From positions 1,984,001 through 2,048,000 of the forward strand of contig CM057059.1 of assembly GCA_029945375.1 (NCBI GenBank): a DNA stretch of 64,000 nt, given 5' to 3'. Positions 1-64,000 of the stretch are shown here, in pieces. The notes under the pieces were generated by a model. That model ran no database searches. It saw nothing but the letters and a program-made list of their open reading frames with translations, and had not been told where the DNA came from. Made by a program: the position numbers and the translations under genes. Within the stretch, counting starts at the first letter, position 1; the number at the start of each line of letters is the position of its first letter. Source of the stretch: Agaricus subrufescens. Its lineage: Eukaryota; Basidiomycota; Agaricomycetes; Agaricales; Agaricaceae.

Positions 1-77
1 GGACATCTCAGCTACTAAGGTGTTCCCCCCACCTATCCCAAAAGGGAAGGTGGTGGTTAGAGGTCAAGAAGGGAATG
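1..77 (-). mobile_element. 5' end of a poly(A)-tailed non-coding retroelement (copy 1)
   Basis: Read on the minus strand, the sequence starting at 77 matches the first ~75 bases of the elements at 602-2037 and 12933-14221, including the CATTCCCTTC start. The element interrupts the RNase H region of copia A; its body and poly(A) tail lie left of the window. It is placed in this family by that shared start only. Confidence 0.75.
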
Positions 78-79
78 GG

Positions 80-601
80 GAAGTGTCTGGTGATAGCCAA
101 ACTCAGTCAGGATGTTCCTAGTCCACTTGATCTCCTTTCCAGCCTCGAAGGCAGCAACAAATTCAGCCTCAGTGCTCGAGAGAGTCACAAAGGGCTGACG
201 CTTTGAGGACCATCCTACAGCAGCCCCAGACACTAGAGTCACATAACCACCTGTAGCTGACCTGTGGCCTTGCAGCCACCATGGGAAGCGTCAGAATAGG
301 TGGTAAACAGCTCTCCAGAGTCACTACCTCGGTAGACAAGCTGGTAGTGCAGTGTGCCCTTCAAATAGCAAAGTAAATGCTTTACAGCAAGCCAATGGGC
401 AGGAGCAGGACTGTGATTGAATCTCCCAAGGTAGGAGACTGCATAGGCAATGTCGGGTCGAGTTATGGTGGCTAGATACTGCAGGGCACCTACAGCAGAG
501 AGATAAGGAACTGACTTCATCTCAGCCTGCTCCTCAAGTGAGGGAACAATGTCCGAGAGCTCAGATCCAGGAGGTAGAGGGGTGGAAAGGGAGTTAGAAT
601 C
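80..601 (-). pseudogene. Copia A RNase H domain remnant
   Basis: Minus-strand continuation of the copia A polyprotein after the inserted element. It has the end of the RT connection (MDDSNSLSTPL, spanning the insertion site) and the copia RNase H landmarks YSDASHGG and STEAEFVA. One base is missing between 258 and 259: related copies read GCTCGACC where this one reads GCTGACC. The frame therefore shifts in the middle of RNase H. The C-terminal ~75 residues present in the copy at 30955-31353 are cut off by the insertion at 77. Confidence 0.85.
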
Positions 602-2037
602 CATTCCCTTCTTGACCTCTAACCACCACCTTCCCTTTTGGGATGGGTGGGGCCTACGCTTTAGTAGCTGAGACGTCCACTCCTCGGTGAAATCGTAGGG
701 GGTGCTGAGTAGGCGGGGTCTCACTCCCTGCTGAAATCCCAGAGGTTCGAGTTGAATAGCGCGGTCGGCATCTGTGCTATCGTTGGATGTCGTGTCGACC
801 ACCGTTGGGCGGCCTTGGGGTATGTTACTCCCCTTCCGCTTGACTCTCGGGGCGTATTCTCTGCGTCCCACCCTCGCGCTCTCTCCTTGGGGGCGCACTC
901 CTCGTCCAGGTGGTCAAAGCCTCTTGGACACCGTTGCGCTGGCGCCGCTCTCTGCGCCTCACATTCCTTTTTCTTACCCGGGGCGAATAACCTTCGTTCC
1001 ACCACTCGCGCCCGCTCTTCTCATGGGCGCACCCTCTCGTCTGGACTGGCCAACACCCTCCGGACACCACCGCGTCGGCGCCGCTCACAGCGCCCACCTT
1101 CCCTTCTCTCAACGGACATCGGATGCGACCATGTCCAATCTTTCACCGTCCGCTTTCCCCTCTCCCATCGGACGGTCCGATTCCTCTACGCACCGGGCTG
1201 CGGTGTCTTCAAGAGACCCTCCCGTCGTGCACCATTTTCCAGCAGCATCGCGCTGCTCGATCTCCCCCGGTTGTCCATTCTATGGCGGCCACCATTCTGC
1301 TGCGCACTTGTGCGTGGCTCCCCCTTCCCTCTCCCCGGCCGGATCCTACCCTGGGTTCGTCCACCATTGGCCTGCTATTTTTGGCTGGCACCGAGTGGTT
1401 GCGTTACTCTGTGACGTGACCTCACGCTCCGGGTCTTTCGACCCAACACTAGGAAAGTCGAAAATCCCCCCGACTTTTCCATCCTGTCCCTTCCGGCCCC
1501 GGCTACTTCGTAGCCGGCTCCCTCATTCGTTCCGGCACCCAGCTGCCTCAACACTCTCTCCCGGCCCTGGCTACTCTATGCGATGGCCAGCCCTCCACGA
1601 TCTCTTCAGGCGCACAGCCGCCTCCGTCATTCTTTTCACGGGAGCACGTTCCACCGGCACCCACCATCTGCGCTCGCTGCGCTCCGCGCGCGACCGCAAC
1701 CGCCCTGTCTTTGAAAATCGGGGGCGTATCCGAGCTGTAACGTAGGTGTCTTATGTTTGCTTGAGCTAAGGCTCGCTTCGTACACTTTTCTTTACGGCCC
1801 ACTATTTTATTCTTATGTTTTATTTTTCTTTTTCTCTTCGAGGCGATGTAAATTCCGCCGGATACGTTATATGATTATAATGTTGTTTGGGGCTAATGTT
1901 TTTCTTCGGCGACGCGTCATGGCTGCCATTTCTTAGTAGTATGCCCGGAGTATCTAACCGGATGTCGAATAGCTACTTTGAATAAAGGTCCACCGAGAGG
2001 TGCCATTGATACAAAAAAAAAAAAAAAAAAAAAAAAA
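602..2037 (+). mobile_element. Poly(A)-tailed non-coding retroelement, copy 2
   Basis: A 1.44-kb insertion with a 25-nt A run at its 3' end (2013-2037), flanked by a 13-bp target duplication (589-601 and 2038-2050, GGGAGTTAGAATC). This is the signature of target-primed (LINE-type) integration. It is GC- and CpG-rich with no recognisable retroelement protein. The long open frame at 774-1745 is Pro/Ser/Arg-rich and overlaps other open frames, as expected of GC-rich non-coding DNA. Its 3' end has AATAAAGGTCCACC and TGCCATTGAT before the A run, shared with the ORF1-bearing elements. An approximately 110-bp segment is repeated at about 860-965 and 985-1095. It is probably mobilised by a LINE elsewhere. 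Confidence 0.85.
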
Positions 2038-2050
2038 GGGAGTTAGAATC

Positions 2051-3030
2051 ATCCATATTGAACCTTTCTAGCAGCTCCTTGATGTAGTGCTCTTGGGAGA
2101 GGGAGATGGAACGCTTAGAGCGATCCTGCTTCACCTGAATGCCCAGCAGAAGTGTGGTAGAGCCTAGATCTCGCAGTTTGAAGTGCCTAGACAGCTCTGA
2201 GACAGCAGAGGCCATAGCTGCATTGCTTTTAGAGACTAGGGTAATGTCATCAATGAAGACAGGCACTATGACCTTAATGTCTCCCTTGGAATAGATGTAA
2301 ATGGAGTTGTTGGAGGGAAGTCTGGAGTAGCCAATACCCTCTAGAACACCTCGGAGCTTTTTACTCCACTGTCTGGCAGCCTGCTTGAGGCCATAAAGCG
2401 ATTTACGGAGCCTGAAGACCATATTAGGGCCTCCAGTGTGATAGCCCTCTGGTTGCCTCATGTAAATCTCCTCCTCGAGTTCCCCATAAGTGAAGGCAGA
2501 GGAGATATCAACAGAGCGCATTTTGTAGCCCTCTCTAGCAGCCAGAGCTATAATGAGTCTCAAAGAGGCAGGACAAAATGTAGGGGCAAAGACTTCGGTG
2601 TAATTGAATCCAGGACGTTGGGAGAAGCCTTTAGCAACAAGACGAGCCCTATAGCGCTCAATTGAGCCGTCGGCATGCCTTTTGACCTTGAAAACCCAGC
2701 CAGAGTTGACTACCTTCTTACCAGGAGGCAGTTCAGTGAGTTCCCAAGTCCTGTTAGCCTCGAGATTGAATATCTCGGTGTTACAAGCATCGACCCAGTG
2801 TTCCCTGTCAGGGGACTGCATAGCAAGCCTGTAGGTGCGAGGATCAGCTGTAGAAACAGCCCCAGCAAACTCAACCTCATAGAAGTCAGTATCAGCTGAA
2901 AGAGCAGCCTCATTGTCGTCTTCTGGGTCTCTAGCAGGCAAATTAGGTTGCCTGACCTTCCACCAGTCACCAGGGGGCTTCCGAACGCGTCCAGTGCGAC
3001 GTGGCACTCTGGGAGGCTCAGGGGCGCTCC
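2051..3030 (-). pseudogene. Copia A reverse transcriptase domain
   Basis: Copia-type RT in the frame following the single-base deletion at 3021-3024. Visible blocks are WVFKVKRHADGSIERYRARL, VDISSAFTYGELEEEIYMRQ, SLYGLKQAARQW and the catalytic core VFIDDITLVSKS, a copia-style F-x-D-D. The domain is nearly complete and without internal stops up to 2051, where the poly(A) element interrupts it; it resumes at 601. The protein templates cDNA synthesis in the element's particle. It is separated by a frameshift from its Gag-integrase half, so this copy cannot make a full polyprotein. Confidence 0.9.
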
Positions 3031-5580
3031 AGCAGTGGGAGGAGTCACAGGGAGCGGAATCGGAGCTTGTGGGGGCGGAGTAGCAGGGCTAGGAGGAGAA
3101 GGAGCAGGCAGAGGAGTCTCCTCTTCGAGAGGAACACCAGGAGAACTCGGACTGGGAGGCTGAAAGCGAGCAGGGAGAGGGCTAGTATCACCCCCTTCAT
3201 CTAGGAGAGGTGGCACTCCGAAATGCGACGTTGGTGGTGCAGGAGAGGGCTCAGAAACATTCTGAGACTCAGGGGAGGGGGGAGGGCCAGCAAATGATGG
3301 AACAGCATCGAGTTGGGCTTTAGAAGTCCCAGGAAAGTACCTTTCATCGAAATCAGCTCTCTCTGAGATCACTGAACGCTTAGTGACTGGATTGTAGAAC
3401 TTCCAGCCTTTGTAGCCTGCAGGATAGCCTATAAAGACGCATTTTTCGAAGTGAGGCTCTAGAGAAGTCCTCTTATCTCGTTGTACATGCACATAGGCAG
3501 TACACCCCCATACTCGGAGGTGGGAGACATCAGGTTTTCGCTTATAGAAGGCCTGGAAGGGTGTAGTGCCAGAAAGCGACGCTGTAGGCAGCCTATTCCA
3601 GACATGGACCATAGAAGACACACATTCTCCCCAGAAAGAGGCAGGAAGTCGAGATTCCGAGAGCATAGCAGTGATTCTTTCACCCATAGTCCTATTAGCT
3701 CTCTCCGCAAGGCCATTCTGCTGAGGTCTGTTGCGAGTAGAATGCCTCCTTTCGATGCCAGACTGCTCCGTGAACGTTAGGAAGGCCTTAGACATGTATT
3801 CACCACCTTTATCATCCTGTAGAGCCTGAATTTTGACTCCAAGTTGATTTTCGGCCCAAGATTTGTAGACTTTGAACGCTTCAAAGGCTTCTGACTTGCT
3901 TTTAAGCAGATGTACAGCCCGGAATCGCGTTGCGTCGTCTATAAAGGTGATCCAGTACTTGTAGCCTGAGTGGGAAGCGACTGGGAGCGGTCCGTGAAGG
4001 TCTGAGTGCACCAGCTCAAGAGGGGATCGATTGTGATTGAGGGAGGGAGGAAATGGAAGGGAATGCATCTTTCCTGCAAGGCAGGGCTCACATATAGGGT
4101 CAGGAGGAGCATTAGAATCGAGTTTGAGGCCTGTAACAAGGTCCTTACTCAACATAGACTTCACATCAGCATAATTGTGATGAATGAAGCGACGATGCCA
4201 CAGGGAGAGGTCAGCTGGCAGTGTAGAAACAGCAAAAGCGGCCTCGGAAGTGATTGTAGAGCCATCTAGCTCAGCAGAGTTGTTGGAGTGGATAGTGGCT
4301 GTAAAAAGCGTTGTTCCCTTGCACTGGAAGGCAATAGAGCGAGCAGAAATGGTGATATTGAAGCCCTTGTGCTGAGCAAGGTATAAACATGACAGCAGAT
4401 TACTCCTGAGGTCAGGAACATGCAGTACCCTCGAAAACTCGACCGCTCTAGCCTCCTTTCCATTAACAACTGGTTTAAACACCACAGAACCTATCCCCGC
4501 AGAGTATACAACTGAATTATCAGCTAATCGGATGGGAATGCGATTGGGGGAGTAGTTCTTGAACCAGTGACGATGTGGGGTCATATGAGAAGTGGCCCCA
4601 GTGTCTGCAAGCCAATGGAAGTCAGCATCGAGCTGTAGAGGCGTAGAAAGCGAAGGGGAAGGGGAGGGATGTGAGGCACTTGCATTTCCAGCAAATTCAC
4701 GGACTCTCTGCGCTTTTTCGGGGCTAGAACTCGAAGAGGAGCTTGCTGCAGAGCCTGAGGCGTTGTTTGAAGCATCCTGAGCCTTGTTAGCCTTGTTTCC
4801 GCGAGTTCTAGGCTTCTGAGCGTCCTCCTGGGCGCGTTTCTTCGCCTTTTCGAACGGCCAGCACTTCTCCACCTTGTGACCAGTCCTCCCACAGAAATTG
4901 CAGGTATCTGACGCGTTTTTGAAGCCAGAGTGAGTGGCTAGAGCCTGGGAGCCTCCCAAAGCATCCCCAGCGTGTTTTCGGCGTTGTATATCCTCTGTGA
5001 CAAAGGCCTGATGAATGGTAGCCTTGTCCAGCTTGTCCATAAGCAAAAGAGACGAGGAGAAGGCGGAATAGTCATCTGGGAGCGCTCTAATGAGGGCCAT
5101 AGATGCCAGCTCATCATCTAGCATCTCCAGAGTGAAGGAAGTGGGTCTGAGCTCTTTAATTCGACGTTTACAGCCTTCTACCCTGTTGATAAGCGATTGG
5201 AGAGACTCCTCCTCGAGTTTTCGGATGCTGAACAGCTCATCATAAGCATTAAATCGCATTCCAGCCTTCTTCTGCCTATGTACAGCCTCCAGAGCCTCCC
5301 ACATCTTCACGGGGTCGTCCTGGATGCCATTAAAGTGCACCCTCTGCTCCTCTTCAACCATCAAGAATAGCCAGCCAGCAGCCTTGTCACAACGAGCGTC
5401 GAAAGTGTCCAGAGCGTCCGCTTCAGCCTGGGTAACAGGGGAGGACACAGTGGGGGACTTCTGCTTGCCAGAGATAATTCTCCATAGCCCAGAAGCTTGC
5501 AGCCACGCCTCCATCTCGCCAGACCACGTCGTATAGTTCTCCGCATTGAGTTTCGCAAACGTTGGCGATCCGGAAGCCAT
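2710..5580 (-). CDS. Copia A Gag-protease-integrase polyprotein (956-codon open frame)
   Basis: Starts at the MASGSPTFAK methionine, shared by every gag start in this window. Gag spans residues ~1-215. A zinc knuckle CNFCGRTGHKVEKC (CX2CX4HX4C) lies near residue 235, followed by a Ser-rich linker. The aspartic protease motif WLADTGATSHM is near residue 330. The integrase zinc region (H-x-H, then CEPCLAGK) is near 460-500, and the D,D-35-E core (DLHGPLP, DDKGGEYM, NGLAERANR) lies at about 520-640. A Pro-rich tether follows. A G lost from the run at 3021-3024 puts the last ~100 codons out of frame, so the natural product would continue into the RT at 3007-2051. Gag-INT itself is otherwise intact. 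Confidence 0.92.
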   Translation of the reverse strand: MASGSPTFAKLNAENYTTWSGEMEAWLQASGLWRIISGKQKSPTVSSPVTQAEADALDTFDARCDKAAGWLFLMVEEEQRVHFNGIQDDPVKMWEALEAVHRQKKAGMRFNAYDELFSIRKLEEESLQSLINRVEGCKRRIKELRPTSFTLEMLDDELASMALIRALPDDYSAFSSSLLLMDKLDKATIHQAFVTEDIQRRKHAGDALGGSQALATHSGFKNASDTCNFCGRTGHKVEKCWPFEKAKKRAQEDAQKPRTRGNKANKAQDASNNASGSAASSSSSSSPEKAQRVREFAGNASASHPSPSPSLSTPLQLDADFHWLADTGATSHMTPHRHWFKNYSPNRIPIRLADNSVVYSAGIGSVVFKPVVNGKEARAVEFSRVLHVPDLRSNLLSCLYLAQHKGFNITISARSIAFQCKGTTLFTATIHSNNSAELDGSTITSEAAFAVSTLPADLSLWHRRFIHHNYADVKSMLSKDLVTGLKLDSNAPPDPICEPCLAGKMHSLPFPPSLNHNRSPLELVHSDLHGPLPVASHSGYKYWITFIDDATRFRAVHLLKSKSEAFEAFKVYKSWAENQLGVKIQALQDDKGGEYMSKAFLTFTEQSGIERRHSTRNRPQQNGLAERANRTMGERITAMLSESRLPASFWGECVSSMVHVWNRLPTASLSGTTPFQAFYKRKPDVSHLRVWGCTAYVHVQRDKRTSLEPHFEKCVFIGYPAGYKGWKFYNPVTKRSVISERADFDERYFPGTSKAQLDAVPSFAGPPPSPESQNVSEPSPAPPTSHFGVPPLLDEGGDTSPLPARFQPPSPSSPGVPLEEETPLPAPSPPSPATPPPQAPIPLPVTPPTAGAPLSLPECHVALDAFGSPLVTGGRSGNLICLLETQKTTMRLLFQLILTSMRLSLLGLFLQLILAPTGLLCSPLTGNTGSMLVTPRYSISRLTGLGNSLNCLLVRR

Positions 5581-5692
5581 CGGAGTTGATTTGAGAGCAG
5601 GGGAAGCGAAATAGATTTGAGGGAGTAGAGAAGGAGAGGAGAATGAATGAAGTTGTGAATGAAAAACTCGTTTTTCCAGTAGTTAGAAGCCA

Positions 5693-5704
5693 GGGCCCAT
5701 AACC
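5693..5704 (-). other. Primer-binding site of copia A
   Basis: On the minus strand GGTTATGGGCCC directly follows the LTR end (...CTCCGACA). It matches the copia-type site that pairs with the anticodon arm of initiator Met-tRNA (half-tRNA priming). The same block follows the LTRs at 6229-6240 and 14232-14241. Confidence 0.75.
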
Positions 5705-5998
5705 TGTCGGAGGTAGAACGTAGCACGTGCGGAGACGGTTCTAACGGTGGTAGTTACGAGTGAATCGGATAAGAATTGATTAAGCAATCCTGTGAACAAG
5801 TCTAAGAAGCTATCTATCAATACACAGAACTCTATACTCCTGTGAACAAAAGTATGAGCTAAAGGCTTCTAGAGCGTTCTGAGCAAGTTCAACATGTGCT
5901 TACTAATATATCACATGATCAGAAAGTCGTACCATCTCTAAGTCCATATACAAGACTGTTGGGGCACTCTAACACAAGACTGCTGGGGCAGTCTAACA
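5705..5998 (-). repeat. 5' LTR of copia A (294 bp)
   Basis: Begins TGTTAGACTGCC at 5998 and ends CTCCGACA at 5705 on the minus strand, immediately followed by the primer site. The first 24 bases are a near repeat of the next 24. The outer copy folds into a perfect 7-bp stem (AGACTGC/GCAGTCT) with a 4-nt loop. It is related along its length to the 317-bp LTR at 30617-30933. Confidence 0.8.
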
Positions 5999-6228
5999 AC
6001 GACTTTCTGATCATGTGATATATTAGTAAGCACATGTTGAACTTGTCTGTGAACGCTCTAGAAGCCCTTAGCTTCTTAGACTTGTTCACAGGTGAGTATA
6101 GAGTTCTGTATATTCATAGATAGCTTCTTAGACTTGTTCACAGGATTGCTCAATCAATTCTTATCCGATTCACTCGTGACTACCACTGTTAGAACCATCT
6201 CCGCACGCGCTACGTTCTACCTCCGACA
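5999..6228 (+). repeat. 5' LTR of copia B, first ~65 bp missing
   Basis: Plus-strand sequence from ACGACTTTCTG to CTCCGACA matches LTR A in inverted orientation but lacks its first part. The missing start is expected on the far side of copia A, if A inserted into this LTR. Confidence 0.78.
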
Positions 6229-6240
6229 GGTTATGGGCCC
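6229..6240 (+). other. Primer-binding site of copia B
   Basis: GGTTATGGGCCC directly after the LTR end, identical to the copia A site in inverted orientation. It would pair with the initiator Met-tRNA anticodon region. Confidence 0.72.
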
Positions 6241-6352
6241 CGGCGTCTAACTACTGGAAAAACAAGTTTTTCATTCACAACTTCATTCATTCTCCTCTCC
6301 TTCTCTACTTCCTCAAATCTATTTCACTTCCCCTGCTCTCAAATCAACTCCG

Positions 6353-6758
6353 ATGGCTTCCGGATCGCCCATGTTTGCGAAACTCACTGCGGAGAACTAT
6401 ACGACGTGGTCTGGAGAGATGGAGGCGTGGCTGCAAGCTTCTGGGCTATGGAGAATCATCTCTGGCAAGCAGAAGTCCCCCACTGTGTCCTCCCCTGTTA
6501 CCCAGGCTGAAGCAGATGCTCTGGACGCTTTCGAGGCTCGTTGTGACAAGGCTGCTGGCTGGCTATTCTTGATGGTTGAAGAGGAGCAGAGGGTACACTT
6601 TAATGGCATCCAGGACGACCCCGTGAAGATGTGGGAGGCTCTGGAGGCTGTACACAGGCAGAAGAAGGCTGGGATGCGATTTAATGCTTATGATGAGCTG
6701 TTCAGCATCCGAAAACTCGAGGAGGAGTCTCTCCAATCGCTTATCAACAGGGTAGAAG
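6353..6758 (+). pseudogene. Copia B Gag, N-terminal part
   Basis: Starts at MASGSPMFAK and runs 135 codons to SLQSLINRVE, almost identical to copia A Gag. It is split from its continuation at 9374 by the solo LTR plus poly(A) element. Gag forms the element's particle; this copy is inactivated by the insertion. Confidence 0.9.
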
Positions 6759-7074
6759 TTTTGGAACGAGAACGTAGAGTTCGCAGTGGCGATCCTAACG
6801 ACACTAGTATCGAGCAGATCGGATAAGAATTGAGCTAGTATTAGCACAGTTAATCTGTGGACAAGTATAAGAAGCTAAAACAACAATACAAAGAGATTGC
6901 TCACCTGTGGACAAGTATAAGAAGCTAAAGACTTCTAAGTTGTCCACAGGCAAGTTCAACATGCGCTGACTAATCTATCACGTGAGCGGAACCGTCCGCT
7001 TTACTCTAAGTCGAGATATACACAAAACAAATTGTCCAGTCACTCTAATAACTGAATGCTTGGGGCATTCTAAC

Positions 7075-9352
7075 CAGGCGCTTCTTGACCTCTTACCACC
7101 ACCTTCCTCTTTTGGAAGTCTCAGTGGTTTAGACGTTAGGTAGCATTACATCGTACTACACAGCGATTAGCTATGGATATGCGCGAAGACTTCGACAACG
7201 GCAACTGGGAGACGGACTCCGATGATGAGCTGCCGCACGGACTCCGCAGAGATGTGGAGAAAGCGATCCTTACGGTGCCTCAAACACCCAAGGCGAGTAG
7301 GGCTGAAAAGCTCCACTCACATCTCAAAGCAAAGGGAAAGGCCAGCGGTGCTGGATTCTTCTCTTCGCCCAACCCCCCTCTCCCCAAATTCCCTGGTCCT
7401 TCGCAAGCTACGACGACTCCGTTGTCGTATGCGTCTCAGGCGCCAGTTACCCCGGTCCGTGGACAACCATCGACCCCCTCCCGCTCCCAACTCTTCTCGC
7501 CATCGGCCCAACCGGGCAAGAAGAACCGCCTTGCAGCGTCGATCGCTACCGCGGCCGACCTTGTACCCCAGATGAGCCCCGACGCAGACTTCACTGGCTA
7601 CGCCAGCGAAGTCTTGCGTCTCATTTTTAATATTTTGTCGAGTGGTGCTCACAAAAATATTGAATTCCAGAACATGGCCGGCGTCACCTCCTTTGAGACC
7701 GCCCTTGCCATTATCATCGGCCAGACTGGCGCCACCGCTCCCCCTTCCCCAGTCAAACCATCCACCCCCCTCCCACCTTCGACTCCGAGTGCCCCCTCTA
7801 GACCCCGGTCCCCGATGGCCGAGGTTGAGCATGAGGCTGCGGCACCTCAGTCGAAGAAAGTTCGAATTGAATCGCCCCCTTCGACCCCCAAGAAGTCCAG
7901 ATTTGGAAGGACTCTGGCTGCTCCCGCAGCCAAGTGAGTTCTTCCAAAACCGATCCTCAAGGCAAAGCCGGCCACCGTCCCCTCCCTCCCCAAGGCCCCG
8001 GCTCCCTCCACTGCCCCTGCTGTCTCCAAGCGTGCCCCGGTGCGCAAGGGGAAGCACACATCGCACGGCGCTACACGACGAGGCGTCCACATCACTCCCC
8101 CGGCCGGATCCAACATCCGCGCTATTAATATCACCCCCGGCATTCTTCGGGAATGCAACAACCGACTCAAGAGCGACCTCAAGTCTGAGGTCATTCTGGA
8201 AAGTTCTTCGGACACCGCCACCGGCATTCACATAGCCGCAAGCCGGGTCCTATCCCAACCCGAGTCTGCCTTTGTGCTCAAGCACATTCGCCGGCTCGTC
8301 GACCCCAACGGCCTCATCCCCCTCCAGGCTGCCACCCCCACATCCACGTCCTACCTCAAGGTGATAGACGTACCTCTCATCCCCGCCGAACCAGCTAGAT
8401 GGCTCACCGCTCAGCGCGAGGCTTTTACCCTCGCTCTCAATGATTCCCCCGTCGGACTTTCTCTAGCCCGCGCCCTCAAACACTCCATCCGCTTCATGCG
8501 GACATCACGCCATTCAGACACGTGTGTAGCGTGGCTGGATATTTCGGACACCGTCTCTGGCCGCGTTGCTAGAGACTTCATTGGTAAGCAGGTCTTCATA
8601 GGAGGCCGCAACTGTCAAATCCGGGGCGCTGCTCCCCAGCCCAGTTCTGCCCTCTGCACTTGGTGCCAGAGGTGGGGCCATCACTCCGATATCTGCCGCT
8701 CCAAGGGCGTCCGATGCCCCCACTGCGCGGGACCGCATACTGCGGAGTCCCATGTCCAGGCCGCGATCGCGATGAAGAAGGATCCCGACGCCCGCCATTG
8801 CGCTAACTGCTCTGCAGCGAAGAAGAAGAAGACGGCGCACTCCAGCACGGACACTTCGTGTCCGTTCTGGGACAATCAGTTCGACCGGGACTGGCTCAAG
8901 CGCCAGTTCCCATCGCGCAAGTAAAGGTTTTCATCGGCCTTTTCGGGAGTTGTCGACATACGCACCCACCATTCATCCCTCGCCATCTACGTCCGCGATC
9001 GACACCGCCGGCCCTCAAGCTGGTGTATCCGGGGTCTTAAGTTAAGTGTGATGTTAAGCTGAGCTACGGTTCGCGTCGGGCATTTCTTCTTTCACCCCAT
9101 TATCTTTTTCTTTTTCATTTTGATATGCTTTTCTTCTTTTCTTCGAGCGCTTGACCACGTCGTGCAGGATACGGTCTCCCCCCCACCCATGTACAGAATG
9201 ACTCCATGTAGCGGATTGGTGGCCGCCTCAGAAACGCGTTATGGCATCCATTTCCTTGTAGTACGCATTTTAGTATTCGCATCATGTAATAGCTACTTGG
9301 AATAAAGGTCCACCGGAAGGTGCCATTGATTACAAAAAAAAAAAAAAAAAAA
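7075..9352 (+). mobile_element. ORF1-only poly(A)-tailed LINE-like element
   Basis: A 2.28-kb insertion bounded by a 15-bp duplication (TTGGGGCATTCTAAC at 7060-7074 and 9353-9367), ending in an 18-20-nt A run. The 5' region (CTTCTTGACCTCTTACCACC) and 3' tail (AATAAAGGTCCACCGG...TGCCATTGAT) match the shorter non-coding poly(A) elements. It carries one ORF1-like frame and a ~400-bp 3' UTR, with no endonuclease or reverse transcriptase. It is therefore non-autonomous, presumably moved in trans by a LINE that keeps ORF2. Confidence 0.88.
7173..8924 (+). pseudogene. LINE ORF1-like Gag protein with zinc knuckles
   Basis: One frame of ~583 codons broken by a single TGA at 7935-7937, consistent with a decayed CGA. 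The N-terminal half is acidic, then Pro/Ser-rich with a basic patch. The C-terminal third has a conserved fold seen in the second copy (TSTSYLKVIDVP, AWLDISDTVSG). A Cys/His block follows: CTWCQRWGHHSDIC (CX2CX4HX4C), CPHCAGPHTAESH and HCANCSA. Such proteins bind element RNA in LINE ribonucleoproteins. The start at MDMREDFDN, ~98 nt from the element's 5' end, is the first ATG. No ORF2 follows. Confidence 0.82.
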
Positions 9353-9373
9353 TTGGGGCATTCTAACAAGAAG

Positions 9374-11517
9374 GCTGCAAACGTCGAATTAAAGAGCTCA
9401 GACCCACTTCCTTCACTCTGGAGATGCTAGATGATGAGCTGGCATCTATGGCCCTCATTAGAGCACTCCCAGACGACTATTCCGCCTTCTCCTCGTCTCT
9501 TTTGCTTATGGACAAGCTGGACAAGGCTACCATTCATCAGGCCTTTGTCACAGAGGATATACAACGCCGAAAACGCGCTGGGGACGCTTTGGGAGGCTCC
9601 CAGGCTCTAGCTGCTCGCTCTGGCTTCAAAAACGCGTCAGTGAGCTGCAATTTCTGTGGGAGGCTGGGTCACAAGGTGGAGATGTGTAGGGCGTTCGAAA
9701 ATGCGAGAAAGCGCGCTCAGGAGGACGCTCAGAAGCCTAGAACTCGCGGAAATAAGGCTAACAAGGCTCAGGACGCTTCAAATGACGCCTCAGGCTCTGC
9801 AGCAAGCTCCTCTTCGAGTTCTAGCCCCGAAAAAGCGCAGAGAGTCCGTGAATTTGCTGGAAATGCAAGTGCCTCACATCCCTCCCCTTCCCCTTCGCTT
9901 TCTACGCCTCTACAGCTTGATGCTGACTTCCATTGGCTTGCAGACACTGGGGCCACTTCTCATATGACCCCACATCGTCACTGGTTCAAGAACTACTCCC
10001 CCAATCGCATTCCCATCCAATTAGCTGATAATTCAGTTGTATACTCTGCGGGGATAGGTTCTGTGGTGTTTAAACCAGTTGTTAATGGAAAGGAGGCTAG
10101 AGCGGTCGAGTTTTCGAGGGTACTGCATGTTCCTGACCTCAGGAGTAATCTGCTGTCATGTTTATACCTTGCTCAGCACAAGGGCTTCAATATCACCATT
10201 TCTGCTCGCTCTATCGCTTTCCAGTGCAAGGGAACAACGCTTTTTACGGCCACTATTCACTCCAACAACTCTGCTGAGCTAGATGGCTCTACAATCACTT
10301 CCGAGGCCGCTTTTGCTGTTTCTACACTGCCAGCTGACCTCTCCCTGTGGCATCGTCGCTTCATTCATCACAATTATGCTGATGTGAAGTCTATGTTGAG
10401 TAAGGACCTTGTTACAGGCCTTAAACTTGATTCTAATGCTCCCCCTGACCCTATATGTGAGCCCTGCCTTGCTGGCAAGATGCATTCACTTCCATTCCCT
10501 CCCTCTCCTAACCATAATCGATCTCCTCTCAAGCTGGTGCATTCAGATCTTCACGGACTGCTCCCAGTCGCTTCCCACTCAGGCTACAAGTACTGGATTA
10601 CCTTTATAGACGACGCAACACGATTCCGGGCTGTACATCTGCTTAAAAGCAAGTCAGAAGCCTTTGAAGCGTTCAAAGTCTACAAATCTTGGGCCGAAAA
10701 TCAACTTGGAGTCAACATTCGGGCTCTACAGGATGATAAAGGCGGTGAATACATGTCTAAAGTGTTCCTAATGTTCACGGAGCAGTCTGGGATTGAAAGG
10801 AGGCACTCTACTCGCAACAGGCCTCAGCAGAATGGCCTTGCAGAGAGAGCTAATAGGACTATGGGTGAGAGGATCACTGCTATGCTCTCTGAATCTCGAC
10901 TTCCTCCCTCTTTCTGGGGGGAGTGTATCTCTTCTATGGTCCATGTGTGGAATAGGCTGCCTACTGCGTCGCTTTCTGGCACTACACCCTTCCAGGCTTT
11001 CTATAAGCGAAAACCTGATGTCTCCCACCTCCGAGTATGGGGGTGCACTGCCTATGTGCATGTGCAGCGAGATAAAAGGACTTCCCTAGAGCCCCACTTC
11101 GAAAAATGCGTCTTTATAGGCTATCCTGCAGGCTACAAAGGCTGGAAGTTCTACAATCCAGTCACTAAGCGTTCAGTGATCTCAGAGAGAGCTGATTTCG
11201 ATGAGAGGTACTTTCCTGGCACTTCTAGAGCCCAACTCGATGCTATACCTTCATTTGCTGGCCCTCCCCCCTCCCCTGAGCCTCAGACTACTTCTGAGCA
11301 TTCTCCTGCACCACCGACGTCGCATTTCGGAGTGCCACCTCTCCTAGATGAAGGGGGTGATATTAGCCCTGTCCCTGCTCGCTTTCAGCCTCCCAGTCCG
11401 AGTTCTGCTGTTCCTCTCGAAGAGGAGACTCCTCTGCCTGCTCCTCCTCCTCCTAGCCCTGCTACTCCGCCTCCACAAGCTCCGATTCTGCTCCCTGTGA
11501 CTCCTCCCACTTGGTGA
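9374..11517 (+). pseudogene. Copia B Gag-protease-integrase continuation
   Basis: Resumes copia B after the nested insertions. It has the Gag C-terminus, zinc knuckle CNFCGRLGHKVEMC, protease WLADTGATSHM, integrase zinc CEPCLAGK, and catalytic blocks DLHGLLP, DDKGGEYM and NGLAERANR. The frame ends at a TGA (11515-11517) created by a 157-bp tandem duplication that is not a multiple of three. Apart from that duplication and the upstream insertion, the coding sequence is well preserved. Confidence 0.88.
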
Positions 11518-11669
11518 TATTAGCCCTGTCCCTGCTCGCTCTCAGCCTCCCATTCCCAGTTCTCCTGCTGTTCTTCTCGAAGAGGAGACTCCTCTACCTG
11601 CTCCTCCTCCTCCTAGCCCTGCTACTCCACCTCCACAAGCTCCGATTCCGCTCCCTGTGACTCCTCCCA
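11356..11669. repeat. 157-bp tandem duplication in the copia B tether
   Basis: The segment starting GGTGATATTAGCCC at 11356 repeats from 11513, with the Pro-rich linker coding sequence duplicated. Because 157 is 52 x 3 + 1, the second copy shifts frame and introduces the stop at 11515-11517. Confidence 0.85.
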
Positions 11670-12767
11670 CTGCTGGAGTGCCCCCTGAGCCTCCCAGAGT
11701 GCCACGTTGCACTGGGCGTGTTCGGAAGCCTCCTGGTGACTGGTGGAAGGTCAGGCAACCTAATCTGCCTGCTAGAGACCCAGAAGATGACGATGAAGCT
11801 GCTCTTTCAGCTGATACTGGCTTCTACGAGGTTGAGTTTGCTGGGGCTGTTTCTACAGCTGATCCTCGCACCTACAGGCTTGCTATGCAGTCCCCTGACA
11901 GGGAACACTGGGTCGATGCTTGTAACACCGAGATATTCAATCTCGAGGCCAACAGGACTTGGGAACTGACTGAACTGCCTCCTGGTAAGAAGGTAGTCAA
12001 CTCTGGCTGGGTCTTCAAGGTCAAAAGGCATGCCGACGGCTCTATTGAGCGCTATAGGGCTCGCCTTGTTGCTAAAGGCTTCTCCCAACGTCCTGGCTTC
12101 GATTACACCAAGGTCTTTGCCCCTACATTTCGTCCTGCCTCTCTGAGACTCATTATAGCTCTGGCTGCTAGAGAGGGCTACAAAATGCGTTCTGTTGACA
12201 TCTCCTCTGCCTTCACTTATGGAGAACTTGAGGAGGAGATCTACATGAGGCAACCAGAGGGCTATCATACTGGGGGACCTAATATGGTCTTCAGGCTCCG
12301 TAAATCACTCTATGGCCTTAAGCAAGCTGCCAGACAGTGGAGTAAGAAGCTCCAAGGTGTTCTAGAGGTTATTGGCTACTCCAGACTTCGCTCCGACAAC
12401 TCCATCTACATCTATTCCAAGGGAGACATCAAGGTCATAGTGCCTGTCTTCATTGATGATATAACTCTGGTGTCTAAAAGCGATTCTGCTGTCTCTGCTG
12501 CTGTCTCTGAGCTGTCTAGCCACTTCAAACTGCAAGATCTCAGGTCTACCACTCTGCTACTGGGTATTCAGGTGAAGCAGGACCGTTCTAAGCGCACCAT
12601 TTCGCTCTCACAAGAGCACTACATCAAGGAGCTGCTAGAACGATTCAATATGGATGATTCCAACTCCCTTTCCACCCCACTTCCACCTGGTTCTGAGCTC
12701 TCCGACATTGTGCCCTCTCTTGAGGAGCAAGCTGAGATGAAATCAGTTCCTTATCTCTCTGCTGTAG
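11657..12767 (+). pseudogene. Copia B reverse transcriptase
   Basis: RT frame after the duplication, from TPPTAGVPPEPP through VDISSAFTYGELEEEIYMRQ and SLYGLKQAARQW to the catalytic VFIDDITLVSKS. It runs into the RNase H connection (KSVPYLSAVG), where it is cut. No stops occur within the domain. RNase H and the 3' LTR are missing. Confidence 0.88.
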
Positions 12768-12871
12768 GTAGCTAGGTTGCTGTGTAGTATGATGTATTGC
12801 TACTTAATGCTACAACCACTGAGGCTTCCAAAAGAGGAAGGTAGTGGAGCAGAGTCAAGAAGCGATATTCA
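12768..12871 (-). mobile_element. Reversed 5' fragment of an ORF1-type poly(A) element
   Basis: The minus-strand reading matches the 5' end of the element at 7075 (GCTTCTTGAC...CTTCCTCTTTTGG...AGTAGCAATACATC) for about 100 bases. It lies between the broken end of copia B and the broken LTR of copia H, so it marks a rearrangement junction rather than a clean insertion. Confidence 0.7.
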
Positions 12872-12932
12872 CTCATGACTACCACCATTAGAACTGTCTC
12901 TGCACACACTATGTTCTACCTTCGACAGGTTA

Positions 12933-14221
12933 CATTCCCTTCTTGTCCTCTAACCACCACCTTCCCTTTTGGGATAGGTGGGGCGAACACCTTAGTAGCT
13001 GAGATGTCCACTCCTTGGTGAAATTGTTCGAGGCGCTGAGTAGGTGGGGTCTTACTCCCTGCTGAAATCCCAGAGGCCACGTTGAATAGCACGGTCGTCA
13101 TCTGTGCTATCGCTGGATGTCGTGGCGACCACCGTTGGGCAGACTGGGGTATGTTACTCCCCTACTGTCTGACACTCGGGACGAAATCTCTTCGTTCCAC
13201 CCTCGCGCTCATGCTTATCATGGGCGCACCCCTTTGTCTGGACTGGCCAAAGCCCTCTGGACACCACCACGTTGATGCCACTCACAGCGCCCACACTCCC
13301 TTCCCTCAACGGACGCTGGATGCGACCACGTCCAACTTTTACCGTCCCCCCCTCCTTTTTCCCATCGGACAGTCCAATTCCCCCCCGCACTGGGCTGTGG
13401 TGTCTTCAAGAGACCCTCCCACTGTGCATCATTTTTCAGCAGCATCGCACTGCTCGATCCCTCCCGGTCGTCAATTCTCTGGCGGCCACAATCTTGCTGC
13501 GCACTTGTGTGTGGCTCTCCCTCCCTCTTCTCGGCCAGATCCTACCCTGGGTGCGTCCACCATTGGCTAGCTATTTTTGGCTGGCACCAAGTGGTTGCAT
13601 TACTCTGTGATGTGACCTCACGCTCCAGGTCTTTTGGCCCAACACTTGGATCGCCCAATTTCCCCTCGGCGTATCTATCCTGTCCCTTCCGGCCCCGGCT
13701 ACTCTAGAAGCCGGCTCTCAACATTCGTTCCTGGCACCCAGCTGCCCCGACACTCTCTATCGGCCCTGGCTACTCTATGCGATGGCCAGCTCTCCACAAT
13801 CTCTTCAGGCACCCAGCTGCCTTCATCACTCTTTCCACGGGAGCACGTTCCACCGGCACCCACCATCTGCTTTTGCTGCCTCTTGCGCGATTGCAACCGC
13901 CTTGTCAGAAAATCGGGGGCATATCTGGGCTATAACGTAGGTGTTTTATGTTTGCTTGAGCTAAGGCTCACTTTGTACACTTCTCTTTACGGCCCATCAT
14001 TATTGCTATTTTATGTTTTCTTTTTCTTTTTCTCTTCGAGGCAATGTAAATTCCGCCAGATACGATATACAATTATAATGTTGTTTGGGGCTAATGTTTA
14101 TTTCGGCGATGTGTCATGGCTGCCATTTCCTTGTAGTATGCCCAGAGTATCTAACTGGATGTCGAATAGCTACTTGGAATAAAGGTCCACCGAGAGGTGC
14201 CATTGATATAAAAAAAAAAAA
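12933..14221 (+). mobile_element. Poly(A)-tailed non-coding retroelement, copy 3
   Basis: A 1.29-kb insertion exactly at the copia H primer site. It is flanked by a 15-bp duplication (ACCTTCGACAGGTTA at 12918-12932 and 14222-14236) and ends in a 13-nt A run. It is colinear with copy 2 (602-2037) but has only one copy of the ~110-bp internal segment that copy 2 carries twice. It shares the AATAAAGGTCCACC tail. I see no protein-coding capacity in it. Confidence 0.85.
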
Positions 14222-14355
14222 ACCTTCGACAGGTTATGGGCCCCAGCTTCTAACTACTGGAAAAACGAGTTTCCATTCACCAACCTCACTCAGTCTTCTC
14301 TTCCTCTTTCCCTTCTTTGATCTATTTCACTTCCCCTGCTCTCAAATCAACTCTG

Positions 14356-15087
14356 ATGGCTTCTGGATCACCAATGTTTGCAAAACTCAATGCAGAGAAC
14401 TATACAATGTGGTAGTGGACGCTCTCAATGCCTATGAGGCTCGTTGTGACAAGGCTGCTGGCTGGCTCTTCTTGATGGTTAAACAGGAGCAGAGGGTGCA
14501 CTTTAATGGCATCCAGGATGACCCCATGAAGATGTGGGAGGCTCTGAAGGCTGTACACAGGCAGAGGAAGGCTGAGATGTGATTTAATGCTTATGATGAG
14601 CTGTTCAGCATCCGAAAACTCAAGGAGGAGTCTCTACAATCACTCATTAACAGAGTAGAAGGCCACAAGTGATGCATTAAGGAGCTTAGACCCACAGACT
14701 TCATGCTGGACATGCTGGATGATGAGCTGGCATCAATGGCACTCATCAGAGCCCTCCCTGACAACTATTCTGCCTACCCCCCATCCCTTTTACTTATTGG
14801 ACAAGCTGGACAAGACCACCATTCATCAGGCCTTTGTCACAGAGGATATTCAATGCAAAAGCCGCACTGGGGACGCCTTGGGAGGCTCCCAGGCTCTAGC
14901 TGCTCGCTCTGGCTTCAAAAATGCATCAGATACCTGCAATTTCTGTGGGAGGACTGGTCACAAGGTGGAGAAGTGCTGGCCATTCAAAAAGGCAAAGAAA
15001 CGCACCCAGGAGGACACTCAGAAGCCTAGAACTTGCAGAAATAAGGCTAACAAGGCTCAGGACGCTTCAAACAATGCCTCAGGCTCT
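14356..15087 (+). pseudogene. Copia H Gag remnant
   Basis: Begins MASGSPMFAKLNAENY, then loses about 100 bp of gag at ~14411-14420. It continues through RCDKAAGWLFLM and VHFNGIQDDP to the zinc knuckle CNFCGRTGHKVEKC. It carries several TGA stops and lost CpGs compared with copia A, for example at 14579-14581, and a frame slip near 14790. It is cut by the poly(A) element at 15087/15088; the last 14 bases are the target duplication. Confidence 0.85.
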
Positions 15088-15173
15088 CCATTCCTTCCTT
15101 GACCTCTTACCACTACCTTCCTCTTTTGGAAGCCTTGGTGGTTTAGTTGTAATAGTAGGGAATACATTCCATT

Positions 15174-16343
15174 ATGCCTCCTAAATGTCACGGTAAAGCT
15201 CCAGCTACTCCCCAACACAATCCTGAGGGCACTTTCAAGCCCAGGAATGTGTTTGATGATGACTCCAACTGGGATCGTCCAGAACAGAGAGTCCAAGCCA
15301 AACTTGACCCTTCATTCTATGTAGGATTGGTTCAAAACCCCTCACAATCATATGTGGGGAATAATCTGACACAGTCTGAGAGGCCTCCACCCCCTCAGTC
15401 TAGTCATCTTTTGCCTGCTGCTGGAATCCTCAGTGCTTTTGGCACACCCCCTCGAGATGAAGCTGCTCAAGTGGCTCAGTCCATTCTTGGCAAGTGGGCT
15501 ACTCAGCCCTCCCCCACTCCATCCACTATGCTCACATTGGAATCCCCTGCTCGGATTCCGGTGGAAATCTCTCCAGACCCACCTTCTCCCCCTGAGTGGC
15601 CGGTCCTCTCTCAGGCAATGGCCTGGGTGGCTCCCCTGCTCCTTTTGAGTGGGAAGCTATGTTTACAGGTTTAGAGTCCACTCTAGTGGCTCTGAACCCC
15701 CAACACAACATGATGCCTCGCTTCATGTCAATTATCCTTATGAGTCTTCAGCACTTATTCAAAGACTCAGATTTCCTCAAACTGGATTGTGGAGGCGGTT
15801 TCACTGTCCAGTATCTCCTTGATGCCCTGCCGCATTCCAATGTGGCCTTCGCTCCCCTCCCTCATGGTACCTCAGGTACCAGCCCTAGGCCGGTCCCCAA
15901 ACCACATGTCAAGCGGTCCAAAGTTGAACCACCTAATCCTACCCCTGCTAAGTGGAGTGCTCTGGCTGCAGCTTCAGCCAAGGCTGATTGTGCACCTGCC
16001 CCCATCCTTCAACAGCGCCTACCTCCTTTGGAGGCTCCCACTGTTTCAGTCACCACACCCAAACATTCTTGCAAATGTCAGGGCAAACATACTGTACACG
16101 GGCCATCCCATAAAGGAATCTCTCTCCACTTTCCCTCTCAGCTTTGCTTCGAGGCAAAGCTCATTACACCCAAGATCATTGCTCATCTCAATGATCTTAT
16201 TGATAAGAACTTGCCAGATTCTTCCAGTCTTGTTCTTCTCTCATCTCATGATGAAGGCAGCCAGTACAAGGTATTTTTAGCCACCTCATGTGTTCCTACT
16301 CAAGCTGAAGCCAACTTTGTGTGCAAGCACATCAAGACACGCT
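15174..16343 (+). pseudogene. LINE ORF1-like protein, N-terminal part (second copy)
   Basis: Starts at MPPKCHGKAPATP, 86 nt into the element. The first ~155 codons are Pro-rich. A frameshift near 15620-15645 moves coding to the +2 frame (PFEWEAMFTGLE...), which then runs open to the gypsy 1 insertion at 16344. The segment before the break (AEANFVCKHIKT) aligns with FVLKHIRR of the copy at 7173-8924. The protein resumes at 24962. Confidence 0.72.
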
Positions 16344-16890
16344 TGTTATAGTGACCCCGGCCCAGTCCTAAGCTGGGGCAATACGTCACTACCGATAACA
16401 CAGTTACTGATAGAGCATATCAAAGGAGCCTTCTTGGTTGAATGGAGATTCAACTTCAAAGGTAATAATACTGAGACGATTATACAAGCAAGAGAGGGAG
16501 CTTAGCAATTAAGACTTATAGGTTCTAGAGCTTTTAAAGGCTTAGTATTAGTCTCCACCTAACCAAGTAGAAACGTTGTTTCTACATGGTCGAGTTGAGG
16601 GGTTTATATACTACAGCAAGTATCTACTTATGTAATACTAATAAGAGTCATATCCAGTCATAACTAGTCATAATAAGTCATATCAAGTCATAACTAATCA
16701 TAATGAGTCGTATCAAGTCATATAAGTCCTCCAAGTCAGTATAAGTCAGAACGACTCATAACTGTGAGTTGGAAGATTCTTGACTTTGCTGACTAAGAAA
16801 TATTACATAAGAAAAGAAAAACAATATTTGATACAATTACATCAGCAAAAGTAGGCATATTAGATAAGAAAAGAAATTGAAATCATAACA
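16344..16890 (-). repeat. 3' LTR of gypsy 1 (547 bp)
   Basis: On the plus strand it runs TGTTATAGTGACCCC...AATCATAACA and matches 24442-24961 along its length. It is 27 bp longer because of extra copies of an AGTCATAA/AGTCATAT short tandem repeat around 16665-16745. Inner inverted pairs (GTAGAAAC...GTTTCTAC) are present. Confidence 0.92.
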
Positions 16891-17535
16891 TTATCCCTTT
16901 CGTAAACTAAATGTCCACATCTAAATTTACAAATCAAGATTACCTTTCTCATTGATATTGTACTCAGTTACTTTGTCATGTTGGAAGTCTTGTGACTTCT
17001 CATATTTGTCATCTCCTGAGTACTGTTCACAACTATGCTTTCTCTTCAGATGTTCCGCTACTAAATTCCACACTTGTCACACTTGTATACCTTCTGACTT
17101 CCCCATTTCCATCCAGGTTTTGAAATCAAAGTAAGCCCTTTCATCTTGGTCTGACTATTTCCCACAGAAGATAGGCTGCAATTCTCCAAAGATAGTCCTG
17201 ATGCATCTCTTGGAGATTCAATAAGACTGTGGCGGTGATGGGAAGATGGGTTTGTACGGATGCTGGATTTTCTATCAAGGGTGGTTGATAGTTGTCCATA
17301 TTTAGGGTCGGAGTGCTCAGCCCTGGTGTCGGGGATTGCTGTTGTTTAGGTTTGCTATAATTCCTGCAATGTAAGGAAGACGAGTGATCTGTTTCCTTAA
17401 TTAGATATTATCTTTTGATCTATCAGTGTCATTTGGGATGTTGTTTGTTGTTTGGTTTAATTCTGATGTAAGATCTGGTATAGTGTTTGAATTGTCTTGT
17501 AAAGACTCTTTCTTGCATTACAACCATTGACACTC

Positions 17536-18063
17536 ATGTTCACTTCATTCATTAACTCGCTCTCTTCTTCTTTTATCTGTTGGGGTACTCGTAAACCCTC
17601 TATCACAATTCCTGATGATGATATCCTCATCAACTACCACCAGCAACTTTGTGTGTTGGCAGGTATTCCGGCATCTATCTCTGATGCTACTCTTTTCTCG
17701 AGTCTTACCACAACTTGTTTTCTGTTTTCCATTGATCTTCCAAATCATTCTCTGGTTTGGAACCATCATATTGCTTTATTTGAGCAATACAACTGAGTCC
17801 TTATTCCTATGACTATGTGTAGGAGTAAGCGAGCTGCATTTGACGCTTGGATATATCATTGTCCAAATTACATTTCCATCAATCATACTGAGGAGATACC
17901 AAAGGATTTGGTGGAGGTCATGGTATCTGTTTTGTCATTGAGTGGGGTGGCATTGTTTGAGTTCTCGATTAAGGGGCAGGTAGTGGGGATATACAGGGAA
18001 GATGAATTTTTTAATTATATCTGTATTTGGAATCTTATTCTTTCTAGGTTTGGTAGGAAGTAG
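17536..18063 (+). pseudogene. Antisense ORF between pol and the 3' LTR of gypsy 1
   Basis: Plus-strand frame of ~175 codons (MFTSFINSLS... to ILSRFGRK) interrupted only by one TGA at 17794-17796, again where CGA would fit. It lies on the strand opposite gag-pol, in the space between the end of pol (18455) and the 3' LTR. I see no membrane segment typical of envelope proteins and do not recognise a family. Some plant Ty3/gypsy lineages carry extra antisense ORFs in the same place; whether this one is translated is inference from its open frame. Confidence 0.45.
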
Positions 18064-18454
18064 TTGAATGTATGGACATGATTTCTAGTTATTGAACAAT
18101 TTGTCTTTCGTTTTATTTTATTTTATTCTTCTTTTTATATAGTTTTGCCACGTATTGGTTTATTACGTGTTATAAAATTGAGTTTTGTGATTATGTCATG
18201 ATTTCAAGGCACGGCAGGTATGGAAGAAATGTTTGCAGTTGCGGTGTACTAAGATCTTGGACATTCTTCTTGCCGGTTGCTGGTATTGAGAATAATAAGA
18301 GAGGATAGTTGAATTTGGTGGTGATCAGTCTTATCCTGGACTGATATGGAAGGGGGTGTGATGTCCTGGTGGACGCTCTGGGTTTCAGAGTGTGAATCCT
18401 TGTCATTTATGACAGGGGATGTAGAGTTTGAGGTGGTTGAGTTGGTTGAGTTGG

Positions 18455-21400
18455 TCATTGACCGATGTCTGTTGCTGGTAAGTTTCTGGTCCTTTTATAC
18501 TCTTCAAGTGCCTCTTTTGCATTTTCCAAGTCATTTTCGATTTCCCAAGAATCCTCAGTTGGACCATAGCCTTTCCATCTGACTAGGTATTCTGTAGTCA
18601 TTCTGAGTTGATTGTTGACTCCACGCTTTCTTCTGACTCGATGATTAATAATAGCTTCTACTTCGTATTCTTCTTCTCCTGATACTAGTATTGGTGGGGG
18701 TTCTAGATTATGTTTCCCATAAATGTCATTCTCTGTGACTGGTATTAGCAATGATGCTTGAAATCTGTTATGAATTTTCCATCTGTCTGGGAGTTTTAAT
18801 TCATAGACTACAGGAGAGATCTTTCTTGTTATGGTGAAGGGACCTTCTCGCCGTTGGTTGAGTTTCTTTGACTCATATGGCATGGGTAGATTTTGATTAT
18901 CTAGCCATACTTTGTCTCCTTCTTTGAATGGATTCCATGGTTTATTTTTGCAGTTACTCATAATGAGTCGTGCATGTTCATGTGCTTCCAATGCTGCTTG
19001 TTGAGTCTGTTCTAAGAATAGTGTCTTTTCTTCAATTGCTGGTGAGTTTGACTCTTTGTGAGATATGAATGCTTTAGGGTTGTATCCCATGATTAATTCA
19101 TAGGGTGTGTGTGTTCTTCCTGAATGTGGTTTAGTATTGTGTACAAATTCTATCATAGGTAAGGCTCTTTTCCAGTTGTTTGGATTTTTAGAAGTGTAAA
19201 CTGCAAGATAGAATTTGATTTCTTGATTGTACCATTCTGTCGTTCCATCTGTTTGTGGATGATATGCCGTTGAGAATGCTGGTGCTATATTTAGCTTTTC
19301 ATAAAGTTTCTGCATAGATTTGGCTGCAAAATGAGAGTCTCTGTCTGAAATAATCTTTTGGGGGGTGCCATATTTAGAAAACACTTTCTCAATAAGGATT
19401 TCAGCTATATCATCAGCTGTAGCTGTTTTTCGAGTAGCTGTAAGGATTATCCCTTTCGTAAGTCCATGGTCCACTATGGACAATATTGAATCATATGATC
19501 CGTCTGGTGGTAGATCCGTGATGAGATCCATGGATATTTGTGTAAAGGGTTTAGTTGATCCTGGTCCCGAAATAGGTTGCATGGGTGGTTTGGTAGGATG
19601 TCGGTTAATTTTGTACTGTTGACAAACGGGGCAACCTTTGACATAGTTTTGGACGTAAGTTCCCATTCCTGGCCAGTATACTTCTTTAGTGAGTTTTCTC
19701 AAGGTTTCTGTTATTCCTGGGTGTCCTGATGACTCATGGTCATGTGCATTTATTAAGATTTGCTTCTTAATTGTCGGGTTGTCTGGAATAACTATTCTTC
19801 CTTGGTATTTGTAGAAATTGTCTTCCTCGTTTTCAGTATATCTGTCAGATAATGTGACTAGAGATTTGTCATTGTTAATTTGAGTCATTAATTCTTCTGT
19901 CAAGAAGTTAATGAAATTTTCGGGAGGTAAAGCGGTGACGTTTTCGTTGTCTTTCCCTTCTGGGACTAGGTCTGGTCTTCTGCTGAGTGCATCGGCTAAT
20001 TTATTTTTGGTTCCTGCTAAGTGTTTTATGACATAGTTGAATCGAGTCATGTATAATGTCCATCGGGCTTGGCGGCGATTCAATTGTTGTGGTTCTCTCC
20101 ATCTAGTAAGATTTTCGTGATCTGACCAAATGGTGACTGGGTGATTTGATCCTTCTAAGTAGTGTCTCCATTCCTTTAGTGCTCTGATGATTGCTAGGAA
20201 TTCCTGGTCTGAAACATGATAGTTTCTTTCAGCTGCGTTTAATGCTTGGCTGAAATAGGCCACTGGATGTTTATCTCCATTGGTGTCCCTTTGGAGTAGT
20301 ACTGCTCCGGTTGCGTATGCTGATGAATCACATTCGATCTCGAATGGTTTATTTTGATCAGCTATTTGGAGTATTGGTCGTTCAAGGAATTGTAATTTCA
20401 GGTTTTCAAATGCTGCTTGTGCGTTTGAATTCCATTCGAATTTTGTGGTTTTCTTGGTTAATTGGTATAGGGGTTGTGCAATATGAGCATAATTCTTGAT
20501 GAATTTGCGATAAAAGTTGCAGAATCCTAAGAATTGTCTGACATTCTTGACTGTTTTTGGAGTAGGCCAGTCAGAAATTCCATTGAGTTTGGTTGATTCC
20601 ATCTCGATGGAGTCATGAGTAATGACAACTCCGAGATATTCTAGTCGATCTTTCTCGAATTCGCATTTTTCTGTCTTTAGATAGAGTTTGTTTCTTTGGA
20701 GTATTTTTAGAACTAGTAGAGTCAATTCATGTAATCGTTGTTTTGAATCAGCATGAATCAGTATGTCGTCCATGTAGATTATGACTCCTCCTGAGTCAAT
20801 GAGGTCCTTATATATGGAGTTCATCATGGACTGGAATGTTGCTGGTGAATTGGTCATTCCAAAGAACATAACTGTGGGCTCATAGAACCCTTGCAGTGTT
20901 CTGAAGGCAGCTTTCCATTCGTCTCCTTGACGTATTCTCACATTGTTGTATCCAAGCCTGACGTCTAGCTTGGTAAAATATTTTGATCCTTTTAATTTGT
21001 TCATTATGCTCGAAATGTTAGGAATTGGGTAAGCATTCTTGATAGTGTTTTGATTTAGATATCGGTAATCTTGGCATGGGCATAAGTCTCCACTCTTCTT
21101 TCCTACAAAGAAGAATGATGATGCCATTGGCGATTCTGAAGGGCGGATATATCCCTTTCGTAGGTTTTCTTCTATAAACTTGCCCAATTCTCTTTCTTCT
21201 TTAGGTGTTAGAGCATATATCGGCATGCGTTTTGGTTTAAATTCCGGTATAAGATCAATTTTGTGATCCCATTCTCGTTGTGGGGGTAATCTTTCTGATT
21301 TTTGTTTGTCAAATACTTTGAGAAATCTATGATATCTTCTAGGTATGACTTTGAGTGGGTCAGATTCCTTTTTAAAATTAGCACTCTTTGCTAATTGTTG

Positions 21401-22357
21401 TGATGCATTTGTTTTGTAGTTGATCTCTTGGTAGATTCTATTTATAGAATTGATTTCGAGAGCATGTTTCAATGGTATTGGAATATGGTTTTCATCTCTC
21501 CACAATAATGATGGTGCCTGCCAATCAATATCTGGGTTGAATTTCTTTAACCACATAATTCCCAAAAATAGTTTATGTTTGCCAAGAGAAACTATTCTTG
21601 GTTTGATTATCATTGTCTTGTTATTGATTGTGATTTTCATTTTAACGTAATGAGAGCATTTTCCCGCAGAGTTTCGTGATCCGTCTGCATTCAATGTATA
21701 TCGCACTTCTTTTAGTGGATATTTTTGGAGATGATAGTTGTCAACTAATTGATGATCGACAAAGTTTCCGCTAGCTCCTGAATCTAGTAGAGCTTCAATG
21801 TCGTGTCGATCGTTTTTGGTGTGTAGTTTTGTTGGGACTAGAAGTGTTTGTCCTGATGATTTCTGAAGATCAATTTGATCTATGTCTTCATCTTCTAGAT
21901 TGTAGACCATAGCATTTGGGTCTATTGGTGGTTGTGGTGGTTGCTGTGTTTTTCTTCTGGGATTTCCTCTAGGTCTTCCATTTCCTGGTTTAGTTGAGTA
22001 TCTTGGTTTAGGTTTAGATTTTGGAGTGAACTTGTTAGTCTTGTCCATTCTCTTTGAATCTGAGAGTTTAAGGTAGGCCTTGCGTTCTGGACAGTTTGTG
22101 ACCCAATGTCCTGTCTTATGACAAAAGAAACATTCTCCGTGTCGTAAGGCCTGTTTCTGTTCTGGTGTGAAGATTGTATTGACAAAGGATTCGATTGTCT
22201 TTCGGTTTGAATTTCTTTGTCTGATGTGATTGGCTTGTTTGTCTTTGTAATCTTCTTCTTCACTGTCACTGTAGGATTCTTCGGATCCTGAGGTTTCATC
22301 GTCATCTGTGTGGATATCGAGCTCATTGATTGCATAGGTGAGTGCGTCGACGTCCAT
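18455..22357 (-). CDS. Gypsy 1 Pol: zinc knuckle, protease, RT, RNase H, integrase, chromodomain
   Basis: A single 1,300-codon open frame starting MDVDALTYAINE. Domains in order: zinc knuckle CFFCHKTGHWVTNC (~residue 75), aspartic protease LLDSGASGNF (~190), RT with FTKLDVRLGYNN and YMDDILIH (~430-530), and RNase H around CDSSAYATGAVL. The integrase has a zinc region (HDHESSGHPG, CPVCQQ) and a D,D,E core (SMDLITDLP, ISDRDSHF, TTEWYNQ). The C-terminal chromodomain has EYLVRWKGYGPTEDSWE. The separate gag frame, chromodomain and probable self-primer resemble the Tf1/sushi chromoviruses. The absence of stops makes this the best-preserved pol in the window. Confidence 0.95.
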   Translation of the reverse strand: MDVDALTYAINELDIHTDDDETSGSEESYSDSEEEDYKDKQANHIRQRNSNRKTIESFVNTIFTPEQKQALRHGECFFCHKTGHWVTNCPERKAYLKLSDSKRMDKTNKFTPKSKPKPRYSTKPGNGRPRGNPRRKTQQPPQPPIDPNAMVYNLEDEDIDQIDLQKSSGQTLLVPTKLHTKNDRHDIEALLDSGASGNFVDHQLVDNYHLQKYPLKEVRYTLNADGSRNSAGKCSHYVKMKITINNKTMIIKPRIVSLGKHKLFLGIMWLKKFNPDIDWQAPSLLWRDENHIPIPLKHALEINSINRIYQEINYKTNASQQLAKSANFKKESDPLKVIPRRYHRFLKVFDKQKSERLPPQREWDHKIDLIPEFKPKRMPIYALTPKEERELGKFIEENLRKGYIRPSESPMASSFFFVGKKSGDLCPCQDYRYLNQNTIKNAYPIPNISSIMNKLKGSKYFTKLDVRLGYNNVRIRQGDEWKAAFRTLQGFYEPTVMFFGMTNSPATFQSMMNSIYKDLIDSGGVIIYMDDILIHADSKQRLHELTLLVLKILQRNKLYLKTEKCEFEKDRLEYLGVVITHDSIEMESTKLNGISDWPTPKTVKNVRQFLGFCNFYRKFIKNYAHIAQPLYQLTKKTTKFEWNSNAQAAFENLKLQFLERPILQIADQNKPFEIECDSSAYATGAVLLQRDTNGDKHPVAYFSQALNAAERNYHVSDQEFLAIIRALKEWRHYLEGSNHPVTIWSDHENLTRWREPQQLNRRQARWTLYMTRFNYVIKHLAGTKNKLADALSRRPDLVPEGKDNENVTALPPENFINFLTEELMTQINNDKSLVTLSDRYTENEEDNFYKYQGRIVIPDNPTIKKQILINAHDHESSGHPGITETLRKLTKEVYWPGMGTYVQNYVKGCPVCQQYKINRHPTKPPMQPISGPGSTKPFTQISMDLITDLPPDGSYDSILSIVDHGLTKGIILTATRKTATADDIAEILIEKVFSKYGTPQKIISDRDSHFAAKSMQKLYEKLNIAPAFSTAYHPQTDGTTEWYNQEIKFYLAVYTSKNPNNWKRALPMIEFVHNTKPHSGRTHTPYELIMGYNPKAFISHKESNSPAIEEKTLFLEQTQQAALEAHEHARLIMSNCKNKPWNPFKEGDKVWLDNQNLPMPYESKKLNQRREGPFTITRKISPVVYELKLPDRWKIHNRFQASLLIPVTENDIYGKHNLEPPPILVSGEEEYEVEAIINHRVRRKRGVNNQLRMTTEYLVRWKGYGPTEDSWEIENDLENAKEALEEYKRTRNLPATDIGQ

Positions 22358-22417
22358 GTCCCATTCGCTTCTTTGTCTGACTGGATTGTGATTGTATGGA
22401 GCATATCTTGGGTTCTG

Positions 22418-24180
22418 TCACTTATGTTTGGTTTTGCTGTGGTTTCTTGATGACTTGTAGTTGTTTGGTAGCTTAGGTTGCTTTCTGTATCTGTTTTTGA
22501 TGATCTCGATGTCTTCGGCAGCTCTGGCAGCGGTTTTCCAAGCTTGTAAATCTTGTGGTTGTTGCCTGAGTGCTTCTTCTCTGATTGAATCTTGTAATCC
22601 TGCTGCATAGTACGAGCAGAGGATGGTGTCATCTGTAATTCCAGATTGGCTCTTGAGGACTGAGAATTTGCTGTTGTATGATTGGATGTCCATTCCATGT
22701 GTCTGTCTGATAGCTCTGAGTTGTCTTTCGAGGTCTTGTTTTCTCTGGATTGGAGCGAACACTTGTTCCATTGCTGATTTGAAATCTGCATAGGTTCCTG
22801 GGTTTGCTTGGTTTGTTTTGAACTGGTCTTGTTTCCAATCTGCTGCTGATCCTTTGAGTAATCCGAGTATGAAAAAGATTTTTGTCCTGTTGTCTGTGAT
22901 GTTGAGGGATTCGAAGTAGATGTCACATTTTTCAATCCATGTATTGTAATGCTTTGGGTCTCCATAGTAGACTTGGGGTTTTTCGAACTTGATTGTTGCC
23001 ATTGGTTGTCTTGGTGGGGTTGGTGTTCTTGGTGGTGATCTTGGTGGGCTTGGTGTTCCTGGTGGTGATCTTCTTGGGGGTGTTGGTGGTCTGGACAGAC
23101 TTGGCATTCTTGGTGGTGAATTAGGTTGTGTTGGGGGTTGTGGTGGTGTTGGTGTTCTTGAGTGACTACGGCTCCTGGTGTGTAGTATTGTTTTCTGAGT
23201 TCCTGTGTTTGTTGGGCTAATTTGTTGAGATTGTTTTCCTTTATTAGAGCTTCTTTGTTGTGGAGTTTCTCCAAGCGTTGAATAATTTTCAGGTAGTCCT
23301 GATCCTGAACTTGAAAGAAATCCTTCATAAGGTTTGTTAGTTCCGATAAGTTTTCACTTAATTTCTTGATCCACTTCTGAGGGGTATTCCTCGCTTCTAT
23401 TAATTTGTCTGATAACGGCAAGCTGATGTTCTTGTTTGATTGCCTTTTGGTCAATGCACTGATATCTCTTTCTGTCTGATTCTTTGATATAGTACCAGAC
23501 ACTTTTTGCAGTGCTGAAGTAGACAGTTGTTTGGAGATTAGTGCTGAAGAACTGGATGGGGTTTGGTTGTTCCGTGATGATGTCACTTTGATTTTAATTG
23601 TCTTTGATGTGGGTGTATTGATTTCGACTGAATTGGTAACTTCTGATTCAGTTGTGGTAATTTTAGTTTTTACGTTTATTCCGTCTATGGTGCCTTTGGA
23701 GATTAGTGCTGAAGAACTGGATGGGGTTTGGTTGTTCTGTGATGATGTCACTTTGATTTTAATTGTCTTTGATGTGGGTGTATTGATTTTGACTGAATTG
23801 GTAACTTCTGATTCAGTTGTGGTAATTTTAGTTTTTACGTTTATTCCATCTATGGTGCCTAAGTTATATTTGTTAGTTGATATATATTTATACCCTTCAG
23901 CTGGTGAGATTCAATTCTCGTCTCCTGCTGGCAATTTATCCTTTCCCTTTATAAAGGTGGATTTAAGTCTTTTCAGACAAGTTATACTAGACAGTTTATA
24001 GTCTTTCTCTGGACTTCTGATCGTTCCTTCCACAGTACTAGATCCATTTATAGTCATTCCAAACTCTGTACTGGACTTCATGACTTTGTCAGTACCGATT
24101 CCGGTAACCTGAGATTCACTAGGATTCTCTAGCCTCTTCAGGCCTCCTACAGTTGTGTTATGTGACCTGCTAGACTTCAA
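22418..24180 (-). pseudogene. Gypsy 1 Gag (stop and frameshift)
   Basis: Three contiguous pieces of one Gag. An N-terminal frame (24180-23911, MKSSRSHNTT) ends at TGA, in frame with the next segment. That segment contains 55-residue repeats and a charged, probably coiled-coil stretch (LIEARNTPQKWIKKLSENLS). A one-base slip near 23165-23180 moves to the frame that encodes a Pro-rich hinge and the retrotransposon Gag domain (VYYGDPKHYNTWIEKCDIYF, DWKQDQFKTN) to the stop at 22418. Gag ends 60 nt before the pol ATG; the zinc knuckle sits at the start of pol. Confidence 0.78.
23531..23860. repeat. 165-bp tandem repeat inside gypsy 1 gag
   Basis: Two copies (23531-23695 and 23696-23860) with only a few CG/TG-type differences. 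165 bp keeps the frame, giving a 55-residue repeated unit (TSSxNNQTPSSSSALISK at its end). Confidence 0.85.
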
Positions 24181-24441
24181 TTACAGTCTGCAGTTGGTAC
24201 AACAACCGTCCCGTATATTTTATAAGCACGACCTCACTTAGCTGGTAGGCTCAGCCTCAACTATTTCCCTAGTTGGCAGGTGCCGTCAATCTCCCAGTAA
24301 TAATAACACAAATAGTTTTTGGACAGCTTTGTGCTTTTATTACAACCCCTAAAATTGACAATTGCTAGTGTTTGTTTAGGGTTTTATGGGGCAGCAAACG
24401 GTTTCATCTCCAAGCAATGGAGAAGGAACATTTCTACTTAA

Positions 24442-24961
24442 TGTTATAGTGACCCCAGCCCAGTCCTAAGCTGGGGCGATACGTCACTACCGATAACACA
24501 GTTACTGATAGAGTGTATCAAAGGAGCCTTCTTGGTTGAATGGAGATTCAACTTCAAAGGTAATAATACTGAGACGGTTATACAAGCAAGAGAGGGAGCT
24601 TAGCAATTAAGACTTATAGGTTCTAGAGCTTTAGATAAAGGCTTAGTATTAGTCTTCACCTAACCAAGTAGAAACATTGTTTCTACATGGTCAAGTTGAG
24701 GGGTTTATATACTACAGCAAGTATCTACTTATGTAATACTAATAAGAGTCATATCCAGTCATAACTAATCATAATGAGCTGTATCAAGTCATATAAGTCC
24801 TCCAAGTCATTATAAGTCAGAATGACTCATGACTGTGAATCGGAAGATTCTTGACTTTGCTGACTAAGAAATATTATGTAAGAAAAGAGAAACAATATTT
24901 GATATGATTACATCAGCAAAGGTAGGCATATTAGATAAGAAAAGGAATTGAAATCATAACA
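24442..24961 (-). repeat. 5' LTR of gypsy 1 (520 bp)
   Basis: Matches 16344-16890 apart from a shorter AGTCATAA repeat block and scattered C/T and G/A differences. On the minus strand the LTR end is followed by TTAAGTAGAAATG, which can pair with TTTCTACTT inside the LTR (24674-24666), as in self-primed chromoviruses. Confidence 0.9.
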
Positions 24962-25592
24962 GTGCTTCCCTATTCCCGAGGGTGCAAAAGCCATTTGCCC
25001 TTCAAAAATCATGTCCACATCCTACCTCAAGGTCGTGGACATTCCAATCACTGATCCAACTTCAAAAGAATGGCTCGGCCCCACCAGCGTTTGTATTCAC
25101 AAAGAATTCAAACATTCTCCAGTTGGCACTCTCCTCACTGACAAAATCTGCAACATCTGCATCATGCAGACTTCTCCTCACACCAACACATGCATTGCAT
25201 GGGTCAACACAGCCAATTCTGTGTCTGGAGCAGATGCCAAACTGTTCATAGGCAAGTTTATTCCAGTAGCCGGTGTCAACTGTAGAATACTCAGCGCCCA
25301 TCCCCACTCTGGTTCCGTCCTGTGCACCCGGTGCTACAGATGGGGCCATCATCATTCCAAGTGCCACTGGGAAGGCGTGTGCTGTCCACTCTGCAGGGGG
25401 CCTCATTGGGAGGACTTGCATTCTATTATGATGCCACTGGCGCAAGCTGAGAAGCATCATTGTGTGAATTGTACTGCTTCTAAGTGGGAAAAGCGTGATC
25501 ACTCAGCCATGGACAGGAAGAAGTGTCCATTCTGGGCTCATTGTTTTGATTGGGATTGGCTTCACTGCCAGTTCCTGGCCAAGAAAATCTAA
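24962..25592 (+). pseudogene. LINE ORF1-like protein, C-terminal zinc region (second copy)
   Basis: Continuation of the ORF1 cut at 16343. From MSTSYLKVVDIPI it aligns with the copy at 8040-8924 and ends in the same Cys/His block: CTRCYRWGHHHSKC, CPLCRGPHWEDLH and HCVNCTA, then a stop at 25592. The zinc ligands are all retained. No ORF2 follows, only a 3' UTR interrupted by gypsy 2. Confidence 0.8.
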
Positions 25593-25730
25593 TCAAAGGT
25601 GTTGTGTATTTTTAACTTCCTTCTCATTTACTTTTCCATCTATTGGTGGCAGTGTAAGTATCACCCCATCCTTTCTTTTTATATGCATTTCATGTCTTCA
25701 GATCTGGGTATGTATAGTTCGTCTGTAGTT

Positions 25731-28700
25731 TCTTCATAACTATAGCCGTCATAACATTACCTATCCTGATGTTCCTCGCAGCAGACAAGGACTGGTCCAA
25801 ACCAATATATCTTCATACATGCATCAGGTCCCACACATACAACCACATTCCTTCATAACCAAGATCAACGATGACGAAGCGCGGAACATGCGTGTGTCTT
25901 CAGTTGTGAGTACTGTTAACTCTGGCCAATTACTGTGGCCTTGTTCACTCATCAATCAAAACACTAGCAACATTGTGAGCGTAGACGCTCTAATTGACAC
26001 TGGAGCGTCTGTGGTTTTGATAAGGGACACCTTGGTTGAGCGACTCCTTCTCCCTCGTCTTCATTTGCAGAAACCTATATCCATTGAGACAGCTACCAAG
26101 TCACGTAAACAACTCGAATATGCCGTAGAATTACATCTCTCCTCTCGCGATTCCTCATACACCGCGAAACCTGTACACGCTATAGTTTCTGACACACTAT
26201 CAAATGATGTTATATTAGGAATGCCTTTCCTTGAAAAGAATTCGATCCTTGTCGATGCGTTGATTGGAAGTGTTGTTGACAAAAGCACTGGCTTTCATTT
26301 GATCTCAGCTACGGTTCGAACAGAGGCTAGTAAAGCGAAGCTAAAGAAAATAGTATCTCCACAATCAAAAATGTTGACAACAAGGAAATATCGAAATTCC
26401 TTGCTGGCCGAATTGAAGAATCGGTTGGCTGTTATAAAGCGCATGATGGATGCCAAACACTCATCCAAAGTATTGGGAGTGGAATTCATTGCAAGGGCTG
26501 TCGTGGCGTGAATTGAAAGCATTGAACAAAGTACTTACCTAGAAAACGAATGCAACAAAATTATCCAAGAGTTCAAAGAAGTTTTTGATGAAATCCCACA
26601 TGCCAACCGCCTGCCAAATGATGTGCTTGCGGAAATTAAGCTTAAAGATGCAAACCAGATGATACAGACCTGTACTTACTCCTGCCCATGAAGATATCGG
26701 GAGGCATGGCGTACGCTGATTCAACAACATTTGGATGCAGGTCGCATACGAGTTTCATCAGCACCTAATGCCTCTCCGGCATTCATCATACCAAAAGCTG
26801 ACCCTGCTGCACTGCCGTGGTGGGTGAATGACTACAGACAACTTAATAAAAATACAGTCCCTGATCGCTACCCATTGCCAAGGATTGATGACATCCTGGC
26901 AGACTGTGGGAAGGGAAAAATATGGGGGACCATTGACATGACCAATGCCTTTTTCCAAACCAAGATGAAGCCAGCCGACATACCGCTGACAGCAGTATCC
27001 ACACCTTTCGGGTTATATGAATGGTGTGTAATGCCCATGGGGCTTCGCAACGCACCAGCCATCCATCAATGACATGTCAACAAAGCATTGAGGCATCTGA
27101 TTGGTAAATTTTGTCACATCTACCTCGATGACATCGTAATTTGGTCTGATACAGTGGAGGAACATCGTGCCCACGTCAGACAGATTCTTGCGGCATTAAA
27201 AGATGCAGGATTATATTGCAATCTCAAAAAGACCAAGTTATTTCAGCCAGAAATTCATTTCTTGGGCCATATTGTGAATGCAAGTGGCATCCATGCAGAT
27301 AATAATAAAATCGATCACATTATAAATTGGCCCCAGCCCACATGTGCAAAGGAAGTGCGCCAATTTTTGGGGCTTGTTCGGTACCTAGCCACATTCTTAC
27401 CACAATTAGCACAATACACTAGGATCCTAAACAAATTAACAGACAAGGAGTCCCATGCAGATTTCCCAGAATGGTCACCGGCACATGAAGCAGCTTTTCA
27501 AGGCATAAAGTCTTTGGTGCTGAGTGCGGATTGCCTTACAGTGATAGACCATGCAAAGATGCCAGAATACAGAATTTTCATAACAACTGATGCATCCAAT
27601 TTTCAATCAGGTGCTATGCTGAGCTTTGGAAAGACTTGGGAAACTTCCTGACCGGTTGCCTTTGATTCTAGGCCTTTCAGAGCTGCTGAATTAAATTATC
27701 CTGTCCACGAGAAGGAATTGCTTGCAATTGTTCGAGCACTGGACAAATGGCAGGCCGATTTGCTCGGTGCCCCATTTACAGTATTAACGGACCATCGTAC
27801 ACTGGAATGCTTCCAGTCTCAAAAACATTTGTCTCGTCGTCAAGCGAGGTGGACTGAATACTTACAGCAGTACGACTTTAATATTGTTTATCTTCAAGGG
27901 AATGACAACGCTGCGGCGGATGCATTGTCCCGCACAGCCTTCCAATCATGCTCTACTGAGTCTGACACCTCACACTTCTCAGGGTACGATACTGTTGAAG
28001 AACTTGATGTCCCGGTATGTTCATTGTTGGTACCATCCGGTACATCACCTCGAACAGTATGTGAGGGACTTCTATCAGGGCCTTCAGCAGTTGCCCCGGT
28101 TCTGGAGGTGACTCATGATGATGAGCTTTATAAATCTATTCTTGATGGGTACTCTACGGACTCATGGTGTAAGAAGGCTTTGGAAACCTCAATGGATGGT
28201 CTTGAACTCCAGGGAAAGCTTCTTTACTTCAAAGGCCGGCTGGTGGTACCACGTGCCAACAATTTGCCAAACATTTTGACATCTTTGGCGCATAACGCAC
28301 TGGGACATTTTGGGTTTGAGAAAACCTATTCTGCAATGCGAGATTCCTTTTACTGGCCTGGAATGCGTACATTTGTTGAATCCTCTTACATTCCAAGTTG
28401 TGATCTATGCCAACGCACCAAGACACCAACAACAAAGCCCCATGGCCCCTTACATCCTTTACCAGTGCCAGACAAGCGCTTCCATACGGTAGCCATTGAT
28501 TTCGTTGGACTGTTTCCAGAAGAAAATGGCTGCGACCATATTTTGACGATGACTGACCAGCTTGGTGCTGATGTGCGCCTATTGCCTTGCAAGAAAAATT
28601 TAACTGCACGTGATCTCGCAGTACTCTTTTTTGATGGATGGTTCTGCGAGAATGGGCTACCAGAAGAAATTGTGTCAGACAGGGATGTCCTGTTTCTATC

Positions 28701-29580
28701 CAGGTTCTGGACTCACTTGCATGAGCTGACTGGGATTAACCTGAAGTTATCATCGGCTTTCCATTCCCAGACTGCTGGGCTATCAGAACAAACTAACAAA
28801 ACAGTCAACCAGGCCTTACGAGCTGCACTTTTAAATCATACTAAAGGATGGGCTGCTGCCTTGCCCCGCATTCGCTTCAACATCATGAATACTGTAAATG
28901 CTTCTACTGGGTTCTCTGGTTTCCAGTTGCGTCTTGGTGTGTCACCACACCTCATTCCCCCTATATTGAAACATCCAGTGGATGACACTGCTGAGACTCC
29001 ACTGCAACTACTTGAACGCATCGCGCTTGACATAGGAACAGCTGCAGATAATCTGTTTGAGTCCAAAGTTTTGCAAGCGGCACAATCGAATAAGCATTGT
29101 GCCCCAGATTTTCCCTATGCCGTGGGTGACAAAGTGATGCTTTCAACTAAAAACTTACATAACGACCCATTATTACATGCATTTGCTGATGTATGCAGGC
29201 TCCAGCCTAGGTTTGTTGGTCCTTTCACCATTACAGCATGTGATTTGAACCACAGCACGGTCACCATCGACATACCCGGTCCTACCAACAAGTGTCGTGT
29301 ATTCCATACCTCATTGATCAAGCCTTACCTCGCCCTCTCTGATGATCAACCACCTCCAGTTGACGTGCCAGTTTCACCGCCCCCGGCCAGAGTGACGAAT
29401 AATGGACCCGAACATTTTATTGAGCGCATCCTGGACCATAAGAAAAGTGGTTGTGGTTTTCGATTTTTGGTCAAATGGAAAGGCTTCCCCGATTCCCACA
29501 ACGAGTGGATGACATTTCCGGCATTGAATCATACAATTGCACTTGATGAATATCTTGACGACAACGGTCCACTTCTCTAG
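25731..29580 (+). pseudogene. Gypsy 2 Pol: protease, RT, RNase H, integrase, chromodomain
   Basis: One frame throughout, closed by four in-frame stops, all TGA (26509, 26689, 27070, 27649) at positions where CGA fits. Domains: protease [28 protein letters not shown] and IYLDDIVIWSD, and RNase H TTDASNFQSGAML. The integrase has a zinc region (HNALGHFGFEK, CDLCQRTK) and a catalytic core (AIDFVGLFPE, VSDRDVLF, GLSEQTNK). The C-terminal chromodomain is FLVKWKGFPDSHNEW. The third integrase residue reads E in LSEQ. It is a different lineage from gypsy 1 by sequence. No gag precedes it. Confidence 0.9.
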
Positions 29581-29611
29581 TTACTAACAAATTTTTTATG
29601 CGGGGGGAGAG

Positions 29612-29880
29612 TGTAAGCCCAGGCTTACAACGTCACATTACTAATCTTAGCTCACTTAAATAGATCGAGTCACGTAAGTCAACCTTTACCTTTTACTTTC
29701 ATCTTCAATATCTTTCTCCATACGATATGCGTGTCCATTTGTTCTCTCTCTTCTCAATACACTGTCTGGAACTGCTCTTTCGTTCGTGTGACAGTAAGTC
29801 TCTAAGCTTCATCTTGGTGAGCCCTTATTGGGCTTTCAGATCTGGGTATGTATAGTTCGTCTGTAGTTTCTTCATAACTA
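29612..29880 (+). repeat. 3' LTR of gypsy 2 (~269 bp)
   Basis: Starts TGTAAGCCCAGGCTTACA, an inverted repeat, right after the purine tract at 29601-29611. The end is set by the limit of identity with the 5' remnant (CATAACTA). The exact 3' terminus and the target duplication are not resolved. Confidence 0.7.
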
Positions 29881-29985
29881 CTAGTAGGAGGTCAGGTGTA
29901 TGTAAAGACTGGGGAATGCATTATGGCACCCTTGAAGGTCGAATTTGAAACAATTCCCATTGATTACAAAAAAAAAAAAAAAAAG

Positions 29986-30616
29986 ATGCCTCAGGCTCTG
30001 CAGCAAGCTCCTCTTCGACTTCTAGCCCCAAAAAAGCGCAGAGAGTGCGTGAATTTGCTGGAAATGCAAGTGCCTCACATCCCTCCCCTTCCCCTTCACT
30101 TTCTACGCCTCTACAGCTCAATGCTGACTTCCATTGGCTTGCAGACACTGGGGCCACTTCTCATATGACCCCACATCGTCACTGGTTCAAGAACTACTCC
30201 CCCAATTGCATTCCCATCTGATTAGCTGATAATTCAGTTGTATACTCTGCAGGGATAGGTTCTGTGGTGTTTAAACCAGTTGTTAATGGAAAGGAGGCTA
30301 GAGCAGTCGAGTTTTTGAGGGTACTACATGTTCCTGACATCAGGAGTAATCTGCTGTCTTGTTTATACCTTGCTCAGCACAAGGGCTTCAATATCACCAT
30401 TTCTGCTTGCTCTATTGCTTTACAGTGCAAGGGAACAACACTTTTTACAGCCACTATCCACTCCAACAACTCTGCTGAGCTAGATGGCTCTACTATCACT
30501 TCTGAGGCCGCTTTTTCTGTTTCTACACTGCCAGCTGACCTCTCCCTGTGGCATTGTCACTTCATTCATCGGAATTATGCTGATGTGAAGTCTATATTGA
30601 GTAAGGACCTTCTTAC
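29986..30616 (+). pseudogene. Copia H protease and integrase start
   Basis: Resumes copia H after the nested block: Ser-rich linker, protease WLADTGATSHM, then LHVPDIRSNLLSCLYLAQHK and the start of the integrase zinc region. One TGA occurs at 30219-30221. The sequence ends at copia C; CTTAC (30612-30616) is the base run next to that insertion. Confidence 0.85.
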
Positions 30617-30933
30617 TGTTGCAACTAGAATGTAGAGTTTGCAGTGGCAATCCTAACAATGCTAGTACCAAGTGGATCAGATAAGAAATGAGTGAGTATT
30701 AGCACAGTTAATCTGTGGACAAGTATAAGAAGCTATAACAACAATACAAAGAGATTGCTCACCTGTGGACAAGTATAAGAAGCTAAAGACTTCTAAGTTG
30801 TCCACAGGCAAGTTCAACATGCACTGACTAATCTATCATGTCAGCAGAAGTGTCTGCTTTACTCTAAGTCAAGATATACACAAAACAAATTGTCCAGTCA
30901 CTCTAATAACTGAATGCTTGGGGCATTCTAACA
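30617..30933 (-). repeat. 3' LTR of copia C (317 bp)
   Basis: Minus strand TGTTAGAATGCCCCAAGC...TTGCAACA. It is preceded by the purine tract CAAGGGGGTG (30934-30943). The outermost bases form a hairpin GAATGC/GCATTC, different in sequence from but equivalent to that of LTR A. Confidence 0.88.
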
Positions 30934-30954
30934 CACCCCCTTGATCCAAGCAGT

Positions 30955-31394
30955 CTAGTGTCCAAGTCCCAATAGCGGGACAGCAAAATCAATCACCTTT
31001 GGTGCTACAGCCTTGGTCAGAATGTCTGCCACTTGCTGATCAGTAGAAACATAGAGGGGATTGATAATTCCTTCTTCTACAGCCTCCCAGAGCCAGTAGA
31101 ACCAAAGATCCAGGTGTTTCATGCACCCATGGTGCTCAGGATTCTTTGCCAAACTGATTCCAGACTTGTTATCAACAAATAAAGTCAAAGCAAGCGTCTG
31201 GGGGTAGCCAAACTCACTGAGAATGTTCCTAGTCCACTTGATCTCCTTTCCGGCCTCAACAGCAGCCACAAATTCAGCTTCAGTGCTCAAGAGAGTCACA
31301 AAGGGCTGACGCTTTGAGGACCAGCCCACAGCAGCACCAGAGACAATGGTCACATATCCACCTGTAGCTCGACCTGTGGCCTTGCAGCTGCCAT
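30955..31394 (-). pseudogene. Copia C RNase H C-terminus
   Basis: The frame from TGRATGGYVTIVSGAAVGWS through STEAEFVAAVEAGKEIKW, DNKSGISLAKNP and STDQQVADILTKA to the natural stop at 30955, just upstream of the polypurine tract and LTR. It is intact where present. The N-terminal side is displaced to 50505 by the giant element. Confidence 0.88.
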
Positions 31395-32772
31395 TGAAGA
31401 GACTAGATCAGTGTGAATGTGGAAAATAAAATATAAAAATATAAAATTGGATGTGAATGCAACCCTTTGAATTACACCAAGTCTCGAGTGCGATTTGTGG
31501 GGAGAATAAATCAGAAAGAAAGTGAAAGTAAGTGTCTCAATTAAGTATTAAATGAAAATAGGGGTAGAATAGAAATGTGAAACAAGTCTCAACTGAATAG
31601 AGACCTCTTCCAGCCCTATGCCATTTTGATTAGAACCTTTGCAACAAGTGGCTAAGCTCATGACAACTGTCCTCAATAGAATGGGTTAGACACCTATCTA
31701 GGAGGGATAGCAAGTCCATCCTAGTGATGCCTCAACAAAATCAGAGAGCCTTGACCTGCCTTTGCACTTCAAGACAGACTGCAAGACAAGTTGAGCTAGC
31801 ACCAAATGCTATTGTGATCCTATTAGACCAGTGAAGATACTCTCTTGAGCAGAACACAAGTCCTTCTGAGTCAAGAAAGAACTTAAGAAATGCTTAGAAC
31901 ACTGCAAAGTTTAACCAAACTCAATTTCACTTGCACAGTGCTTGGGCAAAGATTTGATCCTGAACCTCATCCTTGACTGGCGACTATATATGATACACAA
32001 TAAAAAACTGAGACAAAATAAACAAATATGAAACAAATAATCAAGTCCATATCCAGCGCTGAATGGGTATAGCCTCCTCAACTCTTCTTCTTCCACCAAT
32101 CAACAGTCTCGACTATTCAGTCTCCTTGACCGAACATCGCACTTGTCTAATCTCCTGCTCCTCATTGGCTAACAAGCTTCCAACCCTAGACCCTAGTCTA
32201 GAATCTCTCGAGACACATCCCCCACTGATTAACCCATCGATAAGATGTCCTCAATTAGACTAAGCTTCTATCTCGTCTTTAGTTGCTTTGAGATTATCAC
32301 TATTACTGCTTGATCCAGAGTCTCGACTGATAATTCCAACAGTCTCACTTCAGATTTATTCAGTCTCGACATGTGTGATTCACTTATTTCCTAGCCCTTC
32401 CCCATTAGGCAGGTAGTAGTTATTGATCCAGTCTAGCATAAGGTCCACTAAAGGAAACACACTCCACTAAGTCCTTGAGCCATCCCATAACCAGTCTCAA
32501 TGAGATTTCCCAATACAGTTTCCCTAGACTCAGTCTCAAGACTTTCATTTTAAAGTCCTTGAATGCAAATATATTTCCCTTAACAGTACAGTTTTCCTGT
32601 TAGGAATTGTGGATGCAATTTCAACTGTTCCCTAGGTCAACCTCTCTTCACGCATGTCCTTGACTGAGCTTATCTCTAACTGGGTGACCAATTGTTCATT
32701 CTCAAACCTAATACGTACACCTAGCCACATTAAACATATATTTTCACACGTAAAACAGCTGGGGCTGTAACA
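31395..32772 (-). repeat. 3' LTR of the giant element (1,378 bp)
   Basis: Plus-strand edges TGAAGAGACTAGATC and GGGGCTGTAACA. It has the same length as the 5' LTR. In the first ~770 bases I see about eight differences between them, nearly all at CG versus TG/CA sites. Confidence 0.9.
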
Positions 32773-32790
32773 TCTCCCCCCCACTATGAA
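32773..32790 (-). other. Polypurine tract of the giant element
   Basis: The minus strand reads CATAGTGGGGGGAGA directly before the LTR start TGTTACAGCC. This is the position of the plus-strand DNA primer in LTR elements. Confidence 0.7.
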
Positions 32791-32876
32791 ACAACTGTCC
32801 TCAGTCATACCAGACTCCATCTCAGAACTAAACTGATCATCTCCAACTTCTGGCAGGACTTCAATTTCACCCCTCG

Positions 32877-35800
32877 ATGAGCATTTGCCCTTGGCCAGTG
32901 GTGGACTGCCCGCTCCGGACATCACCAGCAGCTATTAATATCACTACCACCTCATTCTCCCAGAATGGCAATTGCCATGCTTCCTTTCTGATTGCCCTGG
33001 ACCACGCATTACTAAATTTAGCGCAATCTTCCAATCACTTTCCAAAAGTGATGTTTAAACTTCCTCAACTTCTTTTTTATTTTGCTGACCCTGCCTCATT
33101 TTTTCTTTGGGGTGTCATCAGCCAATGGCTCATTCTGCGCTACTGCTGCTGACATAGCATGTCAGTGCAATCTAGTGCATCTTGCCTTTTTTGTCTCTAC
33201 CCTGCAGATCTTGACCTCACTAATAGGGTATCTTTGACTGACACCAAGCTCTGGCCCTCATTAAAAGCAGACCTTGCCCTCCCTTTGGCTTTCTTTCTCC
33301 CCATCATGTCCTCCTTGCCTCCCCAGCTGCCCCCCAAGATAGCCATTGCTGCTATCCTCAATAAGGCAGAATGGGGTGTGCATTTTCTGTCCAACATCCT
33401 TCTCTGGCACTCTGATCATTTTCAAGCTCTTCTGGCCTACTGAAAAACCCTGCAACCAGCAGAGTCATTGTCCATATCACCGTCCAACACTCCTCAGACT
33501 ATCTCACAGACTTTGCCCTCAGTTGCTTGCCCTTTGTCTACCCCACTAGTACCTTCTGCTCTCCTGGCCATTGCTCACACTCTGATGCCAGCACCATGTT
33601 TGCATCCTGCCTTTCCCTGTTCTCCTGTTTCTTGCCTTTTGACTCCTGCCACTCTTGCAGCTCCCTCGACTTCATCAGCTTCAGCTCAGACTCCTTGTCA
33701 ACCTCCCCCTCGCTGTTCTCTTGGTGAGTTGCTGATAGCTCATACTCGACATCTCTTTGCTGCTGTATGTGCTTCTAATATCATGGCTGCTCAAATCACA
33801 GCTAGGGTGGCGTCAGAGGCTCCTTGGCTTAATCTGGCTGAGGTTCACATCCCAGATATCTCTAACACTGGTTCAAAATCTGGCTCTGCTCGTTGTGGCA
33901 AGACTAATCCTCCCACTACCAAGTGCCAATGTCTCCGATCTCTGTCGCCCAAAACTACCCCCAAGGTAGTTCCCAAAATTGAGAAGGTTTCTCCTGCCAA
34001 AGCTCTGGTGCCTGCTTGCACTCCCCACCCAGGATCTGGCAAATGCCTTGCTCACAAGACTACTGGCAGTAATAAATTTACCTCTGGCTCATACACTGCT
34101 GTCATTGAAATCACCTCCTCCTCCTCCTCATCTCCTTCTGAGCCGGACCAAGTCATGATCAGTGACGAGGAGAGCAAAAGTGATGACAACAAAGACAAAG
34201 TGGTCCAAGAGGATGAACTTGATGACTCCAATGTCAACATGGACAAGTCCTCATCCAAAAAGTGCAAACCAGCTGCCTCTCGTCATAAGCCTGGACGCCC
34301 TCCAAAAGCTACCCCAGTAACTTGCTCTTCAGTTGCTCACTCCAAGCAATCCAAGTCAATCAAGACTCCCACAACCATCGATTCTGACAGCTCAGAGGAA
34401 CCTCGCAGTATGTGCTCTTCTGTCTCTTCTCCTTTCTCTGCTAACCCTCATTTCCTAGTCTGCACCAATACTTCTTTGACTTGCCAACTTGGTCTTGCTC
34501 CCGGTGCTCCTTATCTCGACAGTCTGGCTACACATTTCACCATCTCCTATAATCTGGTATGCACCCTTTTAGCTCCTTCCCTCTTTCTCTCCTCAATCAT
34601 TTAATTTTAGTACTCTCCTTGCTCTGCCAATTGTCTCAACTGTATGCACAACTTTTGCTGAATGTATACTGCAGACAATCCCATCAAACATCACTGTGGA
34701 GAATCCATTGAGGATGCGCAGCATTGCGTCAATGCCCTCATCACTGGTGTTGAGTGCGACCAGTGCAACCATGACTGCGCCAGCCACTGCAGCAAAACCA
34801 AACCCCCTGCTTTGTGTCAATTTGCAGCTGAGCTGTGCTGCACACCTACTTTTATTGTGGGCAACAGTATGCCTGCACTAGTAGCTAGCACTTTTTATCA
34901 TTATTATTGGGTGTATCCAATGATAGCAACTTCATTATTCCCAACAACCTTTCATATCATAACTTCCCAATGACTCTACCCATAGAATCTTCATTCATTA
35001 TGTATCCTTCCCATTTCTTCATTCATTCATGACCATTCTTCTTCCAATAGATTTCTTCAATTACATATCAACCATTTTCATTATTACCCATCATTTCCCC
35101 ATCATTCTGGCCATCAATAGGCAATAGGACATCAAAAGCTAATCTAGGCATCAATCTTGTTCATCAATACATCATTTCTGCCATCACCATCACTCCTCCC
35201 ATCAACAATCCCATCAGTCCCATCAGAGTGGTAGTGCAATAAATGGTTGCTCAATTGCTAGTCATTGGCTGGCTCAATTTCTATGGAACTTGAAATATAC
35301 TATAATATATATAATATGTCTGTATGTATGCAATATTATGTGGTACTGAGCAGCAAATTGCCTGATATGGCAGTGCTTTTCCTGGGCAGAAAAAGGACTA
35401 CTGTGAGCGCATTTTTGGGCTCCTCCAAATGAAATGCACATTGATAGAGAGTTAAGGGCTTTCCAACAAATGTACTCATGCATGAGCTACTTAAATTCTT
35501 GGTACAAGAGGAGCTGTTGTGGGTGCAGTTCCTGGCTGTTCTGGATGAGTGTATATGGAGATGGAGCTATGCGGAAGGGCTTTCCAATGAATGTGGTTCT
35601 GCAACTTTTCAAGAGGAAATGGGGGAGATATGATCCAATTACACTTTGATGACAAAAGGGCTTTCTAACGAGTATAGTCTCATAGAATTCCAATAAGAAA
35701 TGGAAAAGTTATAATCAAATTACACCTTGGGTAGAAACAGAGAGAGAGACTGCTTTGTAGCAGGCTAGATATTGAATAGGATGCCACTATACGTTGTAGG

Positions 35801-38184
35801 CAACTACTTTACATTGCAATGTAGCAGTCCAAGTAACAGCTTGTGAATTGAGCAAGGGAATAATGCTCTAGAGGCTAAACAAGAATTTGCATCAGGGTAC
35901 AAAATACAGTTTATCCACACATTTTTTATATAATATCTTCTAATAAAAGCATGGAGCAGTAACTATTGACTATTCCTATTGAATGCAAAGAATCTCTTGT
36001 TAATTGAGCAAGAAATGAGGGAGATATATGTAAAAAAGCAACATACACATGAATAGTACATATGTATGGTATTAATTATTTGCTTTATTTCATGCACTTC
36101 CTCTCTTTGAACGCTTTTTTAGGTTTATTTTCCCCAATTGTTGCTCAATTGACAAGAGATTCTTTGCATTCAATAGGAATAGTCAATAGTTACTGCTCCA
36201 TGCTTTTATTAGAAGATATTATATAAAAAATGTGTGGATAAACTGTATTTTGTACCCTGAAAATGCAAATTCTTGTTTAGCCTCTAGAGCATTATTCCCT
36301 TGCTCAATTCACAAGCTGTTACTTGGACTAGCTACATTGCAATGTAAAGTAGTTGCCTACAACGTATAGTGGCATCCTATTCAATATCTAGCCTGCTACA
36401 AAGCAGTCTCTCTCTCTGTTTCTACCCAAGGTGTAATTTGATTATAACTTTTCCATTTCTTATTGGAATTCTATGAGACTATACTCGTTAGAAAGCCCTT
36501 TTGTCATCAAAGTGTAATTGGATTATATCTCTCCCATTTCCTCTTGAAAGGTTGCAAAACTACATTTGTTGGAAAGCCCTTTTGCATAGCTCCATCTCCA
36601 TATACATTCCATTCAGAACAGCCAGGAACTGCACCTACAACAGCTCCTCTTGTACCAAGAATTTAAGTAGCTCATATCTTTCCCATCTCTAAACCTAATA
36701 TTGCATGAGTACATTTGTTGGAAAGCCCTTAACAAGGGCTCTCTATCAATGTGCATTTCATTTGGAGGAGCCCAAAAATGCGCTCACAGTAGTCCTTTTT
36801 CTGCCCAGGAAAAGCACTGCCATATCAGGCAATTTGCTGCTCAGTACCACATAATATTGCATACATACAGACATATTATATATATTATAGTATATTTCAA
36901 GTTCCATAGAAATTGAGCCAGCCAATGACTAGCAATTGAGCAACCATTTATTGCACTACCACTCTGATGGGACTGATGGGATTGTTGATGGGAGGAGTGA
37001 TGGTGATGGCAGAAATGATGTATTGATGAACAAGATTGATGCCTAGATTAGCTTTTGATGTCCTAATTGCCTATTGATGGCCAGAATGATGGGGAAAATG
37101 ATGGGTAATGAAATGAAAATGGTTATGAAGATATGTAATAATTGAAGAAATCTATTGGAACAATGAAGAAATGGTCATGAAGGTATGCAATGAATGAGGA
37201 AATCTATTGGATTGATGAAGAAATAGTTATGAAAGTATGCAATGAATGAAGAAATCCATGGGAAGGATACATACTGAATGAAGATTCTATGGGTAGAGTC
37301 ATTGGGAAGTTATGATATGAAAGGTTGTTGGGAATAATGAAGTTGCTATCATTGGATACACCCAATAATAATGATAAAAGTGCTAGCTACCCCTCACACC
37401 TGACACATCTTTCTTTCAGCTTTTCTCTGACTTTTATCTAGGACTCCGCATTTGTAACCACAACCTCGATGTCGCCTGCTACCAAATTCAAGGCTTGGAG
37501 CAGCAGCTCAGTCTTGCCGTCTCTCACTATCATACTCTCATCATTGAGAGCACCATTGATTTCCTCGTGGCCTATCACTATCATGACAAGAAGCCTGAGT
37601 TCTGGATTGAGGCCCAACTCGTCTCTGACATTGAAGGCTTCAAGGCCCTACTTGCTGATGCCGAGCACATTGTCAGCTATGACAAGCGCACTCTAACCAC
37701 CTCTGATCTGCCTGCTTACAATGTCAATGCTCTTGACAATCTCTCCGGTCCATGTCACTCTGAAAACCTGCTCATCTCTGGTCACGTGCTTTACGATTCT
37801 TTCTGTCATTTTGGCGAGTGGATGGGTGAGAAGCCCTTCCTTGTCAATGACCAGCAGCCTCTCATTCAACCCTCCTGGTGGGACCATCACATTGCAGCCT
37901 GGGACAAGGCCAATGTTCTGCCCTCTACTCACGCCAACCCTCAATTCTTGAAGGCTTTTGATGAGTACCTTCATGTTCCTCCAATGATGGTGCCTGAACC
38001 GGCAGCTGTTCCTACCAAGCCAAACTCTCCTGCTCAATCTCCTGCTGGAGCTGCCCCATCCACGCCTTCCAGGCAAACGCTGCAGACTCCTCTTTTGCCA
38101 ACCTCTCCTAGTGCTATGGATGTCAAGGTTTCCCTCCAGCCAACCTTGCCTAGCAACACCAATGGTCACGTGGCTGCCTTCTGA
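32877..38184 (+). pseudogene. Antisense accessory gene 1 of the giant element (spliced, AT-hook, Cys-rich)
   Basis: Plus strand, opposite to gag-pol. Proposed exons: 32877-33111, 33166-34407, 34459-34556, 34611-34641, 34675-34866, 37442-38184. These sum to 2,541 nt and keep one frame across five GT-AG introns. The only stop is a TGA at 33441. One intron (34642-34674) would be just 33 nt. The product is Pro/Ser/Ala-rich at first, then has HKPGRPPKA (AT-hook core GRP), an acidic DEESKSDDNKDK tract, a Cys/His cluster (HHCGESIEDAQHC, CDQCNHDC, HCSK) and a ~170-residue mixed domain (DFLVAYHYHDKKPEFW), ending Pro-rich. I recognise no family. The start could be upstream or at 33159. Confidence 0.6.
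34881..37390. mobile_element. Long inverted-repeat (fold-back) element inside an intron of accessory gene 1
   Basis: Arms of ~1.13 kb (34881-36012) and ~1.25 kb (36142-37390) are near-perfect inverted repeats around a ~130-bp AT-rich loop; the ends are GTAGCTAGCAC. It carries no transposase and no long ORF. It sits between the donor at 34867 and the acceptor at 37441, leaving a native intron of about 65 nt. Each arm contains three degenerate units starting GGGCTTTCYAA. No clear target duplication was found. It is best described as a non-autonomous fold-back DNA element. Confidence 0.82.
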
Positions 38185-38904
38185 GAAGGTGTCAAGGGGT
38201 AGGCATGCTGATTGGGTACTTGGTTGGCACCAGCGGTTGTCTTCTGTTTTGTGTTTCTGTTATATCCACCTCAAACATTATTTTTCTGTTTTTCCTTCTT
38301 TTTTCTTGAACTTTCTCCCTAGTCTCTCTTGCATTAGTGCTTTACTACTTCTTAATTGCATGTAGTTAGCCCTTGTTTCTCTTCAGACTAGTTTTTTCCT
38401 GTCTCGTTTCCTTCTTGTCATGTGGTTCCCTTATCCTGTGGTAGCATCATGCTACCTTGTCTCATTTACAATCCCCAATCATTACTATCTCGCTTTTATC
38501 TGTGTCTCTTTTACTACTGAGTGTGAATTCCAGATCCAAGACATTAAGTGGCTTGGCATCTCTTAAGTGTTCCACATGTCCTCTACATAGTCTCGCTCTC
38601 AAACTTCTGTTCTTGTTCTGTGTCAGCCTATAAATAACCTGATCAATCATGGCTTATTTATAGGTCTGCCCCAGATTCTGTTAGAGTAGCCCAGCCTTGT
38701 AACATTGCCTCAGCACAGCACCTTGCCTTATAGAACCCATTTTAATCTCCTGATTTCTGAGTTAAGACTGGTCCAAGATGCATTACTCTCCCCCTCACTA
38801 TGGAAACAGACGCCCTCATCAATCACTGCTCTTGCTCAGAAATTTTTTTTTTTCCTCGATCATATCCTTGACTGCATTCTCAACAAATATAAGTTCTCCG
38901 TAGA
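38185..38904. other. Spacer between the two antisense accessory genes
   Basis: Pyrimidine-rich, without an ORF I can support. It would hold the 3' UTR of gene 1 and the promoter of gene 2. A TATAAATA lies at 38629-38636, about 270 nt before the proposed start of gene 2. A stretch at ~38786-38825 (CTCTCCCCCTCACTATGG) resembles the polypurine-tract region at 32773. Confidence 0.4.
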
Positions 38905-40486
38905 ATGTCTTGCAGCCTAAACATGTGTCTCAACTGTAGTTTGCATCGGCTTCGATCATACAACAACTCCAATCCTTTCCATCACAGATGCAGTGGCCGA
39001 GGCCATGGTAGGGGTTTATTATGAGGTGGTCTTGGTCAAGGGAGGGGTCTATCCCCTTCCTATAATCTCTCCCACTATCATGATAGCATCTTGCCCTACT
39101 TTGACAGTAGCTCTTCAGATGAGGATTGCCATACCACTCCCATGCCTACTGAACCAGCGCTTCCTGCTAAACAGGCATATGAGGAAGCTGTACATCTCCT
39201 TGACACAGAAATCTCATCTTATTTCCATCACTTCAATCATCAACACACTAGTCCTGCCATTGCCCAGAGTCTGGCTGGTCCACTCAAGGTGGCAGGAAGC
39301 TTTCTGGTATCCCTTCTTCTCCCCTCAACTGAATCATTTCATGCTCACAATGTCCTAGACTTCTCTTTTGCAGGCCCTGCAGCGCTACACTGTTGCTCAG
39401 TCTTCTAGCAAAACGCAATGGCTCCTTGCTTGTTCCAAGAGCATGTACAAATCCTATGCTAACTTCCAAGGCAAGGGTCACAAGCAACCTGCAGTTTTCA
39501 ACAAATTGTGTACTATGCTCAGTGCTGTGGATTGCAATCTCAGAAATGGCAAACAAGGTCTCCCTACAAAGCCAGCTGCAGAACATGATGACTCTACCTG
39601 TCAAGGCACTTCTGAACCTCCGGCCAAGAAGGTAAGATCAGCCAACTTTCCACTCTTGCTTTTCTATACCAGCCTATTCTAGAGGTGTCAAACTATTCCT
39701 TGACTTCCTCCAGACAGCTCAGAGTCCTCCGAGGACAAAGTAGAGTCCCAGACTATACTGTGACACCACTCCAGCCTTCCACTTCTCTAAATGTATGCAC
39801 CTTTATCTCGCACTCATTCATGCTAATCCACACCCTCAGATGGAGGTAGACAGTGAGGCTATTCCTCCCCCAGCCTTGGACAGTCCTGAACCTGCCCCCC
39901 TTCAGAGTGCAGCACCAATAACTCAGAACATCACTGGGCCCACTATCCTAGGTGACCAAGATCAAGTCATGCAGACTCGCCCTTGTAGCAACTCTATGTC
40001 TGCAACTGTAAGCTTCTCACCTAAAACTGATTTTCCCTCAAACTTATTTCTTTCTCTCCTAGGACCTATATCCCGGCACAGTGCAAATGGTATGCATTTT
40101 CCACCTGCCACTTCCTGGCTCCGAGGTGCAATGAGAACTCTATCTCAACACTCTCCAATTACAGCCTCAGGAACATCCTCCAATCTTGAACATTATCTCA
40201 GCTGCTACTGGTGTGTCCTAGACTCTTTTCACCTTCACTTCTTCTAATTCTCTTCTCAGCCAACACCTTGGTGTCCAACATTCATTCTTTGTCAGTCAAG
40301 GCCAATGAGGCTGCCCACATCATAGTCTCAGATGCAAGCTATCAAGCCTTGCAGCACAAACTTTTGGCCACTACCACCACTCTCATTGAGTCTGCCCAAC
40401 AACTTGAATTTACTACTTCACACTATTGTTTCTATGCACGAGAGTACAAGTTCTTGTCTCAGCTCCTTGAGCAGTATGATAAATGA
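38905..40486 (+). pseudogene. Antisense accessory gene 2 of the giant element (seven exons, RG-rich start)
   Basis: Proposed exons: 38905-39306, 39374-39631, 39718-39792, 39840-40007, 40063-40089, 40165-40210, 40260-40486. They total 1,203 nt (401 codons) and stay in frame across six GT-AG introns of 47-86 nt, most with CTAAT or CTGAC-like branch sites. The only stop is TGA at 39022, where CGA would complete an RG/GG tract (GRGHGRG...GGLGQGRG). After it come DSSSSDEDC, a helical Lys-rich middle (SKSMYKSYANFQGKGHKQ) and a helical C-terminus (HIIVSDASYQALQHKLLATT). RG-rich tracts often bind RNA, but I do not recognise the family. Its stop lies ~90 nt from the end of pol, tail to tail. Confidence 0.6.
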
Positions 40487-40559
40487 TTCCAGAACAAGGT
40501 AGACAAGTAGGCTATTTACTGTTATAGTGTACTCGTCCAAGACTAGTTTTCTCCTAGTT

Positions 40560-42400
40560 AGTGTTCAATAACAAAGGTTCTAGTCTCCCTTGACTGTCTC
40601 CTCATCTGATTCATTGGCTTCCTTGTCCAAATCAATAGTCTTGACTGGTTCCTCCAATAATTCTAACTCTTCCTCACTTGTATCCAACAGCTTAATGATC
40701 ACATCGGAATACTCGAGTTTCTCCCTTGCCAGGTAAGGAATAACTCAGAATGCAGCAACTTTATTCTGCCATACCAAACCATCCATCTTGGCAAGCACAT
40801 ATGCTCTCCCCTTCAACCTTTGAACCACTACCATGGGTCCGAGGTATCAAGGTTTCATTTTTCTATTGGCTGATATCTTGATTGCTGAATTCTTTACCAG
40901 CACCAAGCTCCCTGCCTCCAGATCATATTCTCTAATCCTCGCTTTCGCATCTTCTTCTAATTTCAAAGCTCAATCAACTTTTTCTTTTGTCAACCTTACC
41001 CCCATTTGCCCCACATGTTTCACATGTTTAGCCAATGCGAGAGCCCACAAACCTACCAACTCTGCAGTCTTGACAAATTGCTTAGGATATTTCACTAACC
41101 AAGTTGCCTCAACTACATCCAAAGGTATCATTGGATGAGCCCTGGTAACTATGAAGTAAGGAGAACATCCTGTCCCCTTTCTTACAGTAATTCTGTCTGC
41201 CCACATAACTTGATGTAGGTGCCAGAACCACTTCTTTACTTCACCATCCATAGCCTTGTATAACATCTGCCGTACATCCCAATGAGGCCTCTCGATGATG
41301 CCATTAGCCCTCAAGTTATATGGTGAGATTGTTACACCTTCAATCCCATATTTATCTTTGAGCCATCTCACCGCTTTCCTAAACGGTGAGCTGTTGTCCA
41401 TGACTATTTTCACAAGACTGCCCCATCTACAGACTATGTCCTCAAATAACCATTGACCAATCAATTTTGCATCCTTGGTTCTTAACACTTTCGCTTCCAT
41501 CCATGACAAGAGTCCACATCTGCCATGCACAATGTATTTACAACCATTTGAGGCAGGTGTCAGGTGTACTGTGTCCGCATGCAAGACTTGAAAGATTGAG
41601 GGCGTATGTGTAACCTCAGGTGGCAATTCCATTGCCATCTTTTGCCGCACTTGACATAAGTGACACAAATGAACATACCAGCTAATGTCGGCTTCCATTT
41701 CAGGCCACCAAAACTGTTGACTGATCAGTCTCGACATTGCATATACTCCTTGATGTCCCAATTTATCATGACATTCCCTCATGATCTCCATCCTATTTTC
41801 TATCTTGATCACCAACTGAGCATAGTCATCCCCTGGTTTTCAATGATACAACTTTCTGTCTTTATCTAACCAGAAGTTTGATGCCACTCTCAACAATTTC
41901 ACCTCCTCAACCATAAGCTGATCTTTTGGTAGTCTCTCCACTTGATGTATAATCCAGTGTCGGATTTTTCCCAATCGACTATCCTGGTCTCAAGCCACAA
42001 TTGTCCTGTGCTCCTCATCATAAATATTGTGACCGTTTTCCTCATTTACTGCCTGTTCCTCCTCCTCAATCATTTTTCCAAGGAATACTCAAACCAGTTT
42101 GGCAATGTCTCAATTGTTAGATAACCGTCGCTTTTCAGCTATTTCCGCACCTGGACACTTTCTTGTGAAGTCAAGGTCCAATTGATAACTATGGTCCATT
42201 GCTATCACTTCAGCAAAGAAACCTTTCCTATCATCTATCTCCTCAACAAAGTTGTCTATCAGTAGAGGATCCTCTTCTCCCTCATTCTCTTTAACTAACT
42301 CAATCTCTTCTCCATCATTGTCTGACCCATCATCATACTGTCGAGTCGCTTTATCTCCAGGATATCATTTCCTCCAAGATAATCCATCAGGCCCAAAGCC
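40560..42400 (-). pseudogene. Giant element integrase
   Basis: Minus-strand Ty3/gypsy integrase. It has a zinc region (CHDKLGHQGVYAMSRL, then CHLCQVRQ) and catalytic landmarks HADTVHLTP, VMDNSSPF and NGIIERPHW (D, D, E kept). A C-terminal part follows (SLVLVKNSAIKISANRK), ending near 40575. The stops I traced (after KVD, KMKP, KVAAF) are mostly TGA at likely CGA. The stretch 41830-42400 is the linker from RNase H and also carries stops. Not functional as it stands. Confidence 0.82.
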
Positions 42401-42409
42401 TTTTCCCTT

Positions 42410-44413
42410 TCAATGAACCAGTGTGAAGTGGAAATGAGTTCGAATATAAACCACCCAATGATTCACAGTCACGCTGAGTAACTTGCTGGCATTGTTTAAC
42501 ATTCCATGCAAGTACTTTGCATCAGTCTCGACAATGAGATTTCGACACCCTCGAAGTAAATAACTCTCTTCCTCAAGTGCCATACACAGTCCCACTAATT
42601 CTCGCTTTGGCTGAGAATATTGCTGTTGCCTCAGATCCATTAATATCAAATTAAATTTGATATAATGAATTATCTTTGGCTCAAGCTCATCTTGCTGGTA
42701 GAGATAATATCCCACAGCCCTCCAAGATGAGTCTACAGCTAAGACAATTGGCTGCTCACTCGGAAACCTTGGATTCCTCGTATGAAAGCAGTCTTGGATA
42801 GCTTCCTTGATCTCGAGCTGAGCCGCTTTCTCAATTGCGCCCCACTTGAAGGGAACTCCCTTCTTGCAAAGATTATACAAGGGAACTGCCTTCATAACAA
42901 AGTCTCAAATGTGATGCCTGCACATTACCACTGTCCCCAAGAAAGCTCGGACATCAGTAGTGTTTTCACAGTCACCCCGATTCAAAATTTTCTCGATCAT
43001 TTCTGCTTTCAGCTTTTGCCCTTTATACAAACACTCAAACCCTAGGATAACCACAGTATCTGCACATATTGTTGTTTTAGGTCCTGAGAACATTCCTCCA
43101 GCATATTTCATTTGCTGTAGAATGCAATTCACATTTTCCATATGCTTGAACACAAATTTATTAATCCCCGAGTTATCAGGCAAGACTTCCGGTACTCCCT
43201 TGGCATTTTCATATCTAGTTGCGGGGCCCCTAATTGGCACATTGTCTATATATGGCAATGTGAACTTGGGAATCTCGTCTCAGAGAATGTAAGTCACATC
43301 CTCATGAAAGATCGGCATGGAATTAATCCATCCCATTGGCAAGGTAATCAAACGTAAGGCCCCAAATGGCATCTGGAACGTTGTTAGGTCCCTCAAACCC
43401 TTGGTGATTTCTCTTTCATTGTAGCCAACATATAAATTGAGTATGACATTACAGGCTCAACCTGCAAAATGCATTGCTAACTCCTCAGTCACAGGTGGTA
43501 GCCCCAAGTGTGCAATCGTAACCTCGTTCAAAGGCTTGAGACTGTGCACTAGTCACAAACTCTTCCCATCTTTCTTAATTACACAGAACCATCTTGATCA
43601 ATAAGATGCATTCAAGGGTTCATATACTCCCGCATCAATCTTTCTTTGGATAATCCTGCACACCTCATCATAAACTGCAGGTGGGATTCTCAAGTTCCTC
43701 AGAACCCAAGGTGTATGAGGCACAGTAGGAATCTTGACTGAAGGGAAATACTCTTTCTTGAAGCTCCCCCTCTCTGAGTTGTCCCATGCAAACGCTTTAT
43801 TTTGTGCCACGACTAACCAATGCATCAATCTAACCTCCTTGGGCCATAAAAACCCATCACTATGCGCTTTATCCATTTTTAACATTTGCTCCTTGGTATA
43901 CCTTCCCGTCAGTACAAACTTGGGCAGTTTCCTCAGTAGTTCTGGCATATCTTTTAGAGGATCCCCAATAATATTTCTAACAATTCGAAATTTATCCGGT
44001 ACTTCCCCTAGAACAGGCCTAACTTTTAGCGCAACTGGCTTATATTTCTTTGCCAGACAGTGCACTAAGTCTCGAGGATTGCCTTGTCCCTCCAACTCTT
44101 CCACCACAACTGATTTACTTCTCAAGTCATGTGGCCTCAACAGTATATTCAGGTACTGCTCAAATGTCTTCTTCTCATCTGAATCCCCTCTTCTCTCCAA
44201 ACTCTTTGCTAAATATAAAAGTTTGAGTTCATCTGTAGTATATGTTTCAGTCTCAATTGGCAAACACTCCGTTATACTAACTCCTCCATTTTCATCCACT
44301 TCAATTATACAAGCCACCTCTCCTCCATCCCACTCATTGGAATCCTCGAGGTGACTTAAAAATTTACTGCTGGCCAAGAGGGAAGTTGTCCTCGACCATA
44401 AGTTAGGATACAA
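42410..44413 (-). pseudogene. Giant element reverse transcriptase and RNase H
   Basis: RT begins in the frame with DKFRIVRNIIGDPL and PPAVYDEVCRIIQRKIDAGV. It continues across TGA stops through WFCVIKKDGKSL, NLYVGYNERE and FQMPFGALRLITLPMGW to the catalytic block, which reads LPYIDNVPI. The second Asp of the usual Y/F-I-D-D is Asn, so the copy is catalytically suspect even without the stops. RNase H follows (VLAVDSSWRAVGYYLYQQ, IVETDAKYLHGM). The block order matches a gypsy lineage common in Agaricomycetes. Confidence 0.85.
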
Positions 44414-45341
44414 GTCAAGGCCTTAGTCTCGGGATTCTTCAAGTTTAGATACTGTCTCCCATCTCGGTGATTTATGACCTCACTTGCTGTAACTAGGTCA
44501 AAAGGACGGCCCAGTAAGACTTGATATGGTGCCTTCTCGACTATGTGCACCTGGAGTTGTACTGTAAGATCCCCTAAGGCAAATGGCACATTTCTGGCTA
44601 AGCCACACGTCTGAGACACCTGCCCATTGGCCGATTGCATGTTAATTTGCAGGCTCAGATCCCAACTGAGTTTACAGTCTGCAGCAGCCTCTCTCGACAT
44701 CATTACAACCTGCGATCCACTATCTAACAGCGCCTCTTCCTCTCAGACACCATTAATAAGTGTTGGAATGACTGTCAATTCAGCTACTTCTTTTGCTGAG
44801 AGACAATCCTGCTCCACTATTGCAAATATCATAGTCCTCGACTCTTCTGCTGAGTATTGATTCAATAATTGCAGTACTGGGTCTTTCCCTGTACACATAT
44901 CCTTGACTCCACTAGTCTTGACCAATCCCCCAGTACTCATTAATACGTTTACATCAATGACTCTACAGGATCCACCCTCCTCATCTTCTGAGTCAGTGTT
45001 CTCCTCTGTCTCAATTGACTTCGGTACCTCTGCCACTACCTCCTCGATGACTGATACTTCACCAGTAGGTACTCTCTTTTTCAAGATGAGTCCCTTCATA
45101 GCTTCTCACAGTCAAGGGGCCAACACAAGAAGTTCTTTCTGGTGATCGTTATATGATTCCCTTCAAATCTCAATAAAAGTTCCACTACATCTACACCCTC
45201 CTCGACTTTAGTCTGGTGTTTATATGCCAGTCCCTTTTTATTCTCCTTGAAATACTTTGCGGGTAGTGGTGGAACTTCTACAACTGCTTTCAACCCTGTT
45301 ACCTTCCTATAAGGAAACTTCTCAACTCTCATAGACAACAT
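44356..45341 (-). pseudogene. Giant element protease region
   Basis: Minus-strand pieces in different frames or separated by stops: a Lys-rich lead (45341-45096, VTGLKAVVEVPPLPAKYFK), an acidic linker (45099-44743) and the retropepsin core. The core has ALLDSGSQVV (D-S-G, ~44715-44745) and the downstream YQVLLGRPFD block. The core motif is intact. Confidence 0.75.
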
Positions 45342-45476
45342 CTCTTTTGCCTTGACTACTTCCTTCTTCTTACTTTTCTATTTCTCCTGGGTTCTCTTTC
45401 CTAGAATCATCCTTGGTCACCTTAATACCTCTGAAACTAACTTGTTTTCCAGAGACCAGCTTTGTCACTGGATGTC

Positions 45477-46013
45477 CTAAAAAACCAAGCCCTGCTCCTT
45501 AGCGGCAGAAAGCAAACTCGATAACTTTCTCAAGAGTGCCTCCTTGCTATCATCTTTGCTCTTGACTATGGTCTCGGAGTCTCCTTGCACAGAACTACCT
45601 GTTGCATCTGGTATTTTGTGCAGTAAGACCTCCATCCCTGCAATCTTCCCTTTCAAACTTTCTAGCTCAAGATCTCTTTTATTGATCCCTTCTTTCCTCT
45701 TCAAAATGGTTGGTGGACTCTCGTAAGTAGGCCCTATATATCCCGTATCCGGTTCCTCATCTGCTGGTTCATAAATCCAGGACGCAACTGTCGCAGGCAT
45801 AAATTTCCTAACACACTCTTGGATATTCAACCCTGCCTCTCAAGGAATTGCCACACCATTCACAAACTGAATCTTGTTACCATCCGTCTTAATCTTTCCA
45901 TCCTTCTCGTCTTGCATCTTATAAGAGCAGGTTGCCCATCTGTGGTCCTCGCCACAATAGAAACATCCTTGATGACCTTCCAGTGTGTAATTATTCCAGA
46001 AAGGTTATCTCAG
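45477..46013 (-). pseudogene. Giant element nucleocapsid/zinc-knuckle region
   Basis: At ~45950-45990 the minus strand encodes CFYCGEDHRWATC, a knuckle with spacing CX2CX3HX4C. After it comes an acidic, Lys/Glu-rich linker (45830-45477). The family solo LTR at 46018 separates it from the rest of Gag. Confidence 0.65.
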
Positions 46014-46017
46014 ACAC

Positions 46018-47402
46018 TGAAGAGACTAGATCAGTGTAAATGTGGAAAATAAAATATAAAATATAAAATCGAATGTGAATGCAACCCTTTGAATTACACT
46101 GAGTCTCGAGTGTGGTTCATGGGGAGAATAAATCAGAAAGAAAGTGAAAGTAAGAGTCTTGATTAAATATTAAATGAAAATAGGGGTAGAATAGAAATGT
46201 GAAACAAGTCTCGACTGAATAGAGACCTCTTCCAGACCTATGCTGTTTTGATTAGAATCTTCACAACGAATGGCTAAGCTTGCATGACTGTCCTCAATAG
46301 AATGGGTTAGACACCTATCTAGCTATCTAGGAGGGGTAGCAAGTCCACCCTAGTGATGTCTCAACAAACTCGGAGAGCCTTGACCTGCCTTTGCGCTTTG
46401 AGACAGACTGCAAGACAAGTTGAGCTAGCACCAAATGCTATTGCGATCCTATTAGACCAGTGAAGATACTCTCTTGAGCAGAACACAAGTCCTTCTGAGT
46501 TGAGAAAGAACTTTTTAGAAATGCTTAGAACACTGCAAAGTTCAACCAAACTCGATTTCACTCACACAGCGCTTGGGCAAAGATTTGATCCTGAACCTTG
46601 TCCTCAACTGGCGACTATATACAATACACAATAAAAAACTGAGACAAAATAAACAAATATGAAACAAATAACCCAGTCCGTATCCAGTGCTGAATGGGTA
46701 TAGCCTCCTCAACTCATCTTTCTCCACCAATCAACAGTCTCGACTATTCAGTCTCCTTTACTGAACATTGCACTTGTCTAATCTCCTGCTCCTCATTGGC
46801 TAACAAGCTTCCAACCCTAGACCCTAGTCTAGAAACTCTCACGACGCATCCCCCACTGATTAACCTGTCGATAAGATGTCCTCAATTAGACTCAGCTTCT
46901 ATCTCACCTTTAGCTGCTTTGAGATTATCACTATTACTGCCTGATCTAGAGTCTTGACCAATAATTCCAACAGCCTTGCTTCAATCCATTCAGTCTCTAC
47001 ATGTGTGAATCACCTATTTCCTAGCCTTTCCATTTCAGGCAGGTAGTAGTTATAGATTCAGTCTAGCATAAGGTCCACGAAAGGAACCATGCTCCACTAA
47101 GTCCTCAAGCCATCCCATAGCCAGTCTCAATGATAATCCCCAATAAAGCCTCCCTAGACTCAGCCTCAAAACTTCCATTTTAAAGTCCTCAAATGCGATT
47201 ATATTTCCCCTAACAGTACAGTTTTCCTGTTAGGAATCACGGATGCAATCTCAACTGTCCCCTAGGTCAACCTCGCTTCACACATGTCCTTGGCTGAACT
47301 TATCCCTAACTGGGTGACCAATTGTTCATTCTCGAACTTAATACATACACCTAACTGCATTAAACATATATTTTCACACATAAAATGGCTGGGACCATAA
47401 CA
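46018..47402 (+). repeat. Solo LTR of the giant family inside the giant element
   Basis: 1,385 bp, edges TGAAGAGACTAG and CCATAACA, inserted between Gag and the zinc knuckle. The flanks ACAC (46014-46017) and ATGC (47403-47406) both fit a decayed ACGC duplication. It carries no internal sequence, so it is a recombination product. Orientation is given as plus-strand TGAAGAG first, the same as the host element's LTRs. Confidence 0.88.
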
Positions 47403-47649
47403 ATGCGGAGGAAAGCTATCCGGTGGTCTCAATCCTTGGGTAGTGAAACTCAATCTCAATGAGTCAAGACTCCCCTGCAAACTCTTCTGCTGCGTCATCC
47501 ATAAATCTTTCATCACATTCATCTCTTGTCACATTTCTTGGCAGATAGCTTCAACATCTGCTGATATTTGCACTGTGGCTGTCATCTCGCATTTCATGGA
47601 GCACTTTTGCTGCATCTTTCTCGGCAGTCAAATCAGTAGATCTAACAAG

Positions 47650-49000
47650 ATTTTTGCTTCCTACCAACTCCACAGCTTTTGAGATCACTTCCTTCCAATT
47701 GTACAGATCCTCATTCCTGTCTGGACATTTGAGCCGGCATTCCTCAACATTTCATTCAAAGCTAGCCTTATATTTAGCTGATCTCTAAATGTTGAGTTGA
47801 GAGATGACACAAATGCCTCAACTATCTCTCTGTTTGAGATAAGGGCAGGAGGTTTCAAACACTTCTCAGCTATGACCTGGAATCTATGCCTGAAAGATAA
47901 CAGTCATAACTCCTTGGCCAGAGTGATAACACAGAATCTCGAACACAAATCCTTTAAAGCTCCCACCGAGCCTGCTTCTTTTTCTACAAGCTCAGGGTAT
48001 TCTGAGTCAAGTGCCTTTCTAAAGTCACTCCATCTTCCCGCAGACTCTGGGATGGCCAGCCATTCCATTCTAATGTTGTGTGGAACATAGGCTAATGCCC
48101 ATTTCATCTTTTTGTTCTCATCTGTCAATGTGACTGATTCACAAGTCTGGTCGAGGCACCAAATAAAATCTGGTAATGCATCTACATCACCCTCCCATTT
48201 CGACGCGCCCACCACCATCAGCGCAGGCATCTCCCTTCTAGACATTCTTGGTCTTGCTGGTGGTGGTGGTGGATTTGTAGGGGGTTTTGGTTGTACAGGT
48301 GGTAGGCTCGGAGCCAATATTCTTTTAGTTTGAGGTGAACTTGTAGGGGCTGTGGGTACTGAAACACTGGCTGCGGCGCTCGAGGACAAAGTTGAGGGAG
48401 AGATAGGCTGAGTCGCAGATAATTTCCCAACTTCCAAGGGTGCAGACTCCTCCAGATGAAAAATGTCTTTCAGTTGTTGTTGGTACAAACTTGGAGCTGG
48501 TGGATTAAAAGCTAAACTGGTAGCTGGTGATCCCCCTGACTGTCAAGTGAATGGTGATTCTCTGAGACTGATGGAACTTGCAGCAGGAAGTGGTAAGCCC
48601 TCCCTAGGTACTACTGGCACTTGAATATGAGGCACAGATGAATGTCTACTTGGACTGGCTGATCCAATTATAAAGCCTCCTGGAATTTCCAATCTTGACT
48701 GATCAGATCTCCCAAACGAACTCTCTAATTGCCCTTCCAGAAACAGGTTACACTCTGTATTGTCCAATGCTCCCTCCGTAGGAACTCCCCACACTTTGCA
48801 TGTAAATTTGGGCTTGACTTCTGTCTCAACCTCTAATCTCTGACTCTCTTCTCTCTCCTTTCGCTTTTCTCTTTGCTTCTCTTCCCTAGCTCACCTCAAC
48901 ACTAAATCTGGATCCTTGGGGACGGGAATGAGGCTTGAGGCCTGCGAGTTTGAAGTAGCCCTCCCTGAGTTCCCTTTTTGCTCCAGTTTTCTCCAAGACT
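47650..49000 (-). pseudogene. Giant element Gag
   Basis: Minus strand. A charged Arg/Glu/Lys-rich lead (~48.8-48.9 kb) and a Pro/Ser-rich middle precede a Gag domain: GASKWEGDVDALPDFIWCLD, ESAGRWSDFRKALDSEYPEL, then FRHRFQVIAEKCLKPPALIS. The visible stops at 48543 and 47904 are TGA in the same frame, each fitting CGA. The exact start codon is not determined. Confidence 0.72.
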
Positions 49001-49126
49001 ACACTCCTGTCATTTGTCCTGTCCTAGACCACCTCTTTCAAAGTGAATCACAAAGGCTTGAACAAAATAAACTCTGAAAAACTTAATCACTTTCAATCTG
49101 AAACTCCCCTTGTGGTGGGCTCCAGA

Positions 49127-50504
49127 TGAAGAGACTAGATCGGTGTGAATGTGGAAAATAAAATATAAAAATATAAAATCGAATGCGAATGCAACCCTTT
49201 GAATTACACCAAGTCTCAAGTGCGATTTGTGGGGAGAATAAATCAGAAAGAAAGTGAAAGTAAGTGTCTCAATTAAGTATTAAATGAAAATAGGGGTAGA
49301 ATAGAAATGTGAAACAAGTCTCGACTGAATAGAGACCTCTTCCAGCCCTATGCCATTTTGATTAGAACCTTTGCAACAAGTGGCTAAGCTCATGACAACT
49401 GTCCTCAATAGAATGGGTTAGACACCTATCTAGGAGGGATAGCAAGTCCATCCTAGTGATGCCTCAACAAAATCAGAGAGCCTTGACCTGCCTTTGCACT
49501 TCAAGACAGACTGCAAGACAAGTTGAGCTAGCACCAAATGCTATTGTGATCCTATTAGACCAGTGAAGATACTCTCTTGAGCAGAACACAAGTCCTTCTG
49601 AGTCAAGAAAGAACTTAAGAAATGCTTAGAACACTGCAAAGTTTAACCAAACTCAATTTCACTTGCACAGTGCTTGGGCAAAGATTTGATCCTGAACCTC
49701 ATCCTTGACTGGCGACTATATATGATACACAATAAAAAACTGAGACAAAATAAACAAATATGAAACAAATAATCAAGTCCATATCCAGCGCTGAATGGGT
49801 ATAGCCTCCTCAACTCTTCTTCTTCCACCAATCAACAGTCTCGACTATTCAGTCTCCTTGACTGAACATCACACTTGTCTAATCTCCTGCTCCTCATTGG
49901 CTAACAAGCTTCCAACCCTAGACCCTAGTCTAGAAACTCTCACGACGCATCCCCCACTGATTAACCCATCGATAAGATGTTCTTGATTAGACTAAGCTTC
50001 TATCTTGCCTTTAGTTGCTTTGAGATTATCACTATTACTGCTTGATCCAGAGTCTTGACTGATAATTCCAACAGTCTCACTTCAGATTTATTCAGTCTTG
50101 ACATGTGTGATTCACTTATTTCCTAGCCCTTCCCCATTAGGCAGGTAGTAGTTATTGATCCAGTCTAGCATAAGGTCCACTAAAAGAACTGCACTCTGCT
50201 AAGTCCTCGAGCCATCCCATAACCAGTCTCAATGAGATTTTCCAATATAGTTTCCCTAGACTCAGTCTTGAGACTTTCATTTTAAAGTCCTCAAATGCGA
50301 ATATATTTCCCCTAACAGCACAGTTTTCCTGTTAGGAATTGCAGATGCAATTTTGACTGTTCCCTAGGTCAACCTCTCTTCACACATGTCCTTGACTGAG
50401 CTTATCTCTAACTGGGTGACTGATTGTTCATTCTTGAACCTGATATGTATCCCTAGCCACATTAAACATATATTTTCATGCATAAAACAGCTGGGGCCGT
50501 AACA
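49127..50504 (-). repeat. 5' LTR of the giant element (1,378 bp)
   Basis: Pair of 31395-32772. A short patch near 49930-49950 (AACTCTCACGACGCATCC) differs from the 3' LTR but equals the solo LTR at 46018, suggesting gene conversion. Inside it, on the minus strand, TGGAGCCCACCA is the likely primer site (49113-49124). Confidence 0.9.
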
Positions 50505-51353
50505 CTGTGAGAGGCATCGGAATAGGTGGTAAACAGCCCCCCAGAGTCACCACCTCTATAGACAAGCTGGTAGTACAGGGTGCCCTTCAAATAGCAAAGT
50601 AAATGCTTTACAGCAAGCCAGTGAGCAGGAGCTGGGTTATGATTGAATCTTCTGAGGTAGGAGACAGCATAGGCAATGTCAGGATGAGTCATGGTGGCTA
50701 GATACTGCAGGGCACCTACAGCAGAGAGATAAGGAACTGGCTTCATCTCAGCCTGCTCCTTGAGAGAGGGCACAATGTTAGAGAGCTCAGAACCTGGTGC
50801 AAGTGGGGTGGAAAGGGAGTTGGAATCATCCATATGGAATTGTTCTAGCAGCTCCTTGATGTAGTGCTCTTGTGAGAGTGAAATAGTGCACTTAGAACAG
50901 TCCTGCTTCAGCTGAATACCCAGTAGCAGAGTGGTAGACCCAAGATCTCGCAGTTTGAAGTGGCTAGAAAGCTCAGAGACAGCAACAGAGACAGCAGAAT
51001 CACTTTTAGACACCAGAGTTATATCATCAATGAAGACAGGCACTATGACCTTGATGTTTCCCTTAGAATAGATGTAGATAGAGTTGTTGGAGCAAAGTCT
51101 GGAGTAGCCAATACCCTCTAGGACACTTCTGAGCTTCTTGCTCCATTGCCTGCCAGCCTGCTTAAGGCCATAGAGCAATTTTTGGAGCCTGAAGACCATA
51201 TTAGGTCCCCCAGTGTGGTAGCCTTCTAGTTGTCTCATATAGATCTCTTCTTCAAGTTCCTCATAGGTAAAGGCAGAAGAGATGTCAACAGAGTGCATTT
51301 TGAAGCCTTCTCTTGCAGCTAAGGCTACAATGAGGTGCAGGGAGGCAGGGCAG
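50505..51353 (-). pseudogene. Copia C reverse transcriptase and RNase H start
   Basis: From 51298 the frame encodes HSVDISSAFTYEELEEEIYM, LLYGLKQAGRQW, catalytic VFIDDITLVSKS, then QYLATMTHPDIAYAVSYL and TTYSDASH, where the giant element cuts it. No stops in this part. The upstream sequence ends at the LTR boundary at 51354. Confidence 0.88.
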
Positions 51354-52736
51354 TGTTATGGCCTCAGCTGTTTTACACATGAAAATGTATGTTTAAGGCG
51401 GCTAGGTGTACATATTAGACTCAAGAATGAGTAATTGATCACCCTGTTAGTAATGAGATTGGTCAAGGGCATGTGTGAAGACAGGGTGAACTAGGAATCA
51501 GTCGAGATTGCATCTGTGATTCCTAGCAGGAAAACTGTACTGTTAGGGGAAATATAATCGCATTCAAGGACTTTAAAATGGAAGTCTCAAGGCTGAGTCT
51601 AGGGAGACTTTATTGTGAATTATCATCAAGACTGGCTATGGGATGGCTTGAGGACTTAGCAGAGCGCAGTTCCTTTAGCAGACCTTATGCTAGACTGAAT
51701 CTATAACTACTACCTGCCTGATATGGAAAGGCTAGGAAATGGGTGATTCACACATGTTGGGACTGAATGAACTGAAGTGAGGCTGTTGGAATTATCAGTC
51801 AAGACTCAGGAATTGGGTAGCAAGGCTGATAATCTTGAAGCAACTGGAGGCAAGATGGAAATTTGGTCTAATCGAGGACATCTTATTGACAGGTTGATCA
51901 GTGGGGGATGAGTCTCAAGGGTTCCTAGACTAGGGTCTAGGGTTGGAACCTTGTTAGCCAATGAAGAGCAAGGGATTAGGCAAGTGTGATGTTCGGTCAA
52001 GGAGACTGAATAGTTGAGACTGTTGATTGGTGGGGAAAGATGAGTCAAGGAGACTATACCCATTCAGCGCTGGATATGGACTTGGTTATTTGTTTCATAT
52101 TTGTTTATTTTGTCTCAGTTTTTTATTATTGTGTATCATATATAGCCGCCAGTTGAGGACAAGGTTCAGAATCAAATCTTTGCCCAAGCACTATGCAAGT
52201 TAAATCAAGTTTGGTTAAACTTTGCAGTGTTCTAAGCATTTCTTAAAGTTCTTTCTCAACTTGGAAGGACTTGTGTTCTGCTCAAGAGAGTATCTTCACT
52301 GGTCTAATAGGATTGCAATAGCATTTGATGCTAGCTCAACTTGTCTTGCAGTCTGTCTCGAAGCGCAAAGGCAGGTCAAGGCTCTCCAAGTTTGTTGAGG
52401 CATCACTAGGGCAGACTCACTACCCCTCCTAGATAGGTGTCTTACCCATCCTATTGAGGACAGTCATCACAAGCTTAGCCCCTCATTGCAAAGGTTCTAA
52501 TCAAAATGGCACAGGTCTGGAAGAGGTCTCTACTCAGTCGAGACTTGTTTCACATTTCTATTCTACCCCTATTTTCATTTAATACTTAATCAAGACTCTT
52601 ACTTTTGCTTTCTTTCTGATTTATTCTCCCCACAAACCGCACTTGAGACTCGGTGTACTTCAAAGGGTTGCATTCACATTTGATTTTATATTTCTTATAT
52701 TTTATTTTCCACACTTATACTGATCTAGTCTCTTCA
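51354..52736 (-). repeat. Giant-family LTR with unmatched flanks
   Basis: 1,383 bp, plus-strand edges TGTTATGGCC and GTCTCTTCA, inverted relative to the LTRs of the 19-kb element. The left flank is copia C RT (GCAG) and the right flank is a poly(A) element ORF1 (CCAC). These are different sequences, so it joins two insertions by ectopic recombination. Confidence 0.85.
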
Positions 52737-53294
52737 CCACCAATGCTCCAACTGTTCTGCTGCAAAGAAGAAGAAGATGGGGCACTCCACAATGGACACT
52801 TTGTGTCTGTTCTGGGACAATTGGTTTGACTGGGACTAGCTGTGCCACCAGTTCCCATCATGCAAGTAGAGGCTCTCATTGGCCTTTTTGGGAGTTGTTG
52901 ATATATGCACCCACCATTTCCCTTGCCATTTCATCCATGTCACCACTGCTGGCCCTTAAGCTGGTGTATCTGGGGTTGAAGTTAAGTGTGATGTTTTTGC
53001 TGTAGTTAATGCTCACTTCAGGCACTTCTTCTTTTTCCCCACCATTTATTTCTTTTTCATTTTGTTACCTTTTCTTTTGTTATCATCAAGTGCTTGACCT
53101 TGTCACACAGGATATGGTTTCTCCTGCCACCAATGTAAGAATGATTTCATGTAGCAAACTTGCAGCCCACTTTGGAAATGCATTATGGCATCCAGGTTCT
53201 TAGTGTACACACTTTAGTATTGCATTGTTGTAGTAGCACTTTGAATCAAAGGTCCACCAAGAGTAGCCACTGATTACAAAAAAAAAAAAAAAAA
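52737..53294 (+). mobile_element. 3' fragment of an ORF1-type poly(A) element
   Basis: Starts inside the final zinc region of ORF1 (CSAAKKKK-like, then FWDNWFDWD). It keeps the 3' UTR, including ATCAAAGGTCCACCAAG, and a ~17-nt A run ending at 53294. Copia E sequence follows directly. Strong CG loss compared with 8790-9352. Confidence 0.78.
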
Positions 53295-54146
53295 CTCCAT
53301 CTACATCTATTCCAAGGGAGACATCAAGGTCATAATGCCTGTCTTCATTGATGACATTACCCTAGTCTCTAAAAGTGATGCAGCCATGGCCTCTGCTGTC
53401 TCAGAGCTGTCTCAGCACTTCAAACTGCAAGATCTAGGCTCTACCACTCTTCTACTACATTGTGCCCTCTCTTGAGGAGCAGGCTGAGATAAAATCAGTT
53501 CCCTATCTCTCTGCTGTAGGTGCCCTGCAGTATCTTGCCACCATGACTCATCCCAACATTGCCTATGCTGTCTCCTACCTCAGGAGATTCAACCACAATC
53601 CTGCTCCTGCCCACTGGCTTGCGGTGAAGCATTTACTTTGCTATTTGAAGGGCACACTGCACTACCAGCTTGTCTATTGAGGTAGTGACTCCAGAGAGCT
53701 GTTCACCACCTATTCTGACACCTCCCATGGTGGCTGCAAGGCCACAGGCTGAGCTACAGATGGTTATGTGACTCTGGTGTCTGGAGCTGCTGTAGTATGG
53801 TCCTCAAAGTGTCAGCCCTTTGTGACTCTCTCAAGCACTGAGGCTGAATTTGTTGCTGCTGTCGAGGCTGGCAAGGAGATCAAGTGGACTAGGAACATTC
53901 TGACTGAGTTTGGCTATCACCAGACACTTCCCTCAACACTTTTTGTTGATAACAAGTCTGGTATCAGTGTAGCCAGGAATCCTGAGCACCATAGGCACAT
54001 GAAACACCTAGATCTTTGGTTCTATTGGCTCTGCAAGGCTGTAGAAGATGGAATCATTGATCCTCTCTATGTGTCTACTGATCAGCAAGTTGCAGACATC
54101 CTAACCAAGGCTGTATCATTAAAGGTTGTTGACTTTGCTGTGCCAT
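53295..54146 (+). pseudogene. Copia E RT/RNase H fragment
   Basis: Plus strand: NSIYIYSKGDIKVIMPVFID, a ~220-bp deletion at ~53457, then QYLATMTHPNIAYAVSYL, and RNase H STEAEFVAAVEAGKEIKW to STDQQVADILTKA. TGA stops occur near 53679 and 53751. It is cut just before its stop codon by a giant-family LTR. Confidence 0.85.
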
Positions 54147-56902
54147 TGTTACAGCCCCAGCCATTTTGCGCATAAAAATGTACATTCAATGCAGCTAGGC
54201 ATACATATTAGGCTCAAGAATGAGTAATCAATCACCCTGTTAGTAATAAGATCAGTCAAGGGCATGTGTGAAGGCAAGTCAAACTAGAAATCAGTTGAGA
54301 TTGCATCTGTGGTTCCTAACAGGAAAACCATACTGTTAGGGGAAATATAATCACATTTGAGGACTTTAAAATGGAAGTCTTGAGACTGAGCCTAGGGAAA
54401 CTTTATTGGGAACTATCATTGAGACTGGCTATGGGATGGCTCGAGGACTTAGCAGAGCACAGTTCCTTTAGTGAACCTTATGCTAGACTGATTCTATAAC
54501 TACTACCTGCCTAATGGGGAAAGGCTAGGAAGTAGGTGACTTGCACATGTCAAGGCTGAATGAACTGAAGCGAGACTATTGGGATTATCAGTTGGGACTC
54601 AGGATTGGGCAGCAATAATGATAATCTCAAAGCAACTAAAGGCAAGATAGAAACTTAGCCTAATTGAGGACATCTTATTGACAGGTTGATCAGTGGGGGA
54701 TGAGTCTCAAGGGTTCCTAGACTAGGGTCTAGGGTTGGAACCTTGTTAGCCAATGAAGAGCAAGGGATTAGGCAAGTGCAATGTTTGGTCAAGGAGACTG
54801 AATAGTTGGGACTGTTGATTGGTGGAGAAAGATGAGTCAAGGAGACTATACCCATTCAGCACTGGACATGGACTTGGTTATTTGATTCATAATTGTTTAC
54901 TTTGTCTCAGTTTTTTATCGTTGAAGAGACTAGATCAGTGTGAATGTGGAAAATAAAATATAAAATATAAAATTGAATGCGAATGCAACCCTTTGAATTA
55001 CACTGAGTCTCAAGTGCAGTTTGTGGGGAGAATAAATCAGAAAGAAAGTGAAAGTAAGTGTCTCAATTAAGTATTAAATGAAAATAGGGGTAGGATAGAA
55101 ATGTGAAACAAGTCTCAACTGAATAGAGACCTCTTCCAGACCTATGCTGTTTCAATTAGAACCTTCACAACAAGTGGCTAAGCTCGCAATGACTGTCCTC
55201 AATAGGATGGGTTAGACACCTATCTAGGAGGGGTAGCAAGTCTGCCCTAGTGATGCCTCAACAAACTCGGAGAGCCTTGACCTGCCTTTGCGCTTCGAGA
55301 CAGACTGCAAGACAATTTGAGCTAGCACCAAATGCTATCATGATCCTATTAGACCAGTGAAGATACTCTCTCAAGCAGAACACAAGTCCTTCTGAGTTGA
55401 GAAAGAACTTTAAGAAATGCTTAGAACACTGTGAAGTTCAATCAAACTTGATTTCACTTGCACAGCGCTTGGGCAAAGATTCCATTCCAAACCTTGTCCT
55501 CGACTGGCAACTATATATGATATACAATAAAAAACTGAGACAAAATAAACAAATATGAAACAAATAACCCAGTCCGTATCCAGCGCTGAATGGGTATAGC
55601 CTCCTTGACTCATCTTTCTCCACCAATCAAAAGTCTCGGCTATTCAGTCTCCTCGACTGAACATTGCACTTGTCTAATCTCCCGCTCCTCATTGGTTAAC
55701 AAGCTTCCAACCCTAGACCCTAGTCTAGAAACTCTCACGACGCATCCCCCACTGATTAACCTGTCGATAAGATGTCCTCAATTAGACTCAGCTTCTATCT
55801 CGCCTTTAGCTGCTTTGAGATTATCACTATTACTGCCTGATCTAGAGTCTTGACCAATAATTCAACAGCCTTGCTTCAATTCATTCAGTCTCTACATGTG
55901 TGAATCACCCATTTCCTAGCCTTTCCATTTCAGGCAGGTAGTAGTTATAGATTCAGTCTAGCATAAGGTCCACTAAAGGAACTGTGCTCTGCTAAGTCCT
56001 CGAGCCATCCCATAGCCAGTCTCAATGATAATCCCCAATAAAGTCTCCCTAGACTCAGCCTCGAGACTTCTGTTTTAAAGTCCTCGAACATGATTATATT
56101 TCCCCTAACAGTACAGTTTTCCTGTTAGGAATCGTGGATGCAATCTCAACTGTTCCCTAGGTCAACCTCTCTTCACACATGTCCTCAGCTGAGCTTATCT
56201 CTAACTGGGTGACCAATTCTTCATTCTTGAACTTAATATGTACACCTAACCACATTAAACGTATATTTTCATGCATAAAACAGCTGGGGCTGTAACATTG
56301 TGTATCATATATAGTCGCCAGTTGAGGACAAGGTTCAGCATTGAATCTTTGCCCAAGCGCTGTGCAAGTGAAATTGAGTTTGGTTAAACTTTGCAGTGTT
56401 CTAAGCATTTCTTAAGTTCTTTCTTGACTCAGAAGGTCTTGTGTTCTGCTCAAGAGAGTATCTTCACTAGTCTAATAGGATCATGATAGCATTTGGTGCT
56501 AGCTTGGCTTATCTTGCAGCCTGTCTTGAAGTGCAAAGGCAGGTCAAGGCTCTCCAAGTTTGTTGAGGCATTACTAGGATGGATTTGCTACCCCCCTTAG
56601 ATAGTTGTCTAACCCATCCTATTGAGGACAGTTGTTATGAGCTTAGCTCCTCATCGTGAAGGTTCTAATCAAAATGGCATAGGTCTGGAAGAGGTCTCTA
56701 TTCAGTCAAGACTTGTTTCACATTTCTATTCTACCCCTATTTTCATTTAATACTTAATCAAGACTCTTACTTTCGATTTCTTTCTAATATATTCTCCCCA
56801 CAAACTGCACTTGAGACTTGGTGTATTTCAAAGGGTTGCATTCACATTTGATTTTATATTTTATATTTTATTTTCCACATTTACACTGATCTAGTCTCTT
56901 CA
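54147..56902 (-). repeat. Giant-family LTR split by a second LTR
   Basis: 54147-54921 and 56298-56902 together make one ~1,376-bp LTR in the TGTTACAGCC...TCTCTTCA orientation. The left flank is copia E (CCAT) and the right flank is gypsy F (CCGT). Because they belong to different elements, ectopic recombination is again likely. Confidence 0.85.
54922..56297 (+). repeat. Giant-family LTR inserted into another LTR of the same family
   Basis: 1,376 bp, TGAAGAG...CTGTAACA, in inverted orientation to its host LTR. The flanks TCGT (54918-54921) and TTGT (56298-56301) are the 4-bp duplication with one CG decayed to TG. No internal sequence, hence solo. Confidence 0.9.
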
Positions 56903-57560
56903 CCGTCTTTCTTGGGTACAAAGAAACATGGTGTGGCATAGGGCTTTTGGAAGGTCTGATTTGTTTTGTGGCCAGGTTTTTGTCCAGGAATTTGTTCAGT
57001 TTGGTTTCCTCTTTCAGGGTCATTTCATAAACTTTTGCCAAGATTTCTGTAGGGGCATTTGGTAGGAGATTTACTTCATGGTCCCATTGGGTTTGTTTGG
57101 GGAGCTTGTCAAAATTTTTGCAGTTGAACAGATGGGTATAGGAGTGCATGTATTTTGGCAGTTCTAGGGGGTCCATGGGGTCTGGTTCCTTTTCTTCCTC
57201 AAAGTTTTCCCAGTTGGTGTGTAAGTGTCATAATCATTCCAGCAGTGAGAAGTTCCTGTGGCAAATGGAGCATTTGGGTGGGCATTGTGAAAATGTAACC
57301 ATTCCTTTGTTCCAGTCAATTTCCAGGTTATAGTTGGTTAACCAATCATGTCTGATGAAAATGTCAGCAGAGTCCAATTCTGCTACTACCACATCTATTG
57401 ATTCTTGGTGTCCTTTGATGTTTAGGTCTAGATTTACAAATTTGGTAATGGGTTCTTTTCTGCTGGGGGTTCTGTTGGTGTTGGTGGCAAGGATGGGTTT
57501 GTCAAGTTGGTGAGTGGGAATGTGTTGCTTGTGAACTGTTCATTTGTCTATGCATGTGTG
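56903..57560 (-). pseudogene. Gypsy F protease end and RT start
   Basis: The protease region (LDSADIFIRHDWLTNYNLEI, preceded by a decayed NSGCTHTCIDK) leads through stops to the RT N-terminus: LPKQTQWDHEVNLLPNAP and the PSKSPMPHHVSLYPRK block. The rest of RT is absent. Confidence 0.75.
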
Positions 57561-57749
57561 TGTGCATCCTGAGTTGAGGATAGTTTTGGCCTGGAACATT
57601 TGTCTGTTTGGTTTGGTGATTTCTAGTTGGATGATTAATTCCTGCACTCCTAGTTGTTTTAGAGGACATTTCTGAGGGCAAACATATTGATTCTTCATAT
57701 GACTAGTTACATTGGTTTGTGAGTTTGTGCCTACTCCAAACCTTTGGGA

Positions 57750-58862
57750 AAATCCTGTTGAGCTTCTTCAGCAGTTTCTTCCTCTCCAGTGGTAATGGCA
57801 CAAATCTTAGTTTGTTTCTTCAGGCTTTGGCAATTTTAGCAATGTGACCGGGTTTGCCACAATTATAGCATTTGATGTTAGATCTGTATGATCCAGATTG
57901 GCATTCCTTCTTGATGTGTCTGAACTTGCCACATTTAAGGCATTTGGGCTTTCCATCTGTGGACCATTCCAGCTTCTTTGCTCCAATCTCCATGGGTTGT
58001 CTGTTTCCTCTGTAGGTTACACCTGTAGTGGTGTGTTGGTTGTTTCTTCATTTTTCTGTAGATTCCCAGCCTTTTCCTACTGAGCCAATAGCAGCAATCC
58101 ATCCTTTAAGATTGGTGGGAATGGACATGGGGGGTATTTGAGAATAGTGTGGATGATGTCAGATCTAGTGTGATGCTTTAAGAAATAAAGTGCATGATCT
58201 TTGCTTGATCCAGATTGATGGACAAGGGTGGTGAATTTGACAAGGAAGTTGTTTGTGTGAAGATTTCCCTGTTTAAAAGTTTCAATCTTGTCCTTGGCAA
58301 TCTGCTTTTCATTTCTGGGTGAGAAAGCATTTACGATTTCTTGGGCAAAGACATTCCAGTCTATGGTGTCATCAGATTTGATGACCTTGTTCTCCCAGTG
58401 TTGGGTGAACCATCTGGGGATCTCTCCTCATAGTTGGTTGGTGACAAGGAGGATTTTCAAATCTGAGTCTTCATATTTGCAGAACTTGAGGTAGACTTCC
58501 ATTCCCCTCCACCAATCGTTAAACTTATTCCTATCTCCATTGAAAAATCCAGGTTCCATCACATCTTTGAGGTCAATTTGTGGGTTGTTGGTCTTTGGTT
58601 TGGTGTCACAGCTTGCCATTTCTTTTAGTTCTAGTTCTTCAAGTTCTTTTGCTAGTCAGTTGATGTCTTTGTTGAGTGGTGATTCTTTTGGTACTTGAGT
58701 CAGTTCCGGTTCCTCTGTTTCCTGTTCATCTTTTTTGGATGACTGTTTGGTGTCATGGTCGTCTGTGTTTCTGAGTGCATCAAATCTGTTTCTGTTTCGA
58801 TGTCCTTCATAGAAAAGGGTTTCAAAGTTGATTCCAAATTGTTCAGTGTCATCTGTGCTCAT
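57750..58862 (-). pseudogene. Gypsy F Gag with two zinc knuckles
   Basis: Starts MSTDDTEQFGINFETLF. The Gag domain has FFNGDRNKFNDWWRGMEVYL and DWNVFAQEIVNAFSPRN. The tail has two knuckles, CLKCGKFRHIKKEC and CYNCGKPGHIA. Several stops interrupt it (near 58665, 58428, 58082). Confidence 0.75.
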
Positions 58863-58939
58863 ATACTGAGCTTAGCAGGTTCCTGCCTCAATGACTAGAG
58901 GTCTTTTCTGCAAGGTGAGCTTTATGATGCTTTACCAAA

Positions 58940-59231
58940 TGTTATGACCTTATAGCAGTTAGCTCAGGTTGCAACTTAAGGCAAAGACTTGAGAGCAATA
59001 AGGGAAAATAGTGAGTTGGTAAAGTGTAAGGAAATACAGAGTATAACTACACTACTTATAGAAGAGTCAACTACCTAATAATAGAAAGGGAAAGTCAGGC
59101 TGAGTAAGTATACCCAAGGTGTCTGACTAACGATGGGAAACTGCTGAGTAAACATGTGGAACAGAGTAAACAAAAGGGGAAGTAGCATATGGTCCTGGGT
59201 CAGGGAGCGCTAACAGATATAGATCGTAACA
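58940..59231 (-). repeat. 5' LTR of gypsy F (292 bp)
   Basis: Minus strand TGTTACGATCTATATC...GGTCATAACA, TG...CA ends, directly upstream of the gag leader. Single copy in the window, so its limits rest on the terminal motif and context. Confidence 0.65.
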
Positions 59232-59321
59232 ACAATGGTCTGATAGTCAAATTTTATTAAAGAGTGCAATTAGTGATCAAAGCTCATCACAGAAGCTTAA
59301 TTGAATCTAAATTACCAACAT

Positions 59322-62300
59322 TTAAAGAGTAGTTAAGTAACTCTGAGCAACCTCAATAGCTTCTCCCAACCGATCTACATGAATTCCTGTTCCTTGAGCA
59401 CTGTCGTCTTTTCCTCCTGCCTGGATATCACATATGAGATATTGGATGATACATAATAAGAAAATTTGTTTCACCTTGCCACCTAATACCTCGTTGACTT
59501 TGGTTGCCCATGTGCGTGCATCGGCACCCTTCTTTTTGAGAGAGTTCGAGATGAAATTCACATGTGACACTCTACCACTACCCGGATCAGAGCTGAACAC
59601 ATATACAGCTTTATCCAGTTTCCTAGCATGCGAGACGATATTCTGTAGAATCTACATAAAGGTGAGTCAAACCGATTTTGATTCTCAGTGTCGAGGGTGT
59701 ACCTTGGCATTTCCCTCAACCTCAACAACCCCGACAAATGCCTCTGCCTTGTCGTTAGATTCGAAATATTTGAGAACATGATCGATAGCCTACAACGCAC
59801 GTTAGTTTGATCACGACCAAGCTTTGAAACACACCTCTTTGTTGGCGGCAGCTTCTTTCTCCTTGATTTGTTTGTCAAAAGCTTTGCGAATGGCGGTGAG
59901 GCGATCTTTGAGATCTGCCTTCCTAGTTACAGAAATCTCCGCTTGACCTAATTCCTGAAAAAATAGATAAGCGGCGGAACGGACAGATCGAGTGGGAAGT
60001 TCCGCACAATAGCGAAAGTTTTGAGCCCCGCATCTTTTTCTTTCCCACTTAGTCTTTCAAGATTGTTTAATCTATCGTTGAAGGTATCGGCGAGTTGCGT
60101 GACATCATGGGCTTCATGACCAGTGACTGCGACAATCCGACGAATGCCCTTAGCGATGCCAGACTCTTCTATAAGGACAAAGTCCTTGATATCACCCGTT
60201 CTGGCGACGTGGCTAAGAGAGGTTCAGGATAAACAGATCTAGTCAAAGGACAAACGGAAACGTACGTTCCACCACAGAATTCAATGCTCGTTTGGCGCCA
60301 TTTAGGATTTTCTATGTCCTTTGCTATCTCATCTACGTCATACTCGAGAGTGACAACCCTGACCGGGTCTGGATAAGCCTCGCCGAATACAGCCCTCAAG
60401 CCCGGAATCTTGTACGCCGTCTGTAAATCAAGTTCTTTTCCATAAACTTTGACATTTCGCAGAATCCAGTCGGAACACATTGCCTGAATTTTGGCCAATT
60501 CAGAAACAGAGATCTGGGATTTGTGCGAGAAGTCGAAGCGGAGCTTTGAAGGGGCAACTAGGGAACCCTTTTGATCTATATGGTCGCCAAGAATTTCGCG
60601 TAGACTGAAGTTGAGAATATGCGTCGCGGTGTGATTATTTCTCAGGGGCCAGCGGCGAAGCTATATGAGTTGAGTCAAGACAGACAGCCACAGTATACTT
60701 CAGACACACCTCGTTGTATGATGATATGACCTCGTTACCAACTGCCAATACTCCGTACTTTAGATACCCGGTGTGAAGGACGTAGCCATTGTACACTTGC
60801 ACGTTAGTGACTTCGAAGTCTGCGACTCCGTCGATCACGATGTTTCCTGTATCATATTCTTGGCCGCCGGCTTCAGCATAGAAGCTGGTTCTATCCAAGA
60901 GTAGACCAAACGTTCCATATTCTGGTATATTTCCTGTCGATGGAACAAACGATTTATTGTGAAAGATTGCTTTTATAGTGGCTGTGATGTTCCCCGTGCC
61001 TGATAAGGAGAACATTCAGTCAGTGGTCAATAAGTGAAGGGTGCAGCAATCGACGTACCAAATTTGGCGCTGTCATCCGTCTTTGGAACACTCGAGTCCT
61101 TCTCCAATGCCGCGATGTCGTGAACATCGAGTTTGACCATATCGCTGGCACCCTTCTTGCTCGGTCCCTTACTAGCCTCTTTGGACCAAGCCTGAGCCTC
61201 TTCAAACTCTTTTTGATTGATACCCAAGCCCATTTCTTCAGCCATTAGGAGAGTCAAGTCAACAGGGAAACCGTAGGTATCATACAGGCGCCAGACATCC
61301 TTTCCATCGAGGAGCTTTAGTCCTCGCTCCTTAGCTTTAGTCGCATATTGGTCAAAGAGCTTTTCGCCACGATCGAGAGTCCGGGAAAATGATTCTTCTT
61401 CTTCATCTAGGATTTCTTTGATTTCATCGTATTTTTTTGTGATCTCGGGGAAAACAGGACCCTGTGATGTGGTGAGATTGGGTTCGACAAGATCCATTAA
61501 TTCTGCTCACCATGGTCTCTATCACGGTAGGCACTAGGGAAGAGAAAAAGGACCCGATAGGGACTCCAAGCTTTTTGCGCGCGAAGCGAGCTCCTCTCCG
61601 CAAAATTCGTCTAAGAACATAGCCTCGTCCAATGTTATTCGGAACTCCACCGTCACTCAATGCAAATGTCAAGGTTCGGACGTGGTCAGCCACGACGCGG
61701 TAAGCAGTATCGATACCATCTACATCTTCGTCGCCAAACTTGCCCTGGTAAGGGCGAACACCGGTGAGTTCTTGAATTCTGGTAAATAGCGGTTGGAAGA
61801 CGTCGGTGTCGTAATTGGAGCGTTTGTCCTGGATAATGGACACAAGACGCTCGAAACCCAAGCCAGTGTCGACGTGTTTGGAAGGGAGGGGCCTGAGGGA
61901 ACCATCCTCTTCTCTGTTGTACTGGATAAACACATTATTCCAGATCTCGAGTACGTCAGGATCATCCATGTTGACGAGATGCGCCGCGTTCCTGCCGCCT
62001 ATTCGGTCGAAATGGATTTCACTGGAAAACTGTTAATCAAGGTCGAGTGTACTTGGAATATTGACCGACCTGCAGGGGCCACAAGGACCAGTAGCACCCA
62101 TTTCTAGCCGAGGATGAGATATTGTGAGATGGATTGGTGAAGAAACATACCCCAAAAGTTGTCCTTTGCATTTCCGGGAAGAATGTGATCTTCAGCGACA
62201 CCTTGGGCCAACCAGTGATTCTTTGCCTCGAGATCTGGCTCCAGTCCGGCTTTTGGATCACCTTCGAAATACGTTACGTAAAGACGGTCTTTGGGTAGTT

Positions 62301-62873
62301 TGTAGACGTCGGTGAGGACCTCCCACGAGTATTGGACAGCTTCTTTCTGTTATCGAGGCAAGATGAGGAGTGGGCTACTGGCAGGTAGAGAAGGACAGAG
62401 ACCTTGAAATAGTCCCCGAAAGACCAATTTCCGAGCATTTCAAAAAAGGTGTGGTGGTACGAGTCCTTGCCGACGTCGTCAAGGTCTTGGCAGAATGAGC
62501 AGACGGATCCACCATGACGGGCCGGACGACGTACCGTTGTGTTTGCCACCGGCGCGGATGCATTTTTGGGAGTTGAAGGCGCGACGCAGCTTGGCGCGGT
62601 CGGAATTGGGATCCACGGTGCCGAGGAAGATGGATTTGTACTGGGACACATCAGATGGGCAGGGCAAGAGGGGCGATTGCATACCTGATTCATTCCAGCA
62701 TTTGCGAAGAGGAGGGTGGGATCGTCGTAGGGGATGGTGGCGGAGGAGGGGACGAAGGTGTGGTTTCTTGTGCGGAAGTAGTCGAAGAAGGCATCGCGGA
62801 TGCGCGGGGCCGACCAGGGCGCGGGGGCTGGCGAGGACATGGCTGCTGCCCGCCCGATAAGCCGTCCCAGCAT
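59322..62873 (-). CDS. ALA1: Alanyl-tRNA synthetase (14 exons)
   Basis: Charges tRNA-Ala in translation. Exons (descending): 62840-62685, 62640-62535, 62485-62403, 62346-62151, 62103-62070, 62021-61511, 61461-61059, 60999-60710, 60660-60266, 60212-60008, 59954-59835, 59789-59703, 59651-59475, 59420-59322. They give 2,862 nt and 953 residues from the ATG at 62840, a normal length. Seen: class II start [31 protein letters not shown], editing-domain zinc ligands HTATH and FCGGTH (the latter rebuilt across a splice), and the C-terminal oligomerisation region. All 13 introns are 44-59 nt GT-AG. A second in-frame ATG at 62873 adds [11 protein letters not shown], which could target mitochondria. The last exon ends 90 nt from gypsy F. 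Confidence 0.95.
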
Positions 62874-62950
62874 CGCGTTGGCAGAACGGCACTTGCCGCA
62901 CGCACCTCCGTCACCCGTCACCTGTCACTTGTCACGCCCTCTCGACCAGC
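62874..62950. promoter_or_regulatory. Shared divergent promoter of ALA1 and MRPL34
   Basis: Only 77-110 bp separate the start codons of the two divergent genes. It is GC-rich with short direct repeats (GTCACCCGTCACCTGTCACTTGTCA around 62905-62935, four GTCAC/GTCA steps). No TATA box is seen. Shared control is inferred from the spacing alone. Confidence 0.5.
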
Positions 62951-63277
62951 ATGCCCCGCATCGCCCAGTCCCTCCTCCGCCTCCTCGCCCGGCCCCCGCG
63001 CCTCCCCATCGGCGCCCTCGTCGCCCAGTCCTCCAGGCTGCCCGCCCTCCCCCGCGCCGTCGTGCCCCCGCTCCTCGCCGCCCCGCACTTCCCCCAGCCG
63101 TCCCCCATCCTCGGTGCCCTCACCCAAGTCCGCTTTGCCCAGCGCGGCATAGAGTACCAGCCCTCCCAGCGCAAGCGAAAACGCAAGCACGGCTTTCTCG
63201 CGCGTAAACGCAGCATATCCGGCCGCAAGGTCCTCGCCCGTCGCCTGGCCAAGGGCCGAAAATACCTCTCGCACTAG
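62951..63277 (+). CDS. MRPL34: Mitochondrial ribosomal protein bL34m
   Basis: 108 residues, a single exon. The C-terminal ~45 residues are the bL34 signature, very basic: [20 protein letters not shown], then [12 protein letters not shown] at the end. bL34 lies in the large subunit of the mitochondrial ribosome. The N-terminal ~60 residues ([18 protein letters not shown]) are Arg/Leu/Ala-rich without acidic residues, as expected of a matrix-targeting presequence. The product is longer than bacterial L34 (~45) because of this leader. It is divergent from ALA1 and convergent with the next gene. Confidence 0.93.
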
Positions 63278-63356
63278 TACGTTCGCTCTGTTGCTCGCCT
63301 GCACTCCCGTCTCAAGTCTGCCACAGACCTCACAAAAACCTAGTATATAGAAAAAA

Positions 63357-64000
63357 CTATTGCGTAATAATGGATGCTGTTGGGCCTGAAATGACCCCTA
63401 GTCTGAACTCGTCGGAACCATAGGCTGTGTCTACTGTAGAAACATAGTGCTCAGGTGGAGAAAGCGGCGAACAGGGAGTCAAGTCAAATCCCTGCTGGAT
63501 GGATGAGAGTAGTGTTGATATGGGTGTTTTACACGCCATGTCGGCGCTCGCGAAACGACCAGTTGCAATGGGTGTACTAGCTGTGCATTTGATCAGCAAG
63601 TATGTGGACCTATTCTTCCAGTCTGCTTACCAGACTCTCCTCCATGCACTGGTTCTTGAGAGACTGTTCCACTTCCAGCGTCCTCCTCTACATCAGGCAA
63701 ATTCGTGCTTGATGCTGTCAATGCAGGCGACGGGGGTAACGGTATTGACGTCGGAGTCCTCGGCCGCTTGAAGGTGCCATCCGCTCGTTCGTTTTGCGGC
63801 TTGACTACTCTCGACGTCTGCCCACGCACATGTGCATTGGCTGCAAGGTCACTTGATGATTTGAGTTTCCGTATATTGAGGCCCGAGACCGACTTGGACG
63901 GTGGTCGGGCAACAACAGGTGGCTTCATTCGGGCCAACTGGGACAGGGTCGGCCGCGTTAAATCTCTTGACGCGGCATTTGCGCGAACACTGTCAGAGGA
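63357..64000 (-). CDS. Unidentified protein, C-terminal part (runs off the window)
   Basis: Minus strand. An open exon from the window edge to 63631 joins by a 50-nt GT-AG intron (63581-63630) to a last exon 63580-63357, giving 197 residues plus stop. The visible part is low complexity: basic Ser-rich (ARPPSKSVSGLNIRKLKSSS), then Pro/Thr-rich (RPRTPTSIPLPPSPALT), ending with a mixed tail. I recognise no domain. The true start is outside the window. Its stop is 80 nt from that of MRPL34. Confidence 0.7.

Follow-up and report, generated by a model that had tools for sequence, protein, structure and literature searches.

The window analysed here, a stretch of 64,000 nucleotides from Agaricus subrufescens, holds at positions 31395-50504 a copy of a Ty3/gypsy-type LTR element with gag-pol on the minus strand and two multi-intron genes on the plus strand, located between pol and the 3' LTR (Table 1). 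A sequence-only reading of the same DNA had proposed an LTR element with antisense cargo at this place, and this core claim holds, as the two LTRs, the gag-pol pieces on the minus strand (48890-40973) and the plus-strand coding sequence were all found. The LTRs have TG...CA ends, a primer-binding-site-like stretch lies inside the 5' LTR, with its first 11 bases identical in the C1 lineage described below, and a polypurine tract adjoins the 3' LTR. The domain order was also that of Ty3/gypsy elements: in L046 the protease open frame precedes the RT frame, and in L058 the RT region (65-210) is followed by RNase H (303-407) and integrase H2C2 (637-688), with the RVT_1 match under the curated cut-off in both. 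Protease and RT matches were found in the related C11 copy. A Pfam scan of the gag piece 47904-48488 gave no match. Judged by its pol relatives, the element is assigned to a Ty3/gypsy-type fungal clade. The 4-bp target duplication is intact in the C11 and C5 copies and decayed in the window copy, where the flanks differ as they stand in two of four bases (CCAT and CTGT), but are readable as a single CCGT that would have undergone CpG decay on each side.

Table 1. Features of the element copy in the window (positions of the window; a point marks features without strand).
Feature	Position	Strand	Evidence or remark
Presumed 4-bp target duplication, left copy (CCAT)	31391..31394	.	Flank reading; intact duplications in sister copies
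3' LTR	31395..32772	-	TG...CA ends; element reads on minus strand; 96.2% identity to other LTR
Polypurine tract adjoining 3' LTR, GGGGGGGAGA in element sense	32773..32782	-	
Gene 1 exon 1	33306..34407	+	One in-frame stop in window copy
Gene 1 exon 2	34459..34556	+	
Gene 1 exon 3, Cys-rich (CX2C...CX2CX6HC)	34611..34866	+	One in-frame stop in window copy
Nested 2.5-kb palindromic element in gene 1 intron 3	34881..37390	.	
Gene 1 exon 4, holds final stop	37442..38202	+	One earlier stop in window copy
Gene 2 exon 1, Arg/Gly-rich in less decayed C11 copy	38905..39306	+	
Gene 2 exon 2	39374..39631	+	
Gene 2 exon 3	39683..39792	+	7-bp deletion in window copy
Gene 2 exon 4	39840..40007	+	
Gene 2 exon 5	40063..40210	+	
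Gene 2 exon 6, with stop	40260..40511	+	
Decayed protease-RT-RNaseH-integrase region	40973..45839	-	Open pieces; Integrase_H2C2 match 9e-18
Solo LTR in gag, from same LTR family; flanked by ACAC and ATGC	46018..47403	-	LTR comparison
Two open stretches (212 and 115 codons), presumed from position to be gag remnants	47907..48890	-	
Primer-binding-site-like TGGAGCCCACC... just inside 5' LTR	49107..49124	-	
5' LTR	49127..50504	-	LTR comparison
Presumed 4-bp target duplication, right copy (CTGT)	50505..50508	.	Flank reading

The window copy is decayed and has received two later insertions, the palindrome in gene 1 and a solo LTR of 1.39 kb in gag. Because of these, the 19 kb first given as element length had to be rejected as the length of the family; the C11 copy measures 15.19 kb. 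Likewise, the roughly 7.7 kb between pol and the left LTR are present and contain plus-strand coding sequence, but the figure includes the inserted palindrome. The latter was ruled out as a component of the cargo, as the cargo halves lie only 6-8 bases apart in seven other copies (C11, C37, C4, C5 at 3.28 Mb, C3 at 3.98 Mb, and C2 at 3.61 and 4.06 Mb). Relatives of the palindrome were found at many other places.

The gene models are based on GT-AG junctions and homology and were placed by eye. With splice sites taken from the other copies, gene 1 comes to 739 codons and gene 2 to 446, counting the stop, in place of the 847 and 401 proposed earlier. The accompanying statement that each gene has only one TGA fails in the window copy, where three early in-frame stops interrupt gene 1, and several stops as well as the deletion in exon 3 interrupt gene 2. 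That both totals can be divided by three is only weakly informative, since free choice of GT-AG sites within bounds yielded 396 open gene 2 models in one lineage and 38 in another, and the exact gene 2 sites are non-unique in the Z and C1 lineages; the comparison across copies given below does exceed chance. Gene 1 is open in C11, with 734 amino acids. Among the mapped copies, a set without C14 and the copy on C2 at 3.87 Mb, which is nearly identical to C7, gene 1 is free of stops and frameshifts also in C13, C5, and C3, and gene 2 in C37, C5, and the C2 copies at 4.06 Mb and 3.61 Mb, the last having lost 27 bp in frame. With its short introns and low-complexity regions, the pair looks host-like.

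The sequence-only reading hinged on the presence of the cargo region in other copies, and the region was present in most of the related ones. Outside the window, the pair adjoins pol at 15 of 19 related pol places, grouped by eye; at the remaining four, some of which are fragments, the cargo was not seen nearby. The antisense pair is a feature of the family. Both LTRs could be read in C11, C4, and C5, with the 4-bp flanks CCGC/CCGC, ACGC/ACGT, and GCGG/GCGG, respectively. The pair also occurs, with a largely similar exon plan, in two further lineages, Z and C1, whose pol DNA is 66-67% identical. In the Z lineage, gene 1 encodes 664 amino acids in five exons, and six-exon models of gene 2 are open. 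The C1 lineage has an open pol stretch of 1039 codons, a gene 1 of 535 amino acids with introns of 58, 60 and 61 bp, and open six-exon models of gene 2. Its LTR pair differs at one of 1353 positions and is flanked on both sides by TCGC, and C1-type gene 1, introns included, was found in 22 places, with approximately 100% identity in 19 of them. From these near-identical copies, the C1 lineage looks recently active.

The introns are well preserved. GT-AG was retained in 111 of 116 intron-copies, and the window itself, where the palindrome splits the intron, is one of two departures seen in gene 1 introns 2-3. Precise intron loss was seen in none of the 116, and processed intron-less copies were rejected on this ground. 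The splice bases were identical to those of the C11 copy at 461 of 466 positions (98.9%), as against 4264 of 5030 (84.8%) in the intron interiors. The coding sequences were compared pairwise for 13 labels in gene 1, the window being counted as two halves, and for 12 in gene 2. Of the 78 and 66 possible pairs, respectively, three and seven were dropped for dS below 0.03, and one and none for having fewer than 30 codons, leaving 74 and 59. A dN/dS of about 1 had been named beforehand as the value that would speak against the genes, and the values obtained were far below it: 0.14-0.35 for gene 1 (median 0.22) and 0.11-0.61 for gene 2 (median 0.31). For gene 1, the true frame gave a lower value than either wrong frame in all 74 pairs, and for gene 2 in 58 of 59, the exception being the decayed copies C13 and C7. 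Wrong-frame values of at least 0.9 made up 134 of 148 in gene 1 and 69 of 118 in gene 2, so that the contrast is weaker for gene 2. Indels in multiples of three accounted for 17 of 38 in exons and 14 of 98 in non-coding DNA (P 4e-4), and 70 of 99 transversions in one pair of gene 1 copies fell on third codon positions (P 3e-14). Both proteins are under purifying selection. The conservation of splice bases and the dN/dS relative to wrong frames exceed chance, and open frames arising by chance were rejected by the latter comparison.

The same data bear on the possibility that the conserved antisense sequence matters as RNA, a natural antisense transcript in which the frames are incidental. PMC7264820 discusses a possible regulatory function of antisense transcription from LTR elements. 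However, the third-position bias, the lower true-frame dN/dS in 132 of 133 pairs for the genes combined, and a C1 gene 1 protein that is still recognisable where a DNA match between C1 and the window was reported only in pol make a role as RNA highly improbable. The host-like appearance of the pair would suit host genes that one element captured recently and that hitch-hike without having a role. This origin is nevertheless hardly more credible, as three lineages carry the pair beside pol, the gene 1 protein is only 46% (Z) and 22% (C1) identical to that of C11, and its dN/dS is low. Furthermore, at least 69 gene 1 protein matches were found in the genome, all either in places that the DNA searches for the element had also matched or in the Z or C1 lineage; near several of these places pol was not found. 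This search scored 61 of 109 candidates, and the matches listed include two of the 22 C1-type copies, so that a distant host gene standing alone may have escaped it. We also considered a second mobile element that was inserted between pol and the 3' LTR in a common ancestor and retained. The gene order and orientation fit a compact two-gene cassette, but the pair was absent outside the clade among the matches listed in the genome searches, and we regard this origin as unlikely.

The reading we prefer is that the window holds a decayed copy of a Ty3/gypsy-type clade whose antisense pair is carried with its introns, spliced from the other strand and acting for the element, and this is probably correct. 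The genomic RNA would begin in the 5' LTR and, as the genes face opposite to gag-pol, hold the pair only as its complement; the introns would therefore escape splicing and be copied intact into every new insertion. Each insertion would then transcribe the pair from the opposite strand, from a promoter of its own or an antisense promoter in the 3' LTR region, and the transcripts would be spliced into two mRNAs. The purifying selection suggests that the proteins act for the element. That antisense orientation is the reason for intron survival, as first proposed, is strongly supported by the 22 places in which the young C1 lineage keeps the introns of gene 1. To judge from these copies, a lineage of LTR retrotransposons retains its own intron-bearing genes and spreads them.

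What the proteins do is suggested by their composition, since no Pfam family or homologue was found and the structure models were of low confidence. The gene 1 protein combines low-complexity stretches, basic and acidic, with a conserved Cys/His motif predicted to suit zinc binding; four Cys and His-Cys-Ser...Lys-Pro are identical in C11, Z, and C1. The gene 2 protein is Arg/Gly-rich at its start, and its conserved tail seems helical by eye. In a Pfam scan of the cargo exons, with gene 2 exons 3 and 5 not scanned in frame, no match was above cut-off (GASA was sub-threshold, E 0.018), and TRP28 (PF04195), the domain of plant Retand elements, was absent from the exons scanned. Protein-database searches with gene 1 (residues 380-734; an alignment of three sequences) found no homologue, while the same database gave 998 relatives of pol, including Agaricus bisporus proteins (65-73% identical). 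A search of solved structures returned one match with E 0.68, scans of IMG/VR found nothing, and the structure models (pLDDT 58.5 and 55.2) were judged too weak for fold search.

A nuclear role of the pair seems likeliest from these features. Control or protection of the element's own expression, with the proteins as accessory or anti-silencing factors, is a tentative suggestion. Somewhat short of an even chance is the proposal of a two-protein nuclear module, antisense and multiply spliced, which the clade would have held for long to counter host silencing, its orientation being the device that enables the element to disperse intron-bearing genes of its own. VANDAL elements are DNA transposons. 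Their VANC proteins in Arabidopsis are element-encoded anti-silencing proteins (PMC5735166), and would thus be a functional analogue, in a plant, of the role guessed at here. It is rather doubtful that the proteins serve integration or particle function instead of expression control, as accessories resembling env or a tether. The 4-bp flanks of five insertions with both ends read hold or fit CG, so that some target choice may exist, but the basic and acidic composition speaks against such a role, and env-like genes are described in sense (PMC7264820), whereas both genes here are antisense.

Single antisense genes in LTR elements are known already; new is the conserved, presumably spliced pair. 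An antisense gene in an LTR retroelement is also found in HTLV-1, namely HBZ, which belongs to a retrovirus and for which no homology is claimed. HBZ is named as an antisense gene in PMC11963269. The claim that no such multi-intron pair has been described in fungi stands in so far as none was found in the literature searched; a single antisense gene, brtn, is however published for Boty, an LTR element of Botrytis cinerea (Zhao et al., 2011, cited in PMC7264820, PMC8365987, PMC4227169), likewise between pol and the 3' LTR. By its published description, Boty differs from our element: one gene is reported there, a Boty-like solo LTR has a 5-bp duplication instead of the 4 bp seen here, and Boty gag-pol has a chromodomain (PMC4227169), which was not matched in the pol pieces scanned here. 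The plant elements Retand, Grande, and RIRE2 carry antisense aORFs (PMC11963269, PMC7264820) and share with our element a long region between pol and the 3' LTR, family-wide conserved antisense coding and a suspected nuclear or DNA-binding role. The Grande antisense gene is described with a promoter of its own, and TRP28 is reported in 97% of Retand clusters (PMC11963269, PMC7264820), with no sequence link shown to our pair; neither article uses the word "intron" in its main text. Penelope elements also disperse intron-containing genes, and an antisense template is given as compatible with keeping introns (PMC3846280), but they form a separate retroelement group and moved a host gene with introns in trans, while here the genes are the element's own.

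If the preferred reading is true, nature here provides an LTR element that retains its own intron-bearing genes and spreads them, apparently so in the 22 places of which 19 are nearly identical, and orientation alone may lift the usual rule of intron-less retro-copies. With its many young copies and open genes, the C1-type family offers a system for testing what additional antisense genes do for LTR elements. One minor observation concerns a mosaic copy on C2, for which template switching was our first impression. This copy shares its left flank with the C5 copy, and ectopic recombination between insertions therefore fits better as the likely explanation.

Two multi-intron genes, gene 1 and gene 2, lie antisense to gag-pol between pol and the 3' LTR of the retrotransposon in the window; across related copies their position, orientation and intron-exon structure were conserved, both were under selection, and near-identical copies with introns were present. 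The window spans bases 1984001-2048000 of contig C3 of an assembly of 44.65 Mb in 44 contigs, and the main features are listed in the table. The two LTRs (31395-32772 and 49127-50504) were 96.2% identical over 1378 bases, with a polypurine tract adjoining the left one and a PBS-like stretch adjoining the right one. The insertion splits an open frame, which we take from its motifs to be copia-like: the frame halts at 50462 and picks up again at 31353, and in a related stretch at 53457-54144 both sides are contiguous. The element lies within a nested repeat cluster (50462-51298, 30955-31353, 51351-56902): the copia-like element surrounds it, and several other LTRs of its type, in either orientation, are found alongside. 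Its flanks, CCAT and CTGT, are compatible with a 4-bp duplication CCGT decayed at the CpG. Sister copies had CCGC/CCGC (C11), GCGG/GCGG (C5) and ACGC/ACGT (C4). The 4-bp flanks held or fitted a CG dinucleotide in all five insertions read (C11, C4, C5, C1 and the window).

Elements carrying the gene pair and insertions nested in the window copy (positions without a contig name are those of the window)
Feature	Location	Strand	Remarks
LTR element	31395-50504	minus	LTR pair and internal parts
Solo LTR	46018-47403		in gag; flanks ACAC / ATGC
Palindrome	34881-37390		2.5 kb, near-perfect; arm pieces 94-100% complementary; ends GTAGCTAGCAC
Lineage Z	C4:2640000-2648500 (L053)		near-twin on C13
Lineage C1	C1:226133 to ~240440		LTR element

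The 19 kb of the sequence-only reading did not turn out to be the length of the family: without the solo LTR and the palindrome the element measures about 15.2 kb, matching the C11 copy at 1489948-1505138. The flanks of the solo LTR may be read as one ACGC, decayed at the CpG on either side. The palindrome is missing from seven sister copies, since both flanking cargo stretches are only 6-8 bases apart there; its relatives occur at many other genomic places, often as inverted pairs, and it looks like a member of a fold-back element family.

Gene models were built on the C11 copy (sequences L006/L028), where gene 1 is unbroken, with 734 aa in four exons (introns of 51, 56 and 50 bp), and gene 2 has six exons (introns of 67, 51, 47, 53 and 49 bp) and 447 codons with one internal stop. 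When these exons were mapped on the window, gene 1 showed three early stops, and gene 2 several stops and a 7-bp deletion. The comparison of copies thus replaces the earlier models of 847 and 401 codons with a single TGA each. That their exon totals were divisible by three is weak support, because many splice choices remain open.

The structure of the pair was retained beyond chance. In the mapped copies GT-AG was kept in 111 of 116 intron-copies, among which no precise intron loss was found. Splice bases matched C11 in 461 of 466 cells, which are non-independent as the copies are related, versus 4264 of 5030 in intron interiors. Of the distinct indels, 17 of 38 in exons had a length divisible by three, versus 14 of 98 in non-coding parts; two copies on C8, at 334 and 375 kb, account for 16 of the 21 remaining exon indels. 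Pairwise dN/dS (Nei-Gojobori) was compared between the true frame and the two wrong frames. For gene 1 it was 0.14-0.35 (median 0.22, 74 pairs), against 0.77-2.93 in the wrong frames, with 134 of 148 values at or above 0.9; for gene 2 it was 0.11-0.61 (median 0.31, 59 pairs), against 0.51-3.09, with 69 of 118 values at or above 0.9. The true frame was lower than both wrong frames in 74/74 pairs for gene 1 and 58/59 for gene 2; the exception, C13-C7, like the remaining high gene 2 values, compares decayed copies. In one gene 1 pair, transversions numbered 16, 13 and 70 at the first, second and third codon positions (P 3e-14), and two gene 2 pairs gave P 0.009 and 0.012. In most pairs of C11 with other copies, divergence in gene 1 exceeded that in gene 2 and in the pol end; between C11 and C13, dS was 0.32 in gene 1 vs 0.12 in gene 2, and introns differed by 0.31 vs 0.085. 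Either older recombination or faster change could account for this.

The cargo is characteristic of the family. Genome searches returned at least 32 matches with 37400-40600 and at least 23 with 32780-34880, the window counted in both. A pol query (43598-45830) gave at least 19 places outside the window by our own grouping of matches, all counts being lower bounds. Fifteen of the 19 were accompanied by cargo on the expected side, no more than about 10 kb away, and three of these fifteen (C7, C14 and C2 at 3.86 Mb) resemble duplicates of a single insertion; the other four places (C26, two on C2, C12) had no nearby cargo, and some of them are fragments. The copy at C2:4058022-4066303 (L008 and L032) is a mosaic, resembling the C5 copy in its left flank and across most of gene 1 but nearly identical to C11 everywhere downstream, which suggests ectopic recombination between insertions.

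Two further lineages, Z and C1, carry the pair with pol at 66% and 67% DNA identity, respectively. Over 519 residues the C1 pol protein shares 65.5% identity with the window and 72% with C11. Gene 1 is unbroken in both, with 664 aa in five exons in Z and 535 aa in four exons in C1, and open six-exon models were obtained for gene 2. Over the alignment gene 1 is 46% (Z) and 22% (C1) identical to C11; all three share the position and phase of the intron preceding exon 4, and the pattern C, C, C, C, H, C, S, K, P of the Cys exon. This pattern was broken in two of 12 aligned sequences, L010 without one cysteine and L040 without the histidine.

In the C1 copy read, the cargo genes and a pol stretch of 1039 codons, within the part retrieved, are open, and its two LTRs show a single difference over 1353 bases. 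C1-type gene 1 with its introns was found at 22 places, with identity close to 100% at 19, and the adjoining pol end with gene 2, over the full 3101 bases, at no fewer than 21 places among the 40 scored of 46 candidates, 20 of them at 99-100%. Among the 40 matches scored out of 96 candidates in a search with the LTR, pairs recognised by eye numbered nine on the plus strand (12,764-12,782 bases apart) and three on the minus strand (12,768-12,783). The target duplication was read for the C1:226133 copy only (TCGC on both sides); from their differing places we infer that the remaining copies are separate insertions. This copy and its 21 sister places form a very young, apparently recently active LTR family.

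An antisense gene between pol and the 3' LTR, brtn of Botrytis Boty, is cited in PMC7264820, PMC8365987 and PMC4227169. The main texts of the plant antisense-ORF papers PMC11963269 and PMC7264820 contain no word starting with "intron", and that of the Agaricus bisporus assembly paper (PMC7473861), which reports Gypsy families, does not contain "antisense". The accessory gene on the opposite strand reported from Ectocarpus (PMC12477816) sits in a DNA transposon and is a different case. Paper searches within an open-licence library revealed no LTR element with a spliced pair of antisense genes. Gene 1 had no matches in a protein database where fungal pol relatives were present, although relatives may be hidden there by a length filter and perhaps by gene calling that overlooks introns.

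Genomic RNA would hold the pair as its complement, so that the introns would escape splicing, and the genes would be expressed from the opposite strand. Between 32773 and 40600 of the window, 41-42% of the CpG of C11 are now TpG or CpA, and 6-9% of other C or G positions have changed; this loss of CpG from old copies points to methylation-type silencing, which makes an anti-silencing role of the pair an attractive but unproven possibility. Both proteins may be nuclear, and their composition, with basic and acidic runs, a Cys/His motif and an Arg/Gly-rich start of gene 2, suggests work on nucleic acids. Inspection by eye showed TATA-like sequence some 55-60 bases upstream of the gene 1 ATG in both C1 and Z.
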